Source of the DNA: a virus
IMG/VR virus record: IMGVR_UViG_3300013123_000014
Span: 1-42,787 of that record
Reading direction: 5' to 3' (one strand)
DNA: 42,787 nucleotides
How positions within the stretch are numbered: position 1 is the first letter of the stretch; each line of letters starts with the position of its first letter. The notes under the pieces were generated by a model. That model did no database searches and had not been told where the DNA came from. It worked only from the letters and a program-made list of their open reading frames with translations. Shown piece after piece: positions 1-42,787 of the stretch. The translations under genes were made by a program, and so were the position numbers.

Positions 1-123
1 AGTGGCTTTCATCACAAACCAATACCGGCCAGTCTTGATCTTTTAATAAAGTAATCAACGGCTCCTTCCAGACAATATCGTAATTGACAATATTAAATGC
101 TGATATTTCAGGTACGATTTTTG
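1..123. repeat. Terminal direct repeat, left copy
   Basis: These 123 bases are identical to 42665-42787. They lie inside the SNF2 helicase gene, which reads in frame across the join. That fits an assembly overlap of a circular or circularly permuted genome better than physical packaging ends. The non-redundant genome length is 42,664 bp. Confidence 0.97.
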
Positions 124-355
124 GGGAGTAAATTTCTTTTATAAAAGCTAACGGCATTTGCTCCCGGATTCTTTTTACCCACGACCGACGAATACTCTGG
201 GGACAAATCACTACTCCTGACGAAAGTCCGAGCTGTTTCCAAGCCTCGATTACTTGATAGGTTTTTCCAAGTCCCATATCATCAGCGAGGATAGCGTTAG
301 GCCGCAACGCCAGAAAATTCCGGCCAGTTTCCTGAAAAGGAAGAAGCTTTATCAT
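1..355 (-). CDS. SNF2-family DNA helicase, N-terminal part (continues at 42664 on the circle)
   Basis: This is the 5' part of the helicase whose remainder is at 41601-42787. ATG is at 355-353 and overlaps the stop of the upstream glycosyltransferase gene as ATGA. Reading leftward the protein begins MIKLLPFQETG, then shows the Walker A motif DDMGLGKT near residues 25-32 and the start of motif II DESH near residue 115. Position 1 equals 42665, and the codon phase is kept across the join (the internal Met at 42722 corresponds to position 58, 99 codons from this start). The complete protein is about 472 aa. Superfamily 2 helicases of this type in phages are thought to remodel protein-DNA complexes or help replication and recombination. 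Confidence 0.93.
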   Translation of the reverse strand, partial: MIKLLPFQETGRNFLALRPNAILADDMGLGKTYQVIEAWKQLGLSSGVVICPQSIRRSWVKRIREQMPLAFIKEIYSPKIVPEISAFNIVNYDIVWKEPLITLLKDQDWPVLVCDESH

Positions 356-1086
356 TTGTTCGATTCTTTCGCAATTGCGTTAAGAAGTTTCTTAACGTCG
401 TTTTCGTAGTGCTCGAGCATATATTCTTTCACCGCTGCATCGCCATAACTTTGTTGAGCGTCACTATACACCCACTTATAATTGTCGTCGATAGTTCGTT
501 TCCCATTAATCCAGTGACGATGCTCGATAATTATTTCTCTTGTTGGGAAAAGCCGGTTAATCCCTTTACAGAGCTTCATCAGCATCACATCAATTCCAAT
601 ATGCTGAATTTTTGGATAAATCATATATCCTAATTCCCGCACCATCTTCCCAGAAACAATACAGCCTGACGGGTGTAAATACTGGGACCAGTCGCTTAGA
701 AGGTCGTCGGCCATCGCAATACCCCACCCTTGTCCCTTTTGCTCGAGTATGCCAATGAGTTTTTGGTCCCAAAATCGAGTGTGGAAATAATGGTCGTCGT
801 TAACTGGAGCAAAATATTGCGCTTGAGAAGACCAAGCATAATGGTTATACGTCTCCGCAATAAATCGTCTCGGCCCGACATCAAACTGAAACGCCCTAAA
901 TCCCTGACGTTTAAAGTCTTTGGCTACAATTTCGTATTCCGAGAGTTTCGGATCGTCGTTATTCAAATAAACTACCAAAAAGTTTCCCGGTGACGCGGTT
1001 TCCTGAAAAGATCGGGCCATATTCTTTAATACCTCTGGTCTTCCTCGAGAAGGGCAAATTGTAAGAACGCTTACTTCACTATTCAT
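352..1086 (-). CDS. GT-A-fold glycosyltransferase-like protein
   Basis: This 244-aa protein opens with the strand-loop ICPSRGRP, typical of nucleotide-sugar-binding GT-A enzymes. It has a DXD-like acidic cluster, NDDH, near residues 96-99, where metal and sugar nucleotide would bind. It resembles putative glycosyltransferases that phages often carry. The target could be a host surface glycan, a virion protein or modified DNA; the sequence does not show which. It has no signal peptide or membrane segment, so it should be cytosolic. ATG at 1086 overlaps the preceding gene's stop as ATGA, and its own stop overlaps the helicase start, so it is translationally coupled on both sides. It is the last gene of the metabolic cassette. 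Family-level confidence is fair; specificity is unknown. Confidence 0.72.
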   Translation of the reverse strand: MNSEVSVLTICPSRGRPEVLKNMARSFQETASPGNFLVVYLNNDDPKLSEYEIVAKDFKRQGFRAFQFDVGPRRFIAETYNHYAWSSQAQYFAPVNDDHYFHTRFWDQKLIGILEQKGQGWGIAMADDLLSDWSQYLHPSGCIVSGKMVRELGYMIYPKIQHIGIDVMLMKLCKGINRLFPTREIIIEHRHWINGKRTIDDNYKWVYSDAQQSYGDAAVKEYMLEHYENDVKKLLNAIAKESNK

Positions 1087-1862
1087 TTTATCCTTTCTAC
1101 ACCTTTGAGCGTGAGTAAATCTTTTTGGCCGTCTTCTCCGAACTCTTCCACGAGTTCTTTATACCCGGGTTCAGTAGGATCAATACGTTTCTTATATAAT
1201 GCTTGACGGATCTCTGCATTGTACAAGTATATCCGATTCCACGGAGTGACATTCCGGTGATTCAGCTGTACATCCATATGGACGAATGGTTGGATCCCGG
1301 CGGCTAAACATTTATCACAAAAAATAGCATCCGGAGGCCCTGGGAGTTTGGGGTCAAAAAACGGGTAGAGAATTTTTTGAAACAACGAAGACTTCCAAAG
1401 AGTATACGGAGTAGCTGTAAGGTCCGTTGTTTGGACTCCTTCTCCCGTAGTTTCGTCAAGAAAATCACCTTTCATTTTTCCAATTTCCTGAAGAGATAGT
1501 TTCACTCCAGGTTTCTTTCGGCAAGCAAATTTAGCGTAAGGAAACCCGGCTGTATAAGTAACAGCGGAAATAAACTCTTTATCTGCCTCAAGTAAGCGCA
1601 ATATATCGCCTTTTTCAACACCCCAAATATCATCGTCCATCCGAAGAATATGGGTAAACCCATTCATCAACGCGCGTTGAATAATTTCATTGTCCGCATC
1701 TTGCACTCGGCGCCGATAGGGGAAAAAATACGACGTCTTTGCCCCAGCCCTGTGAAGATCATTGACCGTTGTCAATAAAGAATTCATAAACCTACGCGGG
1801 TCAGGGTCGATCCCAAACGTAGGGCATCCTATGAGAACTTTTATTTCTTCCTTATTATTCAC
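1083..1862 (-). CDS. Second GT-A-like glycosyltransferase (GTG start)
   Basis: I prefer a GTG start at 1862: a GGAGG lies a few bases upstream and the start overlaps the stop of the upstream gene. An in-frame ATG at 1982 would overlap that gene by 128 bp. From the GTG the protein is 259 aa, beginning VNNKEEIKVLIGCPTFG, a GT-A N-terminal strand. The acidic triad MDDDIWG near residue 80 looks like a DXD metal site. No membrane segment is seen. It differs clearly from the neighbouring glycosyltransferase-like protein, so the two may act in sequence or on different acceptors. ATGA overlap with the next gene suggests coupled translation. Confidence 0.68.
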   Translation of the reverse strand: MNNKEEIKVLIGCPTFGIDPDPRRFMNSLLTTVNDLHRAGAKTSYFFPYRRRVQDADNEIIQRALMNGFTHILRMDDDIWGVEKGDILRLLEADKEFISAVTYTAGFPYAKFACRKKPGVKLSLQEIGKMKGDFLDETTGEGVQTTDLTATPYTLWKSSLFQKILYPFFDPKLPGPPDAIFCDKCLAAGIQPFVHMDVQLNHRNVTPWNRIYLYNAEIRQALYKKRIDPTEPGYKELVEEFGEDGQKDLLTLKGVERIK

Positions 1863-2298
1863 CTGGCCCTCCTTCTTCTCTGGTTTGAGCCACATACACA
1901 ACCCCAATGGCTTTATAAAATTTATCATAAGTATCTTCTGAAAGGTGCTTAACCTTTTCCTCCACCCGGTTTCCCTGATCAAGAATATTCTTATTCTCTA
2001 TCCGGGTTTTATTTGTGTTGCGTATCATAATAGCTCTACGGCCGACTTCAGACAGAGGAATAGACCCCTCTGCGGCGTTCCGGACGCTATGCTCTAAATC
2101 CCAAATAGATAAATTTGTTTGAGCGAGACGGATAATGGCCAAAATGAATTCTCCGTCTATCCCCGCATTTTTGCAATCCTCGAGCATTAAATCCAATTCT
2201 TGTTGTGCCCCGGGTAACTTGCAAAGCGCTTTTTTAGACACAACACACATCTTATCAATAAATTCTCCAAAACTCATTACAAAAAGATTTCTCCCCAT
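1855..2298 (-). CDS. Conserved-looking protein with a DUF4254-like helical motif
   Basis: This 147-aa protein is probably mostly helical. Residues about 56-105 carry the pattern LAQTNLSIWDLEHSVR, then EVGRRA and IRNTNKTRIE. This N-x-x-x-W-x-L-E-x-x-x-R plus N-x-x-R arrangement is like that of DUF4254-type proteins encoded in lipopolysaccharide and glycan clusters. That likeness is from memory and unverified. The start at 2298 has an AAGGCGGG stretch upstream; Met8 is an alternative. It lies between the radical-SAM genes and the glycosyltransferases in the same operon, which fits an accessory role in the same pathway. No catalytic motif is visible. Confidence 0.55.
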   Translation of the reverse strand: MGRNLFVMSFGEFIDKMCVVSKKALCKLPGAQQELDLMLEDCKNAGIDGEFILAIIRLAQTNLSIWDLEHSVRNAAEGSIPLSEVGRRAIMIRNTNKTRIENKNILDQGNRVEEKVKHLSEDTYDKFYKAIGVVYVAQTREEGGPGE

Positions 2299-2321
2299 CA
2301 GTTACCCGCCTTTCCTATTTT

Positions 2322-3401
2322 TCATATAAAGTTAATATGTTCGGGTTTATGCACAAAATCGTGGATAAATTTATTTGTGCTATCGTGACGGCAGCAGCCC
2401 TCACAATCTTTATGCACGTCAAATTCCTTTTGCAGATACCCGATAATTTTCCAGTAATGTTCAGAATTTAGAATTTCTCCCAAAGACTGTTTTGCCAAAT
2501 CGCCATAGCAATACCTTTCGTTACCAAATAAATACCCGCAAGGGTAACACTTCCCATCGCCAGAAATTTGGAAAAGTAAAGGCACGTCAAGACAATGATC
2601 ATAAGGTCTTCGGACACGTTGAGCAATCATCCGAAATTTAGGGACTATCCGAGTTTCAAAGGTACTCATCGCCGCAGCCTGTCTAAGTGTTTCTTTGATT
2701 TTTGGCTCGTCAAACCACGGGCTTTCCGGGACCTCCATAGCATTGTATTTAGGATCCGAGCATTGCTTAATTACAAAATAATCTACCCCGGTATCGATAG
2801 CGAATTGAGCTTCCCGCAAAACGTATGGGAGTGCGTTCTTTGTTAGCACCATCTGAAGTCCGATAGTCACGGGAGAACCAAGCTGCTTTTTCATTTGGAC
2901 GGCTAACTGGATGTTTCGTTTCACTCCTTCCCAATACGGCCGGCCGTGAACGACTTCGTACCCTTCTTCGATAGCCGAAAGATTAAAACGCAGCCAGACA
3001 AGGTTATTAACAAAATCAGCCATATCTAAATCGGAAATCCGAACGCCATTAGTGGCCATCGCCATATCGAGTCCACTGTCAACACCTGCACGGATAGCCG
3101 GGATCAAACTTGGATGTAGAGTAGGCTCACCGTCCCCGACAATAGAGATAGCTTTTACTCCGCATTTTGGGGCCTCTTTAAAAAGCTGGATAAGTGCAGC
3201 ATCAGGAATCATTTCTCCAGTCATCTTTTGAAAGATACCATAGCAATACTCGCATTTAATATTACACAACTTAGTAATTCCAGCATCGATCATAATTGGC
3301 GCGATTCGTTTCCCTTGAACGAAGTGTTTATACACACGATCCATATGCCAGAGCAACTTGTTGCTATCTAAATTCCATTTGTCAATATCCTTCACGTTCA
3401 T
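2322..3401 (-). CDS. Radical SAM protein with C-terminal SPASM-like Cys cluster
   Basis: The protein is 359 aa from the ATG at 3401, which has an AGAGGAGGT ribosome site 7 nt upstream and overlaps the previous stop as ATGA. A Met 10 codons earlier lacks such a site. The radical SAM signature CX3CX2C is at residues 46, 50 and 53 (CNIKCEYC), followed by GDGEPTLHP, the glycine-rich SAM-contact motif, and ATNG in the barrel. The C-terminal third has several Cys (CLDVPLL, GKCYPC, CEGCC), as expected for a SPASM or twitch domain holding extra iron-sulfur clusters. SPASM enzymes modify peptides, sugars or other substrates by radical chemistry. It sits next to a second, different radical SAM gene. 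The substrate is unknown. Confidence 0.87.
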   Translation of the reverse strand: MNVKDIDKWNLDSNKLLWHMDRVYKHFVQGKRIAPIMIDAGITKLCNIKCEYCYGIFQKMTGEMIPDAALIQLFKEAPKCGVKAISIVGDGEPTLHPSLIPAIRAGVDSGLDMAMATNGVRISDLDMADFVNNLVWLRFNLSAIEEGYEVVHGRPYWEGVKRNIQLAVQMKKQLGSPVTIGLQMVLTKNALPYVLREAQFAIDTGVDYFVIKQCSDPKYNAMEVPESPWFDEPKIKETLRQAAAMSTFETRIVPKFRMIAQRVRRPYDHCLDVPLLFQISGDGKCYPCGYLFGNERYCYGDLAKQSLGEILNSEHYWKIIGYLQKEFDVHKDCEGCCRHDSTNKFIHDFVHKPEHINFI

Positions 3402-4258
3402 TTTGTTACCTCCTCTATTTTTACGCTGCAATGACCACCTTGTTGAAGACGATTGGTTTTTAATTTCACGTCACACGGATTACAAAGGCCAAAATCGTGG
3501 CACATACAAACCCGGTAGCTTCGGCTATCTGTATTCTTAGCGGCTGCAAATGGCCGGCTATTGGAATAAAGAAAATGGTGGCAAGGGAATACTTCGCCAT
3601 TAGGAGCAAAAAGAAGTTCGCTCGGATAACACCAAACTGCTTTTCTCTGCCTCTGGCCAGATACTGCTTTGGGGTATTTATAAGTCCCGTGTGTAGCGTC
3701 GAGAAATTCTTTCATTCGAAAATCTATTCCTACACTGTCGCAAGCATTTTGCATCATAGAGTTTTTTAACTTCATATCTGGATGATCCAGGCCCCAGATA
3801 CCAACACTGTACCCCTCTTTCTTCAATGCTTGTACAGTTTTGAGTAGCGTAATCCCGTTAGTTTTTTGATGAAACGAAAATCTAATCGACGCATACGGGG
3901 CACGACGTTTAAACATTTTTGGCTCTGTGCGGTAGATAAACTCTTTAACGTCGAAACAGCCATTGGTCAGAAGATCGATCTTCTTTCCGCGAAGATGAAG
4001 TTCTTTTACCAGATCGTAGAAGTCCGGGTATTCAGTTGGTTCGCCACCCTGAAGACTGATAGGTAAATCGTTCCGGGTAGGAATAGCAGAAAGAATTTTT
4101 ACCCATTCACTGACAGATATTTCTTTACGCGGCGCGAAATCCCCGTGCCGATTAATACAATAACTACACCCCATCCGGCAACGAAAAGTAAGAAACACCC
4201 CAATGTAATTATATTTATCCGGCAATTTCATCTTTTCACCCTTCGATAATTGTATCAT
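3398..4258 (-). CDS. Radical SAM protein, second of an adjacent pair
   Basis: This protein is 286 aa from the ATG at 4258, which has AGGAGG 4 nt upstream. An alternative ATG at 4231 with AAGGG would remove 9 residues. The CX3CX2C motif is CRMGCSYC at residues 27, 31 and 34, followed by LQGGEPTEYPDF (SAM-binding GGE motif) and LLTNG. The C-terminal part has more Cys-rich segments (WCYPSE, FPCHHF, VCMCHDFGLCNPC), suggesting an auxiliary iron-sulfur cluster. The gene overlaps the upstream thiamine-diphosphate enzyme gene by 23 bp and the next radical SAM gene by 4 bp. Two different radical SAM enzymes side by side suggests successive radical steps on one intermediate or substrate; this is inference. 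Confidence 0.85.
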   Translation of the reverse strand: MIQLSKGEKMKLPDKYNYIGVFLTFRCRMGCSYCINRHGDFAPRKEISVSEWVKILSAIPTRNDLPISLQGGEPTEYPDFYDLVKELHLRGKKIDLLTNGCFDVKEFIYRTEPKMFKRRAPYASIRFSFHQKTNGITLLKTVQALKKEGYSVGIWGLDHPDMKLKNSMMQNACDSVGIDFRMKEFLDATHGTYKYPKAVSGQRQRKAVWCYPSELLFAPNGEVFPCHHFLYSNSRPFAAAKNTDSRSYRVCMCHDFGLCNPCDVKLKTNRLQQGGHCSVKIEEVTK

Positions 4259-4778
4259 ATAACCTCCTGTATTCGACAAACATTATTGGTCGCTCAATTA
4301 CTCTATGTATAAACGCGCCCATCACATCGCGACAATTAGTAAGCCTTACAACTGGAATAGACGTATGCTTCTCAAAAACGTCCGAGTAGTCCTGAACGTG
4401 CTGTGTCCCCGGGTCAAGCGGGCTATCGTGGCCGACGCATACTCGGATAATCATAGGAATTTTTAAGCCGTATTTTTGTAAATTCGAAAGATGATTAACT
4501 AAGGCGTCCATCCCGGCGAGTAAGAAATCCGCACGTTCAAAACAAAGTACCGGAAGATAACCTTCTAATGAAAGTCCCGTGGCTATCCCGACCATTAAGT
4601 TTTCGGCAACTGGTGTCTCAATACATAAATGTTCGCATCCGATAAGCGTTCCGTTCATTTTATGCCCGTAGGCGGTATTATAACCGACAAAACGAATTTG
4701 AGGATTAAGCGATAACGCGCACATTGTTTTATGAAGCAGATCTTTGTAAGTATCTCTATTCTCGATTTTTTCTACCAT
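4236..4778 (-). CDS. Thiamine-diphosphate enzyme, E1 beta / transketolase pyrimidine-binding half
   Basis: The 180-aa protein matches the pyrimidine (PYR) domain of E1-beta and transketolase-type enzymes. ETPVAEN at residues 54-60 corresponds to the E1-beta segment that supplies the glutamate activating the thiamine aminopyrimidine. It is followed by GIATGLSLEGYLPV and the LAGMDALVNHLSNL helix, equivalent to the E1-beta FSMQAIDQ region. Usual E1-beta chains are about 325 aa, and this one lacks the C-terminal transketolase domain. It overlaps the end of the alpha-like gene by 7 bp, as expected for subunits made together. The assembled enzyme should cleave or transfer a two-carbon or acyl-aldehyde unit from a 2-oxo acid or ketose. 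The exact reaction is not deducible. Confidence 0.82.
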   Translation of the reverse strand: MVEKIENRDTYKDLLHKTMCALSLNPQIRFVGYNTAYGHKMNGTLIGCEHLCIETPVAENLMVGIATGLSLEGYLPVLCFERADFLLAGMDALVNHLSNLQKYGLKIPMIIRVCVGHDSPLDPGTQHVQDYSDVFEKHTSIPVVRLTNCRDVMGAFIHRVIERPIMFVEYRRLYDTIIEG

Positions 4779-5383
4779 TTAATTTGCACTCCTGTTCCTA
4801 CGTGCGGAAAAGCTGCTTGATAATGATAATAGAAAACCTTTGGGGTACCCCAAAGTTCTTGCATTTCACGGTCTTTTTCCCCCCAACGCTGTTCGATAGA
4901 TGTCGTTACTGATCGATTATTATTTTCGATAACGAAAGTGATAGGTAGATCGTGGCCTATTGCGTATCTTAGCGCCTCCCAAAACCAACCTTGATCACAA
5001 GCCCCATCACCGACAAAACAATGCACTTTATTACTCTGCCCCGCGAGTTTAATCGCTTTTGCGACTCCTACCGCAAGACCGACGTTTCCCCCTACAATAG
5101 CTGTACTGATGAAATGCCGGGAAAGATCGATAATGTGCATTGAATTATTATGCTTCAATATCTCATTCCTCAAAAATTCTTTGTCTCCTGTGGCCAAGAG
5201 CCAATGGTAAGTATTCCTGTGAGTAGAAAAAACCCAATCCCCAGGTTGGAAATGTTTTTGAAAATAACTAATTAAGATATCTTCATTCCCTCCGCAGAAA
5301 TGGTGGGGGCAACGGATTTGTCCGCTCTCCCAAAGGATACGCATATCGTCTTCAAAGTCTATTAACTCTTGTTTAGTTATCAT
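4772..5383 (-). CDS. Thiamine-diphosphate enzyme, E1 alpha / transketolase diphosphate-binding half
   Basis: The 203-aa protein carries the thiamine-diphosphate and magnesium motif GDG-X26-NN (GDGACDQG at residues 125-132, ENNN at 153-156). It also has E1-alpha-like features: STHRNTYH near 53-60, SMH at 81-83 and STAIVGGNVGLAVG at 93-106, parallel to the GSMH and GIVGG motifs of pyruvate or acetoin dehydrogenase E1-alpha. It is shorter than the usual 320-360 aa, so it is a compact form. With the beta-like partner downstream it would form a heteromeric enzyme with its active site at the subunit interface. No E2 or E3 gene accompanies it, arguing against a full dehydrogenase complex and for a stand-alone lyase or transketolase-type reaction. 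The pair is very unusual in a phage. Confidence 0.87.
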   Translation of the reverse strand: MITKQELIDFEDDMRILWESGQIRCPHHFCGGNEDILISYFQKHFQPGDWVFSTHRNTYHWLLATGDKEFLRNEILKHNNSMHIIDLSRHFISTAIVGGNVGLAVGVAKAIKLAGQSNKVHCFVGDGACDQGWFWEALRYAIGHDLPITFVIENNNRSVTTSIEQRWGEKDREMQELWGTPKVFYYHYQAAFPHVGTGVQIKW

Positions 5384-6012
5384 AAGTCCTCAATAGTTAC
5401 CGTTTGCTTTTGATATTCGATTGGTGTTAGCCACCCTAAAACTGGCGCACCAGAAAAACCCTTCTCCCATATAAACCAAGCATAACACGAAGCAGAAGAG
5501 CCGGTGTCTGAGAAACGCCCGTTCATCGCGCATTTCTTTCGAAAAGAATATACCCAGATTTTTTTCGGCGGATTCTTGACAAACAACTTTTGGCGGCCTT
5601 GTCCTTCTAAAAAAGTTAACTTTAAAAACATCGCAACTTTATTAGATGTAAGTTTTAACGCTTGCTCGACAAATTCTGCCGCAAATTTATACGGGGGGTT
5701 CGTAATAATATCTCCAGTAAAGCCTTCTGTCGCTGTTAAGAAGTCTATTCCGGGTTTTCCAAAACCCCTATCAATTAAATCAGACGAAAAAACTGTCTTC
5801 CCCAAAGACGTCATACGTATAGATAAGTGCCCTTCCCCGCAAGCAGGTTCCCAAATTTTTGGCGCAAATTTTTCAACATTAAATAAGTCGTCAATGGCCG
5901 ACGGTTCTGTAGCGTAATAGTCGTGAACTTCACGATCGTGATCCGAATGGTTACTAGCACCAAGAGTCGTAAAAATAGATTTCTTATTTCCTGTCCAGTC
6001 TTTACTTATCAT
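5380..6012 (-). CDS. Adenine-type DNA methyltransferase (NPPY)
   Basis: The 210-aa protein has SAM-binding motif I as EPACGEG (residues 55-61), an acidic SSDLID strand, and catalytic motif IV as NPPY (105-108), the pattern of N6-adenine methyltransferases. No target-recognition domain or endonuclease partner is evident, so it is probably an orphan enzyme that protects phage DNA or marks it. Small phage homologues of this layout are common. ATG at 6012 overlaps the primase-helicase stop (ATGA) with GGGAGAG upstream. Its own stop overlaps the E1-alpha-like start, so it could instead belong functionally to the cassette that follows. Confidence 0.82.
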   Translation of the reverse strand: MISKDWTGNKKSIFTTLGASNHSDHDREVHDYYATEPSAIDDLFNVEKFAPKIWEPACGEGHLSIRMTSLGKTVFSSDLIDRGFGKPGIDFLTATEGFTGDIITNPPYKFAAEFVEQALKLTSNKVAMFLKLTFLEGQGRQKLFVKNPPKKIWVYSFRKKCAMNGRFSDTGSSASCYAWFIWEKGFSGAPVLGWLTPIEYQKQTVTIEDL

Positions 6013-8087
6013 AACTCTCCCACTATTTGATTCATTTGCTCTCTCATCGGCCGGGTATAGGAGGTACTGAATACCCCACCCTCTCGAGAGATTTTTTTAT
6101 CCCAACGTAACCCCACTAACGCTGCGGCTACACGGCTTTGATCAGCCCGGGTAACTGACTTCATAGGTACGCCTACATATTCAAGTATTTCTTCTGTTGT
6201 AACTTCATTCACTTCCGGATTCTCCTTAACCCAACGCACAACATTTTGTCTCATAGGGTCTTCCGGCATCCGGGCCTGAGCTTCAAGAACTTGAAGTTGT
6301 TCCGCCTCGCCTACGAGATAGAGCATTTCGTTTTTATAACATTGAAAAGCTTCCGCCCAAAGCTGGTCACAATTATTTTCAAGGCCTTTAAGGTCCACCG
6401 GGCCATTAAATCGTGTAATCCAGTATCTTCTATTTCCGGTAATATCGTTGAGATACCCCACGTGTTCCGGGTTAACCGTTCCTATGAAAATACTTTGACG
6501 AGGAAAGTCTTTTGCGTGGCGTTCGTAAGACAAGCGGACGGTATCTTTTTCCCGGGTGATAAAAGATTTAAGGCTGTTTGCGTCGTGCCAGCGAAGCGCG
6601 GTCATTTCGGAGAGCTCTATTACCCATTTACTTAACATCATATGAATCGCGTCTTTAGCGTGAGGATCTAAATTCATATCCCCGCCCCAATTTCTGCCGA
6701 GGATACGGCAAGCTGTACTTTTCCCGATTCCCTGATCTCCTTCGATAATAAGTACGTGATCCCACTTACACCCAGGCTCCATAACACGTTTCACCGCCGC
6801 GCAAAGAGTCTTTCGCGCAATAGCCCGGGTGTACGAGGTATCTATCGCGTGGCCAAAAACGGTTAGCCAATTGTTAAGCCTCGGAATTTGGTCCCAGACA
6901 AGAGATTGAAGATAATTTCTAATAGGATGATAATGCCTTTTATGCGCCACAACTATAACTGCCTCTAAAACTGTTTGCTGGGAAAATTCTATGCTAATCG
7001 TTTTCGCCAAGAAAAACTTCAATAACACAACATCTTCGTCGCAAAGATTGGGCCCCTTAGCCCCGCGTTCTTTATACCACGGTGCGCTTGAATTTATTTC
7101 TATCATCCCGGAAAAAGTGTTATACCGGAAGGCATCTTGAATTTTTGGCAGTGTTACTAAGTAGTTCACAGCGTTGTTGAGGGATGGTTTTATCGCGCCT
7201 TTTGCGGTTAGATCGTATTTAACGTCCCCAAAATTTATTTTTTCGCCTACTTCAGCCACTTTAAAAATCGCGCCAACATTCAAGTGGCCGGCTTTTTCTT
7301 TAGCATAAGTATAAGCAGAGCGGACCGTGTGTTCAATATCTGGGTCAGAAAGGGCTGGGGAGATCTTTTGGGGAAGGTACGACTCTTTCAATGTTTGAAG
7401 ACAAGTGCATTCAGACAGCCCAAAATCCCGGCCGCGGCAAGCAGCTACATAAAGAGAATTTCTACGGGCCCCTGTTGTAGCCTCTGGCATCCCGGAAAGA
7501 GATTCTTTAAATCGTTCGATATTTAACGCGTCATCATCTACAAACCCCGGTTCTGGGGCCGGGCCGATAGTTACCCTTTCTTGCTTGACGATCCGGGCTA
7601 CAAGAGCCCCTGGCGCGTCCAGAAGGGCATTTAAAGAGCCGAAGACTACTTCATACCGCTTCTTTGTATCTGGATGGATGCTTTCTGCCCCCACCACATA
7701 AAAAGGCCCGTGACGAAATTCTAAACCTGGGTATTCTTTAAGGTAAAGTGAAGTCTCCACACCTAGAGGGAAGTTAAGGTATATATGAAAACCACCGGAA
7801 CCTGTCTTGACCACAAAAGTTTTACTCTCCCACCCTTTTTCGAGTTTTAGATCCCCACAGAGCTGGGCAAAACTTTCTTTCCCTTTGGCCCCGTCTTTGA
7901 TATCAATATCAATTACAAGCCGGTTCTCCGTATGCACCCCAAAATTCTTGGGGATATCACTCCGGGAAAGGGTCGGGTCTTTTGGAATTAATTTCCAGTC
8001 TTCTCCCTCTTTAACCGCCGGCTTTTTACCGCGCAAAGGAAAAACTCGAAAACCTTGCTGAACGTATTGCTGAATTATATCAAGCAT
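6009..8087 (-). CDS. Primase-polymerase fused to VirE-type helicase
   Basis: This 692-aa protein has two modules. Residues about 1-180 form a bifunctional primase-polymerase domain: GFRVFPLRGKKP at the N-terminus, the metal-binding VIDIDIKDG near 57-65, KTGSGGFHIY near 93-102 and a YVVGAES strand. The C-terminal half is a VirE-like superfamily 3-type ATPase: Walker A GDQGIGKST near 450-458, Walker B-like KWVIELSEM, and the conserved GTVNP and TGNRRYW segments. Such fusions start and unwind DNA for phage replication. It is the first large gene of the leftward operon and its stop overlaps the methyltransferase start. No separate replicative helicase of the DnaB type is seen, so this is the likely replication initiator. 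Confidence 0.92.
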   Translation of the reverse strand: MLDIIQQYVQQGFRVFPLRGKKPAVKEGEDWKLIPKDPTLSRSDIPKNFGVHTENRLVIDIDIKDGAKGKESFAQLCGDLKLEKGWESKTFVVKTGSGGFHIYLNFPLGVETSLYLKEYPGLEFRHGPFYVVGAESIHPDTKKRYEVVFGSLNALLDAPGALVARIVKQERVTIGPAPEPGFVDDDALNIERFKESLSGMPEATTGARRNSLYVAACRGRDFGLSECTCLQTLKESYLPQKISPALSDPDIEHTVRSAYTYAKEKAGHLNVGAIFKVAEVGEKINFGDVKYDLTAKGAIKPSLNNAVNYLVTLPKIQDAFRYNTFSGMIEINSSAPWYKERGAKGPNLCDEDVVLLKFFLAKTISIEFSQQTVLEAVIVVAHKRHYHPIRNYLQSLVWDQIPRLNNWLTVFGHAIDTSYTRAIARKTLCAAVKRVMEPGCKWDHVLIIEGDQGIGKSTACRILGRNWGGDMNLDPHAKDAIHMMLSKWVIELSEMTALRWHDANSLKSFITREKDTVRLSYERHAKDFPRQSIFIGTVNPEHVGYLNDITGNRRYWITRFNGPVDLKGLENNCDQLWAEAFQCYKNEMLYLVGEAEQLQVLEAQARMPEDPMRQNVVRWVKENPEVNEVTTEEILEYVGVPMKSVTRADQSRVAAALVGLRWDKKISREGGVFSTSYTRPMREQMNQIVGEL

Positions 8088-8103
8088 AGTAGATATACTC
8101 GTC

Positions 8104-8331
8104 CTATAAGCCTTTTATATCCGAAGAATCTTCCGGAAGCTGTATCTGTTTTTGTATTTCAGACCCGGGTATAAAATATCTTGAGCCGCTTTTACCCGCG
8201 CGTATTTGATTACGCTTTATTCTCGTCAAAACCCCATTGTGCGTCATACCTAATAACCTCGCAGCCTCGCCCACGGAAAACACCGCTGTCGGATCGAGAG
8301 TTTTAATCGCTTCAATGTCAATGGTCTTCAT
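8104..8331 (-). CDS. Small MerR/excisionase-type helix-turn-helix protein
   Basis: The protein is 75 aa from the ATG at 8331, chosen because AGGAGG lies 8 nt upstream; an in-frame GTG three codons earlier overlaps the ribosome site. The segment AVFSVGEAARLLGMTHNGV then RYFIPGSEI is the helix-turn-helix plus wing of the excisionase-like HTH_17 type. It would bind DNA, perhaps regulating the operon or helping replication start. No integrase is present, so a classical excisionase role is unlikely. It precedes the primase-helicase gene by 16 bp. Confidence 0.75.
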   Translation of the reverse strand: MKTIDIEAIKTLDPTAVFSVGEAARLLGMTHNGVLTRIKRNQIRAGKSGSRYFIPGSEIQKQIQLPEDSSDIKGL

Positions 8332-8488
8332 TTGTATCACCTCCTTTATTTTCTGTCAAGGAAAATTTCTTAACCCCAACTTTTAGAACCCGTGCGATTT
8401 CTTCCTTTTCACATTCCCGGCATTTTCCGGTGATCCCGGAAACCGGAATCCTATGGATTTTACAAAACTTAACAGGCTTAACCCCCAT
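8318..8488 (-). CDS. Small putative zinc-finger protein
   Basis: This 56-aa ORF begins MGVKPVKFCKIHRI. Cys9, His12, Cys23 and Cys26 form a CX2H-X10-CX2C pattern that could hold one zinc ion. Its ATG at 8488 shares one base with the stop of the upstream gene (TGATG), and AGAGGTAG lies just upstream. Its 3' end overlaps the start of the HTH gene by 14 bp. Function unknown; probably an early accessory protein. Confidence 0.6.
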   Translation of the reverse strand: MGVKPVKFCKIHRIPVSGITGKCRECEKEEIARVLKVGVKKFSLTENKGGDTNEDH

Positions 8489-8724
8489 CAATCTACCTCT
8501 ACTGGATTATACCTGTGTTTAGAGCCTATCGTTTTCCTAAAAATCTTATGCCCCCCGCCAGCCGCGCGCCGGTAAAATTCTTCCACACTCTTAGCGTCTT
8601 CTGAAAGAAGGACCGCTGGCTGCATAAGCTCTAACCGGGCGATAAATCCTCTTTCCCAATCTGTACCCCGATACCCCGATTTATGCGCTTCGATAATCAA
8701 CGCTTCTGCTTCAGGCCACGTCAT
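8488..8724 (-). CDS. Hypothetical small early protein
   Basis: This 78-aa protein begins MTWPEAEALIIEAHKSGYRGTD. It looks soluble and helical at the N-terminus with a basic C-terminal part, KTIGSKHRYNPVEVD. It has no recognised motif. The ribosome site GAGGAGCTGAA is 3 to 4 nt from the ATG. It overlaps the upstream gene's stop as ATGA and leads directly into the small zinc-finger ORF, so it is part of a coupled series. Confidence 0.6.
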   Translation of the reverse strand: MTWPEAEALIIEAHKSGYRGTDWERGFIARLELMQPAVLLSEDAKSVEEFYRRAAGGGHKIFRKTIGSKHRYNPVEVD

Positions 8725-8924
8725 TTCAGCTCCTCTGTTTTATATACAACCTTATAATCCTTATGGGTATATTGACACCAATTAAATTTATTACCATAAA
8801 TAGAAGAAGGTCTTGATGGACAAGGAAGATTTACTCTTGCTGAAATAAACTCTATCTCTGAAATACGATAACCACAACCAGGACATTCATAATAATCAAT
8901 AATTTTTAGGTTTTTCTTGCTCAT
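8721..8924 (-). CDS. Small zinc-ribbon-like protein
   Basis: The 67-aa protein has CPGCGY near residues 14-19 and further Cys at about 34 and 49, suggesting a partial zinc ribbon. ATG at 8924 has CAGGAGCTGAA upstream. Composition is AT-rich and rich in Lys, Ile and Tyr, unlike the flanking replication genes. It shares that trait with the genes up to about 11340. Function unknown. Confidence 0.55.
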   Translation of the reverse strand: MSKKNLKIIDYYECPGCGYRISEIEFISARVNLPCPSRPSSIYGNKFNWCQYTHKDYKVVYKTEELK

Positions 8925-8936
8925 TTCAGCTCCTGG

Positions 8937-9212
8937 TTAGGATTTAGATTTTTCTCTTACTTCTTTTTCGGAGACTGGTTTTCCATTATTACCCCAACCG
9001 AAAACAGTTACGAATGGAATCAGGCTCACACAATGTTTCCACAAACCCTGTCCCCAATCCCCAATAGCTTTACATTTAGTTACGTCTTCTCCATAAGTTA
9101 CTATTGAGACTGTTCCGTTTCTTTCCACGCATAACATCATTATCGCTTGTAAATTATGCTGTTTAGATAATTTCTCTAAGTCTTTAATCTTTATTGAACA
9201 TAATTCTTCCAT
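8937..9212 (-). CDS. Hypothetical protein
   Basis: The 91-aa protein begins MEELCSIKIKDLEKLS. It has an alternating beta-like middle (GTVSIVTYGEDVTKC) resembling small phage proteins of unknown role. The ribosome site GGGGAGGAGAGAA precedes the ATG at 9212. No catalytic motif or membrane segment is evident. It lies in the low-GC block between the pentapeptide-repeat gene and the zinc-ribbon gene. Confidence 0.55.
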   Translation of the reverse strand: MEELCSIKIKDLEKLSKQHNLQAIMMLCVERNGTVSIVTYGEDVTKCKAIGDWGQGLWKHCVSLIPFVTVFGWGNNGKPVSEKEVREKSKS

Positions 9213-9228
9213 TTCTCTCCTCCCCTAT

Positions 9229-9810
9229 TTATTCCACCAATCTATATTTAGCGTTATTAACAATTATCTCTTTCGGGTTTTTATTTTCTTGTGTTGAGAT
9301 AATCTCAACCTTTCCTTCAAGGCAAATCGGTTCACTATAAATTTTCCGTTTTGCTTTTATGCTTTTGCATTTTATAAAATTATACACACAACAGAAAGCA
9401 TAATACAGTATGTTCCCAGCGTTGATATTCCAAGCGTTGATGTCCCCAGCGTTGATATTCCCAGCGTTGATATTCCCAGCGTTGATATTCCCAGCGTTGA
9501 TGTCCCCAGCGTTGATATTCCCAGCGTTGATGTCCCCAGCGTTGATGTCCCCAGCGTTGATGACCCAAGCGTTGATGTCCCCAGCGTTGATGTCCCTGGC
9601 GGTGATGTCCCCAGCGTTGATGACCCAAGCGTTGATGTCCCCAGCGTTGATGTCCCTGGCGGTGATGTCCCCAGCGGTGATATTCCCACAAGTTACTTTA
9701 ATTGAAGCTGATATACTTATTGAACACTCAAACCTTACATCACCCTCAATCGCCAATACTCCGTTTACAATATCTTTTTCTACTTCTTGTTGCGTTTTAT
9801 AAATCTTCAT
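9229..9810 (-). CDS. Pentapeptide-type tandem-repeat protein (INAGD/INAGN repeats)
   Basis: The 193-aa protein has three parts. Residues 1-42 are a cap (MKIYKTQQEVEKDIVNGVLA onward). Residues about 43-137 are near-perfect five-residue repeats such as DINAG, NINAG, DITAR and VINAW. Residues 138-193 are a non-repetitive tail with KAKRKIYSEPICLEGKV. Five-residue periodicity with a hydrophobic centre predicts a right-handed beta-helix, as in pentapeptide-repeat proteins, some of which mimic DNA. Similar phage proteins with this N-terminal cap are known to me without a defined role. GGGAGGGGAGAG precedes the ATG. Confidence 0.75.
   Translation of the reverse strand: MKIYKTQQEVEKDIVNGVLAIEGDVRFECSISISASIKVTCGNITAGDITARDINAGDINAWVINAGDITARDINAGDINAWVINAGDINAGDINAGNINAGDINAGNINAGNINAGNINAGDINAWNINAGNILYYAFCCVYNFIKCKSIKAKRKIYSEPICLEGKVEIISTQENKNPKEIIVNNAKYRLVE
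9411..9692 (-). repeat. 15-bp tandem repeat array with a 60-bp higher-order duplication
   Basis: About 19 copies of a 15-bp unit of the form CCCAGCGTTGATGTC (plus-strand sense) lie back to back inside the repeat-protein gene. A 60-bp block of four units occurs twice in tandem, starting near 9561 and 9621. Changes in copy number would keep frame, so the protein length could vary between isolates. Confidence 0.95.
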
Positions 9811-9821
9811 CTCTCCCCTCC

Positions 9822-10313
9822 CTATTTATTCACTAACTTTGCGATTTGCTCTTTTCGTTCTACTGTTACAATAGTATCATTCTTGCTACCACCGTGAGCA
9901 ACCAATAAAATTCTCTCCATTATAAAACCCCTATTTTTACCAAGCCCTATAGAGTTCCATCCAAAACAGATTACTTTACCGTCGGTTTTAATTATTCTTG
10001 CAACCTCATTCTTACAATCAGCCCAGTATTTCATTGAACTGAACTTTTTGCTTCCGTAATTTCTTGCTTGTGTTATTGAATATGGTGGGTCATACAAAAC
10101 CCCATCTGCGGAGTTATCTTTAATGTTTTTAAGCCATTCTAAGGCATCAATCCCCCCATAAGCAATATCGTTTTGATATTTCGCTATACTATTCTTTCCG
10201 GAAAAAGGGTCATACCACTCTCCGTGTATATCTTCTTCTTTTAATAATGCTTTTATTGGTTTAATAGTAAATGTCCATAGGCTTGGCATAGCCCAAACTC
10301 TGCTTATGTTCAT
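9822..10313 (-). CDS. DNA methyltransferase-like protein (DPPY)
   Basis: The protein is 163 aa from the ATG at 10313, which has AAAGGAG 7 nt upstream; an ATG 14 codons earlier lacks this. Motifs visible are WYDPFSGKNS near residues 33-42 (like the DPFxG motif I of amino-methyltransferases) and DPPYSITQ near 74-81 (catalytic motif IV, N4-cytosine or N6-adenine type). The C-terminal part (ICFGWNSIG, RILLVAHGGSKNDTI) matches the beta strands that follow in this fold. It is short, with no obvious target-recognition domain. It differs from the NPPY methyltransferase at 5380-6012, so the phage carries two. Confidence 0.68.
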   Translation of the reverse strand: MNISRVWAMPSLWTFTIKPIKALLKEEDIHGEWYDPFSGKNSIAKYQNDIAYGGIDALEWLKNIKDNSADGVLYDPPYSITQARNYGSKKFSSMKYWADCKNEVARIIKTDGKVICFGWNSIGLGKNRGFIMERILLVAHGGSKNDTIVTVERKEQIAKLVNK

Positions 10314-10331
10314 CGGCTCACTCCTTTGCTC
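10309..10331. repeat. 23-bp direct repeat, copy 1 (ribosome-site region)
   Basis: The same 23 bases recur at 10542-10564. Both copies contain, on the minus strand, AAAGGAGTGAGCCGATGAA, a ribosome site plus start codon. This copy starts the DPPY methyltransferase. Confidence 0.95.
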
Positions 10332-10335
10332 CTTT

Positions 10336-10440
10336 TTATTCCCTTTCAATCTCAAAAGATATATTATTTTTCTTACACCAATAGATTAAATATACAATTT
10401 GAAATACTTTGCTATCCGAAATTATAATATTCTGAACCAT
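10336..10440 (-). CDS. Small hypothetical ORF
   Basis: A 34-aa ORF beginning MVQNIIISDSKVFQIVYLIY, with AAGGAG 6 nt upstream of the ATG at 10440. It is Ile-rich with a hydrophobic middle and basic C-terminal part. It lies between the 106-aa early gene and the methyltransferase. The ribosome site supports translation, but there is no recognised family and it could be non-functional. Confidence 0.35.
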   Translation of the reverse strand: MVQNIIISDSKVFQIVYLIYWCKKNNISFEIERE

Positions 10441-10511
10441 ATAGTATCTCCTTCTGTCCACCAATTCCGTAAATCTTTACTTGCCTTATAATTTTCACTT
10501 AAACTCATCAT
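10422..10511 (-). CDS. Small hypothetical ORF
   Basis: A 29-aa ORF with a tandem ATGATG start after AGAGGGGGAG, beginning MMSLSENYKASKDLRNWW. It overlaps the next small ORF by 19 bp. A 12-codon ORF starts in the second 23-bp repeat copy (10546) and ends at 10508, making a chain of coupled mini-ORFs. They may be real microproteins or debris of a duplicated gene start. Confidence 0.25.
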   Translation of the reverse strand: MMSLSENYKASKDLRNWWTEGDTIWFRIL

Positions 10512-10541
10512 CTCCCCCTCTTTCTCCCATAGGCGGTGTCT

Positions 10542-10564
10542 TTCATCGGCTCACTCCTTTGCTC
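10542..10564. repeat. 23-bp direct repeat, copy 2
   Basis: Identical to 10309-10331. Here the ribosome site and ATG open only a 12-codon ORF at the end of the 106-aa gene, suggesting the region downstream was rearranged or a gene was lost. Confidence 0.95.
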
Positions 10565-10863
10565 TTTCTCTCTTGGGCTTCGTGGATGGCTTGGCTCATT
10601 TCTTTTAATTGGCTTTCTGGTATTATCGCAAAAGTCTTATCAAAAACCTCTAAATTAGTATCCCAGTTCCAACCTCTATGGTCGTTACAGCCAAGATATT
10701 CTTTGATTATTTCTTTTATCTCCTCCACACCCAACCTCTCGCTTTCTTCTATCTGGACTAATTCTTGTAGGGCTATCTCAATTCTATTGGGATGTATATC
10801 CCTATGTTCTCCCTCAAAACTTCCTTCCTCGTATAATCTCTCCAACACCTCTCGCTTGGTCAT
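10543..10863 (-). CDS. Hypothetical early protein
   Basis: This 106-aa protein begins MTKREVLERLYEEGSFEGEH. It is highly charged and helical, rich in Glu and Lys, with no cysteine cluster or membrane segment. The ATG at 10863 overlaps the previous stop as ATGA. Its last codons and stop lie in a 23-bp repeat. It belongs to the low-GC block of small early genes; no function can be assigned. Confidence 0.6.
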   Translation of the reverse strand: MTKREVLERLYEEGSFEGEHRDIHPNRIEIALQELVQIEESERLGVEEIKEIIKEYLGCNDHRGWNWDTNLEVFDKTFAIIPESQLKEMSQAIHEAQERKSKGVSR

Positions 10864-11156
10864 TTCTCACCTCCGAATAGGTTGGCTATGTCCTGAAGTG
10901 TATCATTAACTCCCTCGCAGTATTTATAATATCCGCTTGGATCGCCCTCTACTTCTTTAGGTGGCATTTCTTTAATCTTCTTCGCCGTCACCAACTCACG
11001 CAGGGCGGAGAGGGCTTGGTCAAATATTATATTAGCTTCTTCTGTTGCAACACTTCTATGCATCCCATTAACTAATCTATTCAATATCTCCCTTACCGCC
11101 TTCTCCTTCTCCAGCAATCTCTCTTTTTCCCATTCTTCAAATGTCATCTTATTCAT
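10860..11156 (-). CDS. Hypothetical early protein, helical
   Basis: The 98-aa protein begins MNKMTFEEWEKERLLEKEKAV, a long charged helix with coiled-coil character. Residues 45-75 (FDQALSALRELVTAKKIKEM) continue as helix. Met4 is an alternative start. It overlaps both neighbours by a few bases (11149-11156 upstream, ATGA downstream). Family not recognised. Confidence 0.6.
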   Translation of the reverse strand: MNKMTFEEWEKERLLEKEKAVREILNRLVNGMHRSVATEEANIIFDQALSALRELVTAKKIKEMPPKEVEGDPSGYYKYCEGVNDTLQDIANLFGGEK

Positions 11157-11340
11157 CGCTGGGTTCTCCTTTTCTTATTTCCCAATATCTTTTAGGTGGC
11201 TTAACAAATATAATCCTCCAAATAACCTCTACCTTTCCCCAAAAACTTAAATCACATAAACAAGCCCACATATAGCGAAAAGCTATGTCATCTTCTCCGC
11301 CCTTAAAAGCAAATACCCCTAAATCTCTGTTTTCTTCCAT
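11149..11340 (-). CDS. Hypothetical small protein with an amphipathic middle
   Basis: The 63-aa protein begins MEENRDLGVFAFKGGEDD. Residues 22-50 are aromatic and hydrophobic (YMWACLCDLSFWGKVEVIWR), then basic. The ATG at 11340 has AAGGAG 6 to 7 nt upstream and is about 115 bases from the promoter at 11457-11484. It may be a membrane-associated early protein. No family recognised. Confidence 0.55.
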   Translation of the reverse strand: MEENRDLGVFAFKGGEDDIAFRYMWACLCDLSFWGKVEVIWRIIFVKPPKRYWEIRKGEPSDE

Positions 11341-11476
11341 TTCTAACTCCTTTTTTCAGGCTTTGTTCGTCGTACCACGACGCGATAAGAGATCTCGTTT
11401 TTCTTTCAGCGTAAGCCGGTGTAATAAGTATCGACGAAAGAACACCAACAAATATAAGTATAGTAAATATTCTCAT
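11303..11476 (-). CDS. Small secreted-protein ORF, possibly a truncated RlpA-like remnant
   Basis: A 57-aa ORF starting at 11476. Residues 1-23 look like a complete signal peptide (MRIFTILIFVGVL, ending in AYA). The next segment, SLIASWYDEQSLKKG, resembles the start of RlpA-type double-psi-barrel cell-wall proteins (ASWY, SLKK). The rest is too short and runs into the start of the 63-aa gene. There is no ribosome site, and the ATG lies between the -35 and -10 of a promoter, so it would need an upstream transcript. It may be a decayed gene or chance. Confidence 0.3.
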   Translation of the reverse strand: MRIFTILIFVGVLSSILITPAYAERKTRSLIASWYDEQSLKKGVRNGRKQRFRGICF

Positions 11477-11484
11477 TTTGTCAA
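11457..11484 (-). promoter_or_regulatory. Sigma-70-type promoter, leftward
   Basis: On the minus strand TTGACA (11484-11479) and TATACT (11462-11457) are separated by 16 bp. It would start transcription near 11450, upstream of the 63-aa gene. It shares CTTGACAA with the other promoters of this genome. Confidence 0.65.
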
Positions 11485-11495
11485 GAAATATTTTT

Positions 11496-11669
11496 CTACG
11501 CCCGGACTATCTGATCCGGTGTAAGGTTTCTGACCCAAGCCTCCCGATAACCGCAGCCTTTATTAATGCAATATTCCACTACCCGGATTTCACCGGGCGC
11601 TTGCTGTGCGGTGTAACTCTTCCGGACGACAGAGTTTTCTTTGCACTTCGGGCAATAACGCAGGGGCAT
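11496..11669 (-). CDS. Small zinc-ribbon protein
   Basis: This 57-aa ORF begins MPLRYCPKCKENSVVRKSY. CPKC at residues 6-9 and CINKGC at 34-39 form a two-knuckle zinc ribbon separated by 24 residues, a layout common in small phage proteins that bind nucleic acid or partner proteins. The start codon at 11669 overlaps the stop of a six-codon ORF that has GGAGG upstream, so translation may be coupled. It ends 12 bases before the promoter at 11457-11484. Confidence 0.65.
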   Translation of the reverse strand: MPLRYCPKCKENSVVRKSYTAQQAPGEIRVVEYCINKGCGYREAWVRNLTPDQIVRA

Positions 11670-11675
11670 CAAAGT

Positions 11676-11765
11676 TTATATGATCCCATTCTCTTTGAAT
11701 TCCTCCAACAACCCTTGAGCGCGCGTGCGCCCTATTTTTAAACTGCCTTGCATTAAACTAACCAT
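11676..11765 (-). CDS. Micro-ORF resembling the recognition helices of FtsK gamma
   Basis: A 29-aa ORF with GGGGGCGG just upstream of its ATG at 11765. Residues 2-29 (VSLMQGSLKIGRTRAQG, then LLEEFKENGII) closely follow the helix-turn-helix pattern of the FtsK/SpoIIIE gamma winged-helix domain, which reads polarity sequences in DNA. The usual domain is about 60 aa, so the first helix and the wing are missing. An in-frame stop lies just upstream. It may be a fragment or a minimal DNA-binding peptide. The likeness is from memory. Confidence 0.4.
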   Translation of the reverse strand: MVSLMQGSLKIGRTRAQGLLEEFKENGII

Positions 11766-11777
11766 TCCGCCCCCTTT

Positions 11778-12098
11778 TTAATAGGCGCGAATATCGTCAA
11801 TAATAAACTCTCCAGCGGTCTCTTTAATGCACGCAGCGTCCACTTCCGCCCAGTTCTTAAAATAAAAGAATATCTCTTTGTCATCACCCCGTACGCCCAT
11901 ATCATTAACCCCGCATACGTAATTAAATATCGGATCGCCGTTGTCTTTATATGAGCCGGATATCCGTATTTTTTGGCGTGTCTCAAGGCGCGCGTTAAAA
12001 TCTCCGCAGTTTTCTACATTATAACGCTTGCCGGTGCTATCCTTACAATCTTCGCAGCAGTAGTTAAAGATACAATTTTCGCAAATATATTGCCCCAT
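11778..12098 (-). CDS. Cys-rich small protein
   Basis: The protein is 106 aa from the ATG at 12098, chosen because AAGGAGG lies 7 nt upstream; a Met 26 codons earlier would use the structured leader as coding sequence. Six Cys cluster in the first 32 residues (ICENCIFNYCCEDC, then ENC), suggesting bound metal. The remainder has beta-like segments (KIRISGSYKD, KEIFFYFKNW). A leader of about 130 bases with four inverted repeats precedes it. Function unknown. Confidence 0.6.
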   Translation of the reverse strand: MGQYICENCIFNYCCEDCKDSTGKRYNVENCGDFNARLETRQKIRISGSYKDNGDPIFNYVCGVNDMGVRGDDKEIFFYFKNWAEVDAACIKETAGEFIIDDIRAY

Positions 12099-12117
12099 AG
12101 TGTCGCCTCCTTGTTTT

Positions 12118-12212
12118 GCCGGTGTAAAGGTACCGGCATAAATTTGTTGCGGGCTCTCCCGCTTATCCTTTACCACTTGCTCCTCTCAAGTGGTTTCGGC
12201 TCTCTTAGAGCC
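12118..12212 (-). promoter_or_regulatory. Structured leader with four consecutive inverted repeats
   Basis: Between the 129-aa and 106-aa early genes four perfect short hairpins follow each other: 12198-12212 (6-bp stem, 3-nt loop), 12172-12194 (8-bp stem, 7-nt loop), 12149-12162 (5-bp stem, 4-nt loop) and 12118-12137 (6-bp stem, 8-nt loop). On the minus-strand RNA the loop of the 8-bp hairpin reads AGAGGAG, a ribosome-site-like sequence. No long U tract follows, so these are not classical terminators. They may be RNA-stability or regulatory elements. Confidence 0.55.
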
Positions 12213-12229
12213 TCGTCAGAGGGTTTATT

Positions 12230-12619
12230 TTATAGCCAGCTTTGTTTTAGGCAATACCCGCCGTCAGTCTCCGGCTTTGTGTCTCCGTTGCGTCCGGTAA
12301 TGTATTTGCCGTTGCCGTGAGGGTATAAGGCGCTTGCCAGATTATAAACAATGCTGAAGCCCATATCCATTCCGCAGCCGGACACACCCACCGAGCCGTC
12401 GCAGTCTCTATAACCACAAATACAGGCAACGTACCAAGAGATATTGATTATCTCCCGCTCTTTGGAATACCTGTTTTTTGCGATAATCAAAACCGCAATC
12501 CGCCTGTACATACCGGAGGCGGAAACGTGCCTTAATGTAGTATAAACACGGCTGCCAGCCGGTAACCATTTTTTGACTTGCTTAATTGCTTCAGCTTTTT
12601 CCTGTTCTGATACTTTCAT
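12230..12619 (-). CDS. Conserved phage protein of unknown function (RHVSxSGM motif)
   Basis: The 129-aa protein begins MKVSEQEKAEAIKQVKKWL. It has VYTTLRHVSASGMYRRIAV near residues 25-43, a CICGYRDCDG segment, VSGCGMDMGF near 79-88 and a GGYCLKQSWL end. This combination is one I know from small hypothetical proteins of many phages, without an assigned activity. AAAGGA precedes the ATG. It is the second gene of the leftward operon. Confidence 0.7.
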   Translation of the reverse strand: MKVSEQEKAEAIKQVKKWLPAGSRVYTTLRHVSASGMYRRIAVLIIAKNRYSKEREIINISWYVACICGYRDCDGSVGVSGCGMDMGFSIVYNLASALYPHGNGKYITGRNGDTKPETDGGYCLKQSWL

Positions 12620-12656
12620 TTTTTACGTCCTTTCTGCCCGTAAGGGCTGTTATTGA

Positions 12657-12821
12657 TTACGCTGCCCGGCGGTCTAATTCCGCGCGTACCTCAGCTAGTG
12701 ATGGAAAATAGCGAGCGCTAAAACCTATGATCCGGGTGATCTCTTTTAAGCTATCACGCAAGCGAAATAATTCTGGCAAGGATAGCTTAGCTAATTGCTG
12801 ATCCATTTCTTGGTTGTTCAT
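12657..12821 (-). CDS. First small gene of the leftward operon
   Basis: A 54-aa ORF beginning MNNQEMDQQLAKLSLPELF. It is fully helical in character, with a charged C-terminal half ending AELDRRAA. AAGGAG lies 9 nt upstream of the ATG at 12821, and the strong promoter 12876-12904 is about 55 bases further up, so it should be highly expressed early. No family recognised; small first-transcribed phage proteins often act on host functions, but nothing here shows that. Confidence 0.65.
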   Translation of the reverse strand: MNNQEMDQQLAKLSLPELFRLRDSLKEITRIIGFSARYFPSLAEVRAELDRRAA

Positions 12822-12875
12822 TGTTTTTTTCTCCTTGCGGATTCTTGGGCATCCGCTTGCCCTTTTGACATTTTT

Positions 12876-12904
12876 AATATATCACGGAGTGTTAATCTTG
12901 TCAA
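12876..12904 (-). promoter_or_regulatory. Main leftward promoter
   Basis: Minus strand TTGACA (12904-12899), a 17-bp spacer and TATATT (12881-12876) make a near-consensus sigma-70 promoter. It sits directly upstream of the first leftward gene and can serve the whole leftward unit. Confidence 0.85.
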
Positions 12905-13505
12905 GGAATATTTTGATTTATTTTATTCTTGTGGGTTCTGTGTGTTTGTTTATACTATTGATGAAGTGCCTTACTCTCATTTGATTATGTATACATTACC
13001 AGAAATAAATAAAATGAATATTGAATAATGTGTATTATGTGAACGCACGCGCCCGCGCGTATAGTATTTCCTATAAGTGTATAGAAAATCCGCCGAAAGC
13101 ATAGGGCTTCTTCAACATTATCAACATTTACCAATAAAACGCTCAAGCATATCTAATACTTCATATAACTCATATAACTCTCATAATTCTCACAACTCCG
13201 GGCACTCCGTTGTGTCTGTGCGTGCCTTGATATTCATATGGGTTACTCTACCGCTCAAAGGTTTTTGATTCGCCCATATAGGTTGTTGTACATTATTAAA
13301 ATTGCTTTTGACTTTATCCACCCCCGGGGTGTTAAGCGGGACGTATAGGCATCCTTCGGGGGTGTCAGTGTCTGAGGGGAAGCCACCCACGCCCAGATAT
13401 AAAATATAAATTTTTCCGAAATCCAATAACTCACAGAATTCATTTAAAAATTTTTACAGAATTCAAATCCTGAAAAAATAGATGGCTGGAAAAATAAAAT
13501 TTCTC
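12905..13505. other. Gene-free AT-rich divergent region, candidate origin or control region
   Basis: About 600 bases lie between the leftward and rightward promoters without a convincing gene. Visible structure: CATATAACT repeated in tandem with decaying copies at about 13161-13199; a spaced repeat of CAGAATTCA near 13434 and 13457 flanking an A/T run; ACATTATCAACATT near 13115; and a GC-rich patch near 13320-13385. Iteron-like repeats next to AT-rich DNA fit an origin or operator region, but nothing proves it. Confidence 0.4.
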
Positions 13506-13534
13506 TTGACAAGAGTATAATTTTCTGCTAATCT
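13506..13534 (+). promoter_or_regulatory. Rightward promoter for the packaging genes
   Basis: TTGACA (13506-13511), a 17-bp spacer and TAATCT (13529-13534). A 10-bp palindrome CGGAATTCCG lies in the leader at 13571-13580. Transcription would enter the 202-aa gene and terminase genes. Confidence 0.75.
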
Positions 13535-13601
13535 TCAATCATCAGAATTTGTAAGGCTTATCGGATGCCGCGGAATTCCGAAAACGAAAGGGTGGTGCAA
13601 G

Positions 13602-14210
13602 ATGGCGGTAAAGAAAAATAGTTTTGAAAAAGGGGTTAAGTTAGTTTGTCACGGCCAGTATTATTATAAAGACAGCGTCAATAAGGGAGTCAAAGAATTT
13701 TCCCTGGATGTTTTTTCTCCGTCGCTGGAAATGTTCCGCGAGCACGCTAAAAAATATGTTGGTACCGACGATAAAGGCGTTCAGAAATTTGAAGACCGCT
13801 CATTCATTAATGTCCGCGGGCAGTTGAAGCGCCGGTTGCTTCCGGTATTACTGACAAAGAAATTTCCGGATTTCGCCCGGGTTCGGTTTGTGGTGATTGA
13901 CGAGATCATTAGTCTTGACGGGTCAGAACTTGACCTCCCCATTACTCTGCGGTCTAAGAAGCAGTTGGCGTTTCAGATCTCCAAAGAGGGGATGCCGCTG
14001 AGTGTTGACGACTATGTTGATATTGATGACCTGCGTTCGGATATGCTCGAGTATGTTCAAGACCCGGAAGCGTTTCTCCGTAACAAGGCCAAGAGAGATA
14101 AACGCCGGAATGCGGAACGCGAGTTTATGCGGATGAACGGTCTCCAGGAAGGTGAGCTTCCTACGAAACGCGATAATACGCTGAGCCCTTCCGGGATCGA
14201 AAGCCTGTAA
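13602..14210 (+). CDS. Hypothetical protein at the head of the packaging module
   Basis: This 202-aa protein begins MAVKKNSFEKGVKLVCHGQY. It has mixed alpha/beta character with a very basic C-terminal region (RNKAKRDKRRNAEREF near 159-174). AAAGGGTGGTG precedes the ATG. It is the first gene after the rightward promoter and comes just before the small terminase candidate. It could be a DNA-binding packaging or structural protein. No family recognised. Confidence 0.6.
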   Translation: MAVKKNSFEKGVKLVCHGQYYYKDSVNKGVKEFSLDVFSPSLEMFREHAKKYVGTDDKGVQKFEDRSFINVRGQLKRRLLPVLLTKKFPDFARVRFVVIDEIISLDGSELDLPITLRSKKQLAFQISKEGMPLSVDDYVDIDDLRSDMLEYVQDPEAFLRNKAKRDKRRNAEREFMRMNGLQEGELPTKRDNTLSPSGIESL

Positions 14211-14228
14211 TATCACGGAGGTTCAAGG

Positions 14229-14606
14229 ATGCTTGAAGACGAGCTGACTTATCCGGCAGGGAAGAATACGCTTATCCTGCCTGGGGGTGAGGTAGTTCCC
14301 ACTGGTTCCCGAGGGCTTTCTCCTTCTGAAATTACTCAACAGATTAAAGAGGCGGTGGGTTTACCCTATCTTGGCCGGGAAGCTGACAAGGTAGGGATGA
14401 CTTTGCTTGAGGCGGCGCTGTATTCAGCGGCTAAAAAAGCAGCGGATGGGGATGTTGACGCGCTGACAAAGCTTTTAGATCGTTTGATGGGTAAACCAGT
14501 TCAGCAGGTTGTACAGGCCACCGGGACGCTCCGGGAGTTTTTGGATGGTATTGCCAGGGCGGAGCCGATAGAGGCGGAGGTAGTCGCTCCGATTGACCAA
14601 TTATGA
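14229..14606 (+). CDS. Candidate small terminase subunit or DUF5681-like protein
   Basis: The 125-aa protein has a helical segment ALYSAAKKAADGDVDALTK followed by LLDRLMGKPVQQV (about residues 62-93). This resembles the A-x-x-G-D-x-x-A-x-x-L-L-D-R-x-x-G-K-P motif of DUF5681-type proteins often encoded before large terminases. Its stop overlaps the large terminase start as ATGA. Position argues for a DNA-recognition role in packaging; no clear helix-turn-helix is visible. Confidence 0.55.
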   Translation: MLEDELTYPAGKNTLILPGGEVVPTGSRGLSPSEITQQIKEAVGLPYLGREADKVGMTLLEAALYSAAKKAADGDVDALTKLLDRLMGKPVQQVVQATGTLREFLDGIARAEPIEAEVVAPIDQL

Positions 14607-16960
14607 GAGAGGCGCTCACGTATCAGCAGGAAGTAGTGTTGAGGAAACTCGCTCAGGTTCTACCTTTTTATTCTCAACATTGTTTGAAGATAGTGGATAA
14701 GGCCGGCTTAATCCGTCCGTTGGTGTTGAACAAAGCCCAAATGTATATCCACGAGAAAGTAGAGGAGCAAAAACGGCGGACGGGAATGGTACGCGCGGTA
14801 ATATTGAAGGGGCGGCAGCAAGGATGCCTGGATCCTAATACTCGGATTCTAACTTCGGATTTACAGTGGAGGCGGATAAAAGAGATAGGGGTTGGGCAAA
14901 GACTTGTCGCGTGTGATGAAAATTCCGTGGGTTTAGGCCGGGGCCAGCATCGGAAAATGCGAACAGCAATAGTTGAGAAGAAATGGTATACCCGAAAAAT
15001 AGCCTATCGTATTACTCTTGACGATGGGCGATCGGTAGTGTGCTCGGGGGATCATAAATGGTTAACCCGAAAATCAGGAGTTGACCCAAGTTGGCGTTCC
15101 GTAAACGGGAAGACGCCAGATAGACGGGATGCTTTGAAACAGGGTGATTTGATTCGAGCGATTACAAAAACTTGGGGAGAACCCAGTTTTGATGATGCCT
15201 GGTTCGGGGGGATGGTTGATGGAGAAGGGTCATTTGATTATAAAAATCGTACGGGGGCAGATTTATCTATTTCTCAAATAGACGGCTTGATTCTTGAGCG
15301 GATGAAGAAACACTGCGTTACCCAGGGTTATGGGGGATGTGTAGTTAGTGATGATGGCCCTCGTAGGTCAAAATTCGGGCTACGGTCAGTTCACGCAATC
15401 AGTATTGGCGAAGCGGCGTCGCTTTTCCGGCTTTTTGGGCTATCCCGGCCTACACGTTTTATCGGGCAAGAATGGTGGGTGGGTAAAAAGCTTCCACAAA
15501 ATTGTTGGCATCGGGTTGAGAAAATTGAGATGTTAGGAGAGCGTAGACTGGTAGATATCCAAACATCCACCGGCACCTATATCGCGGAAGGATTAGTTAC
15601 CCATAATTGTACGACTTATATTCAGGCCCGGTTCTTTCATAGGACCAATTTCACGGGGAATCTTTCGGCCTATGTGCTTGCCCATCAAGTTGAAAGCACA
15701 ATTAAGATTTTTAGTATGACTCAGAAGTTCCGGATGAATCTGCCCACTGATCTTCAGCAGCCGTTGGAGAAAGATACCGAACGGGCGATGAGTATGTCCA
15801 ATGGTTCGGGGTATAGTGTCGGTACCGCTGGGTCAGCCCAGATTGGAAGAGGAATGACAGTGCAACTTTTCCACGGGTCGGAGGTTGCTTTTTATGAGAA
15901 TGCTGATCAACTTTCGACAGGCCTGATGCAGACAGTTGCAGATGTCGTGGGAACAGAATTGATCTTCGAGAGTACTGCTAACGGCCCGGGGAATTTCTTT
16001 TATGATTTGGTGATGGGGGCGATTGCTGGGACTAATGGATTTATGTTAATTTTTATTCCGTGGTATTGGCAAGACGAATACAAAGACCCGATGCCGCTGG
16101 CGGAAAAAGATCTTGATGAAAAAGAGCAGAAATATTGGGAAGCGCATAAAAATGATGGGCTTACTCTGCAACATTTGGCTTGGCGGCGAAGAAAGATTGC
16201 GTCGTTTGGTGGGCAGGAATGGAAGTTCGTTCAAGAGTACCCGTTCAACCCGGAAGAAGCTTTTGTAAAAGCTGAGGGTAGATTTTTTGATCTTGCTCGT
16301 GTGTATGTCGCTAGGGGTAAAAAAGTGGAGCCCGATCCCACCGCTCCGTTGATTATTGGGATTGATCAAGGCCGTACAGGAGACTGGACGTCGATTGCGC
16401 GAAGGACAGGAAAAATTTTACATCCTTTTGAACGGATACCTGCGGATGACGGGGCGGAACGTGATATGCGTTTGGCCGGACGGATTGCAAAGATTATTGA
16501 AATTGAAAATCCGGATCTTGTTGTACTTGATGTAACTAATGAACACGGGGCGATGGATCGATTGCACGAGTTAGGTTATTCAAAACGCTTAGTAAAGGGC
16601 GTGCATTTTGGTGAAAGAGCGATAGACCCTACTCGACATCGAAATATGCGGGTACAAATGCACTGTGATTTTAGAGAATGGTTTTTAGATCCGGATGTGT
16701 CTATTCCGGATGACGGAAAATTTTTAGCTCAGGTAGGAGCAATCCCGCAAGAAAAAGAATCAAGCAATAATGTTCTGTATTTGGTTCCTAAAGATGATGT
16801 CATAAAGCTATTAAAGTTTTCGCCAAACGATCTAGAAGCAGCGATCCTTACTTTTGCTTACCCGGTCAGGAAAAAAATTCCACTTGACAAACTTCCAAAA
16901 AGTGGTAGTGTTGAAAGTACAATGAATTTTAAATCTACACTTAGAAGTTTTCGGAGGTAA
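14603..16960 (+). CDS. terL: Terminase large subunit interrupted by an intein
   Basis: The precursor is 785 aa. Extein residues 1-74 and 336-785 join to a 524-aa packaging motor. The P-loop region would read GRQQG-CTTYIQ after splicing, so the intein splits the ATPase site. Downstream are HGSEVAFYEN, the coupling segment IFESTANGPGNFFYDL, and the nuclease domain with IIGIDQGRTGDWTSI and VVLDVTNEHG, with LEAAILTFAYP near the C-terminus. The enzyme moves DNA into the prohead and cuts it. The unspliced form should be inactive, so packaging depends on splicing. Confidence 0.95.
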   Translation: MREALTYQQEVVLRKLAQVLPFYSQHCLKIVDKAGLIRPLVLNKAQMYIHEKVEEQKRRTGMVRAVILKGRQQGCLDPNTRILTSDLQWRRIKEIGVGQRLVACDENSVGLGRGQHRKMRTAIVEKKWYTRKIAYRITLDDGRSVVCSGDHKWLTRKSGVDPSWRSVNGKTPDRRDALKQGDLIRAITKTWGEPSFDDAWFGGMVDGEGSFDYKNRTGADLSISQIDGLILERMKKHCVTQGYGGCVVSDDGPRRSKFGLRSVHAISIGEAASLFRLFGLSRPTRFIGQEWWVGKKLPQNCWHRVEKIEMLGERRLVDIQTSTGTYIAEGLVTHNCTTYIQARFFHRTNFTGNLSAYVLAHQVESTIKIFSMTQKFRMNLPTDLQQPLEKDTERAMSMSNGSGYSVGTAGSAQIGRGMTVQLFHGSEVAFYENADQLSTGLMQTVADVVGTELIFESTANGPGNFFYDLVMGAIAGTNGFMLIFIPWYWQDEYKDPMPLAEKDLDEKEQKYWEAHKNDGLTLQHLAWRRRKIASFGGQEWKFVQEYPFNPEEAFVKAEGRFFDLARVYVARGKKVEPDPTAPLIIGIDQGRTGDWTSIARRTGKILHPFERIPADDGAERDMRLAGRIAKIIEIENPDLVVLDVTNEHGAMDRLHELGYSKRLVKGVHFGERAIDPTRHRNMRVQMHCDFREWFLDPDVSIPDDGKFLAQVGAIPQEKESSNNVLYLVPKDDVIKLLKFSPNDLEAAILTFAYPVRKKIPLDKLPKSGSVESTMNFKSTLRSFRR
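14825..15607 (+). mobile_element. Intein with a LAGLIDADG-type endonuclease motif in TerL
   Basis: The intein spans precursor residues 75-335 (261 aa). It starts with Cys (CLDPNTRILTSD, block A), has a block B-like CSGDHKWLTR (Ser at the usual Thr position), and ends YIAEGLVTHN with penultimate His and terminal Asn, followed by Cys as the +1 nucleophile. A LAGLIDADG-like helix GGMVDGEGSF lies near intein residues 128-137. Only one such motif is obvious, so the endonuclease may act as a dimer or be degenerate. The insertion point is the conserved P-loop. Confidence 0.93.
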
Positions 16961-16962
16961 GA

Positions 16963-17181
16963 ATGAGTGATGATTTTTTAGAGGTAATGACTTGGCCGTT
17001 TTCGGAATTTTTTATGGATGACGATGAAGAAGAGTCGGCGCCGGTCGACACTGGTGTGGTGGATACAGTGGATAGTGTAGAGGAGCAGTCTACTTCTCGT
17101 CGATTAGCTAGGTTGTCTAAATATTTTACATCGCCTTCGGGTGTTCTTGATTCACCGACTGGAAGTACGGGGGTTTTTTAA
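16963..17181 (+). CDS. Small acidic protein between terminase and portal
   Basis: The 72-aa protein has an acidic middle (MDDDEEESAPVDTG) and a C-terminal RRLARLSKYFTSPSG followed by DSPTGSTG. Podovirus genomes often carry a small protein with an arginine-rich segment and TG-rich tail here; its role is unknown. CGGAGG precedes the ATG, and its stop overlaps the portal start (TAATG). Confidence 0.65.
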   Translation: MSDDFLEVMTWPFSEFFMDDDEEESAPVDTGVVDTVDSVEEQSTSRRLARLSKYFTSPSGVLDSPTGSTGVF

Positions 17182-18962
17182 TGACAGTAATAGAAGCGGA
17201 TTTAAAAGAATTCTCTGCTGTTAAAGCTCGTAGAGCCCCGTGGGAAAATCTGTGGGAGCTAATTGCTCGGTATATTTACCAGCGGAAACAAGGCTTTACT
17301 ACAGTTTCTACTCCCGGCGCTTTTTACGAACATCAGGATGTCTGCGATAATACCGCCGGCCAAGCGATGCACACCGCGGTTTCTGCTATTGATGGGGCCA
17401 TTTGGAAAAATGGAGCCCGAACTTTTCGAGTGCCTAAACCTCGCCAAGCTCGTGATACTCAGGAGGTAAAAGATTTTTATAAAGAAGTTAACGCTCGGGT
17501 GACTGACCAGATGGAGCACGAAAAGGCTGCGTTTGGTACTGCTCGATTGGAGGCGTTGGCCGAAGTTGTGTCTTTTGGTACTGATGCTATTGGGGTTTTT
17601 AAGGCCAAACCGGGGGAGAAGCATAAAGTTGAGTACCGGGCCTTGCCGCTGAAAAATTTATATGTAGTTGAGGATGCTCGTGGCCGGGTGGTAAAAGAGT
17701 TTTATGAATTTGAGTTTAATGCGTTTCAGTTAAGAGATGAGTATGGCGAAGCAGCGCTTACTGATAAGGTTAAAAAGTTGCTTGAGAAAGACGATTATGA
17801 AACTAAGCTAAAAGTTCTTTGGGTTGTTAAACCTCGGGCTGATGTGAAAGATAATACTCTAGGCCCGGAAAAATATTCTTATGAGTCAGTCCATATTCTT
17901 GAAGAGGATAAGGCGGTTGTTCGGAGAGCTGGGTTTAATGGCAATCCAATTATTGTGAGCCGCTTGTATAAAAACGAGGGTGAGGAGTATGGTCGGGGAA
18001 TGGGGACGAACGCGCTTTCCCCAACCATTGAGCTTAATGGTGTTGTAGAGCTTCTTACTCAAGGCGGTGAACTGACTGTTTTTCCTTCGTGGTATGTTTT
18101 AGACGATGGGACGTTTGGTAACGGCACGATTGATCGTTCGGCTGGAAAAGTTATCCCTATTGACGTAACGTCGTCTAAGATTACTGGTATGGCGCCTATT
18201 GGCCCGATTGGTAATGTGGGGTCATTAACTCCGTTGGTAAGCTTAATTGAATGGTTGACTACTGAGATCAACGCGCATTTTCTTGTTGATAAACTTACTG
18301 ACTTGAATAATAAAACCCGAATGACTTTGGGTGAGGCTCAAATCCGAAACGAACTAAGTTCAGATTTGAAGGGGGCTATTTTTGGTCGTCAGATAGATGA
18401 AAAGCTTATCCCTGTTATTCGGCGTACTCTTAGCATTCTGGAGGAAGAAGGTGAACTTGGGGTAGAGCCGGGGTCTCCGGAATATATTAAGTTAACGGCG
18501 AATGGCCGGACGCCTTTAGTGATTCCGGATGAATTAATAGAATTACGTGATGCCGGAGTAGAGATATACCCGATTGAGTTTATTTCTCCTGCTGCTCGAA
18601 TTCTTCGATCGGAAGAAGTTCGAGGATTGATTTCGCTATGGCAATTCGCGGCGGGGTTTTCCGGAGTAAAACCAGAGTTGTTGCTTTGGTTGGATGATGA
18701 AGCGACAATGCCGTTGGTGAGAGATCTTTACGGCGCTCCGGATAACGCGATTGTATCGAGAGAGGAATTTTTAAAAAGGTTGAAATCGTATAACGACGCT
18801 CAGGCAATGAGGTATCAGTTACAAGCAGCACAGGTAGGCGCGGATGTCGAGGCTAAGAAAGCATCTGCTAATCAACAAAATGCCCAGGCCCAAGCCACTA
18901 CTGGCGGGATGAATGGGATGATTAACAACGGAGCTCTCGGTTATCCCGAGATGGTAATGTAA
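17181..18962 (+). CDS. Portal protein (podovirus head-tail connector type)
   Basis: The 593-aa protein has the layout of podovirus head-tail connectors: an N-terminal helix with RRAPWENLWELIARYIYQR, DNTAGQAMHTAVSAIDG near 56-72, the clip and stem region with LYKNEGEEYGRGMGTNAL near 264-281, and the barrel portion ending in Gln/Ala-rich helices. A dodecamer at one head vertex forms the DNA channel and binds terminase and tail. Length fits the family. It is followed after one base by the Bbp19-like gene. Confidence 0.93.
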   Translation: MTVIEADLKEFSAVKARRAPWENLWELIARYIYQRKQGFTTVSTPGAFYEHQDVCDNTAGQAMHTAVSAIDGAIWKNGARTFRVPKPRQARDTQEVKDFYKEVNARVTDQMEHEKAAFGTARLEALAEVVSFGTDAIGVFKAKPGEKHKVEYRALPLKNLYVVEDARGRVVKEFYEFEFNAFQLRDEYGEAALTDKVKKLLEKDDYETKLKVLWVVKPRADVKDNTLGPEKYSYESVHILEEDKAVVRRAGFNGNPIIVSRLYKNEGEEYGRGMGTNALSPTIELNGVVELLTQGGELTVFPSWYVLDDGTFGNGTIDRSAGKVIPIDVTSSKITGMAPIGPIGNVGSLTPLVSLIEWLTTEINAHFLVDKLTDLNNKTRMTLGEAQIRNELSSDLKGAIFGRQIDEKLIPVIRRTLSILEEEGELGVEPGSPEYIKLTANGRTPLVIPDELIELRDAGVEIYPIEFISPAARILRSEEVRGLISLWQFAAGFSGVKPELLLWLDDEATMPLVRDLYGAPDNAIVSREEFLKRLKSYNDAQAMRYQLQAAQVGADVEAKKASANQQNAQAQATTGGMNGMINNGALGYPEMVM

Positions 18963-18963
18963 A

Positions 18964-19287
18964 ATGGATGGTAAAACAGAGCAACAGTCTCCCGACGAAG
19001 TTGCGAGACAGGCAGCAGAAACACAGAAGAAAATTGAGGCGAGGAGGAAAAAAGCAGAAGCATATAAGATAGCAGTCAATAGCGCAACGACTGACGCCAA
19101 TGTACGTTTGCTTTTGCAGATGTTACGAGAGATTTGTAGTTACGACGCGCCGGTTCAGGTTGTGGGGGCTAATGGGGAAATCCTGATTAGCTCCACTGTT
19201 TTTAACGTAGGACGAGAAGCGGTTTATCACGATATACGGAAAATGATGTCCGTAGAGACTAAAAACGCTGTTGAAAGGAGCGAATAA
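18964..19287 (+). CDS. Bbp19-like small virion-associated protein
   Basis: The 107-aa protein has a charged N-terminal coiled-coil segment (ARQAAETQKKIEARRKKAEA) and a C-terminal helix with FNVGREAVYHDIRKMM, the V-F-x-x-G-R-x-x-V-x-x-D-I-R pattern seen in Bbp19-like proteins of podoviruses. Such proteins lie between portal and scaffold in related genomes. Role uncertain. Its stop overlaps the next start as TAATG. Confidence 0.68.
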   Translation: MDGKTEQQSPDEVARQAAETQKKIEARRKKAEAYKIAVNSATTDANVRLLLQMLREICSYDAPVQVVGANGEILISSTVFNVGREAVYHDIRKMMSVETKNAVERSE

Positions 19288-20168
19288 TGTTTGGATTATT
19301 GGAGGGGTTGAAATTATTTTTTCCGCTTATGTCTTTTATGATGTTTGACACTGCTCCGGCTCCTGCGGCGATTACGGTTGAGAGTTTGGGAGCAGTACAA
19401 GGCGACGCGTTTAGGGCGCTCTTACCCGCGGAGATTCAAGCTAAACCTTATGCTAAAGAAATTAATACTTTTGGTGATTTGGTTAAAAAGCTTGATGGGG
19501 CTACGACTTTGTTAGGCCAAAGAACTTTACCCGACGCAAATACACCAGAGGATAAGTGGGGGGAGTTTCATTCTAAGTTCCGTCCTGAGTCTCCGGAAAA
19601 ATACGAAGTTGGTACAATCGAGGGAGTAACTCCGGAGTACGTCCAGAAGGCTGGACCGATCGTAAAGATTGTGCAAAATCTTTTGCATAAAGCCGGGGCT
19701 AGTCTATATCAGGCAAAACAAATTCTTCCCGGGATTTTAAAAGCATTATTTACCGCGGAGACAAGGCATTCGCAATTAAAGGATCAGTCTTTTGCTAAAC
19801 TTGCAGGGGATCTGTTTGGTGATAAGAAAGATTCGGTTATTCAAAATGGTAAGACGTTTTTGGCCGCGCATTTACCTGAGAATATTCGTCCGTTGTTAGA
19901 ATCATTTGATGAAAAACAGTTGACCGTTGTTTTAGCGGCTACGGATGCTTTGGCTAAGAAATTTACAGGCGAAGATCCTTTTCGTGGTTCGGGTGGAGGC
20001 GGGGGCGGCGGGCAAGAGACTAAAGAGACTTTGGTTGCTCAGATGCAGGAGATAATGAAAAATCCGGCGTATAGTGATCCGTTTAAAGATCGGGTTAAGC
20101 ATAAAGAATTGAATGATAGAATGGAGGTTATTCGTGGCAAGTTAAAAACTCTTCAAGGTGCTGGATAA
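19287..20168 (+). CDS. Capsid scaffolding protein
   Basis: The 293-aa protein shows typical scaffold features: AEIQAKPYAKEINTFGDL near 49-66, then TLLGQRTLPDANTPEDKW and RPESPEKYEVGT near 95-105, a helical middle, a Gly-run linker near 235-242 and a basic C-terminal helix. It would guide capsid assembly and leave before packaging. The first 20 residues are hydrophobic, so a start at Met16, Met19 or Met20 is possible. It lies directly before the capsid gene. Confidence 0.82.
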   Translation: MFGLLEGLKLFFPLMSFMMFDTAPAPAAITVESLGAVQGDAFRALLPAEIQAKPYAKEINTFGDLVKKLDGATTLLGQRTLPDANTPEDKWGEFHSKFRPESPEKYEVGTIEGVTPEYVQKAGPIVKIVQNLLHKAGASLYQAKQILPGILKALFTAETRHSQLKDQSFAKLAGDLFGDKKDSVIQNGKTFLAAHLPENIRPLLESFDEKQLTVVLAATDALAKKFTGEDPFRGSGGGGGGGQETKETLVAQMQEIMKNPAYSDPFKDRVKHKELNDRMEVIRGKLKTLQGAG

Positions 20169-20176
20169 AAAAGTTC

Positions 20177-20205
20177 TTGACAAGAAATATTTTTTATGTT
20201 AGTGT
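20177..20205 (+). promoter_or_regulatory. Rightward promoter for the capsid gene
   Basis: TTGACA (20177-20182), a 17-bp spacer and a poor -10, TAGTGT (20200-20205). It overlaps the start of the gene-free leader of the major capsid gene and shares CTTGACAAG with the promoter at 13506. Confidence 0.55.
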
Positions 20206-20231
20206 TCTTTTGTCAGCGACATTTAAGTAAT

Positions 20232-20315
20232 CGTCCGGGAAACAAAGCCGGGGATCGATGAAAAATAACTGGCGTACTCAAGCGGGAAACGTCCGGGAAA
20301 CAAAGCCGGGGATCG
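20232..20315 (+). promoter_or_regulatory. Duplicated 26-nt hairpin element in the capsid leader
   Basis: The same 26 nt occur at 20232-20257 and 20290-20315. Each contains CCGG-GAAACAAAG-CCGG, able to form a 4-bp hairpin with an A-rich 9-nt loop. A further GCGGGAAAC lies just before the second copy. The capsid gene start follows 45 bases later with AAGGAGGAAG. Position in the leader of the most abundant late mRNA suggests an RNA stability or translation element; this is inference. Confidence 0.75.
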
Positions 20316-20359
20316 TAACTCGTAAGGGCGGTGAAAATTAATTAACTAAGGAGGAAGTT

Positions 20360-21244
20360 ATGAGTTATGATACAGTTCAAATAACGGAGTTCAATGCGGC
20401 GCTCGATGTTCAAGAGCAGCAGATGACTTCCCGCCTTTTGCCCTACGCAGTTAGGAAACCTGTTGCTGGCGATGATTATGCTTATGATGGGTTAACTGAA
20501 GTTCAGGCGTACCACGCGAATGGGCGCAATCCGGATATTCAGCCGGTGGAAGCGCAGTTTACTCGCAGAAAGATGTCGAGAGACCGCGTAGTTGTAACCT
20601 TATTGGTCGACAATAAGGATATCCGTGGAATGTTAACGGATCCTCAGAGCGAGCTTGCCAGTTTGTGTATTGCTGCCGTTGAGAGGGAAACTGATCGCGT
20701 TATCTATGACGCGCTGTTCGCCACAGTTTATACAGGCCGAAATTTTGCGACGAGTGTTTCTTATTCGTCCGATGGGGTTGCTAGTGTGGATGCGACTGCC
20801 GGGTTCACCTATGAAAAATTGTTAGAGATCCGTCAGAATTTTATTGACGCCGAAGTCGGCAATCAGGGTCAGGTTGCGATTGCCATAGGAATTTCTGGCG
20901 ACGAGCATACTGATTTGATGAGTGAAGTTGAGCTCACCAGCGGGGATTATACGTCTCAGTATGTAATTGCAAAAGGTATAATCACTAACGCTATGGGTAT
21001 GGATTTGGTTGCCTTTGGCGCGGGTTCAAACATTACCGATCCGATTCTCGAGACGGTTTCAGGGGAGAGAATTTCGTTTGCTCTTTCCGCCCGTGGAGTA
21101 GCGTTAGGTATTTCTCTTGAAAGAAAGGTAGAGGTTAAGGACTACCCGACTAAGATCGAAACCAGCATCATCAACGTAATTAAGGAACTTGGCGCCGTGC
21201 GTACTGCCGGTGTAAGGGTTCAGAGATTACGTTTAACCCCGTAA
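20360..21244 (+). CDS. Major capsid protein
   Basis: The 294-aa protein is the best major capsid candidate. It follows the scaffold, has its own promoter, leader and strong ribosome site, and shows the pattern of HK97-fold podovirus capsids: N-terminal EFNAALDVQEQQMTSRL, RDRVVVTLLVDNKDIRGML in the E-loop and spine region, TSQYVIAKGI, and a C-terminal strand AVRTAGVRVQRLRLTP. It has no signal or membrane segment. It would form the icosahedral shell. Confidence 0.9.
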   Translation: MSYDTVQITEFNAALDVQEQQMTSRLLPYAVRKPVAGDDYAYDGLTEVQAYHANGRNPDIQPVEAQFTRRKMSRDRVVVTLLVDNKDIRGMLTDPQSELASLCIAAVERETDRVIYDALFATVYTGRNFATSVSYSSDGVASVDATAGFTYEKLLEIRQNFIDAEVGNQGQVAIAIGISGDEHTDLMSEVELTSGDYTSQYVIAKGIITNAMGMDLVAFGAGSNITDPILETVSGERISFALSARGVALGISLERKVEVKDYPTKIETSIINVIKELGAVRTAGVRVQRLRLTP

Positions 21245-21260
21245 GGAGAAAGGAGATAAA

Positions 21261-21758
21261 ATGGCTGCTTATAATGATATGGTAACACAAAATGCGTCAG
21301 ATAAGAAAGCCGATGTGGACATCTCTGCTCGTTCCGTCGGGGCTCCGGTGAAGAAATTGTTCTTCTCTTTTGAGAAGGCTGCGGCTGATATCAATGCGTC
21401 GGTTTGGCGTATTGGCCGTATATCACCTTTCGCCAGGATCGTGGGCATTAAAATTGCTTGCGACGCGATATCCAGTCTTACCGATTTGGATATCGGGTTC
21501 TATAAGCCGTTGAGTATTGATGGCAATGTGATTGATAAAGACTGTCTTAAAGACGGCCTGAATCCTTCGTCAGGTATTGCTACTCTGACAGAAGAGTATG
21601 CTCCAGATCCGGCTAACGTCGGAAAAGAAGCATATCTGATCGCGGGGGTCACAGCGGCAAACGCCCGGAAATATGGGGCTTTTGACGTAGCGCTAACCGG
21701 GAATACCGCCGGTACTGATACAGGTAGTATTGCGGGTATTCTTGAGTATGTAGAATAA
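21261..21758 (+). CDS. Virion protein next to capsid (decoration or Bbp16-like)
   Basis: The 165-aa protein begins MAAYNDMVTQNASDKKADVD. It is mostly beta with an IARIVGIKI-like core (FARIVGIKIACDAISS), FYKPLSIDG and a Gly/Ala/Thr-rich C-terminus. Position right after the capsid gene and before the tail tube gene matches capsid-associated proteins of Bordetella-type podoviruses. It may decorate or stabilise the head. A strong ribosome site (AAAGGAGATAAA) implies high expression. Confidence 0.62.
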   Translation: MAAYNDMVTQNASDKKADVDISARSVGAPVKKLFFSFEKAAADINASVWRIGRISPFARIVGIKIACDAISSLTDLDIGFYKPLSIDGNVIDKDCLKDGLNPSSGIATLTEEYAPDPANVGKEAYLIAGVTAANARKYGAFDVALTGNTAGTDTGSIAGILEYVE

Positions 21759-21776
21759 GAAAGAGAGGGATAGGTT

Positions 21777-22418
21777 ATGAGCGCTCCAGTTTCTGCTGAA
21801 GAAGTTTGTAACCTATCCCTTGATTTATTACGGCATAGTATTCTTATCACTAGTTTAGAAACGCCTACCACCGATGAAGAAAGTCTTGGCGCACGTTGGT
21901 ATGATGCGTTGCGCCGAGCAGTTCTTAGAATGTTCCCGTGGAACTTTGCCCGGAAACGTATTACTCTCCCCCGTATTACCACCGCTCCGGAATTTGAATA
22001 CGAAGACGCATATCAGCTTCCCAATGATTATGTTGGGTATGTTTTTGTTGGTGATGATCCGGTAAATAACCCTATTACTGATTTTTTAATTGAGGGTAAG
22101 CAACTTTTAATTAATAATGACGGGGCTGCGTCTCTTGATTTTTGCTACATTTATGATATTCAAGATGTAGTTAAATTTGATCCGATTTTCTTAATGCTTT
22201 TGGTTGCAGAATTGGCGTTAATGTTCGGCAATTCTTTGACTGGACTAAACAAGAGTATTGCGGGTATGGAGAAATTTCGGGATCGCTGGGAGGCTAAGGC
22301 TCGGGTTAAGAATGGCCACGAAAATCCGCCCCGGGTTCGATTTGAAAGTCCGTTGAAAACTTTACGGCATAGCGGGCGTAATGCTTCTTCGTTTGACGGT
22401 CAGCACCTTTTATCTTAA
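21777..22418 (+). CDS. Tail tubular protein A-like adaptor
   Basis: The 213-aa protein has the hallmarks of podovirus tail tubular protein A: an N-terminal helix VCNLSLDLLRHS, ARWYDALRRAVLRMFPWNFARKR near 39-61, YQLPNDYVGYVFVG near 78-91, and a C-terminal helical segment LVAELALMFGNSL. It would form the ring joining portal to nozzle. Its stop overlaps the nozzle gene start (TAATG). Confidence 0.88.
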   Translation: MSAPVSAEEVCNLSLDLLRHSILITSLETPTTDEESLGARWYDALRRAVLRMFPWNFARKRITLPRITTAPEFEYEDAYQLPNDYVGYVFVGDDPVNNPITDFLIEGKQLLINNDGAASLDFCYIYDIQDVVKFDPIFLMLLVAELALMFGNSLTGLNKSIAGMEKFRDRWEAKARVKNGHENPPRVRFESPLKTLRHSGRNASSFDGQHLLS

Positions 22419-25240
22419 TGGGGATAAATTTTTATCAAAATAATTTTTCGTCAGGAGAACTGTCGCCCGGAGTTTGGGGGAGGGTAGATAGGCCTTTTTA
22501 TAAAAATGGACTAGAGATTTGCCGGAATTTCACTCCTTTGTTAACCGGAGGTTGTCGCTTTTCTCCAGGAACTGAGTTTAGTGTTCACACACGGTTAAAT
22601 CAGTCCGCCTGGGGCGTTCCTTTTCGTTTTAACATAGAACAGGCGTATTCTTTGGAATTTACGGATTATAAAATCCGTATTCATCACGATGGTGGGGTTT
22701 CTTTAGAAACAGCTAAGGCTATTACAGGGCTAACGGCCGCTAGTCCGGGGGTATTTACCAGTAATTCTCACGGATTTACGTCGGGGGACGAAGTTTATCT
22801 TGATGGTTTAGTCGGGCCTACTTCACTCAATAAGCAATTCTATTTAGTTGTTTATATTAATGCGAATACTTTTTCTCTTACTGATGTAGATGGAAATGCT
22901 ATTAATACTGCGGCTTTAACCGCGTATTCTTCTGGGGGGACCGCGGCTCGGGTGTATGAAATTACTTCTCCATACACTGCTGCTGAAAGCGCGCGGATTA
23001 AATATTGTGGGACAGCGGATATAATGTATCTTTTTCATCCCGATCACGAACCTCGGATTCTTATTCGGGCTGGGGCTACATCTTGGTCTATCGCCACCTA
23101 TACTCGGTATTCTTCTCAATGGACTATTTCAGGAATCACAAAGGCCAGTCCAGGGGTTATCACAACCACAGCAGATCACGGATTAGTTACTGGTGATAGA
23201 ATTTATCTTTCTCAAATTGTAGGGATGACCGAGTTGAATCAAACCGAATTTTTAGTTGAGTATATTAGCGCCACTACTTTTTCGTTAAAAACTTTAGCAG
23301 GGGCCGCGGTTAACACTAGTGCTTACACTACGTATGCGTCTGGTGGAAAAGTTGCGATAGTCCGGGATGTGGGGTTGTCGATTACTGGTGTTACAAAAGC
23401 CAATCCAGGGGTTGTCACTATTGCTGGCCACGGGTTGTTAACGGGTGATAAAATTTATATCGACAGTATTGTTGGAATGACAGAGTTGAATAGTGGGTTT
23501 TATTGGGTTAAAAAAATCGATGCCAATACGTTTTCATTGACTAATGAAATTGGAACTGATCTTGATACTACATCGTATACTACTTGGTCTTCGGGTGGTA
23601 AAGTTTATTTGATTCGAGGGTTGTTTACTAAAATCGGGGACTTTCCGGGGGCCGGTGGCTTCTATGGCGGTCGGATGGTTGCCGGTGGAACAGATAACGA
23701 TCCAGATGTTTTTTGGTTGTCTCGAGGTCCGAATTCTGATACCGGTGAATCTCAGTACGATGACTTTTCTATTGGAACAAATGATTCAGACGGGATGGTT
23801 TTTGTTTTATCTTCCCAAAATCTTCAGGCGCATAGAATTTATTGGTTTAGCGGTACTCCCGGATTTATGGTTATAGGAGCTTCTAGTGGCGTGTATAAGG
23901 TAAATGGTGGTTCCGACGGTAGTGCTATTACTCCAACGTCTATATATAGTTTTCCGGTATCGAGTGTTGGGGTGATGGATATGATGCCGCTTTTGATCGA
24001 CAATAATACTTATTATATAGAGGAAGGTGGCAGGACTATCCGTAGTTTTGGGTATAGTCTTTTAGAAGATAATTATAAAGCTTTTGATAAGAATATTCTT
24101 GCGGAGGACATAACTTATGGTGGCATTACCCAAATAGCGTATGCGAAAGGCCGACCGAATATCATTTACGCGGTTCGTGCTGATGGAGTTTTATTGACGT
24201 GTACTATTTTAGAGTCTGATGATGTCGCGGGCTGGGCGCGAAGGTATTTAGGCGGGGATGGACAAGTTTTAAGTGTTGTGACAGAACCGCAAGTTTCTGG
24301 GATTGACCGAATTGGTCTTTTTGTAGAACGGACAATTGATGGCGCTACCCGCAGGTATGTGGAATATATCTCCGACGACCCACAAATTCCTGATTTTTCG
24401 GATTATTTTACTGGGGGGGATAATGAGAATGCTGATCGAGAAAAGTTTGAAAAGATAATGTTCGAACTTCAGAAACAATTTGTTCGATTAGATAGCGCTT
24501 TAATTCGAGATACTACACAGGCTACTACTTTAACTCTCGGGGCGGTTTCTGGGGATAGTGTTACTGCGACAGCTGGGGTGGCGGCTTTTTCTGCCGCGGA
24601 TGTGGGTCAGTTTATTTTTGCAAAGTTTATCGATGGGACGGAAACCGGTATTGCTGAGATAATCGGGTATACTTCTACTACGGTTGTTACTGTTAAAATC
24701 TTAGAGACTTTTTCGGCTACTACTTTTGCGTCGGGTGGGTGGTACCTAACAGATCAGACTATTACAGGTCTTGGGCATTTGGAGGGGGAAACGCTAGGTG
24801 TTGTAACGGACGGCGGGTTACATTCGAATGTTGTGGTTGCGGATGGGGCGGTTACATTGGATTATTCAGTTCGTTATGTTATTTTGGGGAAACGATATTC
24901 TGGGATTGGGCGTACAGTTGATTTTGAGATAGCTGGGTTATCTACTACGGCTCAAGCCCGGAGGAAAACTGTTGAAAAAGCTTTTGTAAAGCTTCGGAAT
25001 TCTTTGGGCGGAAAGTTTGGGGCCAACGTAAAAGGGCTTTACAATTTGACGGAATTGATGTATCGTAAAGCTGGTAGTAGTTATTATGATCGGCCTCCAG
25101 TATTAGTAACAGGTTTGAAAGATGTTCCACTGAAAGATGGGTATTCAAATGAGAAGCATTTTTATTTTTTGCAGGATGAGCCGTTTCCGTTAGAGGTATT
25201 GTCGATAATTCCGTCAATTGATGTGGGGGAGGAAGAATAA
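22418..25240 (+). CDS. Tail tubular protein B-like nozzle with three inserted beta repeats
   Basis: The 940-aa protein starts with the nozzle signature NFSSGELSPGVWGRVD and LEICRNFTPLLTGGCRF. Three repeats of about 79 aa (residues 102-180, 237-316, 322-400) share ASPGV, HGL-TGD-I-Y, VGMTELN, TFSL and the YSSGG end. They resemble the FCCH-type beta-barrels found in some tail proteins. The remaining C-terminal half carries FPGAGGFYGGRMVAGG, typical of nozzle propellers. Repeats exposed on the nozzle could bind fibres or host surface. T7's equivalent is about 794 aa. Confidence 0.88.
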   Translation: MGINFYQNNFSSGELSPGVWGRVDRPFYKNGLEICRNFTPLLTGGCRFSPGTEFSVHTRLNQSAWGVPFRFNIEQAYSLEFTDYKIRIHHDGGVSLETAKAITGLTAASPGVFTSNSHGFTSGDEVYLDGLVGPTSLNKQFYLVVYINANTFSLTDVDGNAINTAALTAYSSGGTAARVYEITSPYTAAESARIKYCGTADIMYLFHPDHEPRILIRAGATSWSIATYTRYSSQWTISGITKASPGVITTTADHGLVTGDRIYLSQIVGMTELNQTEFLVEYISATTFSLKTLAGAAVNTSAYTTYASGGKVAIVRDVGLSITGVTKANPGVVTIAGHGLLTGDKIYIDSIVGMTELNSGFYWVKKIDANTFSLTNEIGTDLDTTSYTTWSSGGKVYLIRGLFTKIGDFPGAGGFYGGRMVAGGTDNDPDVFWLSRGPNSDTGESQYDDFSIGTNDSDGMVFVLSSQNLQAHRIYWFSGTPGFMVIGASSGVYKVNGGSDGSAITPTSIYSFPVSSVGVMDMMPLLIDNNTYYIEEGGRTIRSFGYSLLEDNYKAFDKNILAEDITYGGITQIAYAKGRPNIIYAVRADGVLLTCTILESDDVAGWARRYLGGDGQVLSVVTEPQVSGIDRIGLFVERTIDGATRRYVEYISDDPQIPDFSDYFTGGDNENADREKFEKIMFELQKQFVRLDSALIRDTTQATTLTLGAVSGDSVTATAGVAAFSAADVGQFIFAKFIDGTETGIAEIIGYTSTTVVTVKILETFSATTFASGGWYLTDQTITGLGHLEGETLGVVTDGGLHSNVVVADGAVTLDYSVRYVILGKRYSGIGRTVDFEIAGLSTTAQARRKTVEKAFVKLRNSLGGKFGANVKGLYNLTELMYRKAGSSYYDRPPVLVTGLKDVPLKDGYSNEKHFYFLQDEPFPLEVLSIIPSIDVGEEE

Positions 25241-25638
25241 TGGCGAGTATTTGGGGGAAGTCATTACAAGCAGGGGCATTGGGATTGAGCGGTATTTCGT
25301 CGGCTATTTCTGGATTCCAAAATGCATCTCTCTTGGAGGAACAGGGCGTGCTTACCAAAGACGATTATTACCGGCAAGCAGCTTTAGTAAAAGAAGAGGG
25401 GTTCCGTACTCGGTCAAAGCAAACAATGGAGTATATTTCTTCGGGGGTTGAGATTGTTGGCACTCCGCAATTAGTTTTGAAAGAAACTTTATCGAAGTCT
25501 TTTGCAAAAGCTAATTCTCTTGAAGTAACTGGTAGAAATTATGAACGGTTGTATAATAAAAAGGCAAAGCAGTCTGAATCGGAGGGGATGACTTCGCTCA
25601 TTAGTAGTATTGTAATGGGCGGGGCCCTGTTTATTTAA
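25240..25638 (+). CDS. Small internal virion protein (ejection protein)
   Basis: The 132-aa protein has a Gly/Ser/Ala-rich N-terminus (LGLSGISSAISGFQN), a helical middle and a hydrophobic C-terminus (LISSIVMGGALFI). This is the profile of podovirus gp14-like internal virion proteins that enter the host envelope during DNA ejection. It directly follows the nozzle gene and precedes two large internal protein genes, the classical order. Confidence 0.68.
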   Translation: MASIWGKSLQAGALGLSGISSAISGFQNASLLEEQGVLTKDDYYRQAALVKEEGFRTRSKQTMEYISSGVEIVGTPQLVLKETLSKSFAKANSLEVTGRNYERLYNKKAKQSESEGMTSLISSIVMGGALFI

Positions 25639-27398
25639 TGGCTAAAGGTAAGATAACACCATACGATCCAGGTAATTTTTCACCTTCGGCTACTGGAGTG
25701 CCGGGGGAGGATAGGTCGGGTCAGATTTTAGCTCAAGGAATTAATACTATTGGTGTGGCGATTGCTAAACGTGAAGATACCACAAGTACTCTTGAGGCTA
25801 TGGACCAATTTGGGTCTTTTGATTTAGCTTATCAGCAGCAGAAGTTGGATCTTCAACGGCAGTTCAAAGATGATCCGGCAAAATACCCGACAGCGGTAAA
25901 GGAGTTGTCCCAGAAACTTTCTGACCAGTTTAGCCAGGGTATGTCCGGGGATGCGGTTAAGAAATTTAGGCAAATGACATCGTCTTCGTTAGCCCAAGAT
26001 GCCGGGAATTTAGCGAAGTGGTCTTTTCAGCGAGATAATGAGATTCAAGTCGGCCGGATTAGTAGTATTAAGCAGAATTTGGCTATTAAAGCGTCTACAA
26101 TTAATTCAGCAGAAGGTTTACAGAGTCTTAAACAAGATTTTATCGCTGCGAGTGCAGAAGCTACTAAATTGATAGATAAAGAGGCGGATACTAAGCTCAC
26201 TCAAACATATTGGGAACTGGCTAAAAAACAGGCTATGGCGGCGCAGGTATTTTCCCGCCCGATGAAAGTAATGCGGGATTTGGAGGGCGGGGCGTATGAT
26301 AGTATACTGGACGCTGACGAACGCCTTACTTGGAAAGGTAAAGCTCGGGATGCAATTTACAATCGGGCAGAAGATGATCAATTCCGGACTATGTTTATGG
26401 CGCAGGGTAAACTTCTTGACTATCAAAACGGAATTGAAGACGGATCAGTTTCGATTGCTGATTTGATTACCGAACGTGACGCGATGGTGGCCAATAAATA
26501 TAAAGTTGATGCGTTGGGTAAACCGGTTATAGATCCAAATTACATTAAAGGTTTAGACAATCAAATCGATATGGTTATGTACGCTAATCAGCGTCTTCCG
26601 GCTAATAAAGAAGCTCGGAAAGAAGCTTTAGCGAAGTTTGATACGGATTGGGAAGAGTATTTAATGGAAAAGAAGCAAACCGGGCAAGGACCGTCTGAAA
26701 AGGATGTTGCTAAAGAGCTTGAGATCTATGCTAATCTTTCGTCGCTGTATCAGACGGGAGTAATTACAAAATCCGACTTTGATCAGAAAGCGGCGATTAT
26801 GCGGACAAAACTCGCTTTGAGACAAGGGCAAGTCCCTCGGGTTAAATCTTTTAGTGAAGTGGTCGATCAAGCGGGAACGGTTCCGACTTTGTGGTGGCGA
26901 CGGCCAGGAAATGATGTAGTGTCGTTAGGGTATCAGATGATTAAGGATTATGTAGATAAAGCCTACCCGGAATTAGAAGCGGAAGGTAGGCGAGATATTA
27001 AAGCTCAAATGCTTTCTTCCTACCATCAAAAAATTCAACAAGTTCCGGAAGAGCAATTAAAGGCTCTTCAGACAGAAAATGATAGGAGGAATTTTGCTCG
27101 CCAGTTTATTGTTGGGATGCCAAATAATGAAGGTCGTGCGACTGGTGGGATACTGGCGGCTAGTGTATCTTATACAGATAATAATATCCAACGTACTTTT
27201 CAAGTTGGTGATACTTTTACCAAAAACGGGGCCACGAAGGTTTTTGCCGGGAAGGATTTGGAGACCGGTAAACCAATGTGGAAGTTGGCTCCGGATTCGT
27301 TGGATAAAATAGTTGTAATTAAAAACCGGAAGTTTAGAGTCGCCGGTTTGAATGCCAATGGTGACTTTATGTTGAAGGAAGTCAAAGATGGCGAATAA
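25638..27398 (+). CDS. Internal virion protein B-like
   Basis: The 586-aa protein begins MAKGKITPYDPGNFSPSATG and is then largely long charged helices with no cysteine, for example AYQQQKLDLQRQFKDDPAKY. Composition and position between a small hydrophobic and a very large protein fit a gp15-like core protein. The last 85 residues look beta-rich (GDTFTKNGATKVFAGKDL). No lysozyme-like motif is seen. Its end overlaps the next gene by 11 bp. Confidence 0.65.
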   Translation: MAKGKITPYDPGNFSPSATGVPGEDRSGQILAQGINTIGVAIAKREDTTSTLEAMDQFGSFDLAYQQQKLDLQRQFKDDPAKYPTAVKELSQKLSDQFSQGMSGDAVKKFRQMTSSSLAQDAGNLAKWSFQRDNEIQVGRISSIKQNLAIKASTINSAEGLQSLKQDFIAASAEATKLIDKEADTKLTQTYWELAKKQAMAAQVFSRPMKVMRDLEGGAYDSILDADERLTWKGKARDAIYNRAEDDQFRTMFMAQGKLLDYQNGIEDGSVSIADLITERDAMVANKYKVDALGKPVIDPNYIKGLDNQIDMVMYANQRLPANKEARKEALAKFDTDWEEYLMEKKQTGQGPSEKDVAKELEIYANLSSLYQTGVITKSDFDQKAAIMRTKLALRQGQVPRVKSFSEVVDQAGTVPTLWWRRPGNDVVSLGYQMIKDYVDKAYPELEAEGRRDIKAQMLSSYHQKIQQVPEEQLKALQTENDRRNFARQFIVGMPNNEGRATGGILAASVSYTDNNIQRTFQVGDTFTKNGATKVFAGKDLETGKPMWKLAPDSLDKIVVIKNRKFRVAGLNANGDFMLKEVKDGE

Positions 27399-30366
27399 TA
27401 CAGAAGAATTAATCTCAATGTCTGATGCGGAAGCTCAGGCTCCGGTTCAAGATGGCCTTATTTCAATGAACGAGGTAGAGACTGGCACGCCAGATGCTCC
27501 GGCTATTAAAGCTATCCCTGAAGAGTATAAGGGTCAGTTTCTTTTGGAGTTTGGGTCGGCTTTTCAAAAGGCTATGGAAGACTCGACTAAGAAAGGACTT
27601 GAAGAACTTGGATACGCCGGCAAGAGGGTATACGCCGGGGCAGGTGCCGCGGCAGCGAATATCAATCACGTGCTAGGGTATATTACGGGGTTGAATAGCT
27701 TCAAGAAATATCGAGATTTTGTGCAAGGCGGGATCGATTATCAGCAACAAGTTCTTGCAGAAAAACAGGAACCTAATCTTTTTGAGCGATCGTTTTACGG
27801 TCTTGCGGATAGTATAGGGTATTTGGCTCCTACGATTCCAATAGATGTAATTACTGGCGGGGCGACAAAAGTGGCGCTTGCGGGCCGGATTCTGCCTAAA
27901 ATAGAGGGTTTATTAGCCCGGATGCCTAATTTTGTTCTTGGCTCCGGTTGGCGGGGTATGGTCGAGGGTATTGAGGCTTCTGGTGATAGCCTCCCGGAGA
28001 AAGTCGTTGGGGGTATTGTAGGGGCGGGGGAAACAATGGCGGTTAATACTCTTTATGCTAATGCCGGGGTTGGGCTAAAGGGGATTGGTAAAATGGCGTC
28101 TCTTGGCGCAGCTAACGCGTTTTACAATGCCGCGAAAGAGGGCCGGGTCCCTACTGCGAAAGAGTTAATTGACCAAACTACTCAGGCTGGGTTATTGGGT
28201 GTGGTGTTTACTATGCTACCACACTTGGTTGAGGGTAGTAAGATTGCGGTGGAAAAAGAGGCGTTAAGTAAGTATTCAAAGAAATTTGAGAGGACTATGG
28301 GTGATAGAACTTCTGACCCAACTAAACTTCATAAACTTGCTACTGACCTTCTTACTGATGAAGCTATTCGTCCAGAAATTCGAGAGTCTCTCGCCCAGCC
28401 TTTTCTTGATTTGATTGACCAGCGCGGGGGTATTGCGGACCCGGATTTTATGTTGGGAATGTGGAAAGATAGGTCTAAATTACGGATGTCTCGTGAGACG
28501 ATGGAACGGAATATCGAGAATGTCGCGGGTAAAGACGCTGGGATGGTGAAATTAGAGACTACGGAGAAGATTAAGGAAAATGAAACTTTTCATCGTCGGT
28601 GGCAAACGGAGATTAATAATCAGATTGAGGTAGAGTTTACCGCCCGCGGGATTAAACCCAATAGTAAAGAATCGACGGCTACAATGGCTTATGGGGAAGG
28701 CCGGGTCACTGAAGCGTCTCTTCAAGTAGATTTTCCGGGTAAGTGGCAAAACATCAAAAAAGCAGCCGAGTTTTCCCGTCAGGTTTATGATGATACATTG
28801 AAAGCGGTTAACTTGGTTCGGGAGAGATATGGTTACGAGCCTATTGCTAAACGTGAAGATTATTTTAGGCATTTTCAAGAAATTAACGTTGCGTCTCAAC
28901 TTTTTGGCCATTTTCTTGGGGGCGAGAAACCTCCGACTTCTATCGCCGGGGTAGTTAACCGGGCTAAATATGGGAAGCCTTTTACGTCCACCGAATTACA
29001 ACGGCTTGGGGGAGAATTTAAAGAAGACGCGGTTCTCGCCCTTCAGAATTATGTAAAATCTGTTGGCCCACAATTATTTCATTTAGATAGCGTACAAAGG
29101 GTGAGAACATTAGAGCGATATATTCGTGCACAAGCCTTAGTTAACGAAGCAAAGATTAAGGAAGGACAGGTCGTTGCCGGGATTGATTTGAGTAACTTTA
29201 CTGAAAAGCTTTCTACCTACGCCGATCTTCTTGCAGGGCAGCCGACATTACTTACTCAAACGGTTAACCGTTGGTTTGATCGACCGGTAGTTGCGGGAAT
29301 TCGCGCGCTTCAAAGAAATGTCGTTTTGAATATGATAGGTTCGAATATATCAGCTGCATTTATGAACTTTTTACCAGTAGCTCAACAAATAGCGACGACT
29401 AATCCAAAAGCAATTGCTAGGGGTTGGGTTACTTCTGTGCTTCATCTTCAAAGAGAAGTGCCTTTTGAATTAGATGGTGTTCGGAGTGAATTTTATGATC
29501 GACGTTATCCAAAAGGTTTTCTCCCGGCTAATTGGCAGGAGAATGTGGCGGATAAAGGGTTTATTCTTCCGAATGTCGCCGACAGGATGACGGTGCAAGC
29601 TTTAATCGCGGGAAAGTTTTATGAGAATAGGGAAAAGGGGATGGACCCAAAAGCCGCGATGAAGGCAGCTGATAATTATGCTGTCCGGATTGTGACAGAT
29701 AGGTCAACGGGACAAGTTCCGTCGATTATGACTGAACCGGATTTGAAATTGATTTCAGCTTTTCAAGTTGAGATTAATAATCTTTGGTCGTGGCTTGCTC
29801 ACGATATTCCGATAGAATCTAAAGGCAAATTTTTAGGCATCGCTGGCCGTATTACCGCGTTTGCGTTAGCATCGAATGTAATTAATAATGTGTATGAAAA
29901 AATGATGGGACGACGACCACAACTAGATTTTTTATATATTTTAGGTACGTTAGCGGGGGCGACTAAATCTGGTAAGGATAGAGGGTTTCTTGATCGCGTG
30001 ATTCCGGCGGGAAAGGATTTAATAGGTAACATCCCATTTGGCAACCTTTTTGTGCAAGGCGGCAGGTTTCCGATAGCTGCGGCATTGCCAGATATGAATG
30101 TGGTTTTGGAGGATCCTGAGCACAGGGCGTTATCTGAATTTATGAAACCTCTTTATTATGGGTTGCCTTTTGGCGGGGGCGGTCAGGCTCGTAAAACTAT
30201 TGAAGGTTTACAGGCGTGGGGCCGGGGTTATGTTGCCACACCGTCGCAAAATATCCGGTACGAGATTCAGAAAGATTTTTATAATTTCGTTCGGGCGTTT
30301 TTGTTTGGTAAAAATGCTTTCCCGGAAGCGGTGAAGTATTGGAATGAGCCTAAATCAGAGAGGTAG
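27388..30366 (+). CDS. Very large internal virion protein (gp16-like ejection protein)
   Basis: The 992-aa protein has an acidic N-terminal tail, an Ala/Gly-rich segment (VYAGAGAAAANINHVLGYI) and two more hydrophobic stretches (LAPTIPIDVITGGATKVAL; NMIGSNISAAFMNFLPV), then helices. This fits proteins that leave the head and span the envelope during ejection. The N-terminal transglycosylase motif found in T7 gp16 is not evident. It is the last gene before the promoter of the tail fibre. Confidence 0.65.
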   Translation: MANNTEELISMSDAEAQAPVQDGLISMNEVETGTPDAPAIKAIPEEYKGQFLLEFGSAFQKAMEDSTKKGLEELGYAGKRVYAGAGAAAANINHVLGYITGLNSFKKYRDFVQGGIDYQQQVLAEKQEPNLFERSFYGLADSIGYLAPTIPIDVITGGATKVALAGRILPKIEGLLARMPNFVLGSGWRGMVEGIEASGDSLPEKVVGGIVGAGETMAVNTLYANAGVGLKGIGKMASLGAANAFYNAAKEGRVPTAKELIDQTTQAGLLGVVFTMLPHLVEGSKIAVEKEALSKYSKKFERTMGDRTSDPTKLHKLATDLLTDEAIRPEIRESLAQPFLDLIDQRGGIADPDFMLGMWKDRSKLRMSRETMERNIENVAGKDAGMVKLETTEKIKENETFHRRWQTEINNQIEVEFTARGIKPNSKESTATMAYGEGRVTEASLQVDFPGKWQNIKKAAEFSRQVYDDTLKAVNLVRERYGYEPIAKREDYFRHFQEINVASQLFGHFLGGEKPPTSIAGVVNRAKYGKPFTSTELQRLGGEFKEDAVLALQNYVKSVGPQLFHLDSVQRVRTLERYIRAQALVNEAKIKEGQVVAGIDLSNFTEKLSTYADLLAGQPTLLTQTVNRWFDRPVVAGIRALQRNVVLNMIGSNISAAFMNFLPVAQQIATTNPKAIARGWVTSVLHLQREVPFELDGVRSEFYDRRYPKGFLPANWQENVADKGFILPNVADRMTVQALIAGKFYENREKGMDPKAAMKAADNYAVRIVTDRSTGQVPSIMTEPDLKLISAFQVEINNLWSWLAHDIPIESKGKFLGIAGRITAFALASNVINNVYEKMMGRRPQLDFLYILGTLAGATKSGKDRGFLDRVIPAGKDLIGNIPFGNLFVQGGRFPIAAALPDMNVVLEDPEHRALSEFMKPLYYGLPFGGGGQARKTIEGLQAWGRGYVATPSQNIRYEIQKDFYNFVRAFLFGKNAFPEAVKYWNEPKSER

Positions 30367-30372
30367 TTGTGC

Positions 30373-30400
30373 TTGACAAAATGAGATTTTATGGTAAGGT
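30373..30400 (+). promoter_or_regulatory. Rightward promoter for the tail fibre
   Basis: TTGACA (30373-30378), a 16-bp spacer and TAAGGT (30395-30400, weak -10). The first 14 bases match the leftward promoter at 11484 (TTGACAAAATGAGA). The fibre start follows 19 bases later with AAGGAGGAAGGT. Confidence 0.6.
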
Positions 30401-30418
30401 AAAATCAAGGAGGAAGGT

Positions 30419-32776
30419 ATGAAAAAGTGGGTGTTTTTATTGATTTTAAGTGGGTTTTTATTAGGCCCGATTTTTCCGGGTCCTTTAGCTCCGGCGTTAG
30501 CCACAGTAACCGATACATATACTCCAGTTCAGCTAACTGGCGACGGAAGCGATACAACTTTTGATTTTGATTTTAAGATTTTTAATAATACGGATTTGGT
30601 TGTGGCTACCGTTGACCCGGATACTCTTGTGGCAACGGAGCAAGTTTTGGGAACTGATTATACGGTTTCTATAAATACGTCTACCGCGGGGGGAACAGTA
30701 ACTTTTGTTTCGGCTCCGGATGATGGGGATTATGTATCTATTCGTCGAAATATGCCGGTTACTCAAACCACAGATATTCCTTCTGGCGGGCTTTTCCGGG
30801 AAAGACAAATTGAGAATGCTTTAGACAAACAAACTTTAGTTTCTCAGCAGTTAAAAGAATTTCAGGATCGGTCGATTTCTCAAAGTCTTTATGCTACGGC
30901 TATTGCGGATTTAAAACTCCCGCTTCCGTCAGCGGGGAAGGGGCTTAAATGGAATGACGCAGCTGATGGACTTGAAAATTCTGATACTGCTATTGATGAT
31001 GTTATCGATGCAGCTGCGGCTTCAGCGGCTTCAGCGGCTTCCAGTGCTTCAACCGCGACTACTCAGGCGGGATTGGCGACCACAGCTAAAAATGCCGCGG
31101 TAGTAGCGCAGGGGTTGGCGGAAACGGCCAAGACGAACGCCGAATCGGCCCAAATTGCTGCTGAGTCCGCTAGGGATTTGGCTCAAACGTATGCCGGAAC
31201 TGCTACTACCCAGGCTGGCATTGCGACCACTCAGGCCGGGCTTGCGTCAGGCTATAAAGATACTGCTACTACCCAGGCTGGCATTGCGACCACTCAGGCC
31301 GGGCTTGCGTCAGGCTATAAAGATACTGCTACTACCCAGGCTGGCATTGCGACCACTCAGGCCGGATTGGCTACGACCGCCAAGAACGACGCAGTTACAG
31401 CTCAAGGTTTAGCAGAAACAGCCAGGGATACGGCGCAGAACTATGCTTCTGCTCTTAAATCTACCTCAACCTCAAGTCTTGCGATTGGCACTGGATCAAA
31501 GACTTTTACCACTCAATCCGGTAAACAGTTTGCGGCTGGACAATATGTAATTGCTGTCTCTGATGCGAATTCTGCGAACTATATGCACGGTCAGGTAACA
31601 AGTTATTCGGGAACATCTTTAGTTGTTGAAGTTAGTAATACTGGCGGGAGTGGCACTTTAGCCGACTGGACGATTTCAGTTTCGGGTAGCAGAGGGACGC
31701 AAGGCCCAACGGGTTCTATTCCGGTCGCCGCGGGGGCAGGTACTGTTGACGCAATTACTGCCGACTTTACTCCTGATGTAGCTCTTGCTGACTTGACTTT
31801 AGTCGCTGTAGTTGCTTCCGGAGCTAATACCTCAACTACACCGACTTTTGCGCCAGATGGATTGACTGCTCACACGATTGTTAAAAAAGGTGGATCTGTT
31901 TTAGCAGTTGGCGACATATCTGCGTCTGGTTTTGTTATGATTTTAGAATACAACTTGGCCAACACACGATGGGAACTATTAAATCCGGCAAATGTTGTTT
32001 CCGCCGACGGCACAGTCAACCCCACCAACCTACTCTCTAATGGCGACTTTGAGGCTTGGAGTGCAGGGACTTCTGCTGCTCCTGATGGATGGTACAAAGA
32101 TGCAGGAAGTATAGCAAGAGAAGCAACGATTGTTAAATGCGGAACTTACTCCGCAAAGTCTACTCGTGCTGGGGCAAATACTAATTTATATACGTTTGCT
32201 CATTTCGCAAAAGGTCTTCCCTATTGGAAAGGCAGAACCGTTACTTTTGGATGTTGGGTTTATGCAACTGTTGCCGATAGAGCAAGAATCGGTATTCAGG
32301 ACGGAATAGGCACCTCTTATTCATCTTATCACACAGGAGATAGCACTTGGCAGTTTTTGACAGTAACACAAACGATAAGTACTGGTTCCATTACACAAAT
32401 TTTAGTTACTGGAGTCATTGATACAGGCGACACCTCCGCCTACTTTGACGGAGCAATCTGCGTAGAAGGCTCAAGTGCGTTTGCTCCGAGTCCGAAGCCT
32501 CTAAGTCTAAACTTCGGGGTGGATGGAGAGGCAAGTGATACTTATGTAGCAACTATGTCAGATGTGGGTGCTTATATCCCAGGGATGATGGTAACTTTTA
32601 AGGCAAACACAGCAAACACGGGAGCAGCGTCTATAAATATAAACGGATTAGGCGCAAAGACTATCGTAAAAGCGGTAGACACAGCATTAAGTAATAATGA
32701 CATACTTGCAGGAATGTTTTGTGTAATAGTTTATGACGGAACTAACTTTGTACTGATGAACCCAAGAGCGTTATAA
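30419..32776 (+). CDS. Tail fibre with an N-terminal signal peptide
   Basis: The 785-aa protein starts with a Sec-type signal: MKKW, a hydrophobic core, and APALA before residue 29. The T7-fibre-like particle-binding domain follows (YTPVQLTGDGSDTTFDF, IFNNTDLVV, RRNMPVTQTTDI). Residues about 200-345 form an Ala/Thr/Gln-rich coiled or collagen-like shaft with 21-aa repeats. Near 543-660 is a carbohydrate-binding-like domain (NLLSNGDFEAWSAG). The tip ends with ININGLGAKTIVK and VYDGTNFVLMNP, common in receptor-binding tips. A signal on a fibre is odd because assembly is cytoplasmic. Confidence 0.88.
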   Translation: MKKWVFLLILSGFLLGPIFPGPLAPALATVTDTYTPVQLTGDGSDTTFDFDFKIFNNTDLVVATVDPDTLVATEQVLGTDYTVSINTSTAGGTVTFVSAPDDGDYVSIRRNMPVTQTTDIPSGGLFRERQIENALDKQTLVSQQLKEFQDRSISQSLYATAIADLKLPLPSAGKGLKWNDAADGLENSDTAIDDVIDAAAASAASAASSASTATTQAGLATTAKNAAVVAQGLAETAKTNAESAQIAAESARDLAQTYAGTATTQAGIATTQAGLASGYKDTATTQAGIATTQAGLASGYKDTATTQAGIATTQAGLATTAKNDAVTAQGLAETARDTAQNYASALKSTSTSSLAIGTGSKTFTTQSGKQFAAGQYVIAVSDANSANYMHGQVTSYSGTSLVVEVSNTGGSGTLADWTISVSGSRGTQGPTGSIPVAAGAGTVDAITADFTPDVALADLTLVAVVASGANTSTTPTFAPDGLTAHTIVKKGGSVLAVGDISASGFVMILEYNLANTRWELLNPANVVSADGTVNPTNLLSNGDFEAWSAGTSAAPDGWYKDAGSIAREATIVKCGTYSAKSTRAGANTNLYTFAHFAKGLPYWKGRTVTFGCWVYATVADRARIGIQDGIGTSYSSYHTGDSTWQFLTVTQTISTGSITQILVTGVIDTGDTSAYFDGAICVEGSSAFAPSPKPLSLNFGVDGEASDTYVATMSDVGAYIPGMMVTFKANTANTGAASININGLGAKTIVKAVDTALSNNDILAGMFCVIVYDGTNFVLMNPRAL
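31199..31370 (+). repeat. 63-bp tandem repeats in the fibre shaft
   Basis: Two full and one partial near-identical 63-bp units start at 31199, 31262 and 31325. Each encodes a 21-residue unit with TTQAGIATTQAGLAS. Loss or gain of a unit keeps frame and changes shaft length. Confidence 0.95.
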
Positions 32777-32784
32777 GGAGATAA

Positions 32785-32859
32785 ATGTCGGATAACAGAA
32801 CTTATAGTGATAGTTCAGTTGATTACGGGGATATTATATATTTAAAAGTTATTATATAG
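32785..32859 (+). CDS. Small ORF after the fibre gene
   Basis: A 24-aa ORF beginning MSDNRTYSDSSVDYGDIIYL with AAGGAG 4 to 5 nt upstream. Its stop TAG shares a base with the GTG start of the next gene, so it may act as a leader peptide coupling translation. No function visible. Confidence 0.35.
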   Translation: MSDNRTYSDSSVDYGDIIYLKVII

Positions 32860-33098
32860 TGAAGAAAGCGCCGATTTTTTCAATTTGCTTTATTGTCGGG
32901 TTTATCCTAACCATTAATGTTTTTAGTTATGATATTTCGCCGGTTGTAGGAAGTAAAGTACGTAGGATTTATCATAAACCAAGTTGTGATAGCGTTTGTG
33001 CGATAAAAGCTAAAAATTTGGTAGTTTTTGAAAGCATCAGTGAAGCAAAAATATTGGGCTATCAAGCGTGTCAGAAATGTTTTTCGAGAAAGGATTAA
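32859..33098 (+). CDS. Secreted protein with an Ada-type zinc-binding domain (GTG start)
   Basis: The 79-aa protein has a signal-peptide or anchor segment (KKAPIFSICFIVGFILT). It is followed by a compact domain with RRIYHKPSCDSVCAI, ISEAKILGYQACQKC. This matches the metal-binding Ada-like fold (YHxPSC, then a GYxxCxxC end), here outside the cytosol. Such secreted mini-Ada domains occur in nucleases and envelope proteins; alone, its role is unclear. The GTG start is inferred from coupling to the preceding stop. It could serve entry blocking or lysis. Confidence 0.6.
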   Translation: MKKAPIFSICFIVGFILTINVFSYDISPVVGSKVRRIYHKPSCDSVCAIKAKNLVVFESISEAKILGYQACQKCFSRKD

Positions 33099-33100
33099 TA

Positions 33101-33358
33101 ATGGCCTCCGACTTTGAACTTCCGAATGCATTGAAAGTAATAATGGCTTTTGTAGATCGAGTAGGGTTTCCTATTTTAGCTTTTGTTCTGATGTTTTATT
33201 TTGCTTTCTTTAGCTTACAAAAAGCTACTGATGCGTTGGTTGAGAATACAAAAGTGTTAAGCACAACTTCGTCTATTTCTCAAGAGATGCTTCGGGTAGT
33301 TCAGGCAAATCAAGGTATTTTGATGGCGGATATGAAATGTTTGTTAACTAAAAAATGA
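33101..33358 (+). CDS. Small single-span membrane protein
   Basis: The protein is 85 aa from ATG 33101 (AAAGGA upstream, directly after the previous stop). A membrane span (FPILAFVLMFYFAFFSL, about 24-40) is followed by a soluble helix (ATDALVENTKVLSTTSS) suited to coiled-coil pairing. Layout resembles i-spanin or holin-accessory proteins. It is translationally coupled to the next ORF (ATGA). Confidence 0.55.
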   Translation: MASDFELPNALKVIMAFVDRVGFPILAFVLMFYFAFFSLQKATDALVENTKVLSTTSSISQEMLRVVQANQGILMADMKCLLTKK

Positions 33359-33516
33359 GACGAAAACGGGAAGAATTTATCGCAAGGTATCTTGAGATTT
33401 TAGTGCATAAAGCTACGCCAGAATTGCGAAGAGTTCTTCCGGAAGAAGGCATTATATCAGAGATGCAGCCACAAGCGGATCGGGTTATCCACGAATTGAC
33501 GAGGGAGGCTATATGA
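33355..33516 (+). CDS. Small hypothetical ORF in the lysis region
   Basis: A 53-aa basic helical protein beginning MRRKREEFIARYLEILVHKA. Start and stop both overlap neighbours as ATGA, a strong sign of an expressed coupled gene. No membrane span or known motif. Confidence 0.5.
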   Translation: MRRKREEFIARYLEILVHKATPELRRVLPEEGIISEMQPQADRVIHELTREAI

Positions 33517-33689
33517 ATAAACTTTTGAGCGGTAGATATTTATTAACAGTAATTTGTGGATTAGTTTTTGCTGTATTGGCGATCGGAAAGATTATGCCGG
33601 TGGATAAAGTTTATGAAGTAATCCTGATTGTAGTCTATGCGTATTTTTCACGTAACGACAGGAACGCCCAAAACGGGCAGAAAGGGTAA
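33513..33689 (+). CDS. Small membrane protein, holin candidate
   Basis: The 58-aa protein has two predicted membrane spans (YLLTVICGLVFAVLAIG; VYEVILIVVYAYF) and a charged tail NDRNAQNGQKG. This is holin-like in size and topology. GGGAGG lies 4 nt before the ATG. Confidence 0.5.
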   Translation: MNKLLSGRYLLTVICGLVFAVLAIGKIMPVDKVYEVILIVVYAYFSRNDRNAQNGQKG

Positions 33690-33691
33690 AG

Positions 33692-33862
33692 ATGAAAATT
33701 TGGTTAAAAGTAGTAATAGCTGTGATAGGTTCAGGGGCTATCGGTGGATTGACTTTTGCAGCAAGCATTAACCCGACTTGGGGAGCGGTATTTGGTTATT
33801 TGACTTTAGCGATAAGCGGAACTATGTCTATTGTTATTGGCTGGCCGGCTAAGACAGAATAA
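33692..33862 (+). CDS. Small membrane protein, second holin candidate
   Basis: The 56-aa protein has two hydrophobic spans with glycines (VVIAVIGSGAIGGLTFAAS; AVFGYLTLAISGTMSIVIG) joined by a short loop, INPTW. This fits a class II holin or pinholin type. It starts two bases after the previous stop. Which of the two small membrane proteins is the timing holin cannot be told. Confidence 0.5.
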   Translation: MKIWLKVVIAVIGSGAIGGLTFAASINPTWGAVFGYLTLAISGTMSIVIGWPAKTE

Positions 33863-33871
33863 GGAGGCAAT

Positions 33872-34033
33872 ATGGCAGGATGGGCAGAAGCCTTTAGGAT
33901 TTTTAAATGGATAGATAATTGGCGTAAGAAAGGAGCTGATAAGAATGAAAGGACTGCGGCTAAAGACGCTATGTCTGGTAATGCTGATGGTGTTAGTAAT
34001 ATGCTTAAGCGGTTGTTTGGCAAGCAAAAGTAA
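33872..34033 (+). CDS. Small soluble protein overlapping the lipoprotein gene
   Basis: The 53-aa protein begins MAGWAEAFRIFKWIDNWRKK, an amphipathic basic helix, and ends MLKRLFGKQK. AAGGAGG is 4 to 5 nt before the ATG. Its last 89 bases contain, in another frame, the start of the lipoprotein gene. That nesting is like Rz/Rz1 spanins, but this protein lacks a membrane span. Confidence 0.5.
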   Translation: MAGWAEAFRIFKWIDNWRKKGADKNERTAAKDAMSGNADGVSNMLKRLFGKQK

Positions 34034-34160
34034 AGAAGCCCAGAGAGCATATTACCTAAAAGCCGGCGAAACTGCTCCGATTGAGGGCTGGCTTATTAAC
34101 GCCCAAGATATGAGCGACCTTCTTGTTTCAGCTATCAAGAACGAACGGGGAGAGAAATGA
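33945..34160 (+). CDS. Lipoprotein, o-spanin candidate
   Basis: The 71-aa protein has a signal segment LCLVMLMVLVICLSGC with the lipobox LSGC, so Cys24 would be lipidated. The mature part (AYYLKAGETAPIEGWLI, MSDLLVSAI) resembles small phage proteins near lysis genes. AAAGGAG precedes its ATG inside the upstream ORF. Nested position and lipobox suggest an outer-membrane spanin, which would imply a didermic host. Confidence 0.62.
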   Translation: MKGLRLKTLCLVMLMVLVICLSGCLASKSKEAQRAYYLKAGETAPIEGWLINAQDMSDLLVSAIKNERGEK

Positions 34161-34624
34161 ATAAAGAACTCTGGATTGTGTTAGTCCCTGCTTTTTCTTG
34201 GCTTCTTTTTGCTCTCGGCGGAACACAGATAAGCGATACCATAGAGGGTAAGAAATGGCTTAGGCGTTTTGTCCTGCCTTTCCTGTGGGGCGTGTGCGTA
34301 TTCTTCGCCGGTTTCTCTTGGTATCAGGCGGTCGCAGTTGCCGGCCTCGGGTGCCTTATGCTACATCAAGGATATGGGTCTAAAGCAAAATGGTGGAAGA
34401 AACTATTGATATTCTTAGGATATGGTTTAATCTCTGCTCCGATTGGATTATCATTATGGAACCCGATTACTTTTATTGCTTGCGCTGCAATGTTCCTGTT
34501 AAGTAATACTCCCTTGACCTCCGCTACTATGGTATGGAAAATTGTAGAGGGGGCGTTTGGGGCGTTGATTGGGATTACAATATCTTTTGCCTTAGCAGGT
34601 TATGGATTAATCTGGAAGTTTTAA
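34157..34624 (+). CDS. Multi-span membrane protein
   Basis: The 155-aa protein has four to five hydrophobic spans: LWIVLVPAFSWLLFALGG, FVLPFLWGVCVFFAGF, LLIFLGYGLISAPIGLSL, FIACAAMFLLSNT and GALIGITISFALAGYGL. GGGGAG precedes the ATG, overlapping the lipoprotein stop as ATGA. It is larger than a holin and could be an envelope-active or superinfection protein. No family recognised. Confidence 0.55.
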   Translation: MNKELWIVLVPAFSWLLFALGGTQISDTIEGKKWLRRFVLPFLWGVCVFFAGFSWYQAVAVAGLGCLMLHQGYGSKAKWWKKLLIFLGYGLISAPIGLSLWNPITFIACAAMFLLSNTPLTSATMVWKIVEGAFGALIGITISFALAGYGLIWKF

Positions 34625-34626
34625 AT

Positions 34627-35031
34627 ATGCTAGCCGTCCTCACAGACGACAAATATTTCGAACAGCTTCTTTCTTTGGCGAAACGATTTCCCGAAGGTGG
34701 GTCGGCTAATCTTTCTCGGGAACTCTATGCGGCGGTTTCTAATCCTTTCCGGTTCCTTATTCTTGCTGATGTGGAGGGTGAGGTTCTGCGTGGATTCTTT
34801 TTTGCCGCGCTTTCTATTTGGAATGGCGAGCGTGTAGCTTTTGTCCGGGGATATGCCTATGACGGCCGGATTTCGAAAGAAGTATATCTCTCTGGATATC
34901 AACAGATCCAAGAGTGGTGCAAGACTCGCAAGATCACTGCTCTCTTAGGCTTCACTCAGCGGCCAAAAGGGTTCCTCCGGCGCTATGGTTGCCAGGTGAT
35001 TAGCGCGGTTATCAGAAAGGAGCTGAAATAA
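34627..35031 (+). CDS. GNAT-like acetyltransferase fold protein
   Basis: The protein is 134 aa from the ATG at 34627, three bases after the previous stop; the open frame upstream is out-of-frame overlap. FRFLILADVEGEVLRGFF is like the first GNAT strands. EVYLSGYQQIQEWCKTRK, then ITALLGFTQRPKGFLRRYGCQV, match the helix and the C-terminal strand where small phage GNAT-like proteins have x-x-R-x-Y-G-F. The acetyl-CoA loop is not obvious. Role unknown. Confidence 0.5.
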   Translation: MLAVLTDDKYFEQLLSLAKRFPEGGSANLSRELYAAVSNPFRFLILADVEGEVLRGFFFAALSIWNGERVAFVRGYAYDGRISKEVYLSGYQQIQEWCKTRKITALLGFTQRPKGFLRRYGCQVISAVIRKELK

Positions 35032-35360
35032 TTTCTGATAGCATTTTTACAATACATAAGTTTGTAATACCGGTACGAAAATTAAATGAGCCAATATATC
35101 TTATGGGCCACGATCATAAGAAAGGCGCCGTGCCTTTGTCTAAGCTGTATTTGGAAGGCACCCGATTGCGTCAAAAAAAGATCCTTCTTGGCCGGACTGG
35201 ATCATTTTTACGCGGGTATGTGCCTGATCAACCCTCTTATGTAGCCAAAGCGCAATTAAAACCGTGCGATTTAGGGGTTATAAAAATAGAACTTACTCCC
35301 CGGAGAAATAAAAAGAACGGCCAAGACGATTATTATGTTGACATTCATTGCAGTGTTTAG
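35031..35360 (+). CDS. Hypothetical protein with a probable AUU (or AUA) start
   Basis: The frame stays open upstream of the first ATG (35103) and the N-terminal extension (ISDSIFTIHKFVIPV, then RKLNEPIYLMGHDH) looks like protein. No ribosome site precedes ATG 35103, while AAAGGAG at 35016-35022 is 8 nt from ATT 35031 and 5 nt from ATA 35028. I infer a rare start at one of these, giving about 109 aa. The rest is basic and beta-rich, ending DDYYVDIHCSV. Family not identified. Confidence 0.5.
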   Translation: MSDSIFTIHKFVIPVRKLNEPIYLMGHDHKKGAVPLSKLYLEGTRLRQKKILLGRTGSFLRGYVPDQPSYVAKAQLKPCDLGVIKIELTPRRNKKNGQDDYYVDIHCSV

Positions 35361-35369
35361 GAGGAAGCT

Positions 35370-35711
35370 ATGGAAAGAAAAGGACTCGGCCCGAATGCCG
35401 AAATTGAGACCGGTGAAAATGGGGGGATGCAGTCGAAGTTGGATTGTGCATTCCATTTATTAGACGCTCCGGCGTTAATGGAGTTAGCTCATATCACTCA
35501 TCTTGGGGCTACAAAGTATGCTCGGGATAACTGGCGTTTAATTTCAGAAGAGAGCCATATTAATCACGCTTTGGTGCATATATTTGCGTATCTATCCGGG
35601 GATAAACAAGACGACCACTTAGGCCACGCTTTTTGCCGGCTTATGATGGCTAAGGCCAAACAACTTCGCCCGGATTATCTAGGCGCTATGGCTAAAAAGG
35701 AGGAAGAATGA
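35370..35711 (+). CDS. DUF5664-type (dATP/dGTP diphosphohydrolase N-terminal-like) protein
   Basis: The 113-aa protein has KLDCAFHLLDAPALMELAH, THLGATKYARDNWRL and INHALVHIFAYLSGDKQDDHLGHA, the pattern of DUF5664 proteins, related to phage dATP/dGTP diphosphohydrolase N-terminal domains. It may remodel the deoxynucleotide pool. Histidine and acidic residues in the last helix could bind metal. AGGAGG precedes the ATG, and its stop overlaps the next gene. Confidence 0.72.
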   Translation: MERKGLGPNAEIETGENGGMQSKLDCAFHLLDAPALMELAHITHLGATKYARDNWRLISEESHINHALVHIFAYLSGDKQDDHLGHAFCRLMMAKAKQLRPDYLGAMAKKEEE

Positions 35712-36064
35712 AACGTGTTTATATTGCTGGAGCCTACTCAGCGGACAATGTAGTAGCGGTACTTGATAATATGCGCCGGGGAATGCGTAAGGCAACGGAA
35801 GTCTTATTGGCGGGGTATTCGCCTTTCTGCCCGTGGCTTGATTTCCATTTTCAACTAATGTTGAGGGAAGGCGAAGTGCTGTCCGTCTCTGACTATTATG
35901 CCTATTCTATGGCTTGGTTAGAGGCATCAGACGCGATGTTAGTTCTTCCGAATTCAGAAAACTCTAAAGGTACTCAAGCTGAGGTTATTCGAGCCCGGGA
36001 ATTAGGTATTCCCATTGTGGAGAGTGTGGTGGAGCTGGTAGACGCAGGTATTCGTCCAGAATAG
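35708..36064 (+). CDS. DUF4406 / nucleoside 2-deoxyribosyltransferase-like protein
   Basis: The 118-aa protein begins KRVYIAGAYSADN, has GYSPFCPWLDFHF near 36-48, and WLEASDAMLVLPNSENSKGTQAEV near 70-93, all in the order of DUF4406 and nucleoside 2-deoxyribosyltransferases. It probably binds a nucleotide and may salvage or modify bases. Together with the DUF5664 gene it forms a nucleotide pair at the end of the late operon. Its last 80 bases overlap the opposing nuclease gene. Confidence 0.72.
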   Translation: MKRVYIAGAYSADNVVAVLDNMRRGMRKATEVLLAGYSPFCPWLDFHFQLMLREGEVLSVSDYYAYSMAWLEASDAMLVLPNSENSKGTQAEVIRARELGIPIVESVVELVDAGIRPE

Positions 36065-36389
36065 CGATTCCTGCGGGCGTGCTGAAGCAGAAAGCCACCT
36101 TGTAGCCCCGATTGCGGGCTAGCCAGGCAAAGTCCTTCTGGGCATCTGAGATCGTGCCTCTGGGGGCTTTAAACTCAATCAATAGCCCGTGAAAAGCACC
36201 CCGGGGTTCGAAAAAGAGTATATCCGGAGTTCCTTTTCTATATCCCATCCGCATCATTTTCATAGCCATTCCAGCTGACATAATAAATCCTGAAGGGGCG
36301 ATGGTGAAAAGTAAATCCGGATAACAGAGTTGAATGGTTGCCACGAAAGTTGCTTGGATACGAAATTCTGGATCCGTGGATTTTATCAT
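35985..36389 (-). CDS. VRR-NUC-type nuclease
   Basis: The 134-aa protein carries the VRR-NUC core: GTPDILFFEP (catalytic Asp), GLLIEFKAPRG (E-x-K), then ISDAQKDFAWLARNRGYKV and FSTPAGI. It belongs to the PD-(D/E)XK superfamily and probably cuts branched DNA such as Holliday junctions during replication. It is the last gene of the leftward unit, and its 3' 80 bp run antisense to the DUF4406 gene. ATG at 36389 overlaps the previous stop (ATGA). Confidence 0.88.
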   Translation of the reverse strand: MIKSTDPEFRIQATFVATIQLCYPDLLFTIAPSGFIMSAGMAMKMMRMGYRKGTPDILFFEPRGAFHGLLIEFKAPRGTISDAQKDFAWLARNRGYKVAFCFSTPAGIAILDEYLRLPAPPHSPQWEYLIPGLE

Positions 36390-36739
36390 CCTTTCTCCTG
36401 GCTTAACGGCGGCAGTGCTCTTGCGTCACCGCGGGCGATTTGATACATACGGTGGCTCTTTTCCCGGCATTGCATTATTACCAAACGATCCTTTCTTACA
36501 AACACTTTCATTGGCTGGCCGCACAGTTGGCATTTCGGGGCTGTTGCCGGGTCGTTAATTTTGTGCCATTGCGCGATGCAAGGGTCGTTAGCGTTAATAG
36601 ATATCATACAGAGCGGTTCGGTACAGGTATAAAACTTGTGCTTCCCATACCATATCTCACGCATAAGTTTGCCGCAAAGAGGGCATTCTGGCGGGCCCTT
36701 TCTATGCGGTACTATAATATTGTGGCCTCTACCTTCCAT
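36386..36739 (-). CDS. Double zinc-ribbon protein
   Basis: The 117-aa protein has two Cys sets: CPLCGKLM at about 19-26 with YTCTEPLC at 37-44, and CQLCGQPM at 70-77 with QCREKSH. These make two zinc-ribbon-like knuckles. It likely binds nucleic acid or a partner of the replication proteins encoded beside it. AAAGGAG precedes the ATG. It overlaps the small basic gene by 11 bp. Confidence 0.65.
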   Translation of the reverse strand: MEGRGHNIIVPHRKGPPECPLCGKLMREIWYGKHKFYTCTEPLCMISINANDPCIAQWHKINDPATAPKCQLCGQPMKVFVRKDRLVIMQCREKSHRMYQIARGDARALPPLSQEKG

Positions 36740-36890
36740 TGTAATACTTCTCCTTTCTCATCTGGTATATCCTTCTTCCTCGGTCGGCTAACACCATCCC
36801 GTTCGCGCCAACTTGATATGATTGTGCCACGGCATTTCCTCTTGCGGCGTGATGCTCCCTGCGAATTCTTTTTGCGACTGTGCCTCTCAT
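36729..36890 (-). CDS. Small basic protein
   Basis: A 53-aa ORF beginning MRGTVAKRIRREHHAARGNA, with AGGAGG 4 nt upstream of ATG 36890. It is very basic (Arg/Lys-rich at both ends), so it may bind nucleic acid. The ribosome site lies over the stop region of the LicD-like gene. No family recognised. Confidence 0.6.
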   Translation of the reverse strand: MRGTVAKRIRREHHAARGNAVAQSYQVGANGMVLADRGRRIYQMRKEKYYNGR

Positions 36891-36898
36891 TCTTCCTC

Positions 36899-37516
36899 CT
36901 ATTTTGGGCTTCCATTTGGGTTATACTTTAAATGCCAGTTCTGTATTGCAATATTGTCCATCTCTTTTTGCTTCTCAAACCATCCCGGGATAATCGGGTA
37001 GGCGATGTAGTTTCCGGGTTTAAGCGGCGTATGCCACTCGTGTCCATAAGTTTCTATCAGGTACCTCTCCGGGTCTTTTGGTAGATAGAGTGTCCGGCCA
37101 AGAAACTTAAAAGGTTTATACTCGTCGAATAATTCCGTCGCGTGGTAGGACGAGGCGTATTGGTCGTGAATAACATTAAACCGAACTGGCCGGTCGTGAT
37201 ATTCTCCGGTATCGTAGTTAATAATATCTATTTGATACCCTTGTGCGCGTAAATGAAATTCTCTAGGGTATGCGTACGGAAAATCCAAGATATGCACAGA
37301 AAAATACGCAGAGAAAACCTTTTGAAGTTGCGCCATCTTCGGTATTAAATCTTCGTGCCGGACTCCGATGTCGATATCTTTATCCCACGGAATAAACCCA
37401 TTTTCCCGTGTCATTCCTAAAAGGGTTCCTTCAACTAGACAATACGGAACTTTGTATTTTTCAAGGACGTCAATTACGCGGAAGAGCAATTGAATACGAG
37501 TTAATTGAGTTATCAT
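36899..37516 (-). CDS. LicD-like nucleotidyltransferase/phosphotransferase
   Basis: The 205-aa protein has the LicD signature: VPYCLVEGTLLGMTREN and GFIPWDKDIDIGV (two metal-binding Asp), residues about 23-52. LicD proteins attach phosphocholine or similar groups to surface glycans; the fold is nucleotidyltransferase-like. This links to the glycan-type cassette at 352-5383 on the same strand. No membrane span. ATGA overlap with the DNA polymerase stop. Confidence 0.85.
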   Translation of the reverse strand: MITQLTRIQLLFRVIDVLEKYKVPYCLVEGTLLGMTRENGFIPWDKDIDIGVRHEDLIPKMAQLQKVFSAYFSVHILDFPYAYPREFHLRAQGYQIDIINYDTGEYHDRPVRFNVIHDQYASSYHATELFDEYKPFKFLGRTLYLPKDPERYLIETYGHEWHTPLKPGNYIAYPIIPGWFEKQKEMDNIAIQNWHLKYNPNGSPK

Positions 37517-39402
37517 TTTTGGTACCTCATAGTTTTCTTACACTCTGCGTTAACTGGGCATCCAGTTGCCCACGAAGGAATTTTACAGACAATTTCCACA
37601 ACTTCTTTTTCAGCTCCTTCACCGATCGGTTTTTCCGCTACAACTTCGTCGTGGACTGTAAAAAGAATCTGGTATTTGGCGGCGAACAAGCCAAACATTG
37701 CCTCGACCATAAGATCGCGGGCGACTGCTTGAGTAGCGTTCTCAACTAATTTACCTCCCCAGGTTTCTTCTACTTCGTATTTATTAGTGATACTGTTTAC
37801 CCCGAGAAAAGTGAGTTTGCCCTCAGCCGTGATTTTTGGGTGATGATAGACGATTGACCGGCCAGAGGGAAGAACCATTTGTAGAAAATCACCGGAGATA
37901 CGCCAGGAAACTCGGCCGCAGGTATGCGGTTTTCCGGATGACACGGTCTTTTTAGCTGCGTCCTCTAATGCGTACCAGAAGCGAGGTATAGCGGGAAAAG
38001 AAGTACGATAAGCGTTAACCGCGCGTTCAGCCAGTGCGGGGGTTACGTCTATTCCGTATTTCTCACACGTCTCTTGGAACTTCACTCTTCCCATCCCATA
38101 CCCGCAACCAAGAATGGCTTGCTTACCTAATTGCCGGGTAGCGGTAGGGCTTATGGTTTTTGCCATTTGGACGTAGATGTCTGGGAGCGACGGGTCCCTA
38201 TCTTTATCCGCGAATTGTTTGACCCCTTTTTCTTCACCTGCAAGCCACATAACAACCCGGGCTTCGATCGCGGCAAAATCGGTGATGAACATTTCTTGGC
38301 CTTGCGAAGGAATAAACATTCCTCGTATGCAGGACGAGAGTGCTGGAAGGACATCATAGCAAAGGGCAAAGGCAGCTGGGGATACTCGTAGGCAAGTAAT
38401 CGCTTCGGTAATCTCTTCTGGTTTAATAGATGCTTTAACGAGATTTTGGATTTGCACGAGTTTCCCAGACCAACGGCCAGTCGCGGCTCCGTGGAATATG
38501 AGCAGATCTCTAATGCGCCTGTCGGGAGAGACTGCTGTAAAAAGCGCAGAGAACTTAGCAAGTGAGGTAAGGGATAGCTGCTGCCTAAGTTGAAGGACAC
38601 AGAAGTTATCACCGGAGGCTGTTTTAAGTGCTTCTTTGACCGTTGCTTTTGTAAGATCTGGAAGATTAACTCCCTGTTTTTCAAGATAATTTTTAATCGC
38701 TTCTCGTTTTGTACCGGCATTGACTTGTCCTCCTGTTAATTGAAAAAGTTCTTCGTTTCGTTCCTTAGTTTCTTGAGCTATTAATGTAATCGCGTTTTCT
38801 ACCGCGAGAGTATCTATTGCCACTCCCCGGTCGTTAATGTACTGATCCATAAACCAAACACGTTGTTCGGAAGATGATAGATCTGGAAGTCGTTTGTCAA
38901 TATCTCGTTCAGTCTCCACATCCCGTTTGCAATAAAGTAATAGCCGTTCAAGTTTTTCTTGTGGGATAGGACCGGTAGTTGTACATAATGACCGCATTAC
39001 CCGGGAGCCCTCCATATCCTTTTGATGAGAGCAACCCAGGGCTTGTGCGGCGTGCTCAAGTCTTCTTGGAAGCGCAGCCGCGGAAACTTTTGCCGCAGTA
39101 CACCGCCACTGCCGGATAGGGATAGGGAGTAGCCCAAATTTCTCAGCGTGAAATTTCCAAATTGAACGTTCAAAATAAGCATTATGGGCGTGGAATTCAG
39201 CCCCGGACTTTATGAGTTGGTTAATTATCTGAGCCGCCTCAGATAGTTTACCATATAACACGCCTTGCACTGGCCCATCGTCAATAGCCCACGCAAGACA
39301 AAGGACTTCGGTGCTTGGGTCTTCCGCGTAGCGGTAGGCCCCGGTTGTCCAGATATCCGCTTGAGAGCGGCTTTCAAAATCGATATATACTTTTTTAGGC
39401 AT
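37513..39402 (-). CDS. DNA polymerase I-family phage polymerase
   Basis: The 629-aa protein has a 3'-5' exonuclease start VYIDFESRS (Asp8, Glu10) and polymerase motifs: A, FITDFAAIEARV; B, RQLGKQAILGCGYGM; C, FTVHDEVVAE. It is the replicative polymerase. Length is close to T7-type enzymes. The ATG at 39402 lacks a nearby ribosome site; AGGAG lies 31 nt away beyond a strong hairpin. Its stop overlaps the LicD-like start. Confidence 0.95.
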   Translation of the reverse strand: MPKKVYIDFESRSQADIWTTGAYRYAEDPSTEVLCLAWAIDDGPVQGVLYGKLSEAAQIINQLIKSGAEFHAHNAYFERSIWKFHAEKFGLLPIPIRQWRCTAAKVSAAALPRRLEHAAQALGCSHQKDMEGSRVMRSLCTTTGPIPQEKLERLLLYCKRDVETERDIDKRLPDLSSSEQRVWFMDQYINDRGVAIDTLAVENAITLIAQETKERNEELFQLTGGQVNAGTKREAIKNYLEKQGVNLPDLTKATVKEALKTASGDNFCVLQLRQQLSLTSLAKFSALFTAVSPDRRIRDLLIFHGAATGRWSGKLVQIQNLVKASIKPEEITEAITCLRVSPAAFALCYDVLPALSSCIRGMFIPSQGQEMFITDFAAIEARVVMWLAGEEKGVKQFADKDRDPSLPDIYVQMAKTISPTATRQLGKQAILGCGYGMGRVKFQETCEKYGIDVTPALAERAVNAYRTSFPAIPRFWYALEDAAKKTVSSGKPHTCGRVSWRISGDFLQMVLPSGRSIVYHHPKITAEGKLTFLGVNSITNKYEVEETWGGKLVENATQAVARDLMVEAMFGLFAAKYQILFTVHDEVVAEKPIGEGAEKEVVEIVCKIPSWATGCPVNAECKKTMRYQK

Positions 39403-39438
39403 TTTGGTACTACGGGGCCCGAAGGCCCCATAGCTCCT
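39403..39438 (-). promoter_or_regulatory. Hairpin bridging a remote ribosome site to the polymerase start
   Basis: On the minus strand AGGAG (39438-39434) is followed by a 9-bp stem (39432-39424 with 39419-39411, one G-U) closed by a cUUCGg tetraloop. Eight more bases then lead to ATG 39402. Linear spacing is 31 nt; without the 22-nt hairpin it is 9 nt, the ideal distance. This mirrors the hairpin described for T4 gene 38. Confidence 0.7.
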
Positions 39439-39446
39439 GTTTTTCT

Positions 39447-40115
39447 TTAATCCATAAACGGCAGAGAAGAGGGTTCAGCTACATTAGCGCCAACGTCTCC
39501 TGCGCCTTCTGTTGCTACTGCATCGAACTCATCCTCAACTCTCGGACGAGAAGAGAAGGTCAAGTCATCCGCGAGTTTTTGGACGCCAGCAAGATAAATT
39601 GTTACCCCACGGCCGCCTACCGGATGCACGAACGGAGAAATTGTCAATACCGCTCTTACCCAGCATCCCGGGTATAGCTCTCCCGGATCGACAATTCGGG
39701 TTTTATCACCGCGCAAACAATCAGGGCGGGTATCAGTAGTCGATCGGGCGACAATGTATCCCTTTTCGTTTTCGTCAATCTTTCCGGATTCTTTTGCCTT
39801 ATCGCCGTCCCGGAATTTCGGGAGTTTCAAGGTTTTCAAATCCACATCAGGCCCGAAATTAGCTCGAGCGACTTTGCAAACTTCTTGCCAGAAGCCAGCG
39901 CAGTTATCAGCCAAGATCCACGTAGACGCTGGATGCTTGGCCGCTTTTAACGCTTCAGCTGTGCTTTTCTTCGGAAAAAGCAGAGTGATTCCGTATTTCT
40001 TTTTAGTTTCGTTTCCGAGAACTGCTACCGGTTCGAATAACGCTGGGTAAGACAGCCGAAAAGCGGGGGTCTGGTAAGTTACTCTTACTTGTTTAGAATT
40101 TTTCTGCACACTCAT
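39447..40115 (-). CDS. DUF2815 ssDNA-binding protein
   Basis: The 222-aa protein shows DUF2815 features: TPAFRLSYPALFEP, KYGITLLFPKK, and GCWVRAVLTISPFVHPVGGRG followed by VTIYLAGVQKLADD, an OB-fold like T7 gp2.5, with an acidic tail ending SSLPFMD. Acidic tails of such proteins contact polymerase and primase. It coats single-stranded DNA in replication. It is coupled to DUF2800 (ATGA). Confidence 0.88.
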   Translation of the reverse strand: MSVQKNSKQVRVTYQTPAFRLSYPALFEPVAVLGNETKKKYGITLLFPKKSTAEALKAAKHPASTWILADNCAGFWQEVCKVARANFGPDVDLKTLKLPKFRDGDKAKESGKIDENEKGYIVARSTTDTRPDCLRGDKTRIVDPGELYPGCWVRAVLTISPFVHPVGGRGVTIYLAGVQKLADDLTFSSRPRVEDEFDAVATEGAGDVGANVAEPSSLPFMD

Positions 40116-41182
40116 TTTTTCTCTCCTATTCTTTTTAATGTCGTTCCGTTATCCGGTGTCTCCGTTAATGGAGCCACACGGTCTTTCCCAGCTACCTTTT
40201 CCATTTGCGCTGGGGAAAGCAATTTTGGTTCTGAAAATGCTTTATCCCCTAAATCCGCAAACGCGATAATAGCCTTTGCTTCGTTAATCCACTTTCGATT
40301 CGCTCGTTTTTTCCCTAAGTCCCATCCGGGTATCACGCCGCCGGCTTCAACATACTCTTGAGCGTAAGCGAACACCGCATCCATCCAAGCCTCTATGCGG
40401 TCTTTATATTCAAGAATTTTGGCTACCGTGACAATTGGAAGGCCTTTTACATCAGGGAGAATCAACTCCTTCCCTGGAATCGCTGGAAGTCGGTCGCTAA
40501 TATCTTGACGAAGTGTGGGGCAAATTGCTTTCGCCCAACACCATTTACACCAAGAACCAGCTGCAACCAGAGCGTCTTTCTCTTTAGTTAGGGAAATCTT
40601 ACGTTCTACTTCTTGTGCAAACGTGTCTAAGTAATCGCAAGAGGCTTCCCATTTGCTGATTTGGCCTTCGGTACGCGGCTGAATTATCACTAATTCAACG
40701 CTTTCTACTTCGTGCTGTTTTGATAATGGTAGTGCGTAAAGCAACATTTGCGGATTATCAACCGCGGATACTACTACGCCTTTTCCGTATTTGAAGTCAT
40801 ACACGGTTAATTTCTCATACGGCCGGATAATGGCCGCGTCAAGTGTCCCAGACATCCCCTCAATGATGTCTACTTTTTGTTCACTAAGGAGTTGGCCGCC
40901 TTTTTGCAACTCCATTAGAATAGTGTCTCGGGCAAAAGTAACGGCTTCCGCCATTTCTTCGGTAATTTCAATTTCACCGATGAAGTTACCTATTTGATCA
41001 AACGGAAGTACTTTCTTGTCCTTCAGGCACATTTCTAAGAGCTTATGCGCCGCTTCGCCGTCTGCTGCGTGTGCGCTTTGAGGAGGCTTTGGCATTTTTC
41101 TGCATAGGGCCACTGATCCCGGGCAGTTCATCCATCTTTCCGCATTTGACGGAGATATTTCAGTGTGTGTTTTTTGTGCCAT
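40112..41182 (-). CDS. DUF2800 RecB/Cas4-like nuclease
   Basis: The 356-aa protein begins with SPSNAERWMNCPGS, has GEAAHKLLEMCL, the catalytic segment LTVYDFKYGKGVVV near 126-139 (D, K), QMLLYAL, and a late Cys set WCKWCWAKAICP typical of an iron-sulfur-type RecB/Cas4 nuclease. DUF2800 and DUF2815 adjacent to PolA is a conserved phage replication-recombination arrangement. It probably processes DNA ends with the SSB. Confidence 0.88.
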   Translation of the reverse strand: MAQKTHTEISPSNAERWMNCPGSVALCRKMPKPPQSAHAADGEAAHKLLEMCLKDKKVLPFDQIGNFIGEIEITEEMAEAVTFARDTILMELQKGGQLLSEQKVDIIEGMSGTLDAAIIRPYEKLTVYDFKYGKGVVVSAVDNPQMLLYALPLSKQHEVESVELVIIQPRTEGQISKWEASCDYLDTFAQEVERKISLTKEKDALVAAGSWCKWCWAKAICPTLRQDISDRLPAIPGKELILPDVKGLPIVTVAKILEYKDRIEAWMDAVFAYAQEYVEAGGVIPGWDLGKKRANRKWINEAKAIIAFADLGDKAFSEPKLLSPAQMEKVAGKDRVAPLTETPDNGTTLKRIGEKK

Positions 41183-41190
41183 ATATCCTC

Positions 41191-41604
41191 CTACTCGACT
41201 ATGAGGTCGTTTTTCAGGCCCCAGTCATACATCATCTGAGCTGCCTCGGCCACTTTATTCACCGGAATCTTCATCAATTTCGGCTCTTTCGGCGCGAACT
41301 TCGGGCAAAGAACGTCCTTAACGAAAGTTACCACTGCCTCGGTCTTAGGCGGTACTGCCTTCTCCGCGGCTGTAAGGTATTTCTGGACAAAAGTACGCAG
41401 TTCCTCCAGAGTTTTAATCCCCACCGCTGCCATAACAGGAGGCACTGCCGGTTCTTCGCATATACCAGGAATTTGATCTTCTGGTATCAGAGAAGCCTCG
41501 ATTTTTTTACCCTGGGCATCTTTCTTTGGCTCAGGTATTTGGAATCCTGCGGCGATAGTTTCTAATGCCACTGCAATACGTTCGATATCTTTTTCTATAC
41601 TCAT
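41191..41604 (-). CDS. Hypothetical replication-module protein
   Basis: The protein is 137 aa from ATG 41604, with GGAG 8 nt upstream and ATGA overlap with the helicase stop. It begins MSIEKDIERIAVALETIAAG, a helix, then has a Pro/Ala/Lys-rich centre and a C-terminal helical domain (LMKIPVNKVAEAAQMMYD). No catalytic motif. It lies between SNF2 and DUF2800, so it may be an adaptor. Confidence 0.62.
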   Translation of the reverse strand: MSIEKDIERIAVALETIAAGFQIPEPKKDAQGKKIEASLIPEDQIPGICEEPAVPPVMAAVGIKTLEELRTFVQKYLTAAEKAVPPKTEAVVTFVKDVLCPKFAPKEPKLMKIPVNKVAEAAQMMYDWGLKNDLIVE

Positions 41605-42787
41605 AATAAACACTCCATATTTTTCCTGCAATTATCGCAGACGGATAATCCTGCTACCCGTTTAAGCTTTTTCATTTCCGTTGTTTTCCCGCAGACTTTA
41701 CATCTTGTTGCCACAAACTCTGTCGTCTCGTTTAACTCATTTATCTTCCTCCTCTCGTTATCTCCTGTTATTATGTTTATGTTTTTTGCTTTCTCGATAA
41801 GCATATTAACTACTTTCTCATCAACACTGTTTTCTGCGATTAAGAATTGAATTTGTACTGGATTTTTTTGTCCGATTCGATCCAGCCGCCCAACCGCTTG
41901 ACGAATTTCCTCTGGGACATACGACATTTCCACAAATACGGCGGTATCACAAACGTGTTGAAGGCCGTCGACGCCTATTCCTCCAGATTGGATATTAGCC
42001 AGAAAAATCTTCTTCTCCTTCTTAGTACAAAAATCCGAAAGTGCTGTGTCTTTCTCTCTCGCGCTGCATTTTCCTGTATAAACCACAGCCGCTTCGGGAA
42101 ATGCCGCGGTGATAGTCTTTACTACATCTTCGTGCCAGACGAAGACGACTATCTTTTGCTTCTCTTCTAAGAGATCTTTAATATGGCGGATCGCGGCAGA
42201 AGTTTTCAGAATTCCTAAAGCTCGACGGATTGATGGTATTTCGCCTATCTGGTCCCGGGCGTTTACCGCACGATTTTCTTGTTGAGTAAGCGCGAGCAAT
42301 TTATCTGACGGGTCGAGATAAATTTTATCATAAGTGACCATCGGAAGTTCTTTTTGAACTTCTGATTTTAGTCGCCGCAACATAATTGGGCGCAAGATGT
42401 CGGCTAAGTCCGGGAGGTTACTGGCTCCAGTGCAATCGAATCCGAAATCGCCTTGATAAGCCGCGCAAAATTTGTAGGCATAATCATAGAAGTTTGCGTA
42501 CTTACCAAGAAATTGCGGGAATAGCGCGCGGAGAATTGGGTACAATTCAACCGGTCGATTCAGCACTGGAGTGCCAGTAACCATCCATCGGCGAGTACAG
42601 TTATTGTATAAGCCTTTTTTACCTAATACCATCTTGGTCCTTTTAGCTTCAATCGTTCGGAGGTAGTGGCTTTCATCACAAACCAATACCGGCCAGTCTT
42701 GATCTTTTAATAAAGTAATCAACGGCTCCTTCCAGACAATATCGTAATTGACAATATTAAATGCTGATATTTCAGGTACGATTTTTG
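41601..42787 (-). CDS. SNF2-family DNA helicase, main part (N-terminus at 1-355)
   Basis: This part holds motif II (CDESH), motif III (MVTGTPVLNRP), the second RecA domain with KIVVFVWHEDVV, motif V (IQSGGIGVDGLQ) and motif VI (QAVGRLDRIGQ), all SNF2 hallmarks. A C-terminal zinc finger (CKVCGKT, then CDNC) follows. Reading continues upstream through the circle join to ATG 355, giving about 472 aa. An ATG at 42722 is internal. The protein likely remodels DNA-protein complexes during replication. Confidence 0.94.
   Translation of the reverse strand, partial: KIVPEISAFNIVNYDIVWKEPLITLLKDQDWPVLVCDESHYLRTIEAKRTKMVLGKKGLYNNCTRRWMVTGTPVLNRPVELYPILRALFPQFLGKYANFYDYAYKFCAAYQGDFGFDCTGASNLPDLADILRPIMLRRLKSEVQKELPMVTYDKIYLDPSDKLLALTQQENRAVNARDQIGEIPSIRRALGILKTSAAIRHIKDLLEEKQKIVVFVWHEDVVKTITAAFPEAAVVYTGKCSAREKDTALSDFCTKKEKKIFLANIQSGGIGVDGLQHVCDTAVFVEMSYVPEEIRQAVGRLDRIGQKNPVQIQFLIAENSVDEKVVNMLIEKAKNINIITGDNERRKINELNETTEFVATRCKVCGKTTEMKKLKRVAGLSVCDNCRKNMECLL
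42665..42787. repeat. Terminal direct repeat, right copy
   Basis: Exact copy of bases 1-123. Position p at the left end equals p + 42664 here. Confidence 0.97.

Follow-up and report, generated by a model that had tools for sequence, protein, structure and literature searches.

A viral gene cassette joining a minimal two-subunit thiamine-diphosphate enzyme to two radical SAM proteins, and its possible role in making a branched surface sugar

Introduction

Phage genes for surface glycans are already known, and their chemistry has usually been guessed from single genes. LPS gene clusters have been described in cyanophages S-SM2, P-SSM2 and S-SSM7 (PMC3037559), and the hypervariable region of pelagimyophages carries glycosyltransferases and radical SAM (rSAM) cassettes, for which a change of the O-chain has been proposed (PMC7029224). 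Among thiamine-diphosphate (ThDP) enzymes, the acetolactate synthase (ALS)-type YerE and the E1-like pairs AviB1/B2, Pau11/12 and EvdU5/S3 have been shown or proposed to install two-carbon branches on ketosugars (PMC4753412, PMC10338323). BtrN, a twitch rSAM enzyme, acts as a radical dehydrogenase, converting a sugar-like alcohol into a ketone (PMC9012708).

Here we describe a cassette from a viral genome (IMG/VR record IMGVR_UViG_3300013123_000014; the whole stretch of 42,787 nucleotides is referred to as the window) that resembles each of these systems in part. As in the yersiniose (YerE) and eurekanate/paulomycose (AviB1/B2, EvdU5/S3, Pau11/12) systems, an E1-like-pair or ALS-type ThDP enzyme occurs within a glycan gene set. 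Unlike in the yersiniose and eurekanate systems, the window has shorter ThDP subunits in which the usual C-terminal regions are missing, and a proposed rSAM step replaces the known ketosugar-forming steps; no known ketosugar-forming family is present among the window proteins. In the cyanophages S-SM2 and P-TIM68 a polysaccharide cluster includes a fused homologue of the ThDP enzyme, but the cyanophage LPS clusters and P-TIM68 have a Zn alcohol dehydrogenase (Zn-ADH), a kinase and a nucleotidyltransferase where the window has rSAM1, rSAM2 and a DUF4254-like protein. The pelagimyophage region, likened here by its description, shares the combination of phage glycosyltransferase and rSAM genes, with no mention of a transketolase-type gene. 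BtrN has a four-Cys auxiliary cluster pattern, as does rSAM2; it was not matched in a PDB profile search with the rSAM proteins. The cassette was not described in the literature that we searched on rSAM with transketolase or thiamine genes in phages (mostly outside subscription journals), nor did the literature searched describe an rSAM route to branched sugars.

Results

A seven-gene cassette in a phage replication operon

The window is the complete genome (42.66 kb) of a podovirus-like phage, with a head-tail connector and a T7-type tail-fibre domain. Its ends have a 123-bp direct terminal repeat in common, the genome is circularly permuted, and the SNF2 gene spans the join of the two ends. 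The cassette consists of seven ORFs on the minus strand (352-5383), overlapping or a few bases apart, in the order TPPa, TPPb, rSAM1, rSAM2, DUF4254-like, GT2, GT1. A Prim-Pol/VapE primase-helicase (6009-8087, minus strand; VapE-like E 2e-65, Prim-Pol E 1e-15) and an NPPY-type DNA methyltransferase (5380-6012, minus strand; phrog_799 E 1e-61) lie on one side, and SNF2 lies on the other. A preliminary description of this DNA had listed seven genes here with these flanks; all seven ORFs are present, and profile matches confirm the flanking genes. Its further statement that the cassette is inserted found no direct support, in that the relatives recovered by a search with SNF2 either carry the cassette or are cut, with no empty site among them. 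Outside the cassette, the large terminase gene (14603-16960) contains an intein at a GRQQG/CTT (Walker-A-like) site; the homologue in the related contig L066 has no such intein.

TPPa and TPPb form a minimal E1-related ThDP enzyme

TPPa (4772-5383, minus strand; Pfam E1_dh, E 7e-19) is a PP-domain, E1-alpha-like subunit of 203 aa, and TPPb (4236-4778, minus strand; Transket_pyr, E 4.5e-9) is a Pyr-domain, E1-beta-like subunit of 180 aa. TPPa can be aligned to human PDH E1-alpha and contains the ThDP motif GDG-x27-N, with G125-D126-G127 and N155 invariant; R56, H60 and E153 are also invariant. In TPPb, E59 (within ETPVAE) and H127 are invariant and occupy the alignment positions of the catalytic Glu and the active-site His in E1-beta chains. 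By these alignments, TPPab is kin to E1 and not to transketolase. E1 chains are 324-400 aa long, and no match to a Transketolase_C domain or an E2 partner was found in TPPa, TPPb or the window proteins scanned; because of the short subunits and these missing elements, we class TPPab not as a PDH E1 but as an E1-related minimal enzyme (mini-E1). Both proteins match phrog_34187, a fused phage family, and fused TPPa-TPPb homologues of ~400 aa occur in 26/49 locus groups, tying TPPa and TPPb together as subunits. The predicted model of one fused homologue (pTM 0.91) has a ThDP-enzyme fold and matches DXS, E1-beta and transketolase, with human transketolase giving the best single-chain overlap among the matches listed (TM 0.60).

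Two radical SAM proteins with auxiliary-cluster cysteines

rSAM1 (3398-4279, minus strand, likely ATG start at 4231; Radical_SAM E 1.1e-11) has a Cys-rich C-terminus, with CX3CX2C at C18/C22/C25 and five more invariant C-terminal Cys. rSAM2 (2322-3431, minus strand, likely start at 3401; Radical_SAM E 8e-11, SPASM E 7e-8) has a SPASM/twitch-like domain, with an invariant CX3CX2C motif and four invariant C-terminal Cys (C270, C288, C333 and C337). Both families thus carry the two marks of SPASM/twitch enzymes, CX3CX2C and auxiliary-cluster cysteines. Inteins favour conserved sites, and the rSAM2 gene of L027 has one at its CX3CX2C motif, where the third Cys is restored by the +1 residue. Among the PDB profile matches were peptide-type rSAM enzymes, SkfB and PqqE included, and rSAM2 also matched two sugar enzymes, DesII and cytosylglucuronate decarboxylase. 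Together with the Pfam matches of TPPa and TPPb, these data bear out the earlier assignment of a split ThDP enzyme and two rSAM proteins; the catalytic residues of all four proteins are kept, and the active sites of the cassette enzymes appear intact as far as can be read from their sequences.

Readings of the rSAM proteins as viperin-like or MoaA-like scored far under the cut-offs. A tblastn search of named phages with rSAM1 and the DUF4254-like protein gave no match. Homing-endonuclease-like ORFs separate rSAM1 from rSAM2 in L009 (2340-2975) and L010 (7141-7659) and are absent from this place in the window. A third rSAM/SPASM protein, which the window lacks, is added to the set in one virus (L029, 11225-12319) and in cellular loci L088, L099 and L100. 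The Manatee Spring podovirus (L104, MW202801) has no ThDP gene in its region at 8025-12688, where a relative of rSAM2 accompanies glycosyltransferases, PhyH and a NodB-like protein in the structural module.

Glycosyltransferases and accessory proteins

GT1 (352-1086, minus strand) is a GT-A-like glycosyltransferase that matches the phage 'glycosyltransferase' family phrog_14945 (E 2e-25) and has matches in 69 phage records. GT2 (1083-1982, minus strand, probable GTG start at 1862) has no Pfam match and a weak phrog match (phrog_1574, E 0.003), so its reading as GT-A-like rests on motifs, including DDD; it has no meaningful similarity to GT1 and is kept in L008, L009, L010, L066 and L129. The two GT-A-like glycosyltransferases described earlier are thus upheld. 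The small helical protein (1855-2298, minus strand) had been called DUF4254-like; the window protein itself does not match PF14063, but 3/7 homologues match it weakly (best E 2.4e-4), suggesting a relationship that is weak but real. Its predicted model (four helices, mean pLDDT 69) has no meaningful PDB match, and it is kept next to the TPP/rSAM genes in 16/40 well-flanked rSAM1 groups (defined below). A LicD-family protein (36899-37516, minus strand; PF04991 E 1.2e-16), whose gene overlaps the DNA polymerase gene, is a probable partner of the cassette. LicD proteins transfer phospho-groups to glycans. The gene is retained in the two closest relatives of the window and has homologues in six rSAM1 groups; in L066 and L010 no LicD gene was found.

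The ThDP enzyme and the two rSAM proteins are genetically linked

A plain protein query recovered 3 loci, and an alignment query was needed for a wider set; the profile search, anchored on the TPP genes, gave 215 viral relatives, of which 80 were kept, and at least five loci in cellular genomes. The family is rare, occurring in 1/395 genomes sampled in the phylum of a Desulfobacterales locus and 6/279 sampled in that of a Nanoarchaeota locus. Across 49 independent groups, the ThDP gene neighbours a Zn-ADH in 24, rSAM2 in 20 and rSAM1 alone in 1, and in none a Zn-ADH and an rSAM gene together. The ADH/rSAM label changes at least 4 times on the TPP tree and mostly tracks the fused and split TPP lineages; hence the independent switches are few and the pattern is suggestive only.

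A scan anchored on rSAM1 provided an independent sampling, in which ThDP genes were counted within 8 kb and groups with at least 9 kb of flank were considered well-flanked. We observed a ThDP enzyme near rSAM1 in 43/47 independent groups (mostly viral, 4 cellular); among well-flanked groups, 38/40 have a ThDP enzyme and 38/40 have rSAM2. The ThDP enzyme is a mini-E1 in 28 groups, a split transketolase-like enzyme in 10 and an ALS-like enzyme in 5, and no group has two kinds together. Loci without a mini-E1 differ from those with one in carrying the alternative ThDP genes (Fisher p 5e-9, with groups that are not fully independent phylogenetically). In the phage contig L129, which has the gene order of the window, a transketolase-like pair occupies the exact position of TPPab. 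Well-flanked viral exceptions are L140 and L156 (the latter cut just upstream of rSAM1), and in cellular genomes G665 and G530 rSAM1 is present with no ThDP gene detected nearby. No rSAM1 was found at E 1e-50 in the genome sample from the phylum of G003 (a Kaiserbacteria locus). We conclude that the ThDP enzyme and the two rSAM proteins are genetically linked, with one of three ThDP families filling the place, and that the cassette core recurs across many viruses that are not related to one another, as well as in a few archaeal and bacterial genomes. The co-occurrence anticipated for these genes is thus found in viral and cellular loci alike.

For cassette genes with unsaturated dS, dN/dS relative to L009 is about 0.04-0.09, indicating that they are under purifying selection. 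The low dN/dS and the same gene order in independent contigs show that the cassette is not a chance assembly. Relative to the window, TPPa and TPPb of L066 have 46% and 33% identity, lower than the 67-78% of the flanking rSAM2, DUF4254-like and primase genes, which points to gene-by-gene swapping.

Cellular and viral homologues lie in glycan clusters

The glycan context of the cassette is strongly supported. Most cellular copies belong to clusters for ADP-heptose or other glycans: those in archaeal genomes occur in surface-glycan clusters with HldE, heptosyltransferases and sugar epimerases, and the Desulfobacterales copy is chromosomal, on a contig with housekeeping genes, and adjoins a glycosyltransferase. 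In other viruses the cassette lies next to terminase genes and is not tied to replication genes. A sister mini-E1 clade (L033, L067 and archaeal L103), which has neither a Zn-ADH nor an rSAM gene beside the ThDP enzyme, encodes near TPPab a DegT-family protein and a sugar 4,6-dehydratase. In these DegT-family proteins His replaces the PLP Lys, which we take to be the hallmark of RfbH/ColD 3-dehydratases. Judged by these assignments, the clade has the gene layout of the yersiniose pathway, with the 4,6-dehydratase and RfbH-type 3-dehydratase in common and the mini-E1 in the place of YerE.

Discussion

We propose, with a probability of about 50%, that the virus uses the cassette to make an unusual sugar, branched by the ThDP enzyme, and to decorate surface glycan of the host with it. 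An rSAM enzyme would make a ketosugar, a step that elsewhere would fall to a Zn alcohol dehydrogenase or an NDP-sugar 4,6-dehydratase. The ThDP enzyme would then add an acyl-anion unit, for which pyruvate is the probable source, to the ketone. The resulting sugar would carry a two-carbon branch, as yersiniose and eurekanate do, and would be transferred to lipopolysaccharide or capsule by GT1 and GT2, perhaps with the LicD-like protein. The modified glycan may mask receptors against superinfection; both the acceptor and this benefit are proposed on the model of surface modification by other phages (PMC7029224). This reading rests on the ThDP-rSAM linkage, the replacement of TPPab in L129, the mutual exclusion of ADH and rSAM genes, the layout of the RfbH-type clade, the precedent of YerE and the E1-like pairs, the glycan neighbours of the archaeal and Desulfobacterales copies, purifying selection and the L027 intein at CX3CX2C. 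That the product is branched is probable. Carboligation of a ketosugar is our best reading of the ThDP step, at odds that are about even. We infer that the ketone comes from an rSAM enzyme; the four invariant C-terminal Cys of rSAM2 fit a BtrN-type four-Cys auxiliary cluster, supporting a dehydrogenase step. Counting against this step, twitch/SPASM rSAM enzymes also carry out epimerisation, elimination and peptide work. The transketolase-type replacements, moreover, suggest transfer of a ketol rather than an acetyl unit, and the few independent ADH/rSAM switches, the absence of a detected ThDP gene near rSAM1 in G665 and G530 and the failure to find LicD in L066 and L010 also weigh against the pathway. 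No sugar nucleotidyltransferase or ketoreductase is recognisable in the window, so the host would need to supply these.

That the ThDP enzyme is instead a small transketolase, in the same cassette and with the same target, is rather unlikely. It would make a higher ketose chain (e.g. heptulose phosphate for ADP-heptose), which the rSAM enzymes would epimerise or deoxygenate. Consistent with this are the transketolase-like pairs in ten rSAM1 groups, the PfkB/HldE-like kinase and RfaE-like nucleotidyltransferase found with fused homologues, the HldE and heptosyltransferase found with archaeal copies, and the overlap of the fused model with human transketolase. By contrast, the sequences of TPPab are related to E1, the RfbH-type clade indicates a ketosugar acceptor, and five groups have ALS-like enzymes, for which heptulose synthesis is not known.

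The preliminary description left the target between host glycan and the phage's own DNA, and the two did not fare alike. The glycan-type cassette that it placed among phage replication genes is real and its genes are inherited together, and a sugar or acyl-derived group remains the best reading. Host surface glycan is favoured because most cellular homologues sit in clusters for surface glycans and other phages have the enzyme in polysaccharide clusters. Hypermodification of phage DNA against restriction is improbable: the cassette does lie in a replication operon and adjoin a DNA methyltransferase, and a GT1-like region occurs in phrog_2675 (annotated as DNA methyltransferase), but no methyltransferase is present at the corresponding place in L010 and L066, the cassette elsewhere adjoins terminase genes or sits in cellular glycan clusters, and no thymidylate-synthase-like base hydroxymethylase or nucleotide kinase was found among the window proteins scanned (all but a few small ORFs). 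More improbable still is that a modified peptide is the product, with the rSAM/SPASM proteins acting as its maturases. Such enzymes often have this role, and SkfB and PqqE were matched, but rSAM2 also matches the two sugar enzymes, no conserved precursor-peptide-like ORF was seen, and the partners are glycosyltransferases, LicD, nucleotidyltransferases and sugar dehydratases.

Three ThDP families at one position narrow the chemistry to C-C bond making of the ThDP type and give a testable product class. More tentatively, phages, probable archaeal viruses and DPANN archaea may share a largely viral pathway whose ThDP carboligase is interchangeable and would receive its ketosugar from radical SAM dehydrogenation. 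The proposed pathway, if true, would extend the routes to branched sugars by one that uses rSAM chemistry, and it would account for many ThDP and rSAM genes whose role in viruses is obscure.

L068, a virus contig, encodes a thermosome/TCP-1-like chaperonin (8584-10008) a short way upstream of TPPa, which hints at an archaeal host.
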